From: Owenia fusiformis
Lineage: Eukaryota; Annelida; Polychaeta; Sabellida; Oweniidae
Length of the DNA: 64,000 nucleotides
Assembly (NCBI GenBank): GCA_903813345.2
Contig: CAIIXF020000006.1
Span: forward strand, 36,244,436 to 36,308,435
Direction: 5' to 3'
The position numbers were made by a program, and so were the translations under genes. Shown piece after piece: positions 1 through 64,000 of this stretch. The notes beneath the pieces are model-generated. The model had not been told where the DNA came from, made no database searches, and worked only from the letters and a program-made list of their open reading frames with translations. Position 1 is the stretch's first letter. Each line of letters begins with the position of its first letter.

Positions 1-1596
1 GTCTCTACTAACCCTCCCACAATAGATGACGCCTATGATGATGCCTATGGATATGATTTAAACGAACCATATGAATATGAAAACAAAGTTGAGGAATATA
101 ACGCTCATCAAGGCTTCCTTGAGAAAGGATTTGATGTCGAGGAACTGCGCATGGAACATGAAACCGCAAACGAATGGATGATGCGACGTAAATTTATAGA
201 TGCTCATAGATTTAATTTCCCTAAAGATCGACTTATCTGTTTATCAAGCTGCTTTGTAAATATTGAGAAATATGGTGCCAGGTACCCCCAACAAGTAATG
301 GATGACATTAAAAGGTTAACTCAAGGAATGACTGAAGAACTTAATAAACATAAACAAAAAGCAAAGGACTATACAATGACAAATTTTGTAAGGTCCAGTG
401 GTACTGAAAACAAGAAAGAAGACCCAAGTCAAGCACTGAAAAGGAAATCTGCCGAAGGGGCAGCATATGCTGCAAAAAAGTCTAAGATGTTATTTGTTAA
501 AGCAGCTGGAGAATTTCAAAGTACTGATGTTACACATGCAAATGAGATCTTATCAGGTGATGCTGATGAAATCTTTAACAATATGTCTGCATCTAAAGAA
601 AGAATGAAAGATGCTAAAGAAACTTACACGGGCAACCCCATGTCAGACCCAGGAGCCATAAAAGTGTTGTGCTATAAATTCCTCAGGTTGAGTAAAAAGT
701 TGAACAGTTTCACGGATAAGTCCAAAAATGCTGTTGAGCACATTCATAATGCATGTGCAAGGACACATATGCAGCATAGGGCGGATATAAGACACAGCTG
801 GGAGTCATTGCCCATTTGCTTTGTATGTGAAGTATACATCAATGAGGTCCTTGTTGGAGTTGGAAGAGGTCAAAAAAAGAAGGACGCAAAACATAATGGA
901 TATGCGAATGCTCTAGTGACAATAAAGAAAAAGTTTCTCATAGTTTATAAAAATGAGAAGCCAACCCATGGTCGGTTAGAACTGAGAAGTTCGGATGATC
1001 CATTTGACAATGCTGTGTTTATTAACAAGAGGGATATTATGGAGACCATAGAGCCTCCTAAACCCCCGACCCCTCCACCATCTGAAGAGTCAGAGCCCAC
1101 TCCTGTCCCAGAGCCCAGTAAGCCCACTCAAGAAGATCCCAAAAAGTTGAAACCAACAAAGAAACAGCCACTCCCAGCAAAGGAATTTGTGACGCCACCA
1201 CTTAACCCCGATCCTGCCATGCAAACTAAAGATCTCCCAGTTATCAATCCAAATCCCTTCCAAGACCCTTCCCTCCCTGCTCCAGATATCATGTACACCA
1301 AGAAACCTGCTATTAAAATTGCTGCAAAGTTTAAGTCTGCTTCACTTGTTCCTCAACCGAAGAAACAAGAGGACACCAGGCCTTTGACAGTACAGTGGCG
1401 AGATAGGGCCAACAATCATTCCAATCCTAAGATTGCGAATTTTGTCATTAAGGAACCAATGGAGGCTGAAGATGGGTCTGCAGAACCACTAGGTGTGCTG
1501 GTGAACAGTATATCTGCGGCTCCACAATGTGATGGTAATTTCTCGGTGAAGCCAGGGCAAGATGGCCATGTTGGAGTATTCAGTCTTGGTGGTGAG
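1..1596 (+). CDS. NKRF: NKRF-like exon A (open at left edge): XTBD and dsRBM region
   Basis: Frame 1 is open from the first base, so the exon or at least the CDS begins outside the window; the ATG at 151 is internal because the acidic/Tyr-rich stretch before it (DDAYDDAYGYDLNEPYEYE) reads in frame. XTBD residues lie at nt 160-360. A dsRBM-like block ends in GVGRGQKKKDAKHNGYANAL (nt 865-924). The 3' third is Pro-rich and probably disordered. The second dsRBM starts near nt 1470. The exon ends at GGTGAG followed by the donor gtaagg (phase 0). Reading through the donor would add ten residues to a stop at 1624. Confidence 0.85.
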
Positions 1597-4500
1597 GTAA
1601 GGCTAAACTGGACCTTATTATCCTGAAATAAAGTTAGAAAATGTGTTGAGAAAATAGGGTTGACAGTTGACATGATTATGATGACAATTTGTTCAAAATT
1701 TACGATTTATGTCTCTCATCTCTGCATCTTTTTTATCCACTCAACTTAAATATTCATAAATAATCTCTTATTAACTGTTACTCTATCAGTCGCAGTCAAT
1801 GAAGCAAGCCACAAGAATTAAGTGCATGTACATGCCTGATTAGATTTGTCAAAAAAAATAAGTACTTTTACATATTTTCTGTAGAGAAAACTGTCCAGGC
1901 AGAAAAACCAATCAAAAAATGTTGTGAATTTTGAGCATATTTATTGTTAATTTCAGGTTATTGCTGTAGGGAAAGGAGCCACCCCAAAGGATGCTAAACG
2001 CAAATCAGCAGAACTGGCCATGCCTTTATTAAAACAATGGTGCTGGACTTTAAAGGTAGAATATTGTTCAACAAACAGGTGCAATGTAGCTTATAGGTGT
2101 TACTTGCATCAGAACATCGACTGGACTTATATGGCTTATTGTAATTTCCCGATGTGTGCCTAACATGGTTTTATCCATCATTATTGTAAATACTATATCT
2201 TTCTATCATTTATGCTGCTAGTATTGTTATTGTTATCAGGTTGGTTATTTCTAAATTCTGAGTGTAACTGTAAGTTCCAAAACAATTTGAGAAACATATA
2301 TCCCACGTCATAGGAATTTTCTAAAATTTCAGCAATTATGTAATGTAATGCTTGATTTCTTGAACATTGAATCATTTTTTGTACTTTTCTTCCAAAATTG
2401 TATGAATTTAAATTAAACGACTTTAACTGCGTTTGTTCATGTATAATTGGCATTTTAGACAGGTAAACCTCAGACTGATGGTGATAAAGTATCAAAGGAG
2501 TCCATAGGTGATCTGTCTGCAACAGAGGGGACGTCTGGAGCTAATGGAAATCTAGGCTCACAAATTGAGGGTGACAATATAGGTGAGTTGATATCTCATG
2601 AATTGCTCTCTGCAAAGGAAGATGAATAACACATACAAGGAAGATGCAACAAAGTTTGGAGGGTTACAGAAAACAGTTCCTATGTGTCTGTCCAGGCAAT
2701 AACTAAATACCCTTGGTCTGATATTTGTGTTTATTTTTAACACATATGCTTTGTGGATGGACAAGTGGTGTTTGAAATCTGATTTTCAGAATGCCTGTCC
2801 CCTCAGAAATTTGCATTTTTTTGAAATTTTGCAAATAAGATTGTGGGTTTTGCGATTTAAAATAATGGATTTTGTATCAAAATTTTGAATTTTGTGATTC
2901 AAAAACTATGGATTTTGCTAGGATTTTTCATTAGAAAATTGAAATTTAAAAAAGTGAAAAACTTCAGAATTTTTTGCGCCTTTGAAATTTTGTGAATGGC
3001 ACCCAATTTTGCAAAATTGCATTGCAGTCGCAGAAACGCAAATTATGAGACAGATTTTGTTTCAAAATGATTGTCATAAGTGAATAGGACCTTTGAGTTT
3101 CCAACATGGGTGCTCAATTCAAAATGGCCGCCTTTTTTGTGCAGAATATAATCTTTGATAACTGAAATATCTTTTATGATTATTGCTTTTCATCCCAATA
3201 TTGAATAAAGTTTAATAGGGATATAGTGAAGCCCTCAATCTGTCCATCTGTCCATCAGTCCATTCAGAAAATAGCTCAAATACCAGTGGACATACTATGA
3301 GATCTCTCAGTTTTACTTCACTATACTACATGCAAATGAAAGGCAGTCTAGAGCAGTTTGTTGCAAATATAACATTGTATATCATTTTTTCAGATTTGTG
3401 CTTCGGAAAATCCAAAATGGCCACGCAATGTTTGAATTATCAGTTATTTTGAGATATGGCTCAAATCGAAAGATTTTTGTTTTTGTAGAGTCAATCACAA
3501 TTAATAGGGAGTTTAAGCTTGCAATGTTTTTCACAACCTAAACATGAACAGAAAATATTTAAGCAATTATTTGTATGGGCGATTGGTCATAAGTATAGGT
3601 GGGCATTTTGATTTTATATGCAAGCTTAAACTCCCTATTTTTAAATTTTTCAGATTCATGCATTGAAAATCTAAAATGATCCCTTAATGTGAAAATTCAC
3701 AGTAATTAAGAGGTCCCTTCAAGTGTGGCTCTATTGAAGTTAATTTTCAGTAGAACACAAATATTGTATTCCTTCACTAATATGTACATGTATTTCTAAT
3801 TTGTACCCTTGAAGATACAACATGACCAACATATACTCATGACATCGTTGAGAATGATTTTAAACACTGCATTCATTTTACCATATACTCAATACAATGA
3901 TCAAACACTGCATTCATTTTATTTTACCGTGACAATGATCTGATACACTGCATTCATTCACCATATACTCATGACAATAATCTTATACACTGCATTAATT
4001 CACCATAAACTCATGACAATGATCTGATACACTGCATTCATTCACCATATACTCATGACAATAATCTTATACACTGCATTTATTTTACCATATACGACAT
4101 GACAATAATCTTATACACTGCATTCATTCACCATAAACTCATGACAATGATCTGATACACTGCATTCATTCACCATATACTCATGACAATAATCTTATAC
4201 ACTGCATTTATTTTACCATATACTCATGACAATAATCTTATACACTGCATTCATTCACCATAAACTCATGACAACGATCTGATACACTGCATTCATTCAG
4301 CATATACTCATGACAATAATCTTATACACTGCATTTATTTTACCATATACTCATGACAATAATCTTATACACTGCATTCATTCACCATAAACTCATGACA
4401 ATGATCTGATACACTGCATTCATTCACCATATACTCATGACAATAATCTTTTACACTGCATTCATTTACCATAAACTCATGACAATGATCTGATACACTG

Positions 4501-6980
4501 CATTCATTCACCATATACTCATGACAATAATCTTTTACACTGCATTCATTCACCATAAACTCATGACAATGATCTGATACACTGCATTCATTCACCATAT
4601 ACTCATGACAATAATCTTATACACTGCATTTATTTTACCATATACTCATGACAATAATCTTATACACTGCATTCATTCACCATAAACTCATGACAACGAT
4701 CTGATACACTGCATTCATTCAGCATATACTCATGACAATAATCTTATACACTGCATTTATTTTACCATATACTCATGACAATAATCTTATACACTGCATT
4801 CATTCACCATAAACTCATGACAATGATCTGATACACTGCATTCATTCACCATATACTCATGACAATAATCTTTTACACTGCATTCATTTACCATAAACTC
4901 ATGACAATGATCTGATACACTGCATTCATTCAGCATATACTCATGACAGTGATCTGATACACTGCATTCACTTGAGCAAATACTCATGACAATAATAAAA
5001 AAACAAAATTCTCATGACAGTAATCTATTACACTGCTTTGTTTCAGTTCCTAAGGAGGAGAAATTATCTGTAAATCAGAATATATCTGCTTCAGCCCATT
5101 GTACAGGGGTGATCTTAATTATTGTTTTGACTAGTGTTGTCGCGATGTGGCATAATCGTACATCGATGCATCGGCAATTTTCAGTAGTAAACATCGATGC
5201 ACATCGCGATGTACATCAAGAAAAAGTTCGAGAAAAGTGCACTAAAATACCGAACGCTAATGCACTAAAATACCGAACAGAACAAATTAATAAGAGTACG
5301 GTGGTACATCCTGGAACTTCTAGTAACGGTGAAATGAAAGTAAAGTAATTTTTTTAAATTAATGGTTCATTTCGACTAGCTAAAACAGTTTTAAAGTGAA
5401 AGAATATCAGAAAACATTGGAAAATGTAATAAGACATGAAAAAAAGTAAGCAATTTGCGTCAAAATAAGATAAGAAAGGGCGATTTTTAGCAAATTAAAT
5501 TTTTCAAAAACATCGATGTTTTGTTTCAGACATCGATGCATCGCCAGAACCAGCTTTGGCGATGTATATCGCGATGTATCGATTAATCGCAACAACACTA
5601 GTTTTGACCACGTGAAACTGGGGTCAAAAAGGTGTTGAAAAGGCTGTTAGGCCTGTCAATGTCATACATTCTGTATCACTGGTCTGATGCAGGATGACTA
5701 AGTATCATTAAAGATGGTAGACAAAATTTGTTATTTATAAACCTTTGATATCAGTTAAACCAAGTAAAATACGGATCCCAAATATTTGGTCATTCAAGCT
5801 AATAAAGTTCAGATCATTGTAAACAACTTACAAAGAAATGCTCAAACATCTCCCATATCAGTGAAATTTAGATTTTAAATAAAAGTGTTTGTGTTAAGAT
5901 GGTACTAACTAAAATCACATTTTTTGGCAATGATGATACTTAATCAAACAGGGGATGATATTAACTGTATGGGATGGATACACTGTAAATCTCCACTGAG
6001 TTGGCTTTATCTGTGGTGAATATAATTACATGTATGTCACAACCTCATCATTTTTGTGGATGGTATTTGTTGGTTTGTATTTGACAGTTGGCATTTGTAA
6101 CAAATGGCAGGTGGTGACATTTTGCATGTTAATGCCTTGTCATAAAGTTAGTATTATCATCCATTGAGTTGTATCCTCCTAAGCAAAGTCCATTTCTCTA
6201 AATTTCTTATATTTTGGTCATGATAGGAACTTTATTAGTTTGCCTTGCTAAATATTTCCGTTCTACAATTAATTTTGTAGCTGAAATTGCATGTTGTCAT
6301 CTTGGATGACACTAACTCATCTAAGTATCATCCTGCTGTGGACCAGTGTGAATATTGTTTTTATACCAGGGCTAGTATGTGAAATTTCATGTATCATTTT
6401 GTTTGTTTATACTTAGGTAACTGGATGCACTAAACAGTAATGGGTCTTGGAAGAAAGTCCATGCTATATTTTATATATTTGTTATTTTAAGTTCACCTGA
6501 TGCCTGGATCAAATGGAGTCAAAGGAAGAAAGACAATGTTATATTTTATATATTTATTTATTTTAAGGTAACCGGATGCTACAGAAGATCGGCTGGACTG
6601 GAGGAGGTCTTGGCAAGAAAGAAACAGGCAGAGTTCAACCAGTTTCCCTTGAGAGTGTCATTAATAGGGAGGGTTTGGGTTATACAGGGGATGTCACAAA
6701 TCTTAAACAAACTGTGAAAAAACATGTGGAAAATTATATAAAGTCGGGTAAAACTGGCGAGATGGCATTCTCGGCTGATTTTACATCAGAGGAGCGTAAA
6801 ATTATCCACAATGAGGCTAGAAAATTGGGCTTGAAGAGTCAAAGTTATAACACCAAGATTGGACGATTTTTAGTAGTGAGTCGGAAACGAAATTTAATTC
6901 AGACAATTGAGTATGCATTGACCAATGAGGAAGCTTCAGATAAATACAAAGTTATACCTCCGACTGGGAACATTTTCTAA
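1..6980 (+). CDS. NKRF: NKRF-like gene (5' partial), short form: XTBD - dsRBM - dsRBM - G-patch - R3H
   Basis: Join of 1-1596, 1957-2055, 2459-2582 and 6568-6980; at least 743 codons, against about 690 for human NKRF, with the start upstream of the window. The domain order matches NF-kappa-B-repressing factor: an XRN2-binding XTBD domain (W-x2-RR-x-F start near nt 169), a dsRBM-like region (about nt 700-960), a Pro-rich linker (nt 1040-1380), a second dsRBM split by the first intron, a G-patch (GWTGGGLGKKE) and an R3H domain (RKIIHNEARKLGL, holding R-x3-H). NKRF family proteins are nuclear/nucleolar RNA-binding partners of the exonuclease XRN2 in rRNA processing and transcription control; that role is inferred from family. 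Intron phases agree (0, 0, 1). The long form uses the exon at 8129 instead of 6568. CDKN2AIP also has XTBD but lacks the G-patch/R3H ending, so NKRF fits better. Confidence 0.82.
1957..2055 (+). CDS. NKRF: NKRF-like exon B: C-terminal half of second dsRBM
   Basis: Acceptor taatttcag precedes VIAVGKGATPKDAKRKSAEL, which completes the dsRBM begun in exon A; the G-x-G-x(3)-KDAKRKSAE-A pattern is the conserved C-terminal helix of dsRBMs. 33 codons, phase 0 at both ends; donor gtagaa at 2056. It is too short to stand out as an ORF and was found by frame and splice-site inspection. Confidence 0.82.
2459..2582 (+). CDS. NKRF: NKRF-like exon C: Gly/Ser/Thr-rich linker, branch point for alternative endings
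   Basis: Acceptor cattttag, phase-0 entry, reads TGKPQTDGDKVSKESIGDL and on to ...EGDNI-G, then the strong donor gtgagt at 2583 (phase 1). No domain: a low-complexity linker. The phase matters. Both the G-patch exon (6568, entry GT-AAC) and the giant exon (8129, entry GA-GGC) need one donated base, so this donor can join either. Confidence 0.72.
3503..3639. repeat. Small foldback element with 21-bp inverted ends
   Basis: AATAGGGAGTTTAAGCTTGC at 3503 is mirrored by its reverse complement ending at 3639, with AT-rich sequence between. MITE-like; no coding capacity. Confidence 0.7.
3826..4985. repeat. 42-bp minisatellite/satellite array, about 27 copies
   Basis: Unit of 42 bp (ACTGCATTCATTCACCATAT... 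ending ATAATCTTATAC) repeated head to tail. Two alternating variants (ATAATCTTATAC and ATGATCTGATAC) give an 84-bp higher order, and a longer block of about 570 bp is itself duplicated. The 5' copies are most diverged. Because 42 is divisible by 3 the minus strand shows spurious ORFs with a 14-residue period. The last diverged units run to about 5046, where the array sequence itself makes a TTTCAG acceptor-like site. Confidence 0.93.
5132..5600. mobile_element. hAT-type MITE (469 bp) with 8-bp target duplication
   Basis: Element ends are TAGTGTTGTCGCGAT at 5132 and the near-complement ATCGCAACAACACTA ending at 5600. Both sides are flanked by GTTTTGAC (5124-5131 and 5601-5608), an exact 8-bp target site duplication as expected of hAT transposition. 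The interior contains repeated ATCGATGCATCG palindromes near both ends (subterminal repeats). No transposase; non-autonomous. Confidence 0.88.
6411..6567 (+). pseudogene. Two decayed tandem copies of the G-patch exon start
   Basis: Acceptor + exon start recurs at 6417 (acttag|GTAACTGGATGCAC) and 6492 (attttaag|TTCACCTGATGC), spaced 75 and 76 bp from each other and from the real acceptor at 6567. Each copy keeps recognisable pieces of the real exon (GGTCTTGG-AAGAAAG) but has stops or lost frame. The pattern is a small tandem duplication of the intron end plus exon start that has decayed. Confidence 0.65.
6568..6980 (+). CDS. NKRF: NKRF-like terminal exon D1: G-patch and R3H domains
   Basis: Entry phase 1: the G left by exon C plus GT gives Gly, then NRMLQKIGWTGGGLGKKETG, a G-patch (the ATG at 6576 is internal). 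Next comes REGLGYTGD and the R3H domain with FTSEERKIIHNEARKLGL and FLVVSRKRN, then a stop at 6978-6980 after PPTGNIF. R3H binds single-stranded nucleic acid; the Arg and His of R-x3-H are present. The acceptor is the weak ttattttaag. This is the classical NKRF carboxy-terminus. Confidence 0.85.
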
Positions 6981-8128
6981 GTTACTGACTTTTCATTGGA
7001 TTTATGCTCATTATCCCATTGGACAAGGTTCAGTGGGATACGAATACTGTATTTTCTTTCACAGGTTCGTCCAATGGACAATTGATCATATCTTATGCAC
7101 ATGCCCTATGTCATAAGTTGTGCTTGAAAGCTTCTGTTTTTGACAGTCCAAAATCTAAAAAATAGTTACTACATATCTTTAAAATGCATGACTATTTTTA
7201 TGAGTTTGCCTTAACTAAGGTAATGAAGTGATTTTGTTCATAGTTTATATACATGGAAACATGCTACATTGTCCTCAGCCATTTCCTCAGTAAGGCAGCC
7301 ATTTTGATAAATGGCATCCCGTGGCCATGAGGTTGTGAGTTCAAGACGTATGAGCTCCCTTTGTTTATTCATTTAGGTGTGTCGTTTTTAAGTTGTTTTT
7401 TTGTTAAAACTCCAAAACTCATATAATTATAGCTCAACAAGTAACTTCATCAGTCCTCTTGATATCTCTTGATATTCCCTTCACAGGTGACGATTGGAAT
7501 CTTGAACAGTTCTCTTGATATTTAAATGTAAATGCATACAATCATTTAACATTATCTTTTGACAATTTGTCTTGTATTGTGATCATTTTGAGAAATGTAG
7601 TCTCGGGATCTTGTGTGCTGCTTGGCAATCTGTTCAATGGGATATGCTATTCCATGGCATTGCTGTATTATCTATTTTTCACAAAAAATGATGTAATGAA
7701 CATAGTGAGAGATAGTTGAATGCACTGGCCTTTTACTATGTACTTATGTTTGTATCATTTTGGATTTCAGGATTTAACAAATTGAATAAATAAGCAATCA
7801 TGTACATTAAAACTTTCTCTGTTGCTTTTCAGACCCATTCCTAGTGTGGATCCATTTTCATGGGGTCAGTTATTTCAGAAATGCAATAATCATTTAATTT
7901 AAAAATAATTCTACATATTAACTGGAAATGATAGATTTCGTAGAATAAGACCTAATCTCAGTCATTAAAACAGACATTTAGACTTCATATTTCGAGAAAA
8001 TAATTCTGAAATTTCTTGACCTCATGGATTCCAGTGGATCGTGTGATGGTGCCCTGAATGGCAAGACATGATACTGTTATAACAAAATTTTATACAGTAA
8101 TAATTTAAGTTCTGTCTTGTCATTCCAG
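6981..8128 (+). other. 3' UTR of the short form / intron before the giant exon
   Basis: No coding sequence seen. An AATAAA at 7785-7790 is the best poly(A) signal for the short form. Around 7296-7370 a stretch with GGTTGTGAGTTCAAGAC resembles a pol III B box but no convincing A box was found. The interval ends with the acceptor cattccag at 8128. Confidence 0.5.
7785..7790 (+). terminator. Candidate poly(A) signal AATAAA of the short NKRF-like form
   Basis: Canonical hexamer about 800 bp downstream of the stop at 6980 and before the giant exon. Placement is an inference; no transcript evidence. Confidence 0.4.
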
Positions 8129-11100
8129 GAGGCCAGACAACTAGGGATGGGTCAAATCCTGACCATCAATCTGGGACCACAATCCCTGATACTGCAAACC
8201 TTAATGTAAAAGACAAAACCTTCACACGTGAAGACATCGGGGGCAAAGGTGATATAAATGGTTTCAGAAAGGTTATCAAATATGAATTCAGGTCATATGC
8301 CCTATCTCAGACAATAAGACATATTGTCTTTAAAAAATATTGTGTAGATTTCACAGAAATTGAACTGGATGTTATCCATGAAGAAAGATGTCTGTTTGGT
8401 CTGCTAAATTTGAGTGATTGGGATGATTTTTTAGTAATAGGAAAAGTGAGGGACCTTGAAAGTGTTAGCAAAATGGATGAAAGTTCAGATACACCTAATC
8501 TTGTACCCCACTTGAAGTCTTATACAGATTCACAATTCCACGTAGTAGACAAAACCTTTGCTAGAGCAGATTTTGGATTCATCGATGATATAAATGGTTT
8601 CAGAAAAATCATCAAAAATCATCTGAAGTCATACATTAAATCTCAGACAGTAAGGTACATTATCCTTAGAGATCTACATGAAAATTTCACTGAAGCTGAA
8701 ATAGATGTTCTCCATGAAGAAAAATTTAGGCTAGGACTTTCAAATACAGATGATACGGTTGATTTATTAGTATGCAAGATGAAAGACCCAAAAGGTACTA
8801 GTCAGATTGGTAAAGCTGTATGTACACCATATCTAGTGCCCCATCTGAAACCTGTCCCTCCTCTCAGCTTGGAATCAATGTATACAACACCAGACGATGC
8901 CACTGTACCTGCTATTGGGTTTGATACTGAATCTGACCTTGTATGCTTGTCTGATTCTGATGATGACATTTATGTCGTTGATGATGATGATATCAAAGGT
9001 GATGGTGTAATGACATGGGAGAACAGTGATGATGATGATGTTGAATATGAGTTAGTTGAAACAGATGATGAGTTCAAGGAGTTTCCTGATGGAAATGTGT
9101 GGCAATTTGAACTCCCTCCTAGTCTGTATGAAGAATTTGATGTTCCAGATCTTGATGAGCTACCAATTTTAGAATCTTCAATAGGAGAGAAAGTACTTGA
9201 GTCTAATAATGATGATGATAATGATGACTTGTCTAATCGTGAATGTCCAAACACTGGTAAAATTTTAGACCCTTGTCCTATTTCAAAGGAAACTACTCTC
9301 AAAAGTTGCTTGAAGAAACCTTGTAAGGCAAGTGGAGAAGTTGAAGTCAAAGAAATAAGCATACAGAAATGTAAAGAAATCAAGCCAAATGAACAATCTG
9401 ATAAACTGGAAAAACCAAATGACATGTCTAAGGATCATGAATATCCAAAGACTAAAATTCTAAACCCTGGTCCCATTTCAAAGGAAACTTCCCTCAAAAG
9501 TTGCTTGAAGAAACCTAAGACAAGTGGAGAAATCATGTCAAATGAACCATCTGATAAATTTGAACAATCAAAGGAATGTCCAAAGACTAAAATTCTAGAC
9601 CCTGGTCCTATTCCAAAGAAAACTAGCCTCAAAAGTTGCTTGAAGAATACAGCCAAGATAAGTGGAGAAGTTGAAGTCATATTAACTGAAGCTGAACCAA
9701 ATCGCAAGGAAAACCTTACACAAGTTCTCCTTCAAAGTTGTTTTAAGAAGCCCACTCCAGATAAAAATAACATGAAAGAAGTTTCATTTACTCCATCAAC
9801 AAAATCTGGTCCTCCATCCCTGGAACCTGGAGAAATAGGCAAAAAAATGAAACTCAGAAGTTGTTTCGCTCTTACTCAATCTCTTGCAAAATCTTGTGTC
9901 AATGCAATTCCGATGAAGTCAGACTTTTCAAGACCTGAAAAAAGTTATCACAAGAAAACAATAGTTGATACTGTTCCTGGTCCATTTGTCAGTAAGCTTG
10001 ACATACCAGGTAGTGAAGCTTCTGTAAACATAGTGGCAGATGACAATATATCTCACACACAAACAGATAATTCAAATATGGCTAATCAAAATTTAGCAGG
10101 GAATAAAGCAGAACTAAAGAGCGATCTTCATTCACAGGAATTGACCCAGCAGAATCCTTTAAAAAATCCAAATACATTAAGTGAAGAAGTCCCACAACAT
10201 GAAGTCATTGACTTGACAGAAGATATGACGGATGAAAATTTGACTGGGAATGATTCTGGAGTGAATTTTGGGTCTAGTTCCACGCAAGAGTTGAGCTCAA
10301 AATCTCGGAATATTATCAAAGATTCAAACAAAGTACAACCTCGAGTCATTGACCATGCAAAAAATATTGGTGATGAAAATTTAACAGAAGATAATTCAGG
10401 AGTAGTTAGTAGTTTAGATAAAGTAAAAATTATACAACCTCGAATTATTGACCACACAAAAACCATCAATGATGAAAATTTAACAGAAGATAATTCAAGA
10501 GAAGTAAGTGGTTCAAAGCAAAAGACTTTATTTAGAAAATTAAAAACCACTGATAAAGTAAAGGCTATCAGACCTCATATTGTTGACGTAACATACCTAA
10601 GTGACTCAGATTCAGATTCCTCTGGATCTACTAAGATGCCACTGGATCCTAACCATCTGAGACAATTGAGAAATTCTAAAGTTGTAGACCTATCTGTGTA
10701 TCGCTCATCTCAGCATAAGTCCCCAGAGGAGCAGGATGAACAAAATGTTGAGGAGTTATTTCCAAAAATAAATTCTTCACAAAGTCAACAATCCAAAATT
10801 GTAACTACATACAATTCTGGAATGCTTGATCCAAGGATGATTCAAAATTCTGAAATGCAACTTCCAAGCACAGTTCAAAATCCTGGAATTCAACAGCCAA
10901 TGATGTTCCAAAATCCTGGAATGCAACAGCCAGGGATTGTTCAGAACCCTGAAATACAACAGCCAAGAATGGTACAACTTCCCGAAATGCAACAGCCAAG
11001 AATGGTACAAAATCCCGAAATGCAACAGCCAAGAAAGGTACAAAATCCCGAAATGCAACAGCCAAGGATGACTCAAAATCCTGAAATGCAACAGCCAAGA

Positions 11101-14100
11101 ATGGTGCAAAATCATGGAATGCAGCAGCCAAGGATGATTCAAAATTCCGTAATGCAACAACCAAGGTTTGTTCAAAATCCTGAAATACAACAACCAAGAA
11201 TGGTGCAAAATCCTGGAATGCAACAGCCAAGGATGATTCAAAATCCTGAAATGCAACAGCCAAGGATGATTCAAAATCCTGAAATGCAACAGCCAAGGAT
11301 GATTCAATATCCTGTAATGCAACAGCCAAGAATGGTTCAAAATCTACCAAGGATGGTTCAAAATACTGAAATGCAACCACCAAGGATGATTCAGAATCCT
11401 GGAATACATCAGCCAAGGATAATTCAAAATCCTAAAATGCAACAGCCAAGGATGATTCAAAATCCTGGAATACAACAACCAATGATGGTTCAAAATCCTG
11501 GAATGCAACAGCCAGGGATGCCTCAAACTCCTGGAATGCAACAGCCAAGGATTGTTCAAAATCCTGGAATACAACAACCAATGATGGTTCAAAACCCTGG
11601 AATGCAACAGCCAGGGATGCCTCAAACTCCTGGAATGCAACAGCCGAGGATTGTTCATAATCATGAAATACAACAGCCAAGATTGGTTCAAAATCTTAAT
11701 ATGCAACTGCCAAGGATGTCTCAAAATCGTGGAATGCAACAGCCAGGGATTGCTCAAAATCCTGAAATTCAGCAACCAAGAATGATTCAAAACCCTGAAA
11801 TTCAGCAGCCAAGAATGATTCAAAACACTGGAATGCGACAGCCTGGAATGATTCAAAATCCTGGAATGCAACAGCAAAGAATGAATCCTGAAATGCAACA
11901 ACCAAGAATGGCTCAAAATCCTGGAATGCAACTGCAAAGGTTGAATCCTGAAATGCAACAACCAAGAATGGTTCAAAATCCTGAAATACAGCAACCAAGA
12001 ATTGTTCAAAATCCTGGAACTCATCAGTTACAAATAGATCAAAAGCGATTTCCAGAATTAGTTCATTATCCAAGTACCATTCAACGGCAATTTTCAAACA
12101 CTACTGTAATGCAACCTTCTGGATTTGTTCATCTTGTTACATCTCAAACTGGGGTCCAGAATCCTACTCCTGGAGTTCATCAGTCTCTCATTGGAGTTCA
12201 ACAGACTTCCCCTGGAGTTCAACAAAGTCACCCTGGAGTTCAACAGCCTCCCAGTGGAGTTCAACAGCCTCTCATTAGAGTTCAACAACCTTACTCTGGA
12301 GTTCGGTTGGCATCTGCTACATTTCAGCAGCCTCCACCTGGAGTTCAACAGCCTCCTCCAGGAGTTCAACAGCCTCCCAGTGGAGTTCAACAGCCTCCCA
12401 GTGGAGTTCAACAGCCTCTCATTGGAGTTCAACAACCTCACTCTGGAGTTCGGTTGGCTTCTGCTACATTTCAGCAGCCTCCCCCTGTAGTTCAACAGCC
12501 TCCTCTTGGAGTTCAACAGACTCCCTCAGGAGTTCAACAGACTTCCTCTGGAGTTCAACAGCCTCCTCCAGGAGTTCAACAGACTCCCTCTGAAGTTCAA
12601 CAGTTCTCCTCTGGAGTACAGCAGCCATTTGCTACAATTCAGCAGGCTTCCCTTGGAGTTCAACAGCCTCTCCTAGGAGTTCATCAACCTCCTCTCAGAG
12701 TTCAACAGCTTCCTTCTAGAGTTCAGCAGTCTCCCTTTGAATTTCGCCAGCCTCTTCATGGAATTCAACAGCCTCCCCATGGAAGTCAACACCACCCCCA
12801 TGAAATCCAAGAGCCTAGCCATAAAATTCAAGAGTCTCTTCCTCTTGGCATTCTACCAGCAATTGGATCTACATTATCAGTCAAAAAAGCATCTAAGAAC
12901 CCTCAAATGTCACTTGCCTCATACTATGATGAACAAGATGCAATGTATGGTCCTTCTGAACCTACTGATAACAAATCAGATAAGAAGCCTCCATTGCCCC
13001 TAGAACCCCCTTTGCCGAAAGAACCCCCTTCACCAAAGGAACCCCCTTTGTCATCTCCCAAGACAATGAAGATTGAAACACCTATTTCACCATCAACAAA
13101 CACACATGGAAGCATACCAAAACCAACTGTGTTACCAATAAATGAATCTTCTGAGAATAAAAGTTTGCCTTCTGAATTGGTTGAAAATGAGAAGGGTCAA
13201 GTATCGGTTGATAATGAGCAGAACAAGCCAGCACCGGTCAAATATAAGCAAAATGAGCCGGCATTGGATGAAAATGACCAGACTGAGCCAGCATTAAATG
13301 ATGGTGAGAAGCCAAAGTTAGACGAAAAGAAGGTTGTTAAGTTAAAACAGCAAAAGCGCAAAATGGAAGACATGTACAAGGAGACTTTGAAATCAACTAA
13401 AAAAATGCGAAGAGATATTGATGAGGCTTTAAAGCAGCGTAAAAGAGATATTGAAATAAAAAAAGAAAAAGAACAACAGCGAAAGAGAGATATTGAAGAA
13501 GAAAAAAAGAGGCAGCATTTAGTAGCCATTGAAAGAAGAGAAAGAAGGCTCATGGCAAAAATTGAAACTGAAAATGAACTCAAAAGAGCAGAACTTAAAT
13601 TGAATGCTAAAAAACGTTGTCATGAATCAAAAACATGGGCAAAACATGTGGTTAATTTAGTAGAAACACCTGCCCTTGATTCAGTTGAAAAACCTGCCCT
13701 CGATTCATTTGAAAAATCTACCCTTGATTCAGTTCAACAACCACCCCTTCATTCAAAGGAAATGCTCGCCCTTGATTTAGTAGAAACACATGTTAAAGAT
13801 CCAGTAGAAACAACAATAACTGCATCAGGAGAGGAAATCAATCCAAGAACAGCCATTGATAAAACCATTGAATACCAATTAACAGAACTTACATCATGTG
13901 CTCAGAATTTGTTGAAGAATCAACATGAAAAGCTGAAAGAAACTGCTAAGGGAGTCCTAAACAATGTTCTTGTGGGACCACAAGGACATACACAACCATC
14001 TGGAAAGAAAAATATGTCTCTACATTCCTATGTTGATGAACTTTTGGACAACACATATGATCAATATGACCCTGCAGAACCAACCAATGAAGAGACAGAG

Positions 14101-17100
14101 GATGGAGATATTGTTGCTTATGATGAAAGTATACATGAACCAAACGTTGATTTGGATACATGTGACCAGGAATACAAAGAAAATGTTGATGGTGCTACTG
14201 AAAAGGATGAAAAGATTCAGCAATATGCAAGTATTGGATTCAAAGATACGATTTGTGAACCTAAGATCGAAGAAAGGGTAAATGTTCACACAAGGAGCCC
14301 AAGTGCAATAGAGAAAGAGTTGTACGGAGAAGATTACCAACCAATAGAAATAGAGTATCCACCTGAAGAATCTGATGAAGAGGTTGAGTACATTCAAGAA
14401 GAGCCTCTTGTGGAAGAAAAATATGTCCCAGAGGAGTCAGATGAGTTGGAAAGAGAACTGTATGGCGATGACTACACACCTATAGAGATAAAATATGAGG
14501 ACCCTGACAAAAATGAGTTTGATGAGGCTGATATATTTGAGAGAAATAAGGAAGAAGATTTCTATATTACGCAAATGGAACAGTTCAGGAAATCCATGCA
14601 TAATCAAAATGAATCGAGTGAAGTTCAAGATATGGATGATACAACATCACTAATAACCATAAGTGACACCGAACCATGTATAAATGACACTGACCAGATA
14701 TCAAATCCTAAAATGGTTGAGGAAAAACGTTCAGCATCTGAATCTGAAGATGGATTAATACTGTCTCATATAGAGATACTGGGTGAGCTTGAGGAGCTGG
14801 AAACCAAAGTCAAAGTGCCACATAGACAAGGTACAACCAAAAAACTGAAAGAGAGATTCATTGCATACCAAAGTGTCAAAAGTGAAGAGCCTGAAATATC
14901 TGAGATGCCGACAGAGGAAGATTTGGAAGAATTTTATAAGATCTCTGCTTCAGCTGAGCGAAAAACGAGTCCACGTGGAAGAAAAATTGCTGGACATGGC
15001 CCCATTCTTTGTTATAATACACCTAAGAATCACAATATTCCTGATAATCAGCAAAGCATGCCTAATCAGAACAATGTACCTAATCAGCAAGGTTTACCCA
15101 ATCAGGAAAATAGCGCTGATCTATCTAATCAGCAACATGAAAATGTCCAAGCTATGATACAGATATCTGATTGTAACAAACAAAAGGCTGACCAATATCA
15201 TAGACAAAAATTTAAAAAGCAGCGGTACAAATCTAAGAAAAAGCCTTATATATCAAAGCAACAACAACCCAGGCAACATATAGTTCATGGGGTTACTCAA
15301 GCAAAACAAGAAACTCAAAATGAAAATATGCCTCGTCAGCACAGTGAGTCTAATCAGCCCAGCAAACATCAACATCAAAATGAGATCTATCCAATAGAAT
15401 CAAAACAAACTTTGAAGAATGAAACTAGTAATCCAAATAAGGGTAAAGTATTACTCCCAACTCCAAACATAGCAATAAGCCTTGGCTCTTCAAGTACTTC
15501 TGTCTCTGACAATATTACAGGAACATCTAAACCAGCAAACCACAATAAAGAAAAGCAGCCCGAGGCTCAAAATCGAAGAAAAGTGCTTCTTCCTACTCCA
15601 GTTCAAGCAAAAGCTGTAGAAAAAACAGCAGTTTTTCCCACAGCATTGGAAGTTAGCCAGCCACCATTCCATGGGAATATCAATCAGTTACCTTCAGAAG
15701 TACCAGCAGATCAGGCTACTGTATTTGAGGTTAGTCAGCCACCATCCATAGTTGTAACTACAGATCAGTCAAGGGGTGATGTTGACCTTAGGCCCCCAGT
15801 CAAAGAACAGAATGCAACAAAAATATTCTCCAAAGATCTAGATTTAAGGGAGAAAGAGACAGTTGATAGAGATGAAAGGAAAATAACACCCAAGAAAGAT
15901 ACTGATCACAGGAGTGAATTATCTAATAAGGATTTAGATCTTAGAGACCATACACATTATGGAAATCAAGAAAAGTTGTCTCAAAAGGGACACAAAATTA
16001 CCCAGGATTCAGATCTGAGGGGGGAAATGAATACCCAGAGTTTGAATCAGAAAGAAAAAATTGGTATTGAGGATTCAGACCTAAGGGAGAAAGGTGAGAC
16101 CCAGGATTCAAATCAAAGAATCCAAACTACACTTCTTGATTCTGACCAGAGAAAGCTTGATGTTGACCAGAGGGATCGAAAACCTCTTCTTGACACCAAA
16201 CCAAGTGTTCAGTCTAGTAGTTCGGTAAATACAGTGATTCAAGACAAAATAGGTAAAAGGGGACGAAGTCACGCTGGTGGAGATTTAAGAGGAAAGAGCT
16301 ATGAGAGGGCAAATCCTAGGGGGCAAGGTAGGGGCAATGCTAGAGGACAGAGAAGAGGTAGAGGTAGAGGAATTGTAAGAGAAGGGCGTGGAAGAGGGAA
16401 TTCAAAGGGAGAGAATATGGATAGACCACGCAGAAGTTGTAGTCCACAGAGTGAAACAAGGAGGCCAGAGTATAATCATCACAATGATGATGGAAGACAT
16501 AGATCAAGAAGTCCATTTGGAGAAAAACATCTTCCTTTTGACGGAAGACATAGTTCATATGAAGGAGATCAAAGGAGAAAATGGAACAGCCCAAATAGAG
16601 ACGATAGAGCATCTAGTTCCCATGATAGAGCACATAGCCCTTTTGAACAAGGACATCCTCATTTTGATAGAGGACACAGTCCATATCATTGGGAGCAAAG
16701 CTCATTTGAAAGAGGCCATAGCCCCTTTGAACGAGGGCGTAGCCCTTTTGAGAGAGGACCTTCTCCTTTTGAAAGAACACATAGCCCTAGAAGACACAGC
16801 CCTTTTGAAAGAGGACGTCCTCAATTTGAACAAGAACATGGCCCATTTGATAGAGAACATGGGTCATTTGAAAGAAAACAGGGATCTTTTGAGAGAGAAG
16901 CCCATCATATTGAACGAGGGCATAGCCCTAGAAGACATAGTCCGTTTGAAGGAAGATCTCATTTTGAGCGAGGGCACAGTCCATTTGAACGAGGACCTCC
17001 ACCTTTTGAAAGAGGACATAGCCCATATCAAAACAGGGATCATGCGAGACAGTGGCATAGCCCTCATAGAGACGACAGAGGACATAGTCCATTTGAAAGA

Positions 17101-17550
17101 AGACATAGCCCATTTGAAAGAAGACATAGTCCATTTGAGAGAAGATATGGTTCATTTGAAAGAAGACATAGTCCATGTGAAAGAAGACGTAGTCCATTTG
17201 AAAGAAGACATAGCCCATTTGAAAGAGGGCATAGTCCATTTGAAAGAAGACATAGTCCATTTGAAAGAGGACGAAGTCCGTTTGAAAGAAGACATAGTCC
17301 ATTTGAAAGAGGACAAAGTCCATTTGAAAGAAGGCATGGACCATTTGAAAGGGCACAAAGTCCCTTTAGAAAAGAGGATGAAAGAAAACATTGGAATAGC
17401 CCTGGCAGAGATGAAGAATACCACAGAGAACATAGGCCAAGAGGTTCCTGGCATAGTCCACCAAGAGATGGAAGAGATTTTAGGCCTCCGTTTGACGGCC
17501 GGGATAGGCATTGGGATAATCATGAACCTCGTGATCCAAGGTACCACTGA
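8129..17550 (+). CDS. Giant 9.4-kb exon: degenerate R3H pair plus very long repeat-rich, SIM-containing disordered protein
   Basis: One uninterrupted frame from the acceptor cattccag (8128) to TGA at 17548, about 3,139 codons with no internal ATG start needed: it is open upstream of any Met and enters in phase 1, matching the donor at 2583. Order: two R3H-like units (8250-8460, 8580-8800); acidic stretch with SUMO-interacting-type motifs; KSCLKK repeats (9250-9760); MQQPRMVQNPE decamers (10850-12030); GVQQPP heptamers (12160-12840); Pro-rich; charged coiled coil (13310-13640); paired ELYGxDYxPIEI motifs; KVLLPTP and D-x-DLR repeats; RG box; SPFER repeats. Joined to exons A-C it would make a protein of at least 3,746 residues with XTBD and dsRBMs. 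I know no named family with this layout. A separate gene with its own 5' exon is possible. Confidence 0.78.
8250..8800 (+). other. Two tandem R3H-like units, both without the signature Arg
   Basis: Unit 1 has DINGFRKVIKYEFRSYALSQ, then FTEIELDVIHEERCLFGL and FLVIGKVRD. Unit 2 has DINGFRKIIKNHLKSYIKSQ, then FTEAEIDVLHEEKFRLGL and LLVCKMKD. Both align with the R3H of the G-patch exon (FTSEERKIIHNEARKLGL, FLVVSRKRN). The His is kept in both, but the Arg four residues before it is Leu in unit 1 and Ile in unit 2. They look like a diverged duplicate of the R3H exon. Confidence 0.72.
8935..9075 (+). other. Acidic tract with SUMO-interacting-type motif
   Basis: LVCLSDSDDDIYVVDDDD puts short hydrophobic runs against Asp/Ser acidic runs, the layout of SUMO-interacting motifs. 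More candidates in the same exon: VIDLTED at 10204-10224, IVDVTYLSDSDSDSS at about 10579-10623, and LITISDTE at about 14650-14673. Confidence 0.55.
9250..9790 (+). repeat. KSCLKK protein repeats (4 units) and KEVSF motif
   Basis: Three close units of KILDPGPISKETSLKSCLKK type (from about 9256, 9451, 9586), each followed by a Lys-rich spacer, then a fourth shorter unit LLQSCFKKP (9727). KEVSF at 9775-9789 fits the RVxF-type docking pattern for protein phosphatase 1 as a bare motif; this is suggestive only. Confidence 0.7.
10850..12030 (+). repeat. Coding minisatellite, 30-bp unit encoding MQQPRMVQNPE-type decamers, close to 40 units
   Basis: Head-to-tail 10-residue units, consensus MQQPRM-[VI]-QNP[EG], frame kept throughout while codons vary; a few units are shortened by whole codons, showing selection to keep the frame. 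Gln/Pro/Met/Asn-rich, likely disordered. Confidence 0.93.
12160..12845 (+). repeat. Coding minisatellite, 21-bp unit encoding GVQQPPS-type heptamers, about 30 units
   Basis: Consensus GVQQPPS/GVQQPLL. A longer block ending VRLASATFQQPPP occurs twice (around 12303 and 12447), so part of the array was duplicated as a larger piece. Frame maintained; drifts to EIQEPSHKIQE at the end. Confidence 0.92.
12907..14085 (+). other. Repeated MSLxSYxDE...Y-P-EPT motif flanking the coiled-coil region
   Basis: MSLASYYDEQDAMYGPSEPT (12907-12966) and MSLHSYVDELLDNTYDQYDP followed by AEPT (14014-14085) share a Ser-Leu-x-Ser-Tyr/Asp-Glu/Tyr-Pro-Glu-Pro-Thr pattern. The acidic/Tyr stretch just before XTBD (nt 25-105) is loosely similar. 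Function unknown; possibly a short binding motif. Confidence 0.55.
13310..13640 (+). other. Charged coiled-coil / single alpha-helix segment
   Basis: About 110 residues rich in Lys, Arg and Glu with no Pro or Gly (KRKMEDMYKETLKSTKKMRR, then repeated QRKRDIE). Typical of a coiled coil or stable single helix, the only clearly ordered segment in the C-terminal 2,900 residues. Confidence 0.75.
14311..14500 (+). other. Paired ELYGxDYxPIEIxY motifs
   Basis: IEKELYGEDYQPIEIEY (about 14311) and LERELYGDDYTPIEIKY (about 14446), separated by an acidic stretch with PEESDE repeats. Tight conservation of aromatic and Gly positions in an otherwise disordered protein suggests a docking motif. Confidence 0.6.
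15430..16200 (+). repeat. KVLLPTP pair, EVSQPP pair and D-x-DLR repeats
   Basis: KVLLPTP occurs twice (near 15445 and 15584), EVSQPP twice (15650, 15730), and Asp-x-Asp-Leu-Arg type units (DVDLR, DLDLR, DLDLR, DSDLR, DSDLR, then DSDQR, DVDQR) run from 15780 to 16170. Evenly charged short linear repeats. Confidence 0.65.
16255..16435 (+). other. RG-rich box
   Basis: RGQGRGNARGQRRGRGRGIV followed by REGRGRG: an RG/RGG-type segment, usually RNA-binding and a target for arginine methylation. That is notable because the other gene in the window belongs to the methylarginine-hydrolase family, but no functional link is shown. Confidence 0.75.
16615..17380 (+). repeat. SPFERR/HSPFERG coding repeats, more than 30 units
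   Basis: Six- to seven-residue units [HR]-SPFER-[RG] with frame maintained to near the C terminus, which ends Arg/Gly/His-rich (RDPRYH). Each unit offers a Ser-Pro phosphosite next to Phe and Arg, an SR-like composition. The +2 frame across it is open for 393 codons only because of the repeat. Confidence 0.9.
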
Positions 17551-17644
17551 ACATAGGCACAATGCTTAAGAAGCTACGTGTATCTATAGATTTTAAGGAT
17601 TCTATGAAAAGCATTGTGCTGTCCATGTTATCAGAATATATGAC

Positions 17645-17650
17645 ATTAAA
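17645..17650 (+). terminator. Candidate poly(A) signal ATTAAA of the long form
   Basis: First near-canonical hexamer after the stop at 17550, before the 66-bp array. The next AATAAA (18536-18541) lies inside the inserted element. Confidence 0.35.
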
Positions 17651-17695
17651 CTACATGATGTAAGCGGCCATGTCAAGTAGCATAACATAATGAAT

Positions 17696-18172
17696 GTTGA
17701 GTTCAATGTAGTTATGCAATCAGATTTGACCAAATTTTGAAGGAGTATGATGTAAATGGATGTTGACAACTATATAGCTATGCCGTCAGATTTGACAAAG
17801 TTTTGAAGGAGTATGATATGAATGGATGTTGACAACAATATAGCTATGCCGTCAGATTTGACCAAATTTTGAAGGAGTATGATGTAAATGGATGTTGACA
17901 ACTATATAGCTATGCCGTCAGATTTGACAAAGTTTTGAAGGAGTATGATATGAATGGATGTTGACAACAATATAGCTATGCAGTCAGATTTGACAAAATT
18001 TTGAAGGAGTATGATATGAATGGATGTTGACAACAATATAGCTATGCCGTCAGATTTGACCAAATTTTGAAGGAGTATGATGTAAATGGATGTTGACAAC
18101 TATATAGCTATGCCGTCAGATTTGACAAAGTTTTGAAGGAGTATGATATGAATGGATGTTGACAACAATATA
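17696..18172. repeat. 66-bp tandem array, left part (about 7 copies)
   Basis: Unit GTCAGATTTGACAAAGTTTT... through GGATGTTGACAACAATATAG, 66 bp (the TGTTGACAAC segment recurs at 17761, 17827, 17893 and so on). Ends abruptly at TA (18171-18172), where the 9.2-kb segment begins; the same array resumes at 27421 in the same orientation. Confidence 0.92.
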
Positions 18173-18341
18173 CAGTACAAGTATTTTCAAAGCTCACACC
18201 ATGCCATGCCGTCGAGATGCCGGCTGCTCTACGCGTGCATCGCAACCGCTGCACGCCCGCTCTTCGTCTGTGCGACGAGCGCTCTTCGTGCTCACAGCGA
18301 CAGCGATTCTACTGCTTAGCTAGCGCTTAGCATGCGCTATA

Positions 18342-20165
18342 CGACCGATGTAGTTATCAGATTGTAATTTATACATGTATGCACTGTACATATGCTTAGC
18401 GGTAGAATTCACAGTGAGCACGAAATGAAAGCAAGTTTGTTTAGATTGTAATTGAACTGGATGTTTTTATATCCATTATACTGTATGCGGTCGTAATTAA
18501 CCATTGGTTCACTAATATGCTCGATACTTTAAATGAATAAATTGGTAGTAAGTTTATCAGTTGAAAAAGCCATAATACACACAAACAACATGTAACTGAA
18601 TTCAAATTGTATATAATCCACGGTGTTTTCTTTTTTGGAAACACTCCGATAGGCATCGCCATCGGGATAGTTCTGCCGATCGGCAAAGTCATCGGGACGG
18701 CATTTCCGTCGGCACAGTGTACATCAATGCATTGTGCAACTTACCTGTACATCGGAGGATCCAAGAAAACATCGATAAACTCATAATAATATTTCTTGAG
18801 AGTTAGATTATGTTTTGAGCGGGTAAAAATTGTGTCCACTATTAAGTTATATTCTTGAAACAATTCAATAAATAAGTATACTTAGAACTAGTTTTTTTCA
18901 ATAATAACTATTATTGCCGTTTTAAAAATGTAGAAATCCTTTTATAGAGCATTCTGTACCATAATTTATAAAATAATCTTTCAGACGGGCAAATCACAAT
19001 GAGGACAAATGTTTACATGAACGATCTTGTTTCCATTTCGTAAAAACAAAAATATTGAAGTACGATATTAGATCGGATATTAGCGTACCTCTGTGGAAAA
19101 GAATCAAAAGATACTCGCAGTATGATGATTTGTCATTTTAGAAATTCGTCAATTTGACTAAACTATCCCCCGGAACTAGCCTTTCAGGAAAAGCAAATGC
19201 GACAGATACATGTATCTAAAGAAAGTTACATTTTATTCTTGATTTCAGGGAATAATTGTAATGATAAACAGAAATTGCAATTATTATTGTTTTGCTCTAA
19301 CATTCAATTATGATTCAACGCTTTCCCTCAATTTCTATCAGATCATCGATCCCAGACTTCAGCAAATATTCCAATCATATTTTGCGTTTTATCAACTTTT
19401 CGAAAAGCTATACGCATATGATACTACAACTACTAACTGACAGTGGTTTATCGTAACTTTTTGCAAATATGGATGTTTATACTGCTTGTATCTTATTCCA
19501 GGGAGTTTTATAGAGACAGGACTTCCTCTTCACAATGTAATTATATATTTTCTGTTTTGTAGGTTCCCGTGGGTAAGATACCAACAAGAACAATACGGCC
19601 CATCCTAAAGGGCACAGACCCGTCAGTGGCGTTCTTCAAGTTATAGCACATGGAGATATAGTTTGTGAATCTTGCCTACACAGCTGCTCGATACAAGTGC
19701 AAAATACAAAATAATAACCCTAATATAATATAGATAAATGTTTGGCATGCATTGTGTTTCTGTTTCATTGTTAAATTATTTGATAACTTATAATAAGCAG
19801 ATAAGTTAGTTGCTTTTCAGGTATTAAGCGGCGATGTAGGACTGAAAACCAGCGTCACACATGTACATTTTCTCGGATATTCCTCCATAAGCAGATATAC
19901 TTTGTTTGCATGTTTTAATTTTGATTTGATTTGTTTTTTTTTTGAATTACACGAATTAGATAAAGTCTTTCAAATGTCACCAGTCTTTGGTGGTGAGATT
20001 TCATGTAGGAATTAGAATTAGATTAAGATTTATTACGATCTGTTTTGTTTGCATCGTTCATTGTATAACGTTGATAAAACACAAGGGCAGCATTGGAATT
20101 ACAGAATTGTGCGATTCCCTACCTCCCATTCATAGATTTAGTCTCTTGCCATGGTATTCAAAATT
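18342..20165. other. Interior of the 9.2-kb element, no gene seen
   Basis: AT-rich sequence with a CpG patch (18640-18730) carrying repeated CATCGGGA-type words. Only short unsupported frames on both strands. Confidence 0.5.
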
Positions 20166-20169
20166 ATAT

Positions 20170-20532
20170 TTGTTCTGTCATTCTGATTCCCGTGTCGGGA
20201 CATTCTGATCTATCGGAGTCTCACTTTCTCTAACCCTTTGGTATTCCAAAGGATAAAACTTGCTGTGGATCACACAATGGTGTCGGGAGATTAAACCAGT
20301 GAATGTTCTGATCGTCGCAACATTCGATACACCGAGAGATTTCACGGATTCATACATGCATACTGTACATGTATATTCAGCGCAGTATGCATGTACATTC
20401 CATATATCCTTCCAATAATAAGTGCTGCATGTATAAACCTGTGAAACCTCTCGGTCCATCGGATGTTGTGACGATCGGAACATTTTACTGGTTAAATCTC
20501 CCGATACTGGAAATAAGAATGACAGGGGAAAT
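20170..20532. repeat. Foldback element with 80-bp-scale hairpin arms
   Basis: TCGGGAGATTAAACCAGTGA at about 20285 is mirrored by TTACTGGTTAAATCTCCCGA ending near 20508, and the arms match inward to a loop around GCATACTGTACATG (about 20355-20395). Outer TGTCATTCTGATTCC / GAATGACAGGGG also pair, with about 100 extra bp in the left arm. Confidence 0.75.
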
Positions 20533-22514
20533 CTGGGAAATCTTTTTCATACTTTGTCATTCCGTTCTTAATATATTGTATAATATAGGCTATTTGTATT
20601 CTGTTTTACGGGTTCCCATTGAAATTGGTTACAACACAGGCAATATATCGCAGGTTAAATAAGTGTTCAACAATTAAACACGGCGGTCTTCATTTTATAG
20701 TTCATGAAAATTGCCTCAAGTACAATGTCAAAATCTCATGATGATTTCTTCCGACCTATGTTTACTGACGAGAGAGGGGGTACGCAGTTGCTTGAAGAAA
20801 GCATAAACTATGAAAAATCCATAGTCCGATAATTAATTAATTGGCACGAATCTGTTAATTGTTTTTGTTATTGTTACTTGATTAGACGGATTTTCAGATA
20901 TTATCTGCATTGAGATGGCTGATTATAAGGCATGAATATTTTTTCCAGTTATGTTAATTGTTATTTTATATGTTTGGAATATTTATTTATCCATCCATTT
21001 TTCATTTTGATATACTTTTCAAAGCTACTTTTGGTTTTATCTCTGTGTTTTATTTATAATAATTTTCAACAGAGTTAGGACTAGCCTACAAGGAATTCCA
21101 TATAGCCTATAATTGATTTTAATTTAATAAAGTTTGCTGATAATTGATTTAAGTGTAGAAATGGTAACGCTCCCGAAGAGTGCATGTGTGCCTGGCAGGA
21201 TCGCCAATAGAATTGCATGCTTCGTTTTGTTTTGATAGTTAGTTTAGAACTTTTGCCACATGAAGTATTCAATCCATATACGCAAACGTGCGTGTACTTT
21301 GAAGGGCTTTGAAGTCTCTGGTAACATTAAATTTTAGGGTTTCGAAGCCATTTCCACCTCCTCCGGTATTCTTTCTGTGGGAGAGGTTTTTCAAAAATAA
21401 TTATAAACTTTTGAGACCTTTGGGGGTATACGCTAGATCAAGTCACATATCCTTATATATTTAGTTTTTTTCCTGAAGGATTAGAAAATAAAAATTCAAA
21501 CATAGAGAGGCAAAGACGTGAAAGTGTGGGAAGTTTTAATATTTAATTTATGCTTTTCTTTCATTCAAATGGCAACCCTCGAATATAATTGCAATTGACC
21601 TCCATTGCATTTGAAGGGGGAGGGGGTTCAATCATCGCCTTTCTCCAAAGTTTATTTAAAATCGTGCAGTTTTTCATGATTCTGAGCTCTTTTAACTTAA
21701 GTGATGACCAATGTTGTTTAATGTGGACCCCCTGCCCCAATCACTGGAAATGGCTACGGGCCTGAAATGGCAAATATTGTCATTGATTTCTCGAAAGCTC
21801 ATAATACACCCAATCCACAAGGTGGGTCTGAAGGTGAAAACCAAGACGATCTCTGTAATCAAAGGCTGAGACGATATTTTCTATAATCAGAGTCCTAGAC
21901 GACTTCTGCTGTAACCAGAGTCCTGGGCTTTTAGACTTTCTCATAATTAAAGTAGCCAAACATCCGCTGAACAGGGAAATTGATGGATTAATGAATAATC
22001 TTTTGTTTGTTATTTTAATTATAATTATTGTTTTGACAAATATAAAACGTTTGTTTCCGATTATAATACAAGTGTATGTATCAAATCCATCATGTGAAGC
22101 AATCCCTAAAAGCAGAACAAGACAGCCACAATAACCACCTTGTTCTAAGGGTATAACTTCTAGTTTAGAAGTCTTATATTTTACTATATGACTTGGGCAA
22201 TAGCGGGCCATAGGGCAGTGACCAGTCGTAGTGGTATTCCAAAATGAATATCAACATTCAGCATTGAACAAACTGAAACTAAACCTTTTTGAAAAATTCC
22301 AAGGGTCACATTTAACAATGAAAACTTTCGCCCAAAAGCACGTGTTCACTGCTCAAAATGTAGCAAAACTGACCATGGGCCTGAATCTCATCCCCCCCAT
22401 TTAGTTCCATCACTGACATTCATTTATATCATAATTTTATATATTTAGTATTATTGAGAATGTAAGCTGGACAGTCATATAATAAAACAAATATTTCGTT
22501 TATTTTATTTATCT
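20533..22514. other. Interior of the 9.2-kb element, no gene seen
   Basis: AT-rich. Near 21731-21768 a short remnant of the 'GGCTACGGGCCTG' MITE end is visible. The 143-codon minus-strand frame at 21780-22211 has no coding character. Confidence 0.5.
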
Positions 22515-23083
22515 CAGGCCCGTAGCCAGGATTTGCCAGGGGGGATTCGTGGAATACTAGTACATGTGGTATCACTTTTGAAAGATGTACAAGTATTCAC
22601 CACAATAGAGTGAAATATTTGCTAAATAATCATAAGAAATAAACATCTGCAGCGGCAGCAGTGCAACATCTTTATATTAAAATTAATAAAAAGAGCATGC
22701 TATAAACTGTAACTATATATAAGCTTATATTATGTAACATGCAAAAACAATAAATCTATTTCAATATTGCTAATATAGAGCTTTTTGCCTTCGAAATTGT
22801 CACGATTGCCGCCACCTGTAATAAAACAATAGAGAGGTTAAGCTACACGTTCTTTAGGTGAACGCGTAAAACTTATTTTTCCCTGGGGTACAGGCCCGTA
22901 GCGAGGGGGGTTCGATGGGTTCGGGCGACCCCCCCTGGCCAAAAATTTTCTCAAAATTTTGCAGTTTTCTGAGCATTTTTAAGTGATTTTGGCCATTTTT
23001 GGACCAAAATTGTCACAAGTGAACCCCCCCCTGGAATTTATCAAAAAGTGAACCCCCCATTGGCAAATCCTGGCTACGGGTCT
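22515..23083. mobile_element. 'CAGGCCCGTAGCCAGG' MITE pair
   Basis: CAGGCCCGTAGCCAGGATTT at 22515 and CAGGCCCGTAGCGAGGGGGG at 22893 are left ends; AAATCCTGGCTACGGGTCTG ends at about 23084. The 22893-23084 part is a compact palindromic copy with G- and C-runs inside the arms; the outer left end belongs to a second, broken or nested copy. A related copy abuts DDAH exon 4b (63443-63642). Confidence 0.75.
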
Positions 23084-25189
23084 GGGGTATATCTCTCAAA
23101 GTTGTCTTTAAATTTGACTAGTTTAGTATAAAGATCTTAGGTAAGTTGTTATTATTATAAACCGTTGGATGGGGGAAAATTTTGCTTAGGGTCACAATAT
23201 TACACGTTCAGGTTTTGCTAAATGCATGTAGCTGAATCTCTCTTAATACATATCTGAAAGATAACGCAAACCCTTAATTATTAACTTTCAAATATAAACA
23301 ATGAAACAAGTAACTGAAAATTAACATGAACGCCAAGTAACCCACTGACTCTTGGGATTCGAAAGTCAGTTGTGCATTCATTGAATTAATTATAACTAGG
23401 TAAATATTTTCAGAACTGCGTCGAATTCCACAATGCATTTACTCCTGTCTGTAGTGAAGGCTTGCACCAACCCCTTCGGCCTCGCCTCTCTTCCTGCTAT
23501 CCCTCTCGTAGCATCCCACTATCCTGAAATGAATATTATATTAAACAGACGAATTTCATGTACATTGTATTAATTGATGCATCATAATTATTCAATTGTA
23601 TGATGAATTAAATATTATTTACAATTATTTTGAATACCAAACAAAACTCTTTTATGTCATTCTGATACTCTTGGTATCTTTCTTTTTCACCTGAAACATG
23701 CTGAGCAGACATGAGATGCCATGGTTTATCATGATGCTTTTATATAGGCTATTAATTATAGTTCTCTTTGCAATATAAAACTGGTATGTTTATGCAAAAC
23801 CCAATTGGACTGATATAAAGGGGTATCGTTTCTTTATGGGGACTAGAGAAAGGCCGACATACTCATTGCTTCCAGTTCCAACCCAAAACTTAAAATAGGA
23901 AGTTATCAAGATCCAAAAACACGATCGCTTCTTAAACAATACGCTTGTAAAATCCCGGCGATCAAATGCAATCAAACTTTCGCAATCAGGTGCCTAATTA
24001 GTCTTTTGATCTCCGAAGTTTTACTGGACTTTTCAATGAACTCGTGAGAAGCAAACACAATCATTACAAACTCAAATAAACATGTTTCTAGTAAATTTGA
24101 AATAGAGTAAAACCCAGGGAAAAAGATCGCGTGGTAATTTGATTATTTCATAGGAATTTGGCATATTTCAATTTTGGAATAGCAAAATTCTGTCTCGGAA
24201 GAATTTACCAAGCATTCCCTACTTCGATGCGTTTTTATTGCGAGGGCCGTTTAGCGCCGATACGACCTCATTAAGTGTGCTTTATTCGTTTTATTAATAT
24301 AAATGTTATGAAATGTGTAGTTCACAAGTGACACTTTAATCAATTATTTTTAGGTACAATGCATATTTGGCTTTTCCCTCTAAAAGTTTAAAACTCATCT
24401 TTATACTTTTCTTGATTCAATAAAATTAACATTGGATCCCAGACAGTTATCAAATTCTCAGACATTTGATTAATATAGATATTTGTACTTCCTTTGATCA
24501 GTGGCTGGTGTGACTGGAATTCGAATTTAATCTGTTTCATTTTTATGTAAATTGAAAGGAATAAAGTTTTATTTTAAATGTTTTAACAATATTAACGTTT
24601 GGCGTGCAGCGCAACTTCATACACAATCAAAGAATAGAATACAGGTATAAGAACATACCTTTCATTTTCAAGTTCGAGAAATTTCCCCATTATAAATTCA
24701 AAATACGGTCCTTGGCAGAAATGGTCTTGCAACAAACCTGTATGTGCCCGTTTTTCACTGTAACTAATAAATAAATTAAGTACTGAATATAAAATACGAT
24801 TCTGAATAAAAACTTTAGAACGTGGTTTGCGTTATTCAATTATTTATTTAAACGAACGCTCTCGTCTTTTGAACTTTATAAAGAGTAAATCCGATCTGAG
24901 ATTTGAAATCGGGAATAAAAGATACATACATACATAATAACAAAAGATATACGTTCCCAAATAAAAAAAAATAGGAAAAGAATCTAGATTACAATACAAT
25001 AAACAATATCAAGTTTAAAATCCGACAATACGCTCCGGCCGTAAACGTTTCTGAATTTAATAACAACGTATATTTGACTGTGTAATTATATCCATTGATG
25101 TTGTAAACTATACTACGGTTTAAGCAGAATTTTCTACTTGGATAATTCCTGCCTCGATAGTGTAGGGATCGCTCACATCAGGTTGGCCA
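23084..25189. other. Interior of the 9.2-kb element, no gene seen
   Basis: AT-rich filler apart from one copy of the 'CATCATGATAAACCATG' small palindromic family at 23658-23738 (described separately). Confidence 0.5.
23658..23738. repeat. 'CATCATGATAAACCATG' small palindromic repeat, copy 1
   Basis: CATTCTGATACTC ... ATGGTTTATCATGATG. Same ends as copies at 40114-40200, 57644-57716 and 61713-61776 (some in opposite orientation). Confidence 0.7.
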
Positions 25190-25441
25190 TCATAAGGGGG
25201 GGGGGGTTTCACATAAGTCAGAGAGTGTGTCAAAGGACACTCTTCTTGTCTCACTGACCTTGTAAAATTGTTCTATAGCTGCGTTCCCAATGCGGGTGTC
25301 TGAAAATATTTCATCTGATGGAGAAGTTGTTCTTGTTCTGGGAGTTTCATTTATTTTAAAATGGTTCAAGATAAGGTCGAGTTTCCTGCTGTTCTCTTCT
25401 ACGGTCTTCTGGAGTTGTATTTGCATATTATAGATTTCACT
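25190..25441 (-). CDS. Possible coding exon or fragment, 78 codons, unknown
   Basis: Minus-strand frame starts MQIQLQKTVEENSRKLDLIL and is hydrophilic with a helical heptad-like start and a Ser/Thr/Arg middle (TPRTRTTSPSDEIF), unlike the Phe/Ile/Tyr-rich noise frames nearby. An internal GTCAGTGAG is a fair donor after EQFYK. It ends at a poly-C tract. No family recognised; it may be a piece of a transposon protein. Confidence 0.25.
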   Translation of the reverse strand, partial: SEIYNMQIQLQKTVEENSRKLDLILNHFKINETPRTRTTSPSDEIFSDTRIGNAAIEQFYKVSETRRVSFDTLSDLCETPPPL

Positions 25442-25614
25442 GGAATAGCGTACCCAATGTTAAAGGCCGGCCATAAACCAAAACGCAATATGAGAACATA
25501 AATAATTTTTCATTTTCATACAACTGAAGGGATAATAAATGCTTTAATATAAAGTAAACGTATTTATAAATGTATTTTAAGCGTAAAATCAAAGCACAAC
25601 CATTTACTAAAAAG

Positions 25615-25620
25615 AAAAAA
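25615..25620 (-). terminator. Pol III terminator (T6) of the tRNA-Gly-like gene
   Basis: Immediately after the 3' end of the tRNA-like sequence on the minus strand comes TTTTTT, a standard RNA polymerase III stop. Confidence 0.55.
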
Positions 25621-25691
25621 TGTCACACTGGGACTCGAACCCGGACCATCCGCGTGGCAGACGAGGATCTCCAAACTTCGACACCTCAACA
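25621..25691 (-). tRNA. tRNA-Gly(GCC)-like gene, 71 nt, divergent
   Basis: Minus strand. Anticodon arm CCTCGTCTGCCACGCGGAT closely matches animal tRNA-Gly(GCC) (loop CTGCCAC), the T arm has the B box GGTTCGAGTCC, and TGTCGAAGTTTGG is a near A box (one consensus G replaced). Length 71 nt fits tRNA-Gly and a T6 terminator follows. The acceptor stem pairs in only about five of seven positions and the D arm is altered, so it may be a decayed copy or the head of a tRNA-derived SINE. Confidence 0.5.
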
Positions 25692-26196
25692 TCAGTTATT
25701 ACCACGAGCAATTTAACAGTACCATATAATAAAAAACAACATATATTAAAGGTGCAACAATGAGTTCAAAGCGGCCATTCAATGATCATGGACCATTTAT
25801 TAAAGTTTGGATTGCCCGCCCTATTTTCCCCATTTTTTAATTTTTGTATAATCTCTCATTAGGCCTATAGCTCAAAATATCACTAGGGACCAAGGGAAAA
25901 CCCTAGAATTGTACGTGTCATGGAATAGGCTGTTCAGAATGTCAGCCGCTTGCCGTCGGGAGACCGCTTCGCTCACTGGAATAGCGTACCCAATGCTAAT
26001 AATAGCCTAGTATCATTGCTAGAAACCGTGTGATTTCATTGGTCGATTCAGTACCATGTGATCAAAAATACCATAACATAAATTAAAGCTCTATTTAGAT
26101 TTTAAAAGACGTATTGCCGGGCGTATTTTCCGCCCGGGAATTCTGACAACTGTACTGGACGAAAACATCGGGAGACCGCTCCGCCCACTGTCTGAA

Positions 26197-26657
26197 GCCG
26201 TTTTTGCTATAAATCAAGCCACTGTGATCTACACGACCTGTGATTTAAATACATGTTAGTAAAGTGATCATCAAAATGAATGTCCCTGCTTGCTTTTAAG
26301 AATAAGTTTTCATGCGTTACTGTATAGGCCTATACAAATTGAACGGGGGGAGTACTGTAATGTGTCTTAAGACATGATAATAATATGTTACTTCATTTTA
26401 TTTCATATATCATTACTCCAAATTTTCCCATTTCACTCTTCAGAGTTAATGAGTTCCTTTTTAAAATATACGAATTCGTGAATTTGTTCCATCGTATGTA
26501 TTACCTCTCTTCCCCGTTCACGGCAACCGCATTCGTATGGTACGTGTACATGTACATTAAACTAACAAGAAAGCAATAACATTAGTTTTGTGATAATAAC
26601 GTCCCTTATAAGTATTTGTTTTCGGCTCGTGTAGATCACTGATTTATAGCAAAAACA
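26197..26657. repeat. Inverted repeat of TTTTTGCTATAAATCAAG / ATCTACACGA type
   Basis: GTTTTTGCTATAAATCAAGC...GTGATCTACACGA at 26200-26235 is mirrored at 26627-26657. A third related piece (direct) lies at about 41978-42030, so the sequence is dispersed. Confidence 0.65.
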
Positions 26658-27234
26658 TTGCCTTGCACGTTGGTGACGATGAACCTTTTTATTATTAGAT
26701 GTCATGATGTTTGCAGCGCCTACTGTATTCTTTAAGTAATTCAAGAGTAAACTTTCTCTTTATCTTGAAAAAAACCCTTCTAGATTTGTTGAATTTTCTT
26801 GCAGAAATCGAAGCCTCCCCTTCAGTTCATTTTATCCTATCATAAAGCGTAATGTTGCATTATACAGTTTCATATTACATTCTACGGAAGAGATCTTAAC
26901 TTTAACTGGTTACAGCAACTGCTTAACGGACTCTCAGCGTTATGTTTTAGGCATCTTTACGTGATTTTTATTGAACCGTTTATTTCATTAAAATATTTCA
27001 AATCAAATTATGAATTACTATAAAAATAGAAAAGAAAAGGAATAAGGCGTTGAAAGTAATAACTTCTTTCAAATTATGAATTGCTATAAAAGGTAAATAA
27101 AAATAGAAAATAATGAATAATGCGTTGAAAGTAATAACTCAAATTGCATTTCTCCCTTGGAATTCCAGTTTAAAATGATTACAGTAATTAATGTTGCAAT
27201 GTTGCATTGAATTCTACGGCCGGATCTTACATGC
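26658..27234. other. Interior of the 9.2-kb element, right part, no gene seen
   Basis: AT-rich; a stretch near 27000-27060 (ATGAATTACTATAAAAATAG) is loosely repeated at 27070-27130. No ORF with coding character. Confidence 0.45.
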
Positions 27235-27420
27235 TCTTCAACTGCGCTGGTGGTGAACGACTGCGAAGCGGACGCTCAGCGCATTGAGCGCTGGCGATCT
27301 ACGACCGCATCGCGCGCGAATAGCGAGCTACCAACGAACGCTCAGCGCACGAACTACGCCCGCTTCCCGAACGAGTGTACGGCGGATGGCGATGTGTGAG
27401 CTTTGTTACTGAGAGTACTG

Positions 27421-28300
27421 TAGCTATGCCGTCAGATTTGACAAAATTTTGAAGGAGTATGATATGAATGGATGTTGACAACTATATAGCTATGTCGTCA
27501 GATTTGACCAAATTTGAAGGAGTATGATATAGGGCCTAAATGGATGTTTACAACAATATAGCCACGCCGCCAGATTTGACAAAATTGTGAAGTATACATT
27601 GTAAGCAACCATGATAAATAGTTGGACATAGAAGGAAATTAAGTACAATATAATTATACAATGTCATCTGACAAAATTGTGAAGAACAGTATAAATTTAC
27701 ATGTTAAGGAGTATGACATAAATGGATGTTGACAACAATTTATAAGGAGTTTGGCATAAAAGGATATTAAGTACAATATGGTCACACAATGTCATCTTAC
27801 CGAAATGTTAAGGAATATGACATAAATGGATGTTGAGTACAATATAGTCATGCAGTCAGATTTTGATAGAGAGTTGGACATGAAAGGATATTAAGCACAA
27901 TATGGTCATACAATGTCATCTTACCAACTTGTGAAGTATAATATAAGTTCTGTAGTCTGTATTGTAATTGTAAACAACCATGTCCAAGAGCTGACCAAAT
28001 TGTGAAGTATACATTCTAAGCACTCGTGTTTGAAGCACCACATTAAAGGATGTTGGGTACATTGTAGTCATAGAATCAGAGTTGACTGAATTGTGAAGTG
28101 TACATTGTAAGCACACCCTGGAGTTTGACACGAGTCAATGTTGGGTACAATAAAGTCATAGAATCGATTTTAATTGTGAATCGAATTGTGAAGTGTACAT
28201 TTTAAGTGGCCATGTTAAGGAGCATGGCATAAATGGATGTCGAGTACAATAAATTCATGGAATCAGATGTGGTCAAATTGAGTAGTGTACTTTGTAAGTG
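27421..28300. repeat. 66-bp array, right part, grading into decayed relatives
   Basis: Two to three recognisable units follow directly (TATGCCGTCAGATTTGACAA at 27425), in register with the left part once the insertion is removed. From about 27600 to 28300 diverged relatives repeat phrases such as GACATAAATGGATGTTGA, GTCATACAATGTCATCT and AATTGTGAAGTATACAT at irregular spacing. Confidence 0.8.
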
Positions 28301-28639
28301 GCTTACAATATTAGCCAAATTTGTTTCTTGTAAGGTGATTGTGCCATCATCATTATTGATGGTCACGAAAAATACGAAAACAATCACCAAATAAGGATGT
28401 ACATACCGGTAGGTACGAATGATAAGGATTAGAATATGTATGGGATCAAGTAGATTCGATCGGGTTGGTTTCATATAATAGGTAGATTAGATTGACGATT
28501 TTCAATCCGCCTCTCGTGAAAGCAATCCACTCGATCCAATTCATATTTAAATGCTTACCGTACGAAAAGGGATCAGACCAAAATTTTAATTTTTGAAATG
28601 ATTCCTCGGTGTAAGGTCTAGTATTTGAAACGTTACTTA

Positions 28640-28781
28640 TACACACAGTCAGTATGCAGAACTTTGAGTTATGGTTTGGAGCAAGCTCAAATTATGATAT
28701 ATACTTTCTTCTCTAAAGGCAGAAAGGTACACTTATGATTTGGTCTTGCCCCAAATCATAACTGCATACTGACTGTGCTTA
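28640..28781. mobile_element. MITE with CACAGTCAGTATGCAG inverted ends
   Basis: CACAGTCAGTATGCAG at 28644 and its exact reverse complement at 28762-28777; inner arms also pair (TTATGGTTTGGAGCAAG vs CTTGCCCCAAATCATAA). About 140 bp. Confidence 0.8.
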
Positions 28782-28797
28782 TACAAGATTAAATATG

Positions 28798-29575
28798 TAT
28801 TATCCCATCGAACGAAGTTCGGGGTGATATGGAGAACGTCCATCTGTTCGTTCGTCCGGACAATAACTCCAATATCGTTGGTCCAATATTGTTTGCATTT
28901 TAAATATGTCCTTTGTCAGTACAAGTTCTGCTTGAAAGATGATTATGAAAATGGCCTGGTTTTAAAATATCAGCCATTTTAGTGCAGGTTTTATAGTATC
29001 TTTGTCACAACTTACAAAATTGTGATCTACCAAAAAAACTCTCATATTAATTTAGTTCCAAGTCCAATTTTTCTCGAAAAAATACTGTGGTGACCATTAG
29101 ATTGCACTTTTTTAATTTAATTACGTGTTGTGCTGTAACTAAAAAAGAAGTGGGCTGATTTGATGATTTTTTATTTGTAAATACCTAGAAACAGAAGTAC
29201 AACACATAGTCACAATTTGACTCGCAGGCGGTCATTTTGAAAAATGACGGCCTTTTTATTGTGTTATTTTACGTTTTTGTAGTTTTACTTCAAAAATAAT
29301 TGAGTGATCTGTTAACTGTTTCCATTTTATATTTGAATACTTGAAAACAGTTTACAACCTTATCATAATTTACCCGAAAGGCGGCTTTTTGAAAAATGGC
29401 GGCCATTTTAGATGATATTTTACAGTTTTTGCTATAACTGAAAAAGTAGTGTAGTTATTTTGATCATTCATCCATTACGAGCATGTTGGCCATTTTGATG
29501 TATGATTTCTAGTTGTAGCGGCTGACACTTAAGATGTTCGGTGGGATTTGCTACGCATAGGCGTTGCCGTTATCA
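28798..29575. mobile_element. 'CCCATCGAACGAAGTTCG' element, copy 1
   Basis: Starts TTATCCCATCGAACGAAGTTCG (in 28797-28820) and ends TTCGGTGGGATTTGCTACGC...GGCGTTGCCGTTATC. Internally it repeats blocks ending in GCGGCCATTTTGAAAAATGGC. Same family as 34495-35557 and the decayed copy near 3200-3440. Confidence 0.75.
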
Positions 29576-30361
29576 AGTTCTTAAAATAGTTTTAAATGTA
29601 TTTTTTTATTGAGAGGGGGTCGACAATTAAATTTCGGTTCGAGACCCCGGAACTGTTGATCAATCATGAGACAACTTTTTATCGTATGATCTGTAAAATG
29701 AAGCCCTCTGATTGGTCAGTTCTTGTGCTGTACCAATCTGTATTTCTACTAAGATTGTCCCCATTGATTATGTCCATAGCAATTGGTACGGAGGCGGGGA
29801 CAATCTCGGTAGCAAAACAGAAAATACAGAATAATTCTGAGTGATTATCTCCTGTGTAAAATGTATTGGCCTAAGATCACACGATAAAAACTCGACTCCG
29901 TCTCGTACCAATACAGAATTTCTCGAGCAGAATATATCCTGTATTGCACTTCAAATCATTCAACTGTTCAATAACTTTTAAGTAGAATAAGAGTGTAAAA
30001 ATCTTGGATCCCTGAGAACTATTGGCAAATGATCAAGTACGTGTAATGATGAGTAATTACGGTAATAAACCTACCTTTCCAATAAACCCTGCCACCTTTC
30101 GGTATTTCAAAGAAGCTATGATATACCAGTATTGACAAGATTGATGATGTCATTGGTTGCATGTTGAAAATTGTCAAATAATAAGAAATATAGGATTTTG
30201 GACCCTCTGTAATAACTTGTTGCTAGTTTTGAAAAGTACAACCTATATGTCATCATCAATCTAGCCAATATATCATAGCCAATATATCATAGCCACTGTA
30301 AGCCATTCCATCATATATGCCTGAGACATGTGATGCAGATGAGAAAGATGCTTGATGAAAA
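29576..30361. other. Intergenic, no gene seen
   Basis: Only short frames. GGTTCGAGACC at about 29635-29647 resembles a pol III B box but has no partner A box. Confidence 0.5.
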
Positions 30362-30429
30362 GGGTGGCCCATAAGTAGGTTTACAAAAAGAGATTGTTAA
30401 ACAACCGTAAACCTACTTTTGGGCCACCC
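30362..30429. repeat. Compact hairpin (GGGTGGCCCATAAGTAGGTT)
   Basis: About 24-bp arms around a 20-bp loop. Near-perfect inverted repeat. Confidence 0.8.
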
Positions 30430-30532
30430 AGTATAAGTAGGAACGGAGCTGTTCCCAAGGTGAAAAATTGAGGTGAATGCTACATTTGGACTTCATTTTC
30501 ACAGTTTTTGTTGCAAAAAGTCTGAAAAGAAT

Positions 30533-30618
30533 ATACAGGGTGTACATAAAGTATCTTTATAGCTTCGATACAAAGTCTGTAAAGTGTAAACAAACTTTAT
30601 GAATTGGACACCCTGTAT
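30533..30618. repeat. Hairpin with ATACAGGGTGT ends
   Basis: ATACAGGGTGT(ACATAAAG) pairs with (CTTTATGAATTGG)ACACCCTGTAT. 86 bp, MITE-like. Confidence 0.7.
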
Positions 30619-30711
30619 TTCTGTAAAAAAATGATAAGGCGGTTGCCTAGCCTGGCTCAAGCTAGCAACGTCTATGTGAGGCGTGTTATATGTAGTTTGG
30701 TTGGTGACGAG

Positions 30712-30887
30712 TCCCGGTGTAAAAGAAATTATGGTCCCCTGGTGATTATGGTCCCCTTTCCTTACGGCCCTCATTGGTCCTCACTGTGTATGAATAATAA
30801 GGAAAATAGTTGTAATTAGGTCACCATATAAATCAATAGAGAGTAGGACCAAAATTTGATAGGACCACCTACCCTTTTACACCGGGA
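30712..30887. mobile_element. MITE with TCCCGGTGTAAAAG inverted ends
   Basis: 14-bp exact inverted ends at 30712-30725 and 30874-30887; interior repeats TATGGTCCCCTGGTGATTAT. Confidence 0.75.
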
Positions 30888-33036
30888 ATAGATCACTGGG
30901 TGTAATCATTTACCTTTATTGTAATCGTGTAGTAATTATAAAATGTTGATACATGTAATTTCAAATGTATTCTCTTAGTTATAGACATGAACCTACAGAA
31001 GTAATTAGTAAGTCCGTGTTATAGAATAGCATATTTATCTTGTTTTGCATAATGTTTGTTTTGTTTTGCATGTTGATGTACATATTCTAAAACAAATATT
31101 CGGTAAGAGAAATAAATAAAATAACAATAAAAAATAAAACTGTATTATATATTGTTTATTTACACATAAGAGCCCGGCTGGGGGCACTGTTAAGGTAGTA
31201 AAGGAAGGAAGATTCTTAAAGGGTTCCGATTAGCATCCCGTATAAAAACAATATGGCGGCTCCAGGCGAATCAACTGGATCAGTCCATTTTTAAGAAATA
31301 AGGGGAGTTCTGTAAAATCCAGTTTATTGAAATTGTCTTTGAGATAAAGTAATCCGTTTATAATGATTTTGAAAACGTTATCCAAAGAGTGATTGCGTTC
31401 AAATAATACATTGTACAACAGCCAATATAAATTATTGTATTAGAAACCGGTTTGTCTTGCTTTGTTTCATTTGTAGGATATTTCATATGCCAAGCTGTGT
31501 GCTATTACGTTATGGGGAAATTTAGATGCCAATTTTTCCTTATTATACACAAATAGAAGATCCTGAAACTTCACCCATAAATGTGGAATTGATTTGTCAA
31601 AATAAAAATCACCCTTTTATAAATGTGTGACGATCTATAATATACTTATGCTATATAACAGTTAGAGGTGTTGACACAACGACCTCGAACCTGTGAACCC
31701 TTGAGTATTATTCCGGGATCGGGCCTTTTATACTAAACGGTGAGCAACACCAGAAACGAGCGTTCGATTTGCTAAACGATATGCGTCACCCTTTAAAATA
31801 GCTAACCCTTGCAATTCTAATCTTATTTTCTAAGATAACTCATTTCTGATCAGATGGAGAAGTTAATAAAGATTTAAGTTGCATGAATACCCAGATATCC
31901 TTATAACATCAGCCCCCCCCCCCCAGACTTCCACTTATGCTTTCATCAGTTCCGACCTCGCTGAGCTCGTTCCTTCCACCCGAACCACGGTACTCGACGA
32001 GATTCTTTAGTCGCGAACCACCAGTTCCTCTCTAACTTATTCCTCCACTCGCGCATCGAGTTCCCACATCGCGAACCAGAACCTCAGACTGTGTGTGAAT
32101 TGTGTGGAACTCGATGCGCGATTGGAATATTAATGCCCATGCTTATTGTATTGATTACATGTAATTATGAACTTAATATATTTGAGGGTCATTTAGGATG
32201 ATAATTACTGCCCTGGTAAATGAAACACTGTGACTTTAAATTAAAAAATGATGCAATGTCCAGAATATCATTGTTTATCAGTTCAAGAGACTCATATAAA
32301 GTTTAAACCACTATTGTAGTCTTAACCCAATGTTATCAAAGTATGATATGTGAAACTTTTTTAATTTCAAAAAATGTTTCTGAAGGACTTTTTGTTCGAA
32401 AAAGAGCATGAATTTTAAACTTTTGAAAAGCGAAAGTTCACACAAATGCAAAGCATGCTTATCGTCACGTGTGTTTTGCCAAAAAATAAGAAATATTGGT
32501 TCATAAATAAAAATGGTTCAGAAAAAATTCATTTTAAAGTTTTAATTGTCATATAGAAACCATATGTTCTTCCTTTTAACCTAGTGATAGAATCAACATT
32601 GGTTTATTTTTGAAGTTCAGCAAAAGATGGGTATCGATTTGGTGAACATTTTGAACACACGTTTCTCACCAGTCGACCAAAAATTCTGAAAATTTTACAC
32701 ATTGTCAATTCAATGGTCATCTTTTGAATGGTAACAATGTAATTTGAATATATATATATACTTTTCTTATATTGGTTTAGAAAACACATCAGACACTTCT
32801 TTTGTTCTTGGTATTATATGTTCGTAATGAAATGAAACATCGATCTATCCGAATCTCATTGAAACAAAATGACATAAACACAATGTGTTTAGGTCTCTCA
32901 CTATTGTAATTGTACAAAGGGAAGTTTTGTTGATTTAAAAAAAGTATCTTGTTAATGAAGTTAAAGGTTTATCTTAATTTTTATCTATTTAGGGGGTTTT
33001 TGTTTTAATTTTTTGAATACTTTTTGTTAAATCAAC
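30888..33036. other. Intergenic, no gene seen; one hairpin at 32050-32120
   Basis: AT-rich. A CG-rich patch (31930-32120) includes CGCGCATCGAGTTCCCACA paired with TGTGTGGAACTCGATGCGCG (32050-32068 / 32101-32120). A poly-C run sits at 31913-31924. Confidence 0.55.
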
Positions 33037-33345
33037 CAAAAGGATGATTCTCGGTTTGGAGAACGAAGTTCATCACTCTAATTGAGCGTTATCCCTGCTT
33101 CTGACCAATTTGATTTTTTTACATAATATAGATTTGAATGTCTTCTTTTGAATAGTCTTAAATTAATTTGGGTAATATTTCTTGATTTTCCATCAAAAAA
33201 TTACTAGTGAACCACCCAACGTCGCTTTTATGATTCGTACCACTTTTTTAACTTGATGTATTGCATATTTCCGTGGATCAATTTGAGAAAAAAGACAAAC
33301 AAAGCATACAGGGATATGTCATGAGCATATCATGAAAAAATCCTT
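33037..33345. repeat. Long-range inverted repeat, left arm
   Basis: About 300 bp (from AGGATGATTCTCGGTTTGGA through CATGAGCATATCATG) that recurs inverted at 40500-40793, with most bases conserved. The arms are about 7.2 kb apart. Confidence 0.85.
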
Positions 33346-34494
33346 TCAATATGTTTTTAAGAAACATTCGAAAATAATTCATTCTTAAATCGTGTCCCAT
33401 TTTCGAGATATTCTCTGACATTTTATACACATTCATCCAATAGAGGGCCTCTCAAAAGAGCGACTTCAGATTTTTGGCATTTTACAAGTCATATATAAAA
33501 TTGATTAATCATCTATTAATTAGATGTCACCACTTGCTATGAACTATGCTAGTGGTGAATATAAGCTAGTTAATTGCTGTGAGCTGGAGAGGGTGTATTT
33601 ATATCACTTCTATCCCACCACGTGATTACGTGGTCGATGGGGATTTTCTGCTAATAATACATTGAAAACTGCCTGATGAATCTATACAATATATAGTAGA
33701 ACACTTGGAATAAACATGTATGTAAAATCTAGTATAAGCTTACATTCAGAAATATGGAAATAAACAAACGTCCTTCCTTTACAGCTTCACTGTAGCCTGT
33801 ACTCCTTTAAAGGGATACATCAATGAGTTAAAAATAAAAAATCGGTGTGGAGAATGGACGGGGAATCGAAACACAATTCAGCGCGTAGGAGGTGAGGAAC
33901 TTGCCACAAGATTACGCCTCTTTCTACCTCTATCTTCCTGATTTAAACCTTAAAATTCGCCCAAGCATCGATCAACGTGGTTATTATAGCTATAAATAAC
34001 ACGTTCATTGTTCAACCAATCTACAATAAGCCGTTGATGAGAGATAGTCTAGAGAGATTAAACAACACTTAGAAAAATGGCGCCCGTATATGATTTTTTG
34101 TGTTCTTTTCTGTTTATCAATACAATTTATATTTTGACACGATTGCGATAAAACGTATTCCTAGAAATGTATGGCTAATTATCATAAGCGACTGGTAAAT
34201 GTAAAAGTTGTTTGGTTTATCATATAAGAATCTGTAATAAAACCTCGATTGCCAAAATGAAACCATCGATTATGTTGCTATATATAATAAAAGTTTCCAG
34301 TCTTTTTTCAGTTACCATTAAACAGAGTCATTAGTCATTTTGGATTTGGTAGATTGATGATGGCATGGGTTAATCTTTTTCAATTTCAGCAATAAGTTAA
34401 TCCTTTTTATGGACATATTGCTACCTACAACCTTTGACATCATTTATCTAGCCAATAATCAGGTTCTTTGATGTACCAAATGATGGCAGGATTT

Positions 34495-35557
34495 ATTATC
34501 CCATCGAACGAAGTTCGTAGGGATATAGGGAACGCCTCCGTCCGTCCGTCCGTCCGTCCGTCCGTACGTACATCCGTCCGTACGTACGTCCGTCCGTACG
34601 TACGTCCGTCCGTCTGTCCGTCCGTCCGGGCAATAACTCAAATACCGTTGGCCCGATTTTGTTCATATTTTGTACACTTATACCTTATGGGGGTAGAAGT
34701 TCTGCTCGAAAGCCGATTTTCAAAATGGCCGCTCATTTCAAAATGGCGGCCATTTTAGTGCCGATTTTACAGTAATTTAGGTGCAATATGTAAAACTGTT
34801 ATATCAATATGTTTTAAATGTAAAAAAATTATAAAGGACATTAATAATGCTACAAATGTAGATATTAAAGAAGCACATGGCAGCCATCTTGAAAAATGGC
34901 GGCCTTTACTTGTCATTTTACGATTTTTGCTATAACTCAAAAAATAGTGGAGCGATTTTGTTCATATTTGGTATGTGAATACTATAAGCATTGTACACTG
35001 TCTAAAGACACTTTTGGTAGAAGGCGGCCATTTTGAAAAATGGCCACCATTTTAACGTATTTTACTATAACTCGAAAAGTAGTGGAGCGATTTTGTTCAT
35101 ATTTGGTATGTGAATACTATAAGCATGGCACACTGTCCTATGACACTTTTGGTAGAAGGCGGCCATTTTGAAATTTTTTTTGAAAAATGGCCGCCATTTT
35201 AACGTATTTTACTATAACTCGAAAAGTAGTGGAGCAATTTTGTTCATATTTGATATGTGAATACTTTAAGCATGGCACATTGTCTAATAAAACTTTGGGG
35301 AGTAGTCGGCCATTTTGAAAAATGGCCACCATTTTTATGTGTGTTATTTTACAAGTACGTGTGCGATTTTTCAAAAATTTTAGAGGTGGCTACTGAAAAG
35401 CATATTATTTCTTCTGATGACAACTTGGCTAGTGAGCAACCATTTTGAAAATGGTGGCCTTTCTGGTGTGTTGTTTTATGATATTTGCTATTCGTTTTTA
35501 AAAATGCCAGCCATTTCTGTTCGATGGGATTCGCTACGCTTTGGCGTTGCCGTTGTT
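34495..35557. mobile_element. 'CCCATCGAACGAAGTTCG' element, copy 2, with (CCGT)n tract
   Basis: Same ends as copy 1. Contains a (CCGT/ACGT)n microsatellite at 34536-34628 that creates spurious Arg-Thr-Asp-Gly or Ser-Val-Arg-Pro frames. About four tandem internal units of roughly 120-130 bp each carry AAATGGCCGCCATTTT-type palindromes and ACTATAACTCGAAAAGTAGTGG. Confidence 0.82.
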
Positions 35558-35995
35558 CTGGTTGGAAAATAAACAACTTTTCATGTCCCCCATGCAGTAT
35601 CGCTGAGCGTGAATTGATCACTCAAACTACGGATTTTATTTGCCCAAATAGCCTTGGATAACTGTGGTAACTAGTGTAACTGGAAAATGTAATAACGTTT
35701 TCGAACCTTTAGTGACATGAACAAAGGATTTTTAGCTTTTTCGATATAAGCTTAATTCACAATTTTCAGAAATTCACATCAGTTGATTATGCTTTGCACG
35801 CCGCTTAAAAGCGCCATCAAAGCGCCGTTGGTGTGAACTTAGCTTAACAAGTTACTTGGGGGAAGGGGAACAAGGGAGGGGAGTTTGGTAGACATTTCCA
35901 CCAGAATGATGAAAGTATTCATCGATGTCATATCAAATATTTATGTCATATTGAACATTTATCTCCGCGCTAAAATACCGACGATTGCAAAGGTA

Positions 35996-36487
35996 GTTTA
36001 ATCCGGTAGCCGACAGGCGTTTCTTGCATTCGTGAATACAAGCTAGTCCATTTCACTGTTGAATTGCGTCAGTAAAACCTAATAAATAAGAAATCACAAT
36101 ATCATCATGCAATAATATATGGAAAAATATGTTCCTATTGTACATGAATGACATTTGTATATCTTGGATTGCTTCTAGTTTGGCATATAAAGTGTGTGGC
36201 CTCTTATATATGGATGCTTCTCTGCCATGTTATTTTCAATAAGATTAACATGGCTGAAATTCTTCAAATTACAAGAGGTCACAGTCTTATTGCACAAAAA
36301 AACGAGAAAATCTGAAATATACAAATGTCATTCATGTACAATATGAATCTACTTTTCCATATATTATTGCACAATGGTCTCCCGATTTCTTATTTTTGGG
36401 GTTCTACTGACGCAATAAAACAGTGAAATGGACTCTAACCTTATATTCGCGAATGCAACTAACGCATCTCGGTTACCTGATTAACCC
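35996..36487. mobile_element. Foldback with TTAATCCGGTAGCCGACAGG ends
   Basis: Left arm (GTTTAATCCGGTAGCCGACA ... CAGTAAAACC) pairs with the right arm (GGTTCTACTGACGCAATAAA ... GGTTACCTGATTAACCC); inner TACATGAATGACATTTGTAT also pairs. Two or three further shorter relatives follow at 36573-36672 and 36745-36800. Confidence 0.8.
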
Positions 36488-36919
36488 AGTATTCTATGAC
36501 TAACTCATTTAAATGTGAATGGAATAGTGGCAGGTACTATTCGTATTTACATGGGTCTCCAGTGAAATAGAAGGTTAATCCGGTAGCCGAAAGGCGTTAT
36601 TTGCATTCGCATATATAAGCTAAGACTATGATTTGGGAATGAAAGATTTCATCTACCGGATTAACATACTTTTCTATGGGCAACTCATTTAAATATAAGT
36701 ACCTGCCAATATTCCATTCATATTTTAATGAATTGCCCATAAAATAGTAGGCTAATCCGGCAGCCGACAGGCGTTAGTGGCATTCGCGAATACAAGATCA
36801 TTTATTTTATAATTTGGGAAATATATATTTTCACAATATTGAAATAGATGGTGGTTCAAAGTGGAATACATATCATACAAAAGTGTCACAGATATGACTA
36901 GCAGGCATATACTTTTAGT

Positions 36920-37545
36920 ATATTAGTCCATTTGTCACCCCTATACATCCAATAGTGAACCTAGAATTTGTTAAAAGTACGATGTTTTATGGTCGATTTA
37001 TGATAATAAGGGTTTTCTGAAGTGATTTAACTGGGTTGCCGAAAAAGTTTGTTTGGGGAAAAAAGTATATAGGCTGATTAGGGAGGGGTGCAATCGCTTA
37101 ACATGGCGTTGACTATTGACTTAGCGTTGGGATACCACCATATACCTGGTATGTTACTAGTGGTTGGAAGACTGACTCGGACTAGGGGTGAACTTTAACG
37201 ATCTATAGGGATGTGCGATACGATTTAGACAATAAAAAGTAAAGACTTTATCAAATTGATGAATTCTGCCGCTACTTGGGAAACTGAAACCGGAAGTAAC
37301 TCAACTTAAGTCAAATCGCGAATATAATCGTGGTTTTTCATGGCCCACTCGAGTGGAGATTTTCATGCGAGTCCGACCACTATATGTTACTATGGTAATA
37401 GATACCAAAATTTTCCCCAAAGTTATTTTTTTGGCAACCCAGCTAAATCACTCCAATAATCCCTAATGATAGTATTTACACAGAAAAACATCATACTTTT
37501 AAATATTCATACGTTCAGAAAATGACAAATGGACTATATGGTCTT
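36920..37545. mobile_element. Foldback of about 620 bp (GACAAATGGACTA-type ends)
   Basis: TAGTCCATTTGTCACC near 36925 and GACAAATGGACTATATGG near 37523; inner GTGATTTAACTGGGTTGCCG pairs with GGCAACCCAGCTAAATCACT. Confidence 0.75.
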
Positions 37546-40113
37546 TCTTTGCATGACTTCGCAGAACATATCAAAACCCTGGGATCCACAGGGTAACAGT
37601 AACAGTAAGTACATTTCTAAGTTCATGCTTCAAAGTTGTCAAAGTTGTAAAAGGGTAATCCTTTTATGAGTACGAAAGCGTACTTTTTGTTGAATAGCCT
37701 TTCCCAGCTGCTAATCTTGTGAGTGCATCGTGCATTCAACGAATTGTATTCACTTATTAACCAATCAGTGCCAGGAACAAAATGCACGCTGACTTGTTTT
37801 ATGAAGCATGCTACATACAAATGTTACGCTTTTGCTCATTTACTGTGCGAACTATTTATATAATATACATTATATATGTTATATACTATTTATATAACAT
37901 ACATTACCAATTGACTGCAAGATTTGAGTGAACAAGTACCTCGTATTTTTCATTTTTCGATATTTTGTGATTTGTTGGCTGATGAGTAACTTGATATTTT
38001 ATGTCTAAATGTATCAAAGTGGTTCATAGTAATAGTTTTATTGTACACCATAAACTGTTAACGTTTTAGAAATAGAACACAATATATGATTTGATAATAG
38101 GACAATACATGTAATAATATGTCTAAACTCGGTGGTTTGTTTGTAAGTTTGTTTTTCTAACACCTCAATAACTTACATTCAATGCGTATCTAATCCTCAT
38201 AATTAACAAATAAATCAGTTATTAAATGCCCGATTTTCGACAGGTAAAGGTAATATATCAACCCTCGGTCCCCACTGTTCCTCTTGTAGATATATTATAC
38301 ATGTATAACCTTCTCAGATATATCCTGTATATAAATACATTAAATAACATATATATGTTAGTCTCAGCCTAGACAGTATACATTAATTTTATTGGATAAT
38401 GCGTAAAATTCGAATGAACTTGAAATGAAATTCAACATCCAAAATATGTTAATTTGATCATTCACCGTGTAACTCAAAGCATATGCATGGCCTATTTGCC
38501 TTAAAATACGATTGTGATTATGATTTCTGTTCTCCACAAGTAAAATCTAGAAACATAACAGAGTTAAGTTACACGAAATTCAGCTAACTTGAACACGAAG
38601 TCTTTCAATTAACTTAAAGTGTCTGTTCGATGCTCATGGGGTCAAAATACAGTTTATACACGTTCTAAATGAAGTAAATACCACTAACATGTCGAACCAG
38701 TAACCGTTCTTGTAAACATTTTCATAAATGTGAAATTTAATGTTCAAAATCGGGAACACAATTTCAAATCTCTATCATGACATCACGAACAGGACGGGTT
38801 TAGAATATGTTGTTGGAGTCCATAATCTCCGAACGTGCTTATAAAGTGTTAGTGTAATTGATTGCAACTGCATTCATTGAAGTGAGGAATTGATTCAGAG
38901 ATGACTACTTTGGAGTCACGTTTTTTCCTCCGATAAACCCAAAAAAATAATACCTAAATTAGAGCCTCCGACCCAGCGGTACGTTTTCACATAGCTAGTC
39001 ATGCAGAATTACTTTCTGGCCAGTCAGAACACAATATAGAAAATAAACACGCTCAGTTGATAGTATTACCTAACATAAGGCGTCTAAAATCTTGTAACCA
39101 AAAGGCATTGAACCATGAGGTGATTTCGGTAAGTGTTACTCCTTTCTGGCCAATCAGAACACGGTATAACATGAACACTTTTGAATTTACATTCGAGTTG
39201 CATAACGCATTGCCGATAAAAATCCATAACCGGTTCTGTTCGTGACGTCATGTTTTTTTCCCGGGAAATCTTATTTTGCCACTAATGAACAAATAGAATG
39301 AGTTAAGAGTCTGTTGGAATACTATTTTTACTTACCAATATCTGTTTAATCTACTGCAGTGAGAAAAAATAAACAGAAATTACCGAATAAGCACTTTAAT
39401 CGTTGATTCATTTCTATAGGTTTATTAGAATTATTACAACGATCGTTCATCAAACGAGTCCTTTATTCAATATCTATTCGTTGGACCTATTCTTTAAGTG
39501 TAACTATATTCTTTAAAAGTATCTGCTTAGTGCTACGTTAACATATATTCATTATTTTTATCCACAAAGAGTATCAAACGTTAATGCACAACTAGCTGAG
39601 ACATGGCCCCCTTCGTCCAGAGTGAAACACAAGGTCCTCATTCTTTAATAATTATATTTCAATTATTTAGTTAAATGCTTAAATGTTGGAAAATGAGTCG
39701 CTGTGACGTCATATCTGGCACAGCAATTTCAGAGTCACTGCAATGAATAGAAACATCACAAGGATCTTAAGACTAAATAAATAAGCTATTTAGGGATGAA
39801 TATAACATTCGGTGAAATCCGTGATATCGTTATATCATTCGTTGATCGTCAAAGCTGCGCCCATTCGCTACCCTCATCTGTGAAACTATCGATATAGAAT
39901 TGAGTCTCTATTTTCTATTTCAAAACATTGGGATTTACGCGCACAAGAGATGCTATGTAGTAGGCTATTACAAAAATCAAAAAATCGCCACCAAAATTCC
40001 TCAGAGCAGGCAGATATAAGACCAGACTGGGCATACACAAAATGTATTGTATGTGCTCCTTAGGTTGCACTCGGGTGCTATCAAAATCGAACACACACAA
40101 GTATAAGATACAC
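37546..40113. other. Intergenic, no gene seen
   Basis: AT-rich; includes a diverged copy (38207-38345) of the palindromic repeat also found at 55880-56020 (AAATCAGTTATTAAATGC ... AGATATAYCCTG pattern). Confidence 0.5.
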
Positions 40114-40200
40114 AGCATCATGATAAACCATGACATCTCATTTCTTCTCAGCCCTGAGATGTTTCAGGTGAAACAGAAAGATGCTATGAGTATCAGAATG
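40114..40200. repeat. 'CATCATGATAAACCATG' small palindromic repeat, copy 2
   Basis: GCATCATGATAAACCATGAC ... GAGTATCAGAATG. Confidence 0.7.
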
Positions 40201-40499
40201 GATACACAGAGATAATTAAGGGATGAGTGACAAAGGGATGTTAAAAACAGGCGGCTATTTTTTTGTAACTTCCGAATGTAAGAATCTTTTCATCGATAAA
40301 AAGAACATCTTAGATATGTTCTATGTGAGTGTATTTGAAAATGTAGTACATAGCTAGTTCCATCTATAAAGATGTCTGACGACAAAAAGCTCAATTTTCC
40401 TTGATGTCACGGTCAATGGAACTTTAACACGTGAACTAATGTTTTTTATTTTTTTGTTTTAAAGTCACTTATAGCAAACCTAATCTAACAATTATCTCA

Positions 40500-40793
40500 C
40501 GATATGCTTATGACATATTCATGTATACGTCGTTTGTATTTTTTTTTAAATCGACCCACGAAAATATGCAATACATCAAGTTAAAAAAGTGGTACGAATC
40601 ATAGAAGCGACGTTGGGTGGTTCACTAGTAATTTTTTATGGAAAATCTAGAAATATTACCCAAATTAATTTATGTCTATTCAAAAGAAGACATTCAAATC
40701 TATATTATGTAAAAAAATCAAATTTGTCCGAAGCAGGGATAGCGCTCAATTAGAGTGATGAACTTCGTTCTCCAAACCGAGAATCATCCTTTC
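40500..40793. repeat. Long-range inverted repeat, right arm
   Basis: Reverse complement of 33037-33345 with few mismatches (for example ACGTTGGGTGGTTCACTAGT against ACTAGTGAACCACCCAACGT). Confidence 0.85.
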
Positions 40794-43745
40794 CTTTGTA
40801 TAACTATAAAATTGAGAGGTCTAAGAAAATGTTGTATAATTATGCTATTTTGTTCCAACAAGCTTCGGAAAGATATTTTATTTCATTCTCAACAATTGGT
40901 AAAAAGGAACAAAAAACGATTGCACTAAAAGCAAAGTTTATTAATATAAATTATTTTTTATTTAAATTGTCAGTCAATCAACATTACATGAAGGAGCCTG
41001 TTTTTTAACAGAATGTTTTCAATAATTGGTTTAAGAGAAAAACATTGTTGAATTCAGTTCATCATATCGATACCAATCCTTTCAAGGTTTTTGCCACATA
41101 CATGAGTGATAATTGTATGATATATACATAATTCATATGCCTTTGATTAACATATGTCTCTAACTAACATATCCTATGATAGTCTAAAAGCAATGGCTTC
41201 TAAAAATAACCGACATAGTCTTAATGAAAACTTGATATTTCCAATTTACGAGTCTGTGTCCACGAGTCCACTAATAGTATAGTTTCCATATAGCTTTTGA
41301 AATCTCGCTAAATCTCGTCTTTCGTGAGATTTTAAGAGATTTGCATATTAAACCTCTAATGACTTGCATTACCTTCTTGTAAATGGCATATATGATTCAG
41401 TGAAATGTCTTCTCCTTTAATAGCTTTGATTTACACAGTTATGTAATTTGAATAATTTTCTATGACAATTTAAAAAAACTTGGGCTAAATCTCCATAGAT
41501 GCAATGCTAAAATTCTTTAAAACCTTGGATTATTTGTATGTCAACCAACATTTGCATGTTTAATCACATAATGTACATAAACAGAGTCATCATGTGGTAT
41601 ATCATTCAAGTTTTATACAGATTCAACTAACACTCTTTGATAAATCATGAAATTAAGCCACTTTTCCAAGATTTTAGCATGTAAGTGAATGGAACTCTAG
41701 CCCAAATTAAAACCTGAATAAAAGATGGCAGCACTAGATTTATTTGCTTTTTCTGCTATTTAGAAACTATCCTATTTTGGAATAACTTTCTCAATGATTA
41801 AGAAATCCTCCATAATAACGTGTGGGTGGCATTTTTGTGTCACTGCATAAAAAAGATTTAAAATATTACTTGGCAATTGGCCAGAACTTGGATTTTTTTA
41901 AGCGATTGGCTAAGATATAAGATCTTTTAAAAGGCGCAGCTCCGCGAGCGTCTCCAAAGTGCGCGCAAATGTCAATCTTTTTGCTATAAATCAAGCAACA
42001 ATGATCTACAAGACCTGTTAAATACCTAAGGTGTTCAATGGAAAAGATACTTGTACTTGTATAGCATCAACAACTTTGTTACTTAGAGATATCACATTTT
42101 CCGTCCAGGTATTTATATCCTCTCGACAAAATTGTCAAAAAATGTTCAAAAATATGGGACTTCTGTCTTAGCCATAATTTTTTCAAAGAATAAATTTTAC
42201 ACTTACTCTATCGGGTTCATAATAATCGGTAATAGGTGGAGATGTTTTCTATGCCAATAGAACCAATTTAAAGATGCGATCGCGACCATTTATAACTGAG
42301 ATATGACATGTTTTTAGGGGCGTGTTGTCCTGTTACGTCAACAAATTCACGAAATTCACAACCTAATGCGAGTTATCAAAGTTATTTACAACCGGAATGA
42401 TCAAAAAGTATGCTCACCGTTATTTTAAAAAAACATTTTAACATATATTTGTTTTGAATGTCTTTTTACGTGTACGGAGCAGATCACTGCATCAACTAAT
42501 CAAAACGTCCAATTACTAATTTAACAGGGGGAAACCAGAGGGTTCAAAGATGGCGTGCGTCTATAATGTAAATCTGTATAATATATTTGTTAAATAAAGG
42601 GAAACATCTGATTCTGATTGGTCTATAATCAGAAGTTGGCATTTTGTGCGACAAATGCAACATTTTGAAGTAATTAATAAAAAAAAGTTATTTAAACATA
42701 CAATATGGTGTCTATAATCATCCTCGTCTGAGAAATGCATTCATTGATTGTCACATTGTGGCAAGTAGTGAATTGGCAAAGCTTGTGGAGTCACAAACCA
42801 TTATTTTGCCGCATTTTTGGACCATTTGTGTATACCCTTTGCATTCGTTCGACTTCACTTCTTAAAAGAGAGCTTCGTCTTTTTTAGTAGTTTATAACTA
42901 GATTCTGGCGCAGGGTAGTAAATATACAGACTTGGGGTTTGTTCTGTCCCGGCTACTATGTGAAAACAATCCAAATGGCTCAAATAATGGCTAAGACAGA
43001 AATCCTAATTTGAGAAAATTGTATTTTTTGAACATTTTGTTGAGAGCATACATCGTCGCTTTCCAGGTAGGAACAATCGAAATCCTGAGATGGAGAGCTA
43101 ACCTGGACGGATCATTTGTGATATCTATAAATCGCAAAGATGCTAGTGCATACAAATACACCAATATTTCTCCCATCGGACACTCTATCTACACATAAAA
43201 AATTATGAAGTTTCCTTAATTATTGAAAAAGTAAATCCAAAATAAGTGGGTAGCATGTTTTGTCTGCGTAAATTTTTTTAAATATTACTTGGCAATTGGC
43301 CGGAACTGGCAACTGGGAATGTAGCCAGAGAAGATCATTGTATCAAATAACCAAAACGTCCAATTACCGATTTATTGCGCCCTCCTCAAAGTATATGAAC
43401 CCCATATTTAATCAATTATGTCGCACCAGGCCGAGATGGATATTGGCCATTGGGTGCCAAATATGTATCAGCGTCTAAAGCTTAGCTTACAAGTCGCCTA
43501 AATTTTATCCGATTTGAAGTTATGGCCGCAAAATGTGAAGGAGCCGACATCCGTTTAAGTTTATTCAGTTTTCAAATTCAAACTTGATGTTTAGTGGCAA
43601 ACAGAGATAAATGTGGCGATTTCCAATCTATGTCCGGGTTTCCATGATACAATTTAGTACACTTCAGGTTGTCAATGAATTATTTTGTCACAGTAAGAGA
43701 CTTTATCTTGGACACTCTGTATTACATGATATGCAGGAGCATCCC
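40794..43745. other. Intergenic, no gene seen; a diverged direct repeat
   Basis: ATATTACTTGGCAATTGGCC occurs at about 41861 and 43282, and AAAACGTCCAATTAC at about 42501 and 43351: the right parts of a dispersed repeat. Frames at 42991-43198 on both strands lack coding character. Confidence 0.5.
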
Positions 43746-43976
43746 ACTGGCGGATCTGGGGGGGGGCGGATCCCCAGGGTGGGGCCCAGAAAAAAATTGT
43801 GCGTTTTTGGTCATTACTGGACCTTCTAAGGTCTTATTTTTTAATTTCAGGCCAAATTTTGAAGAAAATGGGCCTCAAAATTTGGGCCCACTTTTCGGTT
43901 TTAGGGGCCCCGAAGTTTTTCTCCCATCTGATATTTGCCCCCCCCCCCCCTTTATTGCTTCCCAGATCCGCCCCTG
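43746..43976. mobile_element. MITE with CTGGCGGATCTGGG inverted ends
   Basis: CTGGCGGATCTGGGGGGGG at 43747 and CCCAGATCCGCCCCTG ending at 43976; inner GGGCCCAGAAAAAAA / GGGGCCCCGAAGTTTTTC also pair. It lies less than 300 bp before the DDAH start, so it may overlap the promoter. Confidence 0.8.
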
Positions 43977-44252
43977 TATCCCTTGGGGATGCGTCTCCAT
44001 GATATAAAAAAACAGTCTATTTCATGGAGAGCCATCCTTGCTGCAAGGGTATTTTACAAGAATTTAAGCATAAATGAAGTCATTTGAAGAAGTAGTCGAG
44101 TGCGTTTGTATATCGTTTTCATCAGCCCAGTGATCAAAATCCCTTTCAGGACCTCTATCTGTTCCGATTCCTCGTAAAGAGGCTAGTTATAATTCGGTAG
44201 TCCGCTCTTCACGCCAGCAATTACAACCAAATATAAATTTTCTCATATAAAG

Positions 44253-44582
44253 ATGTCGCTAGCAGTAATTGAAAGTAGGTCATTTCCTCGTTATCAAGCC
44301 GTTTCCGAGTTAAAAATGTCTGCCTTCAAATACAATTTCGCTGTAGTCTCAAGAATCCCAGATTCTTTCACAACTAGGTGTAAAGGAGAGAATTTAGATC
44401 TTACAGAAGCTAGAAAAAAACATTATGACCTCGTGGAAACCCTCAGAAATATGCAACTGGACGTACTAGAGCTTCCTCCAGATGAGCGGCATCCGGAAGG
44501 AGTTTTTGTTGAGGACATCGCCGTTGTGATTAATGGAACTGCCCTTATCTGTAACCCTGCAGATTCAACTAGGCAAGGGGAG
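44253..44582 (+). CDS. DDAH1: DDAH-like exon 1
   Basis: 110 codons if started at 44253 (MSLAVIESRSF...); an in-frame ATG at 44316 (aaaaATGTCT) gives MSAFKYNFAVVSRIPDSF, which starts where vertebrate DDAH does and may be the real or an alternative start. Contains ELPPDERHPEGVFVEDIAVV. Ends ADSTRQGE with donor gtaaga at 44583, phase 0. The Arg of STRQGE aligns with human Arg98. Confidence 0.88.
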
Positions 44583-47500
44583 GTAAGATATTATGATTGT
44601 GATCATTTTGCTTTTTATTTTTTTAAATTCGGTTCAGTACTCACAGAGAAATAAACATTTTGTTATGGTGGGAAATTTTCAAGTTATTTTTCAAGTCCAC
44701 TTCCAGAATTTTGATCCAATGAATCAGATTTGACTCTGTTTTACACTTAATGATCTTAAATGTGTAACTTAACCGTTATACTTTAAAGTTTTTGGTTCGG
44801 AATTTCATCGAAATCTTCAATACTTATATCAACACCCTTGGTATACGCAGCTAACGAAACTTGACCGGTACGGGTCAAAAGCTGGACCGGTACGGGTTAA
44901 CGGTTTTATTTGAATTTAAACAGCCATAACTTGTTCAATATTGACTTCCTCGTGTCTAATTTGAAATATATGATGCCTCCCGGTGCTTTTAAGTACCCCA
45001 ATTTTTTACAGATTTTTAAACGGACCAAAACTCTCTAAATGCGCATTTATGCTCTTTTCTCTCGAGAACGACTGTCTCATTTTCACAATAACTTTTATTT
45101 AGTACTTCTAACATATAAGATCTATTTTTCCCCATCAAGGTATGATGTAAATGACATGCTATTTACATCTTGTGAGTTCCAATGACGCACGTTTGATTTT
45201 ATAAAAAATGCCAAACTTTGTGACAAAGAATTTCATCCTGCTTTTTTGCAGCGAGAAGATGGACCGGTTCAGGGCAATCTGCTTGCAGCGAGAAGACGGA
45301 CCGGTTCGGGGCAATAGCTGATGAAATTCTTTGTCACAAAGTTTGGCATTTTTTATAAAATCAAACGCGCGTCATTGAAACTCACAAGATGTAAAAAGGA
45401 TGTCATTTACATTGATGGGGAAAAATAGATCTTATATGTTAGAAGTACTAAATAAAAGTTATCGTGAAAATGAGACAGTCGTTCTCGAGAGAAAAGAGCA
45501 TAAATGCGCATTTAGAGAGTTTTGGTCCGTTTAAAAATCTGTAAAAAATTGGGGTCCTTAAAAGCATCAGGAGGCATCATATATTTCAAATTAGACAAGA
45601 GGAAGTCAATATTGAGCAAGTTATGGCTATTTTAAATTCAAATAAAACCGTTAACCTGTACCGGTCCAGCTTTTGACCCGTACCGGTCAATTTTCGTTAG
45701 CTGCGTATACCAAGGGTGATCAAGGAACATCCTTTAGGCTTTAGAACATCAGTTTGGTGTTAGGCTACCTTACTCACTTCGAGAGCCATGTTAGATTTTG
45801 AAACTTATGGCTCTCAAACGGGGAAGTGAACAGCTGATTAATAGTGACCTTTGAAATCAAATTAAGTCGATCTGCGGCTTATTTTTGGTCTCTAACTGTG
45901 TCTTACATCAGTATCATCAATCCGTGTAAGTATTGGAGCGCTGAAGTACTTCCTTTTCGATCAAGACTTGTAATTGTTAGTCGAGTAAATGTTTTTACTG
46001 CCAAATTCCAATGTGGCATTTTCTGCTCGGACATTTTCGTAAATCTCCGGAGGTTGTCCGAACCTAACCAATTCTCACAATTCATTTCGTTCGTTGCGTA
46101 AAATGCTCCTAGCAAACCGCCATATTGGAAATAGGTCTAAAAACATTCACTCGATGAACAATTTACAAGTCTTGATCGAAAAAGAAGTATTTCAGCGCTC
46201 TAATACTTACACGGATTGATGATACTGATGTAACAGTGGAGACGATGGGCTCAATTGCCGTATCATATTGCAATTGAACGACGATACGGCAATTGCCGTA
46301 TCGTCTTATTTTAATTCCAAACGCGCATGTCTAGCAACTCAGCGCTATTAAAGCATAATACGGCAATTGCCGTATCGTGCGTCTATTTTATTAAGAGTAT
46401 TTATTTTTTATTATCGCCCAAATACAACACCTCTGGAAGGTCTATTAACACGACTCAAGCAAATATTATAATTCGAAATTCAATTTTACGCTGGTTTAAA
46501 TTAAAAAGTCATTTTTATACTTTCTAGGCTCCAGCGTAGTGCAATACTTAAATATAATCAATACTGCGCTTAAGACTGAAACACCGATCTTTGAAATACA
46601 TTTTTATTTCTATTGAAAGTATGATGTTTGATATCTCAAACGCACTGAGACAACCGATTTTACTTTGGATAAACAATATTCAAAATTAGGTTTAGCATTT
46701 AAATCACTGATTTTTAATTACGAAAATAGACTGAACCTACAAGTAGTATCAACAAGATATATCAATTATTAGTCAGTTAGTATGGCCAGTATATTTAATC
46801 AAAACACTGTCGATTATATTATGCGATATGAAATCTGTGAAAGATTCAGTTAAAAAGGAAAGGGAAATGGTAGAATATTTGTCATTATCCACGAAAAAAC
46901 AAAACTTAGTAGTAGATCTATTGCCCGTGGTAGATCGCTATAAAAACGTTCTTGTCAGTCTAATGTGCATGAAGGCATATAGTTTGACAAGTATTACGGA
47001 ACCAAATACATGAAATAAAGTCTTCTTTGCGCATTTGCAATTGCAATAAAGGTTTCAAGAATTTCTTTATAATTATGAGTTTATTACTGTATGTATTTGA
47101 ATGAAGTTTGTATGATGTACATGTCATTCCTCCTCCTATGTTGACTATACATATCTAAATTGCGGGTGGCGCGACACGGGAGATACAACTCTCGGATAAA
47201 GTTTAAAATTCCTTTTATCTGTTTATGTTAGTCTCAGGTTGAAGTAAGTAGGTTTTCAGACGCAAAATGTAATATTTCCGCTGTAATATAATTACGAATT
47301 GAGGCTTAATACTAGTAAATGGAAATGATCAAATATGTATCAACATTTTTCAATCTGCGTGAAACTACACGTAACGATTCATACCTGTATGAAGTATGCT
47401 GAAACGGCCGAGATCTGCTTATATATTGATGCATGCGCGGCCTTGACAGAGCAAACCTACTAACCCACATACGTGTGCTACTAACCTAGATACGTCTAGC

Positions 47501-50500
47501 TAATTTGCATAATGTTGTTGCAGTCTGAATCCACTTTCTGGCTCTAAACTGGCTGTTTAAAAAATGGCATTTATTAGTCTATAACTCTGCTATTAGTTGA
47601 CAGATTTCGAAATAAATAAGACCATGGTTATGCTCGGAACTAAAGCTTTCTGATGGTTCCACTTTGTAGTGACCAAATTGCGAGAAAACTGAGGAAATAG
47701 AAGGTAAAGGCGATTTCTCGAATTCCAAGTTTCACATAAGAAATTCTGCGTTCTGATTGGCTGGCTTTCTAGCAGTCCCAATCCACTTTAGCTCTCCAAA
47801 CTCGCCGTTTTAGAAATGACACTTTTCGGTCTTTTTCTCCGCCATTTCTCGGTCGATTTCTAAAAGCATAATGTCATAGTGAAGCTGACAAAACCAGCTT
47901 ACCGATTGTATCACTTTTGAAGCGATCCATGTGCAATAGATAGGTGGAATTCGAGCGTGAAAAAGTTTCTCCATAATCGAAGATTCACTTGAGAAATACT
48001 GAGGAATCGGGCATTTCTGATTGGTCAGTTTTCCTGCATTCTCAAGTCACTTTCCCGACTCTAAACTGAGTTTCTAGAAATGGCACTTGCTACATACGTC
48101 TCTTGGTTTTGTTTCTGGGCGAATTGGTTGCTGGACGAAATTATCCAGGCAGCATTGTCCGTCTGAGAACAATGGTAATGCGAATGGTACTTAGTACTTT
48201 GAACGCGATCTAGTAATGACTTAAAGCCGAGACTTTTATACCTAAAACGTCAGTGTAAAGGATGAATCAAACCCAAAATGCATGCAGGAAGACTATGTTA
48301 TTTATAAAAACGATAAAATTAAAATGAAAACCTGTCTGGTTTCATGTTATTCTCGCCTCTGGAATGTCTGAAGAGCACCTTAACCCTCAAAGTACGTTTT
48401 TGTCTTTTGCCTAAAATAAGTGAAACTTTGAGAACCCACGGGAGTAATTGCACACGGCAGAATTTAAATGCACGCGAGGAAAAGTTTATTTTATATATGT
48501 TCTTCTAATATCAATAAAAAAATTCATGCCATCTCTTTATTTAATATTGCCGAAATTAAGTACAAGGAGGGTCTGTTGCAATTTCACAATTTCAGGGATT
48601 TCAGGTTGTAATCGGCCCTTGTGCACTGGAGTAGAAATAAACGATATCTAGGACAAAATATTTCATGTCATTAAATTTAAACCCCCTATTTATGGAAAAT
48701 ACTTTAAAATTGTACTTACTATGGATGTTATATGATTAAATATCAATTTGAAGTCCGGAATTGTTTAGATTTTTAAAAGATAACCGTTATTACAAATAAT
48801 GACGTTCTATACGGCAATTGCCGTATCGCCGTTCAAATGCAGTATGATACGGCAATCGAGCCCATCGTCTCCACTGTGTAAGACACAGTTAGAGACCAAA
48901 AGTAAGCCGCGGATCGATTTAATTCGATTTCAAAGGTCACAATCATTCAGCTGTCCAAATGCTCCGTGGAAAAGCTTTTATATCAAAATCCAAATAGCTT
49001 TCGCAGGAAGTAAAGGCTACCCAGTTACATGTTCTAAACGGGGATCCATGCCATCCCCATTTTTGGAGTGTAAAGGATTCTGTGATATTTAAGTTATAAA
49101 TTCTCTAGCTCTGTGATGAATTGCCAAACAGTTTGTAATTCATTTGTGTCCTAACAGCAAATTCTTATTTGACGAATTGTCTACAAGTTAAAATATCTAT
49201 GTTAACCCAAGATGTAATTATATCTTTTAGAAACTTTTTAACTCTCTTTCTTCATAGAATAAGCTTGATCACCGTTCTCTTGATTCAAAAGTTTACTTCG
49301 AGTATATCATAAATGGCGAGGCTAGGAGATGTTCTCAGTTTAAATATGACTTTCATGCTAATTTGGGAAATAGAATAAACTGGAAAAGGTGATATAGACA
49401 AGCATTTTTCTCAAAAACAAGAAAATTTTTCATTATTCACAGTTATAGATAAGACCCTCATAAACCCTTATCTGTCCTACTGCTTAGCTACCCTGGTCCA
49501 TTGGCATATTCGCAAGCAAGTTTGTGGCTTCTAAGTTAATATTGACATATCTTGTCCAGTAGTTGGCAAACTGTTACTGTTAGATCTAAAATGATATATA
49601 GTCTATAAAAGATTTACATTTATATTGGTTTAGAGAGAATCCATGGTAACTGTAAATAGGTCTTGAGGTCCCATACTAATTCTGTGGAGTTGCCATATTC
49701 TTTCAGTTAAGTGCACATTGTTCTGACAAATTCTTGAGTTCTAAAATATGTGTATTTGAATCTATTTTGAACTGTCACCTCGCTTGCCTTAAAGTATTAT
49801 TGTTTTCAGCCCTAGTATTTTTGTTAATAGAATATCTTTAATTGAAGGAGCTTATTTAGCCAGGAATAGCAGATGTTTAACTAACAAGTAACTTAGGCTG
49901 GTAAAATCAGATATCTGTTGAACAGTCACTTAAAAGTATTGACACTTGCTTTCAATCCTAGTATTTGTATTTTTGATCAAATATATTTAATAGAAGGAGC
50001 TATCTTACCTTAGCCAATATTAAGCATTATCAAGTAACTTGGATTGGTAAAATCAGTCTGTTATGGTCACTCACTTAAATCTAGACAAAACATGCAGCCA
50101 AAAAGGGAGACTGGAGTATAGACTCTTATGACTAAAAATATGGAAACATTTCTGAACAATCGGACTGAAGAAATGACTGAATGACTGCTCTGTAGTTGGA
50201 ATTTATTCTCTAGGACTGAGTAAAGATTAGTAACTAATTTTGTCTGGTACACTTGGATTTAAACATTTTATTTCAAAGGAAAGCGAAAGGCATCTACATT
50301 CTGACATTGGGCTCAATATTTTGTCCTAATCCACCTATAGAGATCAACATTAAGCATCTTCTAGATATTTATAGTGTTTATCCATAAGTATTTGCATTTT
50401 TAGATTTGAGTGTTCTCAATTTGCCCACACGGGGTCATATTATATTGAGCATACTATGGCGATAGATGAGCAATAGAACGTTGATAGAATAAACAGTTAC

Positions 50501-53500
50501 TGATATTAGGCAGAAGTTAGGATGACATATTTAAGAGTAAAACTGTGCAGTTAAACCTGTATATTTGAACAGTGATCTCCACAGGATTTTTTCTCAAGTG
50601 GTTGCAAAATTTTCATTTTCACAATTCAGACCAAAATTCGTCAAATATGCCAATTTTTCATGATTTTTCTCATTTTTTCATGTGGTTGCTAATGGATTTC
50701 CAGGTGGGTGCAAACCTATTTTCAAAATCTTAGCTCACTTTCTTAAATGCTGGAGAGATCACTGGATCTAATATGATTTCCCTCTGGAACAGCCCATAGT
50801 CCTGGTTCTAGTGCTGTGACCATTCTTAATTTAGTCATTGTTTCAAATTTTTGGTCTGCCAAATTAAGTCAGTGTCAGTTTTCGGAGTTCTAAGTAAAGG
50901 AGAAATGATTTTCAAGGTGTAATTTTCATAAATGTTTTATTGTTAATAAAATCATATATTTTTAGTTGCTCTTACTGCTTGCAAACTTGGGCAGTTTACC
51001 AATAATGGAGTCACATGAAGTCCTATTAATCAATTAAAAATCTAATAGATGTTGATTTTGCCAGAACATATGGTTTTTCCTCCAATTCATACATGTATTC
51101 ACATTAAGCAGGTTTAGGTGGGAATAGTTATTGAGATAAAGCTTAAGAATAAACATTTCAGTTTCAGAATAAATAGTTTGTCAATCTCTAGTAATTAATA
51201 CAAATATACTATTATTAAAGAGTTAAGTACTAGATTATAGTAACAGATCTGTGATCTAGACTATTTCCTCTCAAATAAGTATACTTGATAAAAAAGATAT
51301 ATTTTGATGATAAAAAACTACTCTCCGTTACTGTGTCTTTAAACATTGCCTAGAGTTGCCTTGCTATGTTTGTATAAGGAGAGTTAGGTTTCAAACACAT
51401 CACACATTAGTCTACATATGGAACAATCAGTCAGTTGTCAAAGGCACTGGTGAGAGACACATTGCAGTATTTTAAACTTGTTTTTATGACCGTGACTGAT
51501 AATCAGGCCATTGGAGATCTATGGGAGATGACAAGTTTGGATTTAGAAAAAGTGTTCATATTGCTAGCTGGAGGTGTTCAGATTATACAGGTGTTTGGAT
51601 ATACAGGTTTCACTGTATAGTGTTTTGATACCCTGGCCTACACCATCTGAAAATGCAAATGTCTGTTCTGTTAATAAACCTATACATTAGGGATTAAATT
51701 ATATAAAAGAAATTCTAAAATACTCAAGAATTTATTAAAGTATACAGATAACATATAGGGATTGTAGCAAGACCATAGTAATGGTACATTATAGTTTGCA
51801 ATATATCTCATTTTAAGAGTACATGGGAAGTGTTGCTCTAAGGAAGGGTCACCTTTGTCTTGTCTTACACTTTAGATAATCGATGGATGTCTTAACAGTT
51901 ACTTGGTTACATGTTCAATGTATTAGCAAATAAACTGTTGAGTTATTGGTTCTTCAGTTATTCCCTAGTAACTCTTCATATAATTTCAGTCATTACCTTT
52001 GCGCATTAAACATCAGTTACAGTGTCCTCCCCAGCAATAAAGCAAGTGGGCGCAGCACCCACCTGAGAATTTGATAATAGGCTTTCACCCACCTGAAAAT
52101 CCATTTGCACTCACTTGAAAATGCGAAAAATCATGAAAAATGGGCATTTTTGGACCCACCTGAGAAAAAATCGTGGGGAGATCACTGAGTTAAAAGTCAG
52201 ATGTCATATTTTTGGCAAGTATTTCATACAGTTGAATGCCAATGTCATTGTCACCTTTAACAAAGTAAAATGTTTATTTTTTCACTATATGACTGACTCA
52301 TAAGAGGAGGAAATACCCAGAATTCAAAGATGAACCTGTCTCTGGACTCTACATGGTGTCAAATAAATATGTCCCCCCCCCCCTTAATTTCAAAAGTATG
52401 AACTTTTGTGCATAAAAGTGCATCAAGTTGACCTAGTCATCTGAAACTCATTGTGGGGTTGCTCCAAAAAGCCTAGTTTTAAAACTTGTTAAAGAACTAA
52501 TGATATCATGCAGACAAAACAGTTATGCAACATTGTGTTTATGTTAAAGCTAATTGGAGAGAACATATTTATTTGACACCCTGTATATGAAGATGAACCT
52601 ATAGAGATTCATCTTTATATAGATGTGGAGTTAGGTTGGTGGAATTCTGGGGTATTCCCCCTTTATCAGAATCTTGCTTCAAAACTGTGGACTCCCCCCC
52701 CCCCCCCTTATCTACTTCTCCAACACATTACAGGGCAAAAAGAAGATTTTGAAGCAAGACTACCTTTATTCAATTCAATTCAATTCAATTTATTCCTTAA
52801 TAATATAATAAAATACAGTACATATAAAAGGTTTAACAGGTGACATCATTTCTGATGTTTATACCCGTATATGTTAAAGCATAATATTACGAATATTAAG
52901 AACAAGGTAAGGTCAAGGAATTATCAAACATATCAAGATTAAGTTTTGTCTAAGAGAAGATCGAAGAGGAAGTGTTGGTGGGGGAGGTGCATCACAGATA
53001 TAAATATTTACAGGTTTACCTTTATCACTGTTATGCTTGTCATTTACCATGATTGGTCACATCATATAAACAATCATGTGGAATTCATTAAGGTCATGCA
53101 CGTCATGAGATTGGTATATAATTAGAGGTTGTAATAAAACTGATGTTTGTGCCAAATCAATTACAAACCAGTTCTTTGATCAGTAATGCTTCAAAATGAT
53201 TAGTACGCCATCTAATACATGTACAGTGAAACCTGTCTAATCCAAACACCATTGGGACCAGCTTAAAAGTGTTTGAGTAGCATGTGCATTGTGCAAAGTT
53301 CTTTTAGCAAACTTAATCACTGGTGATCCACTTGATTACGCTGGTTACTGAAACGGTTTGTTTCAGTAACAAAATGTTGGAACATCGAAGCTACGATTTT
53401 TCTTTTTTCCTTATTTCACACCTTTTAGGCAGAATTCTCACGACACTTTTAACACAAACGTGTATCAGTAACATATGTTTAAGAAAATGTACACATTTGC

Positions 53501-56500
53501 GAACAAATAGTTCAGAAGACAACAGAATCGTCGATTTAATTCCTCACTTAAGTTACCACGAGGTGTTAACTTTAATTTGAATTTTGCTTTTAATGGTATA
53601 AGTTTGAAGAAAAACAGTGCAGTATGAAACTCGCAATCCTTGATTTTCGAGCATCTGGTAGGTCAAAAATTCAACGGTCGAAGTTAGGACCGCGTGGTTA
53701 CAGAAACCGTAAACGGTATTTCGAAAAACAGTTAAGATCTGCACTTTTAACCCAAACCGTTTTGAGTGGATCACCAGTGTTAATGATATAGGTAATAAAA
53801 TTTTGGCTAATAGAAAGTGTTCATATTGAGAGATGTTTAGATTACAGACAGTTTCAGGTACAGGTGCACGTACAGTGAAAAATGTCTCGTCAGGACAACA
53901 CTGTTACAAGCCAAAAGTGTTTGAAGTAGCATTATGTTCATATTGAGAGGTTTCTTTAACAAGAGAGTCAATGGCAGGTTACAAAATTGAATTGGGCCTG
54001 AGAGAAAATGTTTATATTGAGAGGTGTTCAGAATACAGAGGGTTTTGGATAAACAGTTAAACCTGTCTTTGTGAACACCTCTCTCTAGCAAACACCTTTT
54101 TTTAGTGAACACCCTTCTCAGCACATACTCAACTGACTTGTATAAAATTGCTTCTGTAGGGAACACCTACCTGCATTGAACACATTTTTGTGGCTCTGTG
54201 GATGTTCACTGCACACATGTTTTACAGTAGTTTGATTTCGCCTTTCTAAAAGTCAGCTTCATATGCAAGCCTATAGTATATTACCAGGCTATGAGCCTTT
54301 GGGCAAATTGGTCTGCTGGTTTGTATTAAAAACATAATTGAGGATTTTGGTATTCCATTGAGGAATGCCAAGTGAATAATTGATTGATAGCAGCAGAGTG
54401 TACAGTAAAACCTGTATATCTGAACACTTTATCTGAATACCTCTCAATGTGAACACTTTGTGGTCCTAGTTTTTGATCTGCCTTGAAAAACCCTAGTCTC
54501 TAAATGTGACCACCTGCTAATCCTAACACTTTATGCTGGTTCTAGAAGTGTTTTCATTAGACAGGTTTTACTAACTGTATTTTGATGAGAGAACTCCCCA
54601 ATGTAGCTAGATAGAATGTTGTCTAAGGGAAGGACCAATTGATCTTAGGGGAAGGGGGGCTAATTCTTTACAGAAAATAATTCTTTGCATGCATAAGTAT
54701 ATTGTTCAGTTAAGTAAGTAAGTGGTGTAGCAATGAAAACTTCAAAATACATTTGGATGAGATAACAGAAAAATTCTAATAAGATCGAGGGATGTTTTAA
54801 ACAATTTTGTCTTTAAGTGGTGAAGTGCACAAGGGGGTCACACTGACACAAATCAGGGCTGAGTTTTTTTTATAGAAAAAACATCTGAGATGTGATTGGA
54901 TCTCCAATATATACAGAATTAGGTCAGTGGCGTAACCAGGATTTTGATAGATGGTCACGAGGCTGAATACTGATCAAAACTAGGGGATTTGGGGCGTGCC
55001 GAACCATGTCTGGTTACGCGCCTGCATGTTGATTTTTTAGTTGATGTTACTGGTTTCCCTAATATGTAATGGTCCATCCCTTTGAACTGGACCAGGTCAG
55101 CTATTTTATTGTGTTAGCATTGATTTCCCTGAATGAATCAAAGCATCTGTTAATTCAATTAGAATGAAACATCAACAGAGGCTGCTGCAAGAGTCAAATC
55201 ACCCAAACCTCTTTTTTACTTGTATAATTGAGCCAGGTCACAGGAAAAGGGGTCTTATCATAGATTTTTTCAATATTCTAATTTTTTGTTTATCTTAGAA
55301 AGCACAAAGAGACCTTTCAAATGAGCCATGGCTTATGCCTTAACAATTTTTCCTTGCATATAGAGACCAAAAAGTCGGATTTTTCTTGGAGGTTTTCCAA
55401 TGGCCAGGTTCATATTTTAACACATTATACATTTAGAAATTTGTAATATACTGGGTGGTTTAGAGCTAAAGTCTGTATCTTTATGCAAATTAAATTTTGG
55501 TCCATTTTTGCAGATGGGATATCTAGAAACTGATTCACTAATAGGTCAGAAAATGGAGAAAAAATAGTGTTTCTCAAAATTCAATACTCAACTGAAATCC
55601 TAATTTTGAGGAAGAAAGGGGTATCAGAGTATATACGTACATACATGTATAATGGTTACATCCAGCTACTGCTCAATGCAGCCCCTCGGGAACATAAATT
55701 TATCCCTAGGGATATGATAAAATTATATTTATTTCATACTAAGTAGTTTTATATGTAAATAACATGCAGGAATATGATTGATATCTTAGTGAGCTCATCA
55801 GATCTACAACATCACAAATTCAGAGAGTAGATAATGAGCCAGGGGACTTGACTATAAACCCTCATAAGCTCCTAAGTATAGAATAAATCAGTTATTAAAT
55901 GCTCGATTTTAGATACAGGGTATATCCCTCGGTAAATACAATACATCAACCCTCTGTCCCTACTTCCCTCGGGTAGATATATTGTATTTCCCTCAGATAT
56001 ACCCTGGATCAAAAACTTCCCATTAAATAACCTCTATATCCAAAACCTCCCACTATAACCCAATAAACCCATATATGTATATCCAGCTACTGCTCTTTGT
56101 CTTAGACTTCATGAATTTACAGTCATTGGAATAACACTTCTGATTTATGACTTCATTTATCAAATCAACAGAGATCAAGCAAGGTCTTCTTGTTGATACT
56201 TATATGCAAGCTGCCAGTCAGAAAACTTAACTGTATGTCTGCACAAAATCATTTCTCTGCTGACCAAAACATCCATGACCAGAGACATAGCCAGGATAGC
56301 AAATACATGTACTTTTAGTTAAGTGGACGGTAACCTAAATAGGCTTGGCAAAACCTCACCCTTAGAGGATTTTTACCATGGGTCATTGGTGCAACAGTTT
56401 CAGTCAAAAGGACATGTAAAAATGTTTATGGTAACAAATGGAAGGTGGTGACATTTTGCATGTTTGTTAATGCCTTGTATGTTTTTGAGATCGAAGATGA

Positions 56501-59500
56501 ACATCCAAATGCACTTTTGTATTCCATGGATCCATTTCAAAAGGAAATTTACTGTTCGTTTATGTGTTTATGGTAACAAATGGAAGGTAGTGACATTTTG
56601 CGTGTTAATGCCTTGTTTGTTTTTAAGATGAAGAATATCCAAATGCTTTGTGTTCCATGGATCCATTTCAAAATGAAATTAACTGTTATTTTATGTGTTT
56701 ATGGTAACAAATGGCAGGTAGTGACATTTTGCATGTTTGTTAATGCCTTGTATGTTTTGAGATGATGAACATCCAAATGCACTTTTGTGTTCCATCGATC
56801 CATTTCAAAAGGAAATTGACTGTTAGTTTATATGAATTTTATATATCAAACAGTATGATATCACTCCGAAACTATGATTACAAACATATATCTCAAGTAG
56901 ACCGCACTCAAAATTCAAATATAATGCTGCATATTTATTTTACTGGTAGCAATGAAAGAAGGTTTTTGTTTAGTGCTTGACCTCATGGGTATAGTGCATG
57001 TATATTCAGTTAAAACATGCTTAAGGTAAATCTGTATGTTGAGAATTTTTACGACCTTACTTGATTATAATTGCCGATAATTAATAACATGGGTATAATA
57101 TTTTTCACATTTTTATGTAGATATTTATATATTATTAGAGGAAAAACATACACATGTCTAAAATACTTCATGTTTTAAAAATTACATTTGTAATTTTATT
57201 CTGAAAAATTCAGAAAATCTAGACATACGGATCCACTTTAAGTGTAACCACGTTAAGTGTACGTATATATAAAAGTGTTTCATGTAAATGTTCTTTAGTC
57301 AGTGTACTTCGAATTGAGCTGTAAACATCCTCCAAAAGCTAAGGCCATCAATGTAATCTTGTGCTGTTTGAAAAATCAATAGTGATCTGGCATCAGGACA
57401 CATATAGCGACTGTAAAACTCAGCTAATATTTATATCTCGTGAATTCTAATCTGCGAGAATATGGTCCAGTAATTCTCGATCGTGATTATCGCAGAGTGA
57501 GATATTAATTTCACATTCAAGGATCATTTATACTTGAAATTGTTCTGATCTTTACTGTTATCAAATCAGGCTGAAAAAGTTGTAATATATCAAACATTTA
57601 ACTAGAATAGACAATTAGTTATTTGTATATTAAGAGGCTAAGAGCATCATGATAAACCATGTCATCTCATTTTAGACTATTTTTTCTGAGATATGATACT
57701 ATTAGCATCAGAATGTAGTGTTCTCCCCAGGATTTTTTCTCAAGTAGGTGCAAAATTATCATTTTCACAATTAAGACCGAAATTGGTCAAAATATGCCCA
57801 TTTTTTATTATTGATTTTTCTCATTTTCAAGTGGGTGCAAATGAAATCTCAGGTGGGTGCAAGCCTATTTTTAAAATCTCAGGTGGGTGCTGCATCCACA
57901 TGTTTTAATGCTGGGGAGATCACTGCAATGCATCAAGATTGTAGAGAGGTTAAGTTTTAAGTATTTAATAGAACTGTGTACATTAATATATGTTCAGCAT
58001 TAAGCATGTTGGGAAAGCACCAATGCATCATTACCAAAGTTGGCCAAGTGAAATTCTGATTCCATCTTCTGTAGGCTTAGGGTTGAAGTATCCTTGGCCA
58101 TCTTCTGTTTGACTACCGTACAAACCGATTTTAAAGGTAGCCTAAGGGGGGTGTTTTATGCATTTGAGAGAGATGTATGTACTTGGAAGATGTGTTCATG
58201 CATAAGATAGATGTGCATCTCCATTACACTGTTATAAACTGACCAATATTTGCAATCTGCTTGTAGGTTGATACCGTGAGACAGGTATTAAGGAAAGAAC
58301 TAAAACTGAAGATAGTAGAGATTGAAGATCAGAAGGCTTATGTCGAAGGCGGAGATGTCTTATTCACTGGTGAGTCACATTTATTACAGGTAGAAGATTC
58401 TCGACTCCCCCGTCACCTCAAGTTTAAAGGGGAACACAGAGAACTGAATGAAGTCCTATTACAAAATCCTCCAAAAATCTTTACATATAGATATCGGAGT
58501 AAAATCATAATGATAACGTCATCATGACAACGACCTATATAATATCGTATAATACCTTTTTAATCTGTTTTTAATTTCATTAATTATCACCCCAGCCATT
58601 TCAGTACATATTATCTGTGTTCTCCACAAGATTTTTTCTCAAGTGGGTGCAAAATTCTGGTTTTCACAAATCATCAAAAATTGGTCAAAATATGACCATT
58701 TTTCATTATTTTTCTCATTTTCAAGTTGGTGCAAAGGGATTTGCAGGTGGGTGCAAGCCTTTTTAGGTCTCAAGGGTGTTGCGCCCACTTGCTTTAATGC
58801 TGGGGAGATCACTGTATTTGATATAGCACATGACCTTGACCTATTTCCCATGTGAATTAGTGATTTCATGATTGCAGGCAAAGAGATCTTTGTTGGAATC
58901 TCCAAGTTCAAAAATGCAGGAGGAGCTCAGGCGGTTGCTAGGGCTTCCCCAGAATACTCTAAACAGCCTTGACCTATTTCCCATGTTGGAATCTCCAAGT
59001 TCAAAAATGCAGGAGGAGCTCAGGCGGTTGCTAGGGCTTCCCCAGAATACTCTAAACAGCCTTGACCTATTTCCCATGTTAATCAGTGATTTCCTTATTT
59101 CAGGCAAAGAGATCTTTGTTGGAATCTCCAAGTTCACAAATACAGGAGGAGCTCAGGCAGTCGCTAGGGCTTTCCCACAATACTCTACTTGACCTTGACC
59201 TATTTCCCATGTTAATCAGTGATTTCCTTATTTCAGGCAAAGAGATCTTTGTTGGAATCTCCAAGTTCACAAATGCAGGAGGAGCTCAGGCAGTCGCTAG
59301 GGCTTTCCCACAATACTCTACATGACCTTGACCTATTTCCCATGTTAATCAGTGATTTCCTCATTGCAGGCAAAGAGATCTTTGTTGGAATCTCCAAGTT
59401 CACAAATGCAGGAGGAGCTCAGGCGGTCGCTAGGGCTTTCCCGGAATACTCTACATGTGCCATAAAAGTATTCGGTCCCAACCACCTCAAGGATTACATG

Positions 59501-62500
59501 AGCATGGCAGGACCTGATATTATTGCCATTAGCAACAGTGACGATGCACAAAAAACATTTAAGGTTTGTATCCATTATCATTTATGAAATTAATAATTAA
59601 AAAAAAATTATAGCATATTAAAGTTGAGACCATGAATAATGTTTTCTCCAGGCTTATTGTCATATGAGTACAAAATTATTGTTTACTAGAATCTGATGTG
59701 GTCAAATGACGCATAGGCCTTTCTGATGCTCTAAATTCTCAACCTAGTGCAACCAAGGAGGATTGGCTCCCAGAATGATATTTTCCAACAATGAAAATGT
59801 TATTGTCTGTCAATAAACTGGCTATGAAATCAGATATACCATTATCGCCGTCTTTAGCACCCATCCCACTTCACAAAGTTTGAGAAATATTGGGGAATGA
59901 CCATTCTGATACTCATAGCATCTCTCTCTGTTGCATCGATATTCAACAGTCTCTGGTGGAAATGATGAAGATACTTGGGGAAACGAGTTCTTCAGTTTTG
60001 GGACTCCTCTAGGGATTTTTAAAATATTGTTTTGTTAGATTCTTAGCAATGATTCTTGAATCATTTTAGCAATTTTTTACTCTTTCATGGGCGCTATAGA
60101 AGTCTGAAGGATGTATTTTGAATTTTCTATATACCCCGGGTGCTAATTACAGAGAATATGGTATATACCTTATTACCATTTACTCACAAGAAGTACATGT
60201 ATATGTATATGAGATCATTCTTAACTAGACCATTAAATAATCGCAGACATAAATCATGAGATAAGTTTGAAGTATACTCCTACTTTATTTACTCTTTACC
60301 ACATTCAGATAAGCCTTTATTACCTGCTTTTTCAATTGATTTAACAGGTTACGTTTAAGTAAACATTCTATTGGTTGAAAAGTCATATTGTAAGGCCTTT
60401 GTACGATGTCATCTTATGCTCATATATAGGAGGGATAGACATTTAAAAAACATGGGGATTTTTTTTTTATTGATCTTTAAACAAAATTTGGCTGCTTTTT
60501 TAAAAAAATGGCCTGATTTTGAAAATAATGGTCCATTCTTCAGAAAGGCCTATTTAAGGCCTCGAATGAAAATGAAATCCTAAGGGAGTGTACCATATCC
60601 CCTATGTTCATCATATGAGTAAAATATGATTTGGCGTAATATGTATTTATTCCAGGTATGAGATATAAATATATGTACACTATATATGTTTTGTGTGTTT
60701 TCATTGAAATACTTTTCCAATTTACAGGCGTTAATTTACACTGCAAATGTAAATTGATTAATGTAACACAATGAATGTTTCTTTTGAGGGGGATGTGTCA
60801 AAACATTGGCATCTATTGCAAGACTTAAATGGGTGGTGCCTAGTAGGCTTAAAAGCTCAATTTGATTTGTGAAACATCAGTTGTCCTTATTATATATTCC
60901 AATGTTTTATATTCAGTATTCTCTTATTCAGAAGTTGAAGGCTAATTTGTGGAGACTTTGCTGTGAAATCAACTCAAATTTGATAAGTTTTTTTGAGATG
61001 TCGATGGATTGACCTAACCCCAGTAGAGCTTACAAAATAGGGAATATTAAAAACACACTCCTATTACAAACCTAACTAATCGCTTTGGAATGACTATTTA
61101 GTGTAACTGTATTCATTCTGACAGATGTACCACTGCTGGTGTATTTATAAATGTTTTCATAATGATTATTTTTAGCTGGGAATCTTTTTATCACACAGGA
61201 AGAAGTTATATTACATTCTATCCACAAGAAAGTTGCTCAGCAATGTTTTCAAGTTGTGCTCTATGTTGCCATGGTGATGCATAACCAAAATAATTTCTAA
61301 ATTATTGCATGTTTGATTTAGACATACCAGTATGTAAGAAAAATTGGATTTCCCAGAATAAGTTCATTTTTTATAGATTTAAAGGAGTAACATTCCCATT
61401 TAGAACATTTCATTATTTGTTTTATACTCATTAATAATTGACTTCCAATTTTTTTTCATATGTTGTCATACTTTTCAGTTTTGGTATAGTTTAAAAATAA
61501 TATAGAAACCTGAACTGTGACCTATTTATGGCATTTTCCCTTACAGCTTAACTTTACAGTCAATCTTGGCCTTATATGATAAGTGATAATAGAGTACTTC
61601 ATCATTTCTTACACTAAAATGCAGTAAAATTAAGCCATTCTTGTCAAGAAATATTGCCATACATGAAATTTTCGGGGAATTTTGACTTCTTTCATACATG
61701 GTTGCATGCTTATCATTCTGATACTCATACCATGATCTCTGAGAAGAAATGAGATGTCATGGTTTATCATGATGGGTGCTTACTAGAATAATTTGAATGA
61801 GGCATTTTGAATTTTCTCAATGCCCTAGGCCCAATTACATGGTAATTATTATGGTAGGTTAAAGTATATTGGTACATTATTTATATTGCATGTGATATAT
61901 TTATCTAGGATATGCAGTTGCAATCGTCTTTCGGCTATGATCTAATCCACCTTGAAGAAGACAAGGCAGCCAATGTCGTCTTTGCAAATGGTCACATGGT
62001 CCATTTGCCGACGGAGGAGATCCCAAAAAGCATTGGGGTAGGAAAGTCTGTGGTGGATCGCTTTAATTGTTAACTGTACCCCAATGATATTGCTTCCAGG
62101 CTTGCTTTAATTATTGCTTAATTGCAGACATCAGATTTCTATATACTTAAAGCTGCAAAAGTTGTCCTTAGAGTCTCAAGGAAATCCATGTGAAGCATTT
62201 AACTATTTTAGGCATATGCATTTCCTGAAAAAATGTATTTAGTACTATATTGTTAAATAAAGTGTACTATTTTTTAGACCCATTACACATGTAATACGTA
62301 TCCTACTTAAAAAAACTTAAGAGTCGTGCATATCCTCTCAAATTTTCTAATGACTTTTGGACAACTTTTTTGTAATTAATTTGCATGTATACGTAGTAGG
62401 AGCATTACACTGTACTCATCCTTAAGATATACATCCAAACAGATCACTCAGATTGGTCAAATTTATTGTATATAAAGGGCTAGTAAAGTGTATTGCATAG

Positions 62501-63427
62501 CTAGGATCTGCACAAAAACAACCCTTACATTTTCCCCCATCCTGACCAATTTGGAATTCATAAAAAATGTTGAAATCAACAAGATTCAGATAATTGGTAT
62601 CAAATAACTTCCTGCCATTTCCTAATTACATTGCTAATGAATGAGTCGTTTTCCTAATTTTCCTATCAAATATCTGAAGCTGAATTTCCTGTTGACAAAC
62701 ACTTGAAATTTTTAGAGATGTTTTCGTATTGATCATATACCAGCCTGCCATCTTTATGTGGATCAAGAAGTCTACAGCCATATAGATAAGCCATCGTGTC
62801 CTGGACTATCAACAGATGTGGAATAACGAAGTTAGTTTCACAAGGACGGGAGGGGGTAAATGATGGTTAGTTGAGGGGAGGCGCGGGTCAAACCATGATA
62901 TATTTAACATTGATTTTCCACGATTGTTGATAAGTAGACACCATCCCTAATTCTGGCAGTGGAGCTTACTTAGACCTCTGTCTGTGACAAGTGAAAAATT
63001 ATGACTTGATTAAACTTATTTTACCCTTTTTACAAATTAGATGATGTCAAGTCAGTTTCAGACCCCTTTTGATTGGTAAATTAGGTCTTTGAAAAAGAAT
63101 TATTTCATTCCGAGACTTATTTCCCAAACTGGGTCTGAAGCTGTGTTTGATGCCGATGATGTCACAATTAATTTCTAGGAACTTGTCATTAGATGCTTTA
63201 TTGCTGCTGTTGCTATGTTGTATCTGTGACCTTTGACCTTTACACTTGCTCCACCTTTCTATCAGCTTGCTAACTATGCCTCCTATCTGCTTTTTTCACA
63301 GGATATGCAATATCATGCATCATATGGCAGTGAATTAATCCATGTTGAATCTAACCGAGCTGCAAATGTCATCTTTGCAAATGGTCACATGTGTCATATA
63401 TCTTCGGATGATGTTCGTGGTGTCGGG
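44253..63427 (+). CDS. DDAH1: DDAH-like gene (3' partial): dimethylarginine dimethylaminohydrolase family
   Basis: Join of 44253-44582, 58267-58369, 59370-59563 and then 61909-62037 and/or 63302-63427; the final exon with the catalytic Cys is beyond the window. Family role: hydrolysis of asymmetric dimethylarginine and monomethylarginine to citrulline plus an amine, in the cytosol, relieving inhibition of nitric oxide synthase. Seen: GVFVEDIAVV (Glu and catalytic-site Asp), EGGDVLFTG, SKFTNAGGAQAV, NHLKDYMSMAGPDII with the active-site His, and AANVxFANGHM. Phases match throughout (0, 1, 0, 0). Odd points: Phe where I align human Arg145, a shorter N-terminal lid loop, tandem duplicates before exon 3, and two versions of exon 4. 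Whether the orthologue is DDAH1 or an invertebrate paralogue is open. Confidence 0.85.
44833..45718. mobile_element. 886-bp foldback transposon with ATCAA target duplication
   Basis: Ends CACCCTTGGTATACGCAGC and its reverse complement; arms of about 400 bp pair nearly base for base up to a short centre (45250-45320) that itself has two copies of GCGAGAAGA-GGACCGGTTC. Flanked by ATCAA at 44828-44832 and 45719-45723. No ORF. The near identity of the arms implies a recent event or arm-to-arm conversion. Confidence 0.88.
45905..46231. mobile_element. 327-bp palindromic MITE nested in the left arm of the 3.1-kb element
   Basis: ACATCAGTATCATCAATCCG at 45905 and its reverse complement ending at 46231; arms pair along most of their length. 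The matching right arm of the host element lacks this segment, so it is a later insertion. Confidence 0.85.
47525..48100. repeat. Diverged 255-bp-scale tandem repeat, 3 units
   Basis: TCCACTTTCTGGCTCTAAAC (47531), TCCACTTTAGCTCTCCAAAC (47781) and TCACTTTCCCGACTCTAAAC (48045) each precede a TTT-AGAAATGRCACTT-type phrase. Old, diverged; lies inside the 3.1-kb element. Confidence 0.6.
50571..50764. mobile_element. 'AGTGATCTCCCCAGCATTAAA' MITE, copy A
   Basis: AGTGATCTCCACAGGATTTT ... AAATGCTGGAGAGATCACT. About 195 bp, with GGTGGGTGCAA internal repeats. Confidence 0.8.
52021..52187. mobile_element. 'AGTGATCTCCCCAGCATTAAA' MITE, copy B (reversed)
   Basis: AGTGTCCTCCCCAGCAATAA ... TCGTGGGGAGATCACT, opposite orientation to the other copies. 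Confidence 0.8.
53223..54560. repeat. 'ACAGTGAAACCTGT' repeat cluster, interrupted
   Basis: ACAGTGAAACCTGTCTAATC at 53223; related ends at 54053 (CAGTTAAACCTGTCTTTGTG) and 54402 (ACAGTAAAACCTGTATATCT); a reversed one at 51598 (ACAGGTTTCACTGT). Interiors repeat GTGTTCATATTGAGAG. Dispersed, diverged family. One copy is split by the 53318-53779 element. Confidence 0.65.
53318..53779. mobile_element. 462-bp MITE with TTAAT target duplication
   Basis: Ends CACTGGTGATCCACT and AGTGGATCACCAGTG, flanked by TTAAT at 53313-53317 and 53780-53784. Inner AACGGTTTG / CAAACCGTT-type sequences also pair. No transposase. Confidence 0.85.
54925..55024. mobile_element. Short MITE, CAGTGGCGTAACCAGG ends
   Basis: CAGTGGCGTAACCAGGATTT at 54925, CTGGTTACGCGCCTG ending at 55024. 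Ends resemble the 'CAGGCCCGTAGCCAGG' elements and may be the same superfamily. Confidence 0.7.
55880..56020. repeat. Palindromic repeat also present at 38207-38345
   Basis: AAATCAGTTATTAAATGCTC then ACAGGGTATATCCCTCGG and its inverted match CCTCAGATATACCCTG; AATACAATACATCAACCCTC in the middle. The copy at 38.2 kb is more diverged. Confidence 0.7.
56425..56835. repeat. Tandem 131-142-bp repeat, 3 copies
   Basis: TTTATGGTAACAAATGG starts units at 56425, 56567 and 56698; each carries GTGACATTTTGC and CCATGGATCCATTTCAAA (CCATCGATCC in the third). A lone relative sits in the NKRF-like intron near 6095-6145. Confidence 0.88.
57644..57716. repeat. 'CATCATGATAAACCATG' small palindromic repeat, copy 3
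   Basis: GCATCATGATAAACCATGTC ... TAGCATCAGAATG; directly abuts MITE copy C at 57717. Confidence 0.7.
57717..57924. mobile_element. 'AGTGATCTCCCCAGCATTAAA' MITE, copy C
   Basis: AGTGTTCTCCCCAGGATTTT ... TTTTAATGCTGGGGAGATCACT (within 57900-57924). Confidence 0.82.
58267..58369 (+). CDS. DDAH1: DDAH-like exon 2
   Basis: Acceptor cttgtag, phase-0 entry: VDTVRQVLRKELKLKIVEIE, then AYVEGGDVLFTG with donor gtgagt at 58370 (phase 1). GGDVLFTG is the family hallmark strand. Reading through the donor stays open to about 58525 but is not DDAH-like. Confidence 0.9.
58616..58814. mobile_element. 'AGTGATCTCCCCAGCATTAAA' MITE, copy D
   Basis: GTGTTCTCCACAAGATTTTT ... CTTTAATGCTGGGGAGATCACT (within 58790-58814). 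Ends 17 bp before the tandem exon-3 array. Confidence 0.82.
58831..59369 (+). repeat. Four tandem 133-bp copies of intron end + 5' half of DDAH exon 3
   Basis: The anchor CCTTGACC lies at 58834, 58967, 59060, 59193 and 59326: spacings 133, 93, 133, 133. Each full unit has a usable acceptor (attgcag or atttcag) followed by GCAAAGAGATCTTTGTTGGA and 27-31 in-frame DDAH codons, then a stop (YST-stop or YSKQP-stop). The second unit has lost 40 bp including its acceptor. Acceptors end at 58877, 59103 and 59236; only the last (59369) leads to a complete exon. Confidence 0.92.
59370..59563 (+). CDS. DDAH1: DDAH-like exon 3 (complete copy)
   Basis: Phase-1 entry (G + GC = Gly) KEIFVGISKFTNAGGAQAVA, then NHLKDYMSMAGPDIIAIS and DDAQKTFK; donor gtttgt at 59564 is weak; phase 0. 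His of NHLKDY aligns with the catalytic His173 of human DDAH1. Phe of SKFTN takes the place of Arg145. Confidence 0.9.
59564..61908 (+). other. DDAH-like intron 3
   Basis: AT-rich, no ORF with coding character. Contains a partial (59900-59935) and a full copy (61713-61776) of the 'CATCATGATAAACCATG' repeat and a truncated 'TTCTCC' MITE end near 59640. Confidence 0.6.
61713..61776. repeat. 'CATCATGATAAACCATG' small palindromic repeat, copy 4
   Basis: CATTCTGATACTCATACCAT ... ATGGTTTATCATGATG, reversed relative to copy 3. Confidence 0.7.
61909..62037 (+). CDS. DDAH1: DDAH-like exon 4a
   Basis: Acceptor ttatctag; 43 codons, phase 0-0: DMQLQSSFGYDLIHLEEDKA, AANVVFANGHMVHLPTEEIP, ending KSIG; donor gtagga at 62038. 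Corresponds to the vertebrate segment from the MQQMSDHRYDKL part to PEEYPES. Closer to vertebrate DDAH than exon 4b in keeping the acidic LEED and the PTEEIP end. Confidence 0.85.
62038..63301 (+). other. Spacer between the two exon-4 versions
   Basis: About 1.26 kb, no coding sequence or recognised repeat. Long enough for normal splicing between the two exons. Confidence 0.6.
63302..63427 (+). CDS. DDAH1: DDAH-like exon 4b (diverged duplicate of exon 4a)
   Basis: Acceptor tttttcacag; 42 codons, phase 0-0: DMQYHASYGSELIHVESNRA, AANVIFANGHMCHISSDDVR, ending GVG; strong donor gtaagt at 63428. Frame intact, good splice sites, and protein-level conservation against exon 4a with many DNA differences. 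Because both are multiples of three, either or both could be used without changing frame. Confidence 0.85.
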
Positions 63428-63442
63428 GTAAGTAGCGAACGT

Positions 63443-63642
63443 CAGGCCCGTAGCCAACTTTTGCCAATAGGTTTAAGTTTTTTCAGATTTTAATTTTTTT
63501 TTTTTTTATTTATTAAAATCAATGTAACATATTTACAGGTTTTAGTGGCTATGACCCCCAGGAGGGAGTATTAGGTACCACTTAATTTGATTTGACAATT
63601 TTTGCCAGAATCACTTGAAAATAACCCCCTGGCTACAGGCCT
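63443..63642. mobile_element. 'CAGGCCCGTAGCCA' MITE copy just after exon 4b
   Basis: CAGGCCCGTAGCCAACTTTT at 63443 and CCCCTGGCTACAGGCCTG ending about 63643. It starts 15 bp downstream of the exon 4b donor. Confidence 0.75.
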
Positions 63643-63679
63643 GAATGCAGTATCTGCAGCATGTAAATTTAGTATATTA

Positions 63680-63945
63680 TCCTACACTTAGTGTACTAAA
63701 TGTATAATAACATGAAAAAATAAATTTGATATTTATTGGCAAAATGAATATCCGGAGGATATCGTAACGATATACTCCGGGCGGAGGATATCGTGACGAT
63801 ATACTCCGGAAAACCCAATATGCGGAGGATATTGTGACGATATACTCCGCTTGTTGATTTCCCGCCAAATTGACTCTATTTGGCATGAAATTCATTTTAC
63901 AATGATATTATACATTCAGTACACCCCTTGTAAGTGTAGAATAAT
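63680..63945. mobile_element. Foldback element carrying three internal 28-bp hairpins
   Basis: Outer ends CTACACTTAGTGTACTAAAT and (inverted) TTCAGTACACCCCTTGTAAG; inside, CGGAGGATATCGT-ACGATATACTCCG occurs three times (63752, 63783, 63822), each unit being a hairpin by itself. Lies in the intron after DDAH exon 4b. Confidence 0.78.
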
Positions 63946-64000
63946 AAGAACATCCTATGATTTTTTCAGAATATCATTTTAATCTACTCGGTGATATTGA

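Follow-up and report, generated by a model that had tools for sequence, protein, structure and literature searches.

A predicted giant alternative terminal exon in an NKRF-like gene, likely produced by exon duplication

Introduction

NKRF guides an enzyme that cuts RNA to its targets, and it forms the link between the exonuclease XRN2 and the helicase DHX15 in rRNA processing. The 64-kb stretch of DNA analysed here (the window; all coordinates are positions within it, on the plus strand) starts inside an NKRF-type gene with XTBD, dsRBM, G-patch and R3H domains. On the same strand, 1.1 kb downstream of the standard NKRF exons, lies a frame that stays open over 3148 codons (8104–17550). Does this frame belong to a gene of its own, or is it another ending of NKRF? 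We conclude that it is probably a second, alternative 3′-terminal exon of NKRF, derived from a duplicate of the G-patch/R3H terminal exon.

The standard form of NKRF

The standard form comprises 743 residues in the window and has the XTBD, dsRBM, G-patch, R3H order of animal NKRF. Exon 1 (1–1596, donor GAG|GTAAGG) carries the XTBD and a dsRBM; the 5′ end of the gene lies beyond the window. The XTBD is close to the N-terminus (residues 46–124; Pfam, 1.2e-21), and its sole match among solved structures at E ≤ 0.001 is the XTBD of PAXT-1 (5fir, 9.3e-8). In passages of PMC7054742, a cysteine and a tyrosine of the XTBD are given as the residues of XRN2 contact, and the tyrosine is described as required for XRN2 there and in passages of PMC10511037. 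Aligned to 5fir, the tyrosine is retained and the cysteine is replaced by alanine.

The first dsRBM scores 25.0 bits against the Pfam dsrm cut-off of 23 when a 109-residue piece of exon 1 is searched, and 22.7 bits, just under the cut-off, when the whole exon is the query. The second, divided by the exon 1/2 junction, is weaker (14.4 bits, under the cut-off); its C-terminal half is encoded by exon 2 (1957–2055, phase 0 to 0), with an acceptor at the 94.8th and a donor at the 90.4th percentile of the window. Exon 3 (2459–2582, 124 nt) is a linker with a weak acceptor (66.4th percentile) and a strong donor, TAG|GTGAGT at 2583, which leaves phase 1 and ranks at the 99.7th percentile among the GTs of the window.

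The standard terminal exon, exon 4 (6568–6980), is entered in phase 1 through a weak acceptor (TTTTAAG|GTAA, 80.6th percentile) and encodes a G-patch (Pfam, 1.1e-10), then an R3H domain (1.6e-8) and the stop. The nearest solved relative of its G-patch is that of human NKRF (PDB 6sh6, 3.2e-7). A motif scan finds AATAAA at 7785–7790, a candidate poly(A) signal for this standard form.

The giant open frame and its acceptor

An earlier note on this DNA had proposed that the gene has two terminal exons, both entered in phase 1 from the donor at 2583, one of them a single exon of 9.4 kb. The features that define alternative terminal exons are found as it described them: a shared donor, and phase-compatible, plausible acceptors on both exons. 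The giant exon (8129–17550) encodes 3140 residues, is entered in phase 1 and ends in a stop. Its acceptor (CATTCCAG|GAGG) is at the 99.8th percentile of the window. The note's two readings, of 743 and 3746 residues, were both reproduced as joined translations with a single terminal stop, the longer one predicted from exons 1–3 joined to the giant exon.

A frame of 3148 codons is far beyond chance (log10 probability about −95 for independent bases of the observed composition), and in the two remaining forward frames of the giant exon 149 and 388 stops occur. Acceptor strength alone proves little, since the acceptors at 7065, 7487 and 7833 are as strong or nearly as strong as that at 8129 and front no ORF of 150 codons. 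A shared splice phase, taken by itself, is expected by chance in one case out of three. In the giant exon, ATG does not appear in frame until 8473, behind the first of its two R3H-like segments (copy A, below), and this late position strengthens the reading as one gene.

The full giant ORF matched no Pfam family at E ≤ 1, and when it was searched as seven pieces Pfam reported no G-patch, and no R3H at E ≤ 10. The note had put forward that the G-patch/R3H end is swapped for a repeat-rich scaffold; from these searches we read the giant form as a predicted isoform without the G-patch. The note had also assigned to it the XTBD and the dsRBMs; the XTBD and, searched as a piece, the first dsRBM are recognized, and the second falls short of the cut-off.

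R3H-like segments related to exon 4

The giant exon opens with two R3H-like segments, copy A (8209–8472), preceded by a segment resembling the tail of a G-patch, and copy B (8536–8799), 52 per cent identical to copy A over 75 residues. In the Arg-x-x-x-His motif, the histidine is retained in both copies and the arginine is replaced, by leucine in A and isoleucine in B. When a profile of both copies was compared with the 1098 other ORFs of the window, exon 4 was the sole match (E 6.7e-8; the next, 2.4); the best value among 2000 shuffled R3H sequences, used as a control, was 0.006. The relation of both copies to exon 4, and to no other of these ORFs, strengthens the one-gene reading. For the copies against exon 4 hhalign gives 93.5% (E 2.2e-7), the match extending into the G-patch tail; exon 1 gives a best match of only E 0.64.

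The AlphaFold model of copy A (pLDDT 83.2) has the R3H domain of SPAG7 (PDB 2cpm) as its top Foldseek match (probability 1.00, E 0.032, TM 0.59). The model of copy B is weak (pLDDT 69.5), and no R3H domain appears among its best 50 of 399 Foldseek matches. Neither a phmmer search of the tandem R3H-like region (best E 0.11) nor a profile of all three R3H-like segments (best E 0.41) found a significant match among solved structures. The likeness to the R3H domain of SPAG7 consists of the predicted fold of copy A and the motif histidine; unlike that domain, both copies have lost the motif arginine, and the Pfam R3H model is blind to them.

The distance from the acceptor to the homologous Arg-Glu codons is exactly 98 nt in exon 4 and in the giant exon alike, which further strengthens the one-gene reading. 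There are 41 in-frame positions in 8104–8226, three of them in-frame AGs; if these three alone are counted, the agreement has a chance of one in three. Over the first 33 residues exon 4 and the giant exon share just two identities and agree in length and phase alone; residue-level homology is not claimed there, because the alignment placed gaps in this part. The earlier note held that both terminal exons begin with R3H-type material. Exon 4 opens with its G-patch; for the giant exon, an R3H-type opening akin to exon 4 is supported, by the profile comparison for both copies and by the predicted fold for copy A.

One gene or two

A separate downstream gene, born when part of NKRF was duplicated in tandem, would also account for the R3H homology and the equal spacing at the exon starts. 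Such a gene would need a promoter and, within 6981–8128, a small 5′ exon of its own that supplies an ATG and a phase-1 donor. One candidate pair was found (ATG at 7004, donor at 7065, CAG|GTTCGT, score 2.1), but this is the level expected by chance (mean 0.96; at least one in 48 per cent of equal-length control segments), and tblastn of NKRF exons 1–3 gave no match in 6981–8128 at E ≤ 1.

CpG content also bears on the choice. In oyster, according to passages of PMC4378273, methylation rises sharply past the start site, is level in gene bodies and drops slowly beyond the gene end. In the window, CpG observed/expected (o/e) is 0.31 in 1–5120, 0.31 in 5612–8128 and 0.23 in 8129–17550, and 0.91 in 18201–43000, so that one depleted domain spans NKRF and the giant exon and ends at about 18 200. 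The downstream DDAH gene is CpG-normal over roughly its first 5 kb (1.02 in 43500–49000) and depleted in its body (0.32 in 49300–63000). Because the depletion carries on from NKRF into the giant exon, with no several-kilobase CpG-normal start of the DDAH type, the one-gene reading gains further strength.

Within 1–18200, 24 of the 358 windows of 300 bp exceed an o/e of 0.7, most of them on a MITE in intron 3 (5132–5600; o/e 1.78 over 5131–5603). This element has terminal inverted repeats (14/15) and an 8-bp target duplication (GTTTTGAC), from which we presume it to be hAT-like. The other CpG-richer patches are at the window start, at 2801–3150, in exon 4 (6651–7050) and in the interior of the giant exon (13201–13600). 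The exon 4 patch, with values up to 0.85 (6701–7000), would suit a second gene, and a short or CpG-poor promoter is possible because 20 per cent of the 300-bp intergenic windows are as low in CpG as the highest within 6981–8400. On balance we consider the separate gene unlikely, though it is the strongest of the alternatives.

A giant form that keeps the G-patch would arise if the giant exon were joined from an internal phase-1 donor of exon 4; the GT at 6748 (CGG|GTAAAA) would preserve the G-patch and continue in frame into the giant exon. However, this donor scores 0.9 against 6.9 for that at 2583, and its use would split exon 4 within the R3H domain, which makes such a form highly improbable.

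We therefore find support for what the earlier note had supposed, a single NKRF-like gene whose two terminal exons are alternatives. The open frame, the phases, the homology, the predicted R3H fold of copy A, the exon-start spacing and the CpG depletion are read directly from the sequence. Exon duplication is the likely source of the giant exon: a duplicate of exon 4 would have retained its splice acceptor and phase and shed the G-patch sequence, its R3H-like segment would have been duplicated once more within the exon, and the exon would have acquired a long, composition-biased tail built of repeats. Splicing of exon 3 to exon 4, with polyadenylation at about 7.8 kb, would yield standard NKRF; skipping of exon 4 and use of the acceptor at 8129 would yield a form of at least 3746 residues.

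The tail of the giant exon

Behind the R3H-like copies, an acidic region rich in S, K, D and E (8854–10803) contains four SC[LF]K and several SUMO-interacting-like motifs, the counts being judged against 200 shuffles. It is followed by two in-frame tandem arrays, one of 33 bp (10813–12019, unit PRMVQNPEMQQ) and one of 21 bp (12169–12799, unit PGVQQPP), by a K/E-rich region (12784–16203) with two LYG[ED]DY and seven D[VLS]D[LQ]R motifs, and by a basic tail rich in R, S, P, G and H (16204–17547) with RG runs and 21-bp HSPFERR repeats. PP1-type RVxF motifs are not beyond chance (2 against 1.0).

Codon constraint across the arrays is uneven. Units less than 60 per cent identical to the consensus were left out (retained: 15/15, 16/20, 29/30, 13/13 and 6/11). 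One 33-bp array shows third-position excess (p 0.004), as do the five arrays when pooled (p 0.012), the copies not being independent; the PGVQQPP (p 0.90) and HSPFERR (p 0.19) arrays have none. Between copies A and B, differences are spread about evenly over the three codon positions (27, 20 and 24 of 75), with a dN/dS of 0.53 by one method, a second yielding no value. These last arrays and the A/B differences would fit an exon that is seldom or never spliced in, a once-used part now drifting or one transcribed by read-through only, but the 3148 open codons, the arrays still in frame, the third-position excess elsewhere and a CpG depletion like that of the DDAH body leave this the least probable of the alternatives to our reading.

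Comparison with known systems

Human NKRF forms of 690, 705 and 784 residues vary N-terminally and all have the G-patch, R3H and dsRBD, according to passages of PMC7054742. The variation there concerns the N-terminus; here it is the C-terminus that is predicted to be exchanged. The giant exon of the ankyrins is internal. In ANK3 and ANK2 (ankyrin-G and ankyrin-B), passages of PMC5422562 describe a giant exon of 7.8 kb spliced into only some forms; the likeness is that an exon of many kilobases extends a smaller core protein by a long scaffold. As read here, the NKRF giant exon differs in being terminal, in replacing a domain exon and in looking like a copy of that very exon.

CDKN2AIP, CDKN2AIPNL and PAXT-1 are XTBD proteins that bind XRN2 through this domain. 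To our knowledge they have neither a G-patch nor a giant tail and are not NKRF splice products; the XTBD and the lack of a G-patch are common to them and the predicted giant form, which the giant tail and the NKRF splice choice would set apart. According to passages of PMC10511037, CDKN2AIP is thought to retain XRN2 in the nucleoplasm.

A giant NKRF form is absent from the literature matches listed on NKRF isoforms, R3H, XRN2 and alternative last exons. Pattern searches of viral contigs gave 19 matches for the tandem R3H-like region and six for exon 4, and genome contigs gave 79 for the giant ORF, none of them confirmed; these collections, of viruses and prokaryotes, are uninformative on animals.

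Possible function

Proteins of this kind recruit DHX15, and stimulate it, through their G-patch. Duplication history, use of the junctions, isoform balance and function are what we infer. The giant form would retain the XRN2-binding XTBD and a dsRBM, lack the DHX15-recruiting G-patch and carry two R3H-like segments in which the R3H arginine is missing. Its most likely action, in our rating, would be to use its multivalent tail to keep XRN2 on RNA or within a nuclear compartment, with no coupling to DHX15, and in this way to compete with or redirect standard NKRF.

XRN2 terminates transcription behind poly(A) sites. The locus might conceivably act as a sensor of XRN2 supply, the duplicated terminal exon having turned into a feedback scaffold, an idea that we regard as very unlikely. 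With plentiful XRN2, transcription would end soon past the site at about 7.8 kb and give standard NKRF; with scarce XRN2 it would continue for another 10 kb, the strong 8129 acceptor would win, and the resulting giant, XTBD-bearing, G-patch-free NKRF would stabilize or concentrate the remaining XRN2.

If the one-gene reading is true, a natural form with the XRN2 part and without the DHX15 part would separate both functions in vivo, and the locus would show how a terminal exon, once duplicated, can become an alternative end of giant size, by a route unlike that of the ankyrin giant exons. The present case also suggests that the CpG footprint of transcribed gene bodies may help to distinguish one transcription unit from two without RNA data.

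The region downstream

The probable 3′ untranslated region (17551–18200) contains a 66-bp tandem array (17689–18172), and this repeat has relatives at 27–28 kb; used as a control for CpG decay, the repeat and its relatives gave no information. Rfam (at gathering scores) and ARAGORN found nothing, and one frame of 17551–32550, searched against Pfam with stops tolerated, gave no match either.

The standard NKRF gene

The window starts within an NKRF-type gene, which reads along the + strand. Exon 1 (to 1596) encodes an XTBD (Pfam, 1.2e-21; 9.3e-8 against the PAXT-1 structure 5fir) and a dsRBM, which scores 25.0 bits as a piece (cut-off 23) and 22.7 with the whole exon as query; half of a second, weak dsRBM (14.4 bits) spans the exon 1/2 junction. 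Exon 3 runs to 2582 (+), where a strong donor leaves phase 1. Exon 4 (6568–6980, +) carries the Pfam G-patch and R3H domains and the stop, its nearest solved relative being the human NKRF G-patch (6sh6, 3.2e-7), and a motif scan places an AATAAA at 7785 (+). The joined exons give a standard protein of 743 residues, counted from the window edge.

At 6415–6620, partial repeats of the exon 4 acceptor and of the bases that follow it lie upstream of the exon (85.7% over 56 nt, plus shorter stretches); they resemble small decoys of the exon start. Intron 3 also contains about nine copies of a 127-bp unit (about 3 x 42) at 3849–4996 and a CpG-rich, hAT-like MITE (5132–5600) with inverted ends matching at 14 of 15 positions and an 8-bp target duplication.

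The giant exon

The candidate alternative terminal exon (8129–17550, +; here the giant exon) lies in a frame open for 3,148 codons (8104–17550), for which the log10 probability is about −95 from base composition alone. The acceptor at 8129 is strong (99.8th percentile) and enters this frame in phase 1, as the earlier note had proposed; exons 1–3 joined to the giant exon (the giant form) translate into 3,746 residues. The giant ORF matches no Pfam family at E ≤ 1.

The tail is a series of composition-biased segments. One is acidic and contains SC[LF]K four times (0.0 in shuffles), together with several motifs of hydrophobic and acidic residues, which we take to be akin to SUMO-interacting motifs. 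Others are Q/P-rich arrays and a basic end with RG and HSPFER, and D[VLS]D[LQ]R occurs seven times (0.0 in shuffles). Codon positions were compared in the in-frame arrays, leaving out repeat units too unlike the consensus. For third-position excess, the two 33-bp arrays give p 0.004 and 0.057 and two 21-bp arrays p 0.02 and 0.19, and the PGVQQPP array shows none (p 0.90); pooled, the arrays give p 0.012, with repeat copies that are not independent. Purifying selection on the arrays can thus be seen, but unevenly. A 66-bp tandem array (17689–18172) directly follows the giant stop, with related sequence 10 kb away at 27300–28000.

Origin of the giant exon

The giant exon opens with two R3H-like segments of about 75–88 residues, copy A (8209–8472) and copy B (8536–8799), which are 52% identical over 75 residues. 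Both can be aligned with the exon 4 R3H domain at scores reached by none of 1,000 shuffles, and the alignment continues upstream into the G-patch tail. A profile built from the pair and run against the other 1,098 window ORFs of at least 30 codons picks out exon 4 (E 6.7e-8), with a runner-up at 2.4 (best of 2,000 shuffled R3H sequences, 0.006). The best of five models of copy A (pLDDT 83.2; remaining four 58.7–62.5) gives a human R3H structure, that of SPAG7 (2cpm; probability 1.00, E 0.032, TM 0.59), as its top Foldseek match. R3H-type material at the opening of the exon is supported by the exon 4 profile match and by the predicted fold of copy A. The model of copy B reaches a pLDDT of only 69.5 with no R3H structure among the Foldseek matches listed, and seven giant-exon pieces (10501–13200 lying outside them) yield neither R3H nor G-patch in Pfam. 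Both copies keep the histidine of the R3H motif and have its arginine substituted, a change that probably impairs the usual contact with nucleic acids.

In exon 4 and in the giant exon alike, 98 nt separate the acceptor from the homologous Arg-Glu codons. Since the open stretch upstream of these codons in the giant exon offers 41 in-frame positions and three in-frame AGs, the chance of this agreement, spotted after the fact, ranges from 1 in 41 to 1 in 3, depending on counting. The first 33 residues of the two exons share two identities; similarity there is thus lost, and only length and phase remain. Most simply, the giant exon would be a duplicated NKRF terminal exon that retained its acceptor while the G-patch part decayed. 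This proposed terminal-exon duplication adds an origin to the gene model of the earlier note.

One transcription unit or two

The first in-frame ATG of the giant exon (8473) lies behind copy A, so that ATG-started translation of copy A needs an upstream exon. In the interval separating exon 4 from the giant exon, a single small segment qualifies as a candidate first exon (donor score of at least 2), which is chance level (mean 0.96 in control segments).

CpG observed/expected (o/e) is 0.31 over both 1–5120 and 5612–8128 and 0.23 across the giant exon; over 18201–43000 it is 0.91. Upstream of 18 kb, only the 1-kb bin 5001–6000, which holds the MITE (CpG o/e 1.78), exceeds 0.5. Before 18.2 kb, 24 of 358 windows of 300 bp exceed 0.7, most overlapping the MITE; the others lie at the window start, at 2801–3150, in exon 4 (6651–7050, up to 0.85) and in the giant exon (13201–13600). 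The downstream DDAH gene, whose exons at 44.2, 58.3 and 59.4 kb match consecutive stretches of DDAH1 structures (1.5e-11, 3.5e-5 and 7.4e-13), shows the local CpG look of a gene start, with 1.02 over 43500–49000 and then 0.32 over 49300–63000. In the oyster, methylation is reported to be generally absent from promoters, to rise sharply past the start site, to stay level across the gene body and to fall slowly after its end (PMC4378273). Taken together, the depletion, the DDAH start profile and the oyster pattern speak for a single long-transcribed unit that extends from NKRF as far as about 18.2 kb. The footprint is also compatible with a separate promoter of a few hundred bases, because 20% of 300-bp intergenic windows are as low in CpG o/e as the maximum of 6981–8400; this falls to 4% at 500 bp and none at 1,000 bp. 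One NKRF-like gene with alternative terminal exons, as first suggested, is supported by the exon 4 homology, the shared 98-nt start, the ATG position and the CpG footprint.

Along the window, CpG forms a mosaic, depleted at 1–18200 and 49300–63000 (o/e about 0.3) and normal (0.9–1.0) in the gene start and intergenic DNA of 18200–49000; the depleted blocks appear to map transcribed bodies.

Possible function

The XTBD of human NKRF is described as binding XRN2 and as required for NKRF to retain XRN2 in the nucleolus (PMC7054742); according to reviews, NKRF also associates with DHX15 in a complex and stimulates the activity of DHX15 (PMC10511037, PMC13111387). The giant form keeps the XTBD, the XRN2 part, but lacks the G-patch. 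Its tail would probably act as a multivalent tether placing XRN2 without DHX15.

A repeated exon in the DDAH gene

At 58984–59457, about 3.6 tandem copies of a DDAH exon plus acceptor (KEIFVGISKFTNAGGAQAVARAFP..., 133-bp unit) follow a shortened 93-bp repeat (region 58870–59460). By eye, only the last copy, which matches DDAH1 structures at 7.4e-13, continues into further coding sequence.
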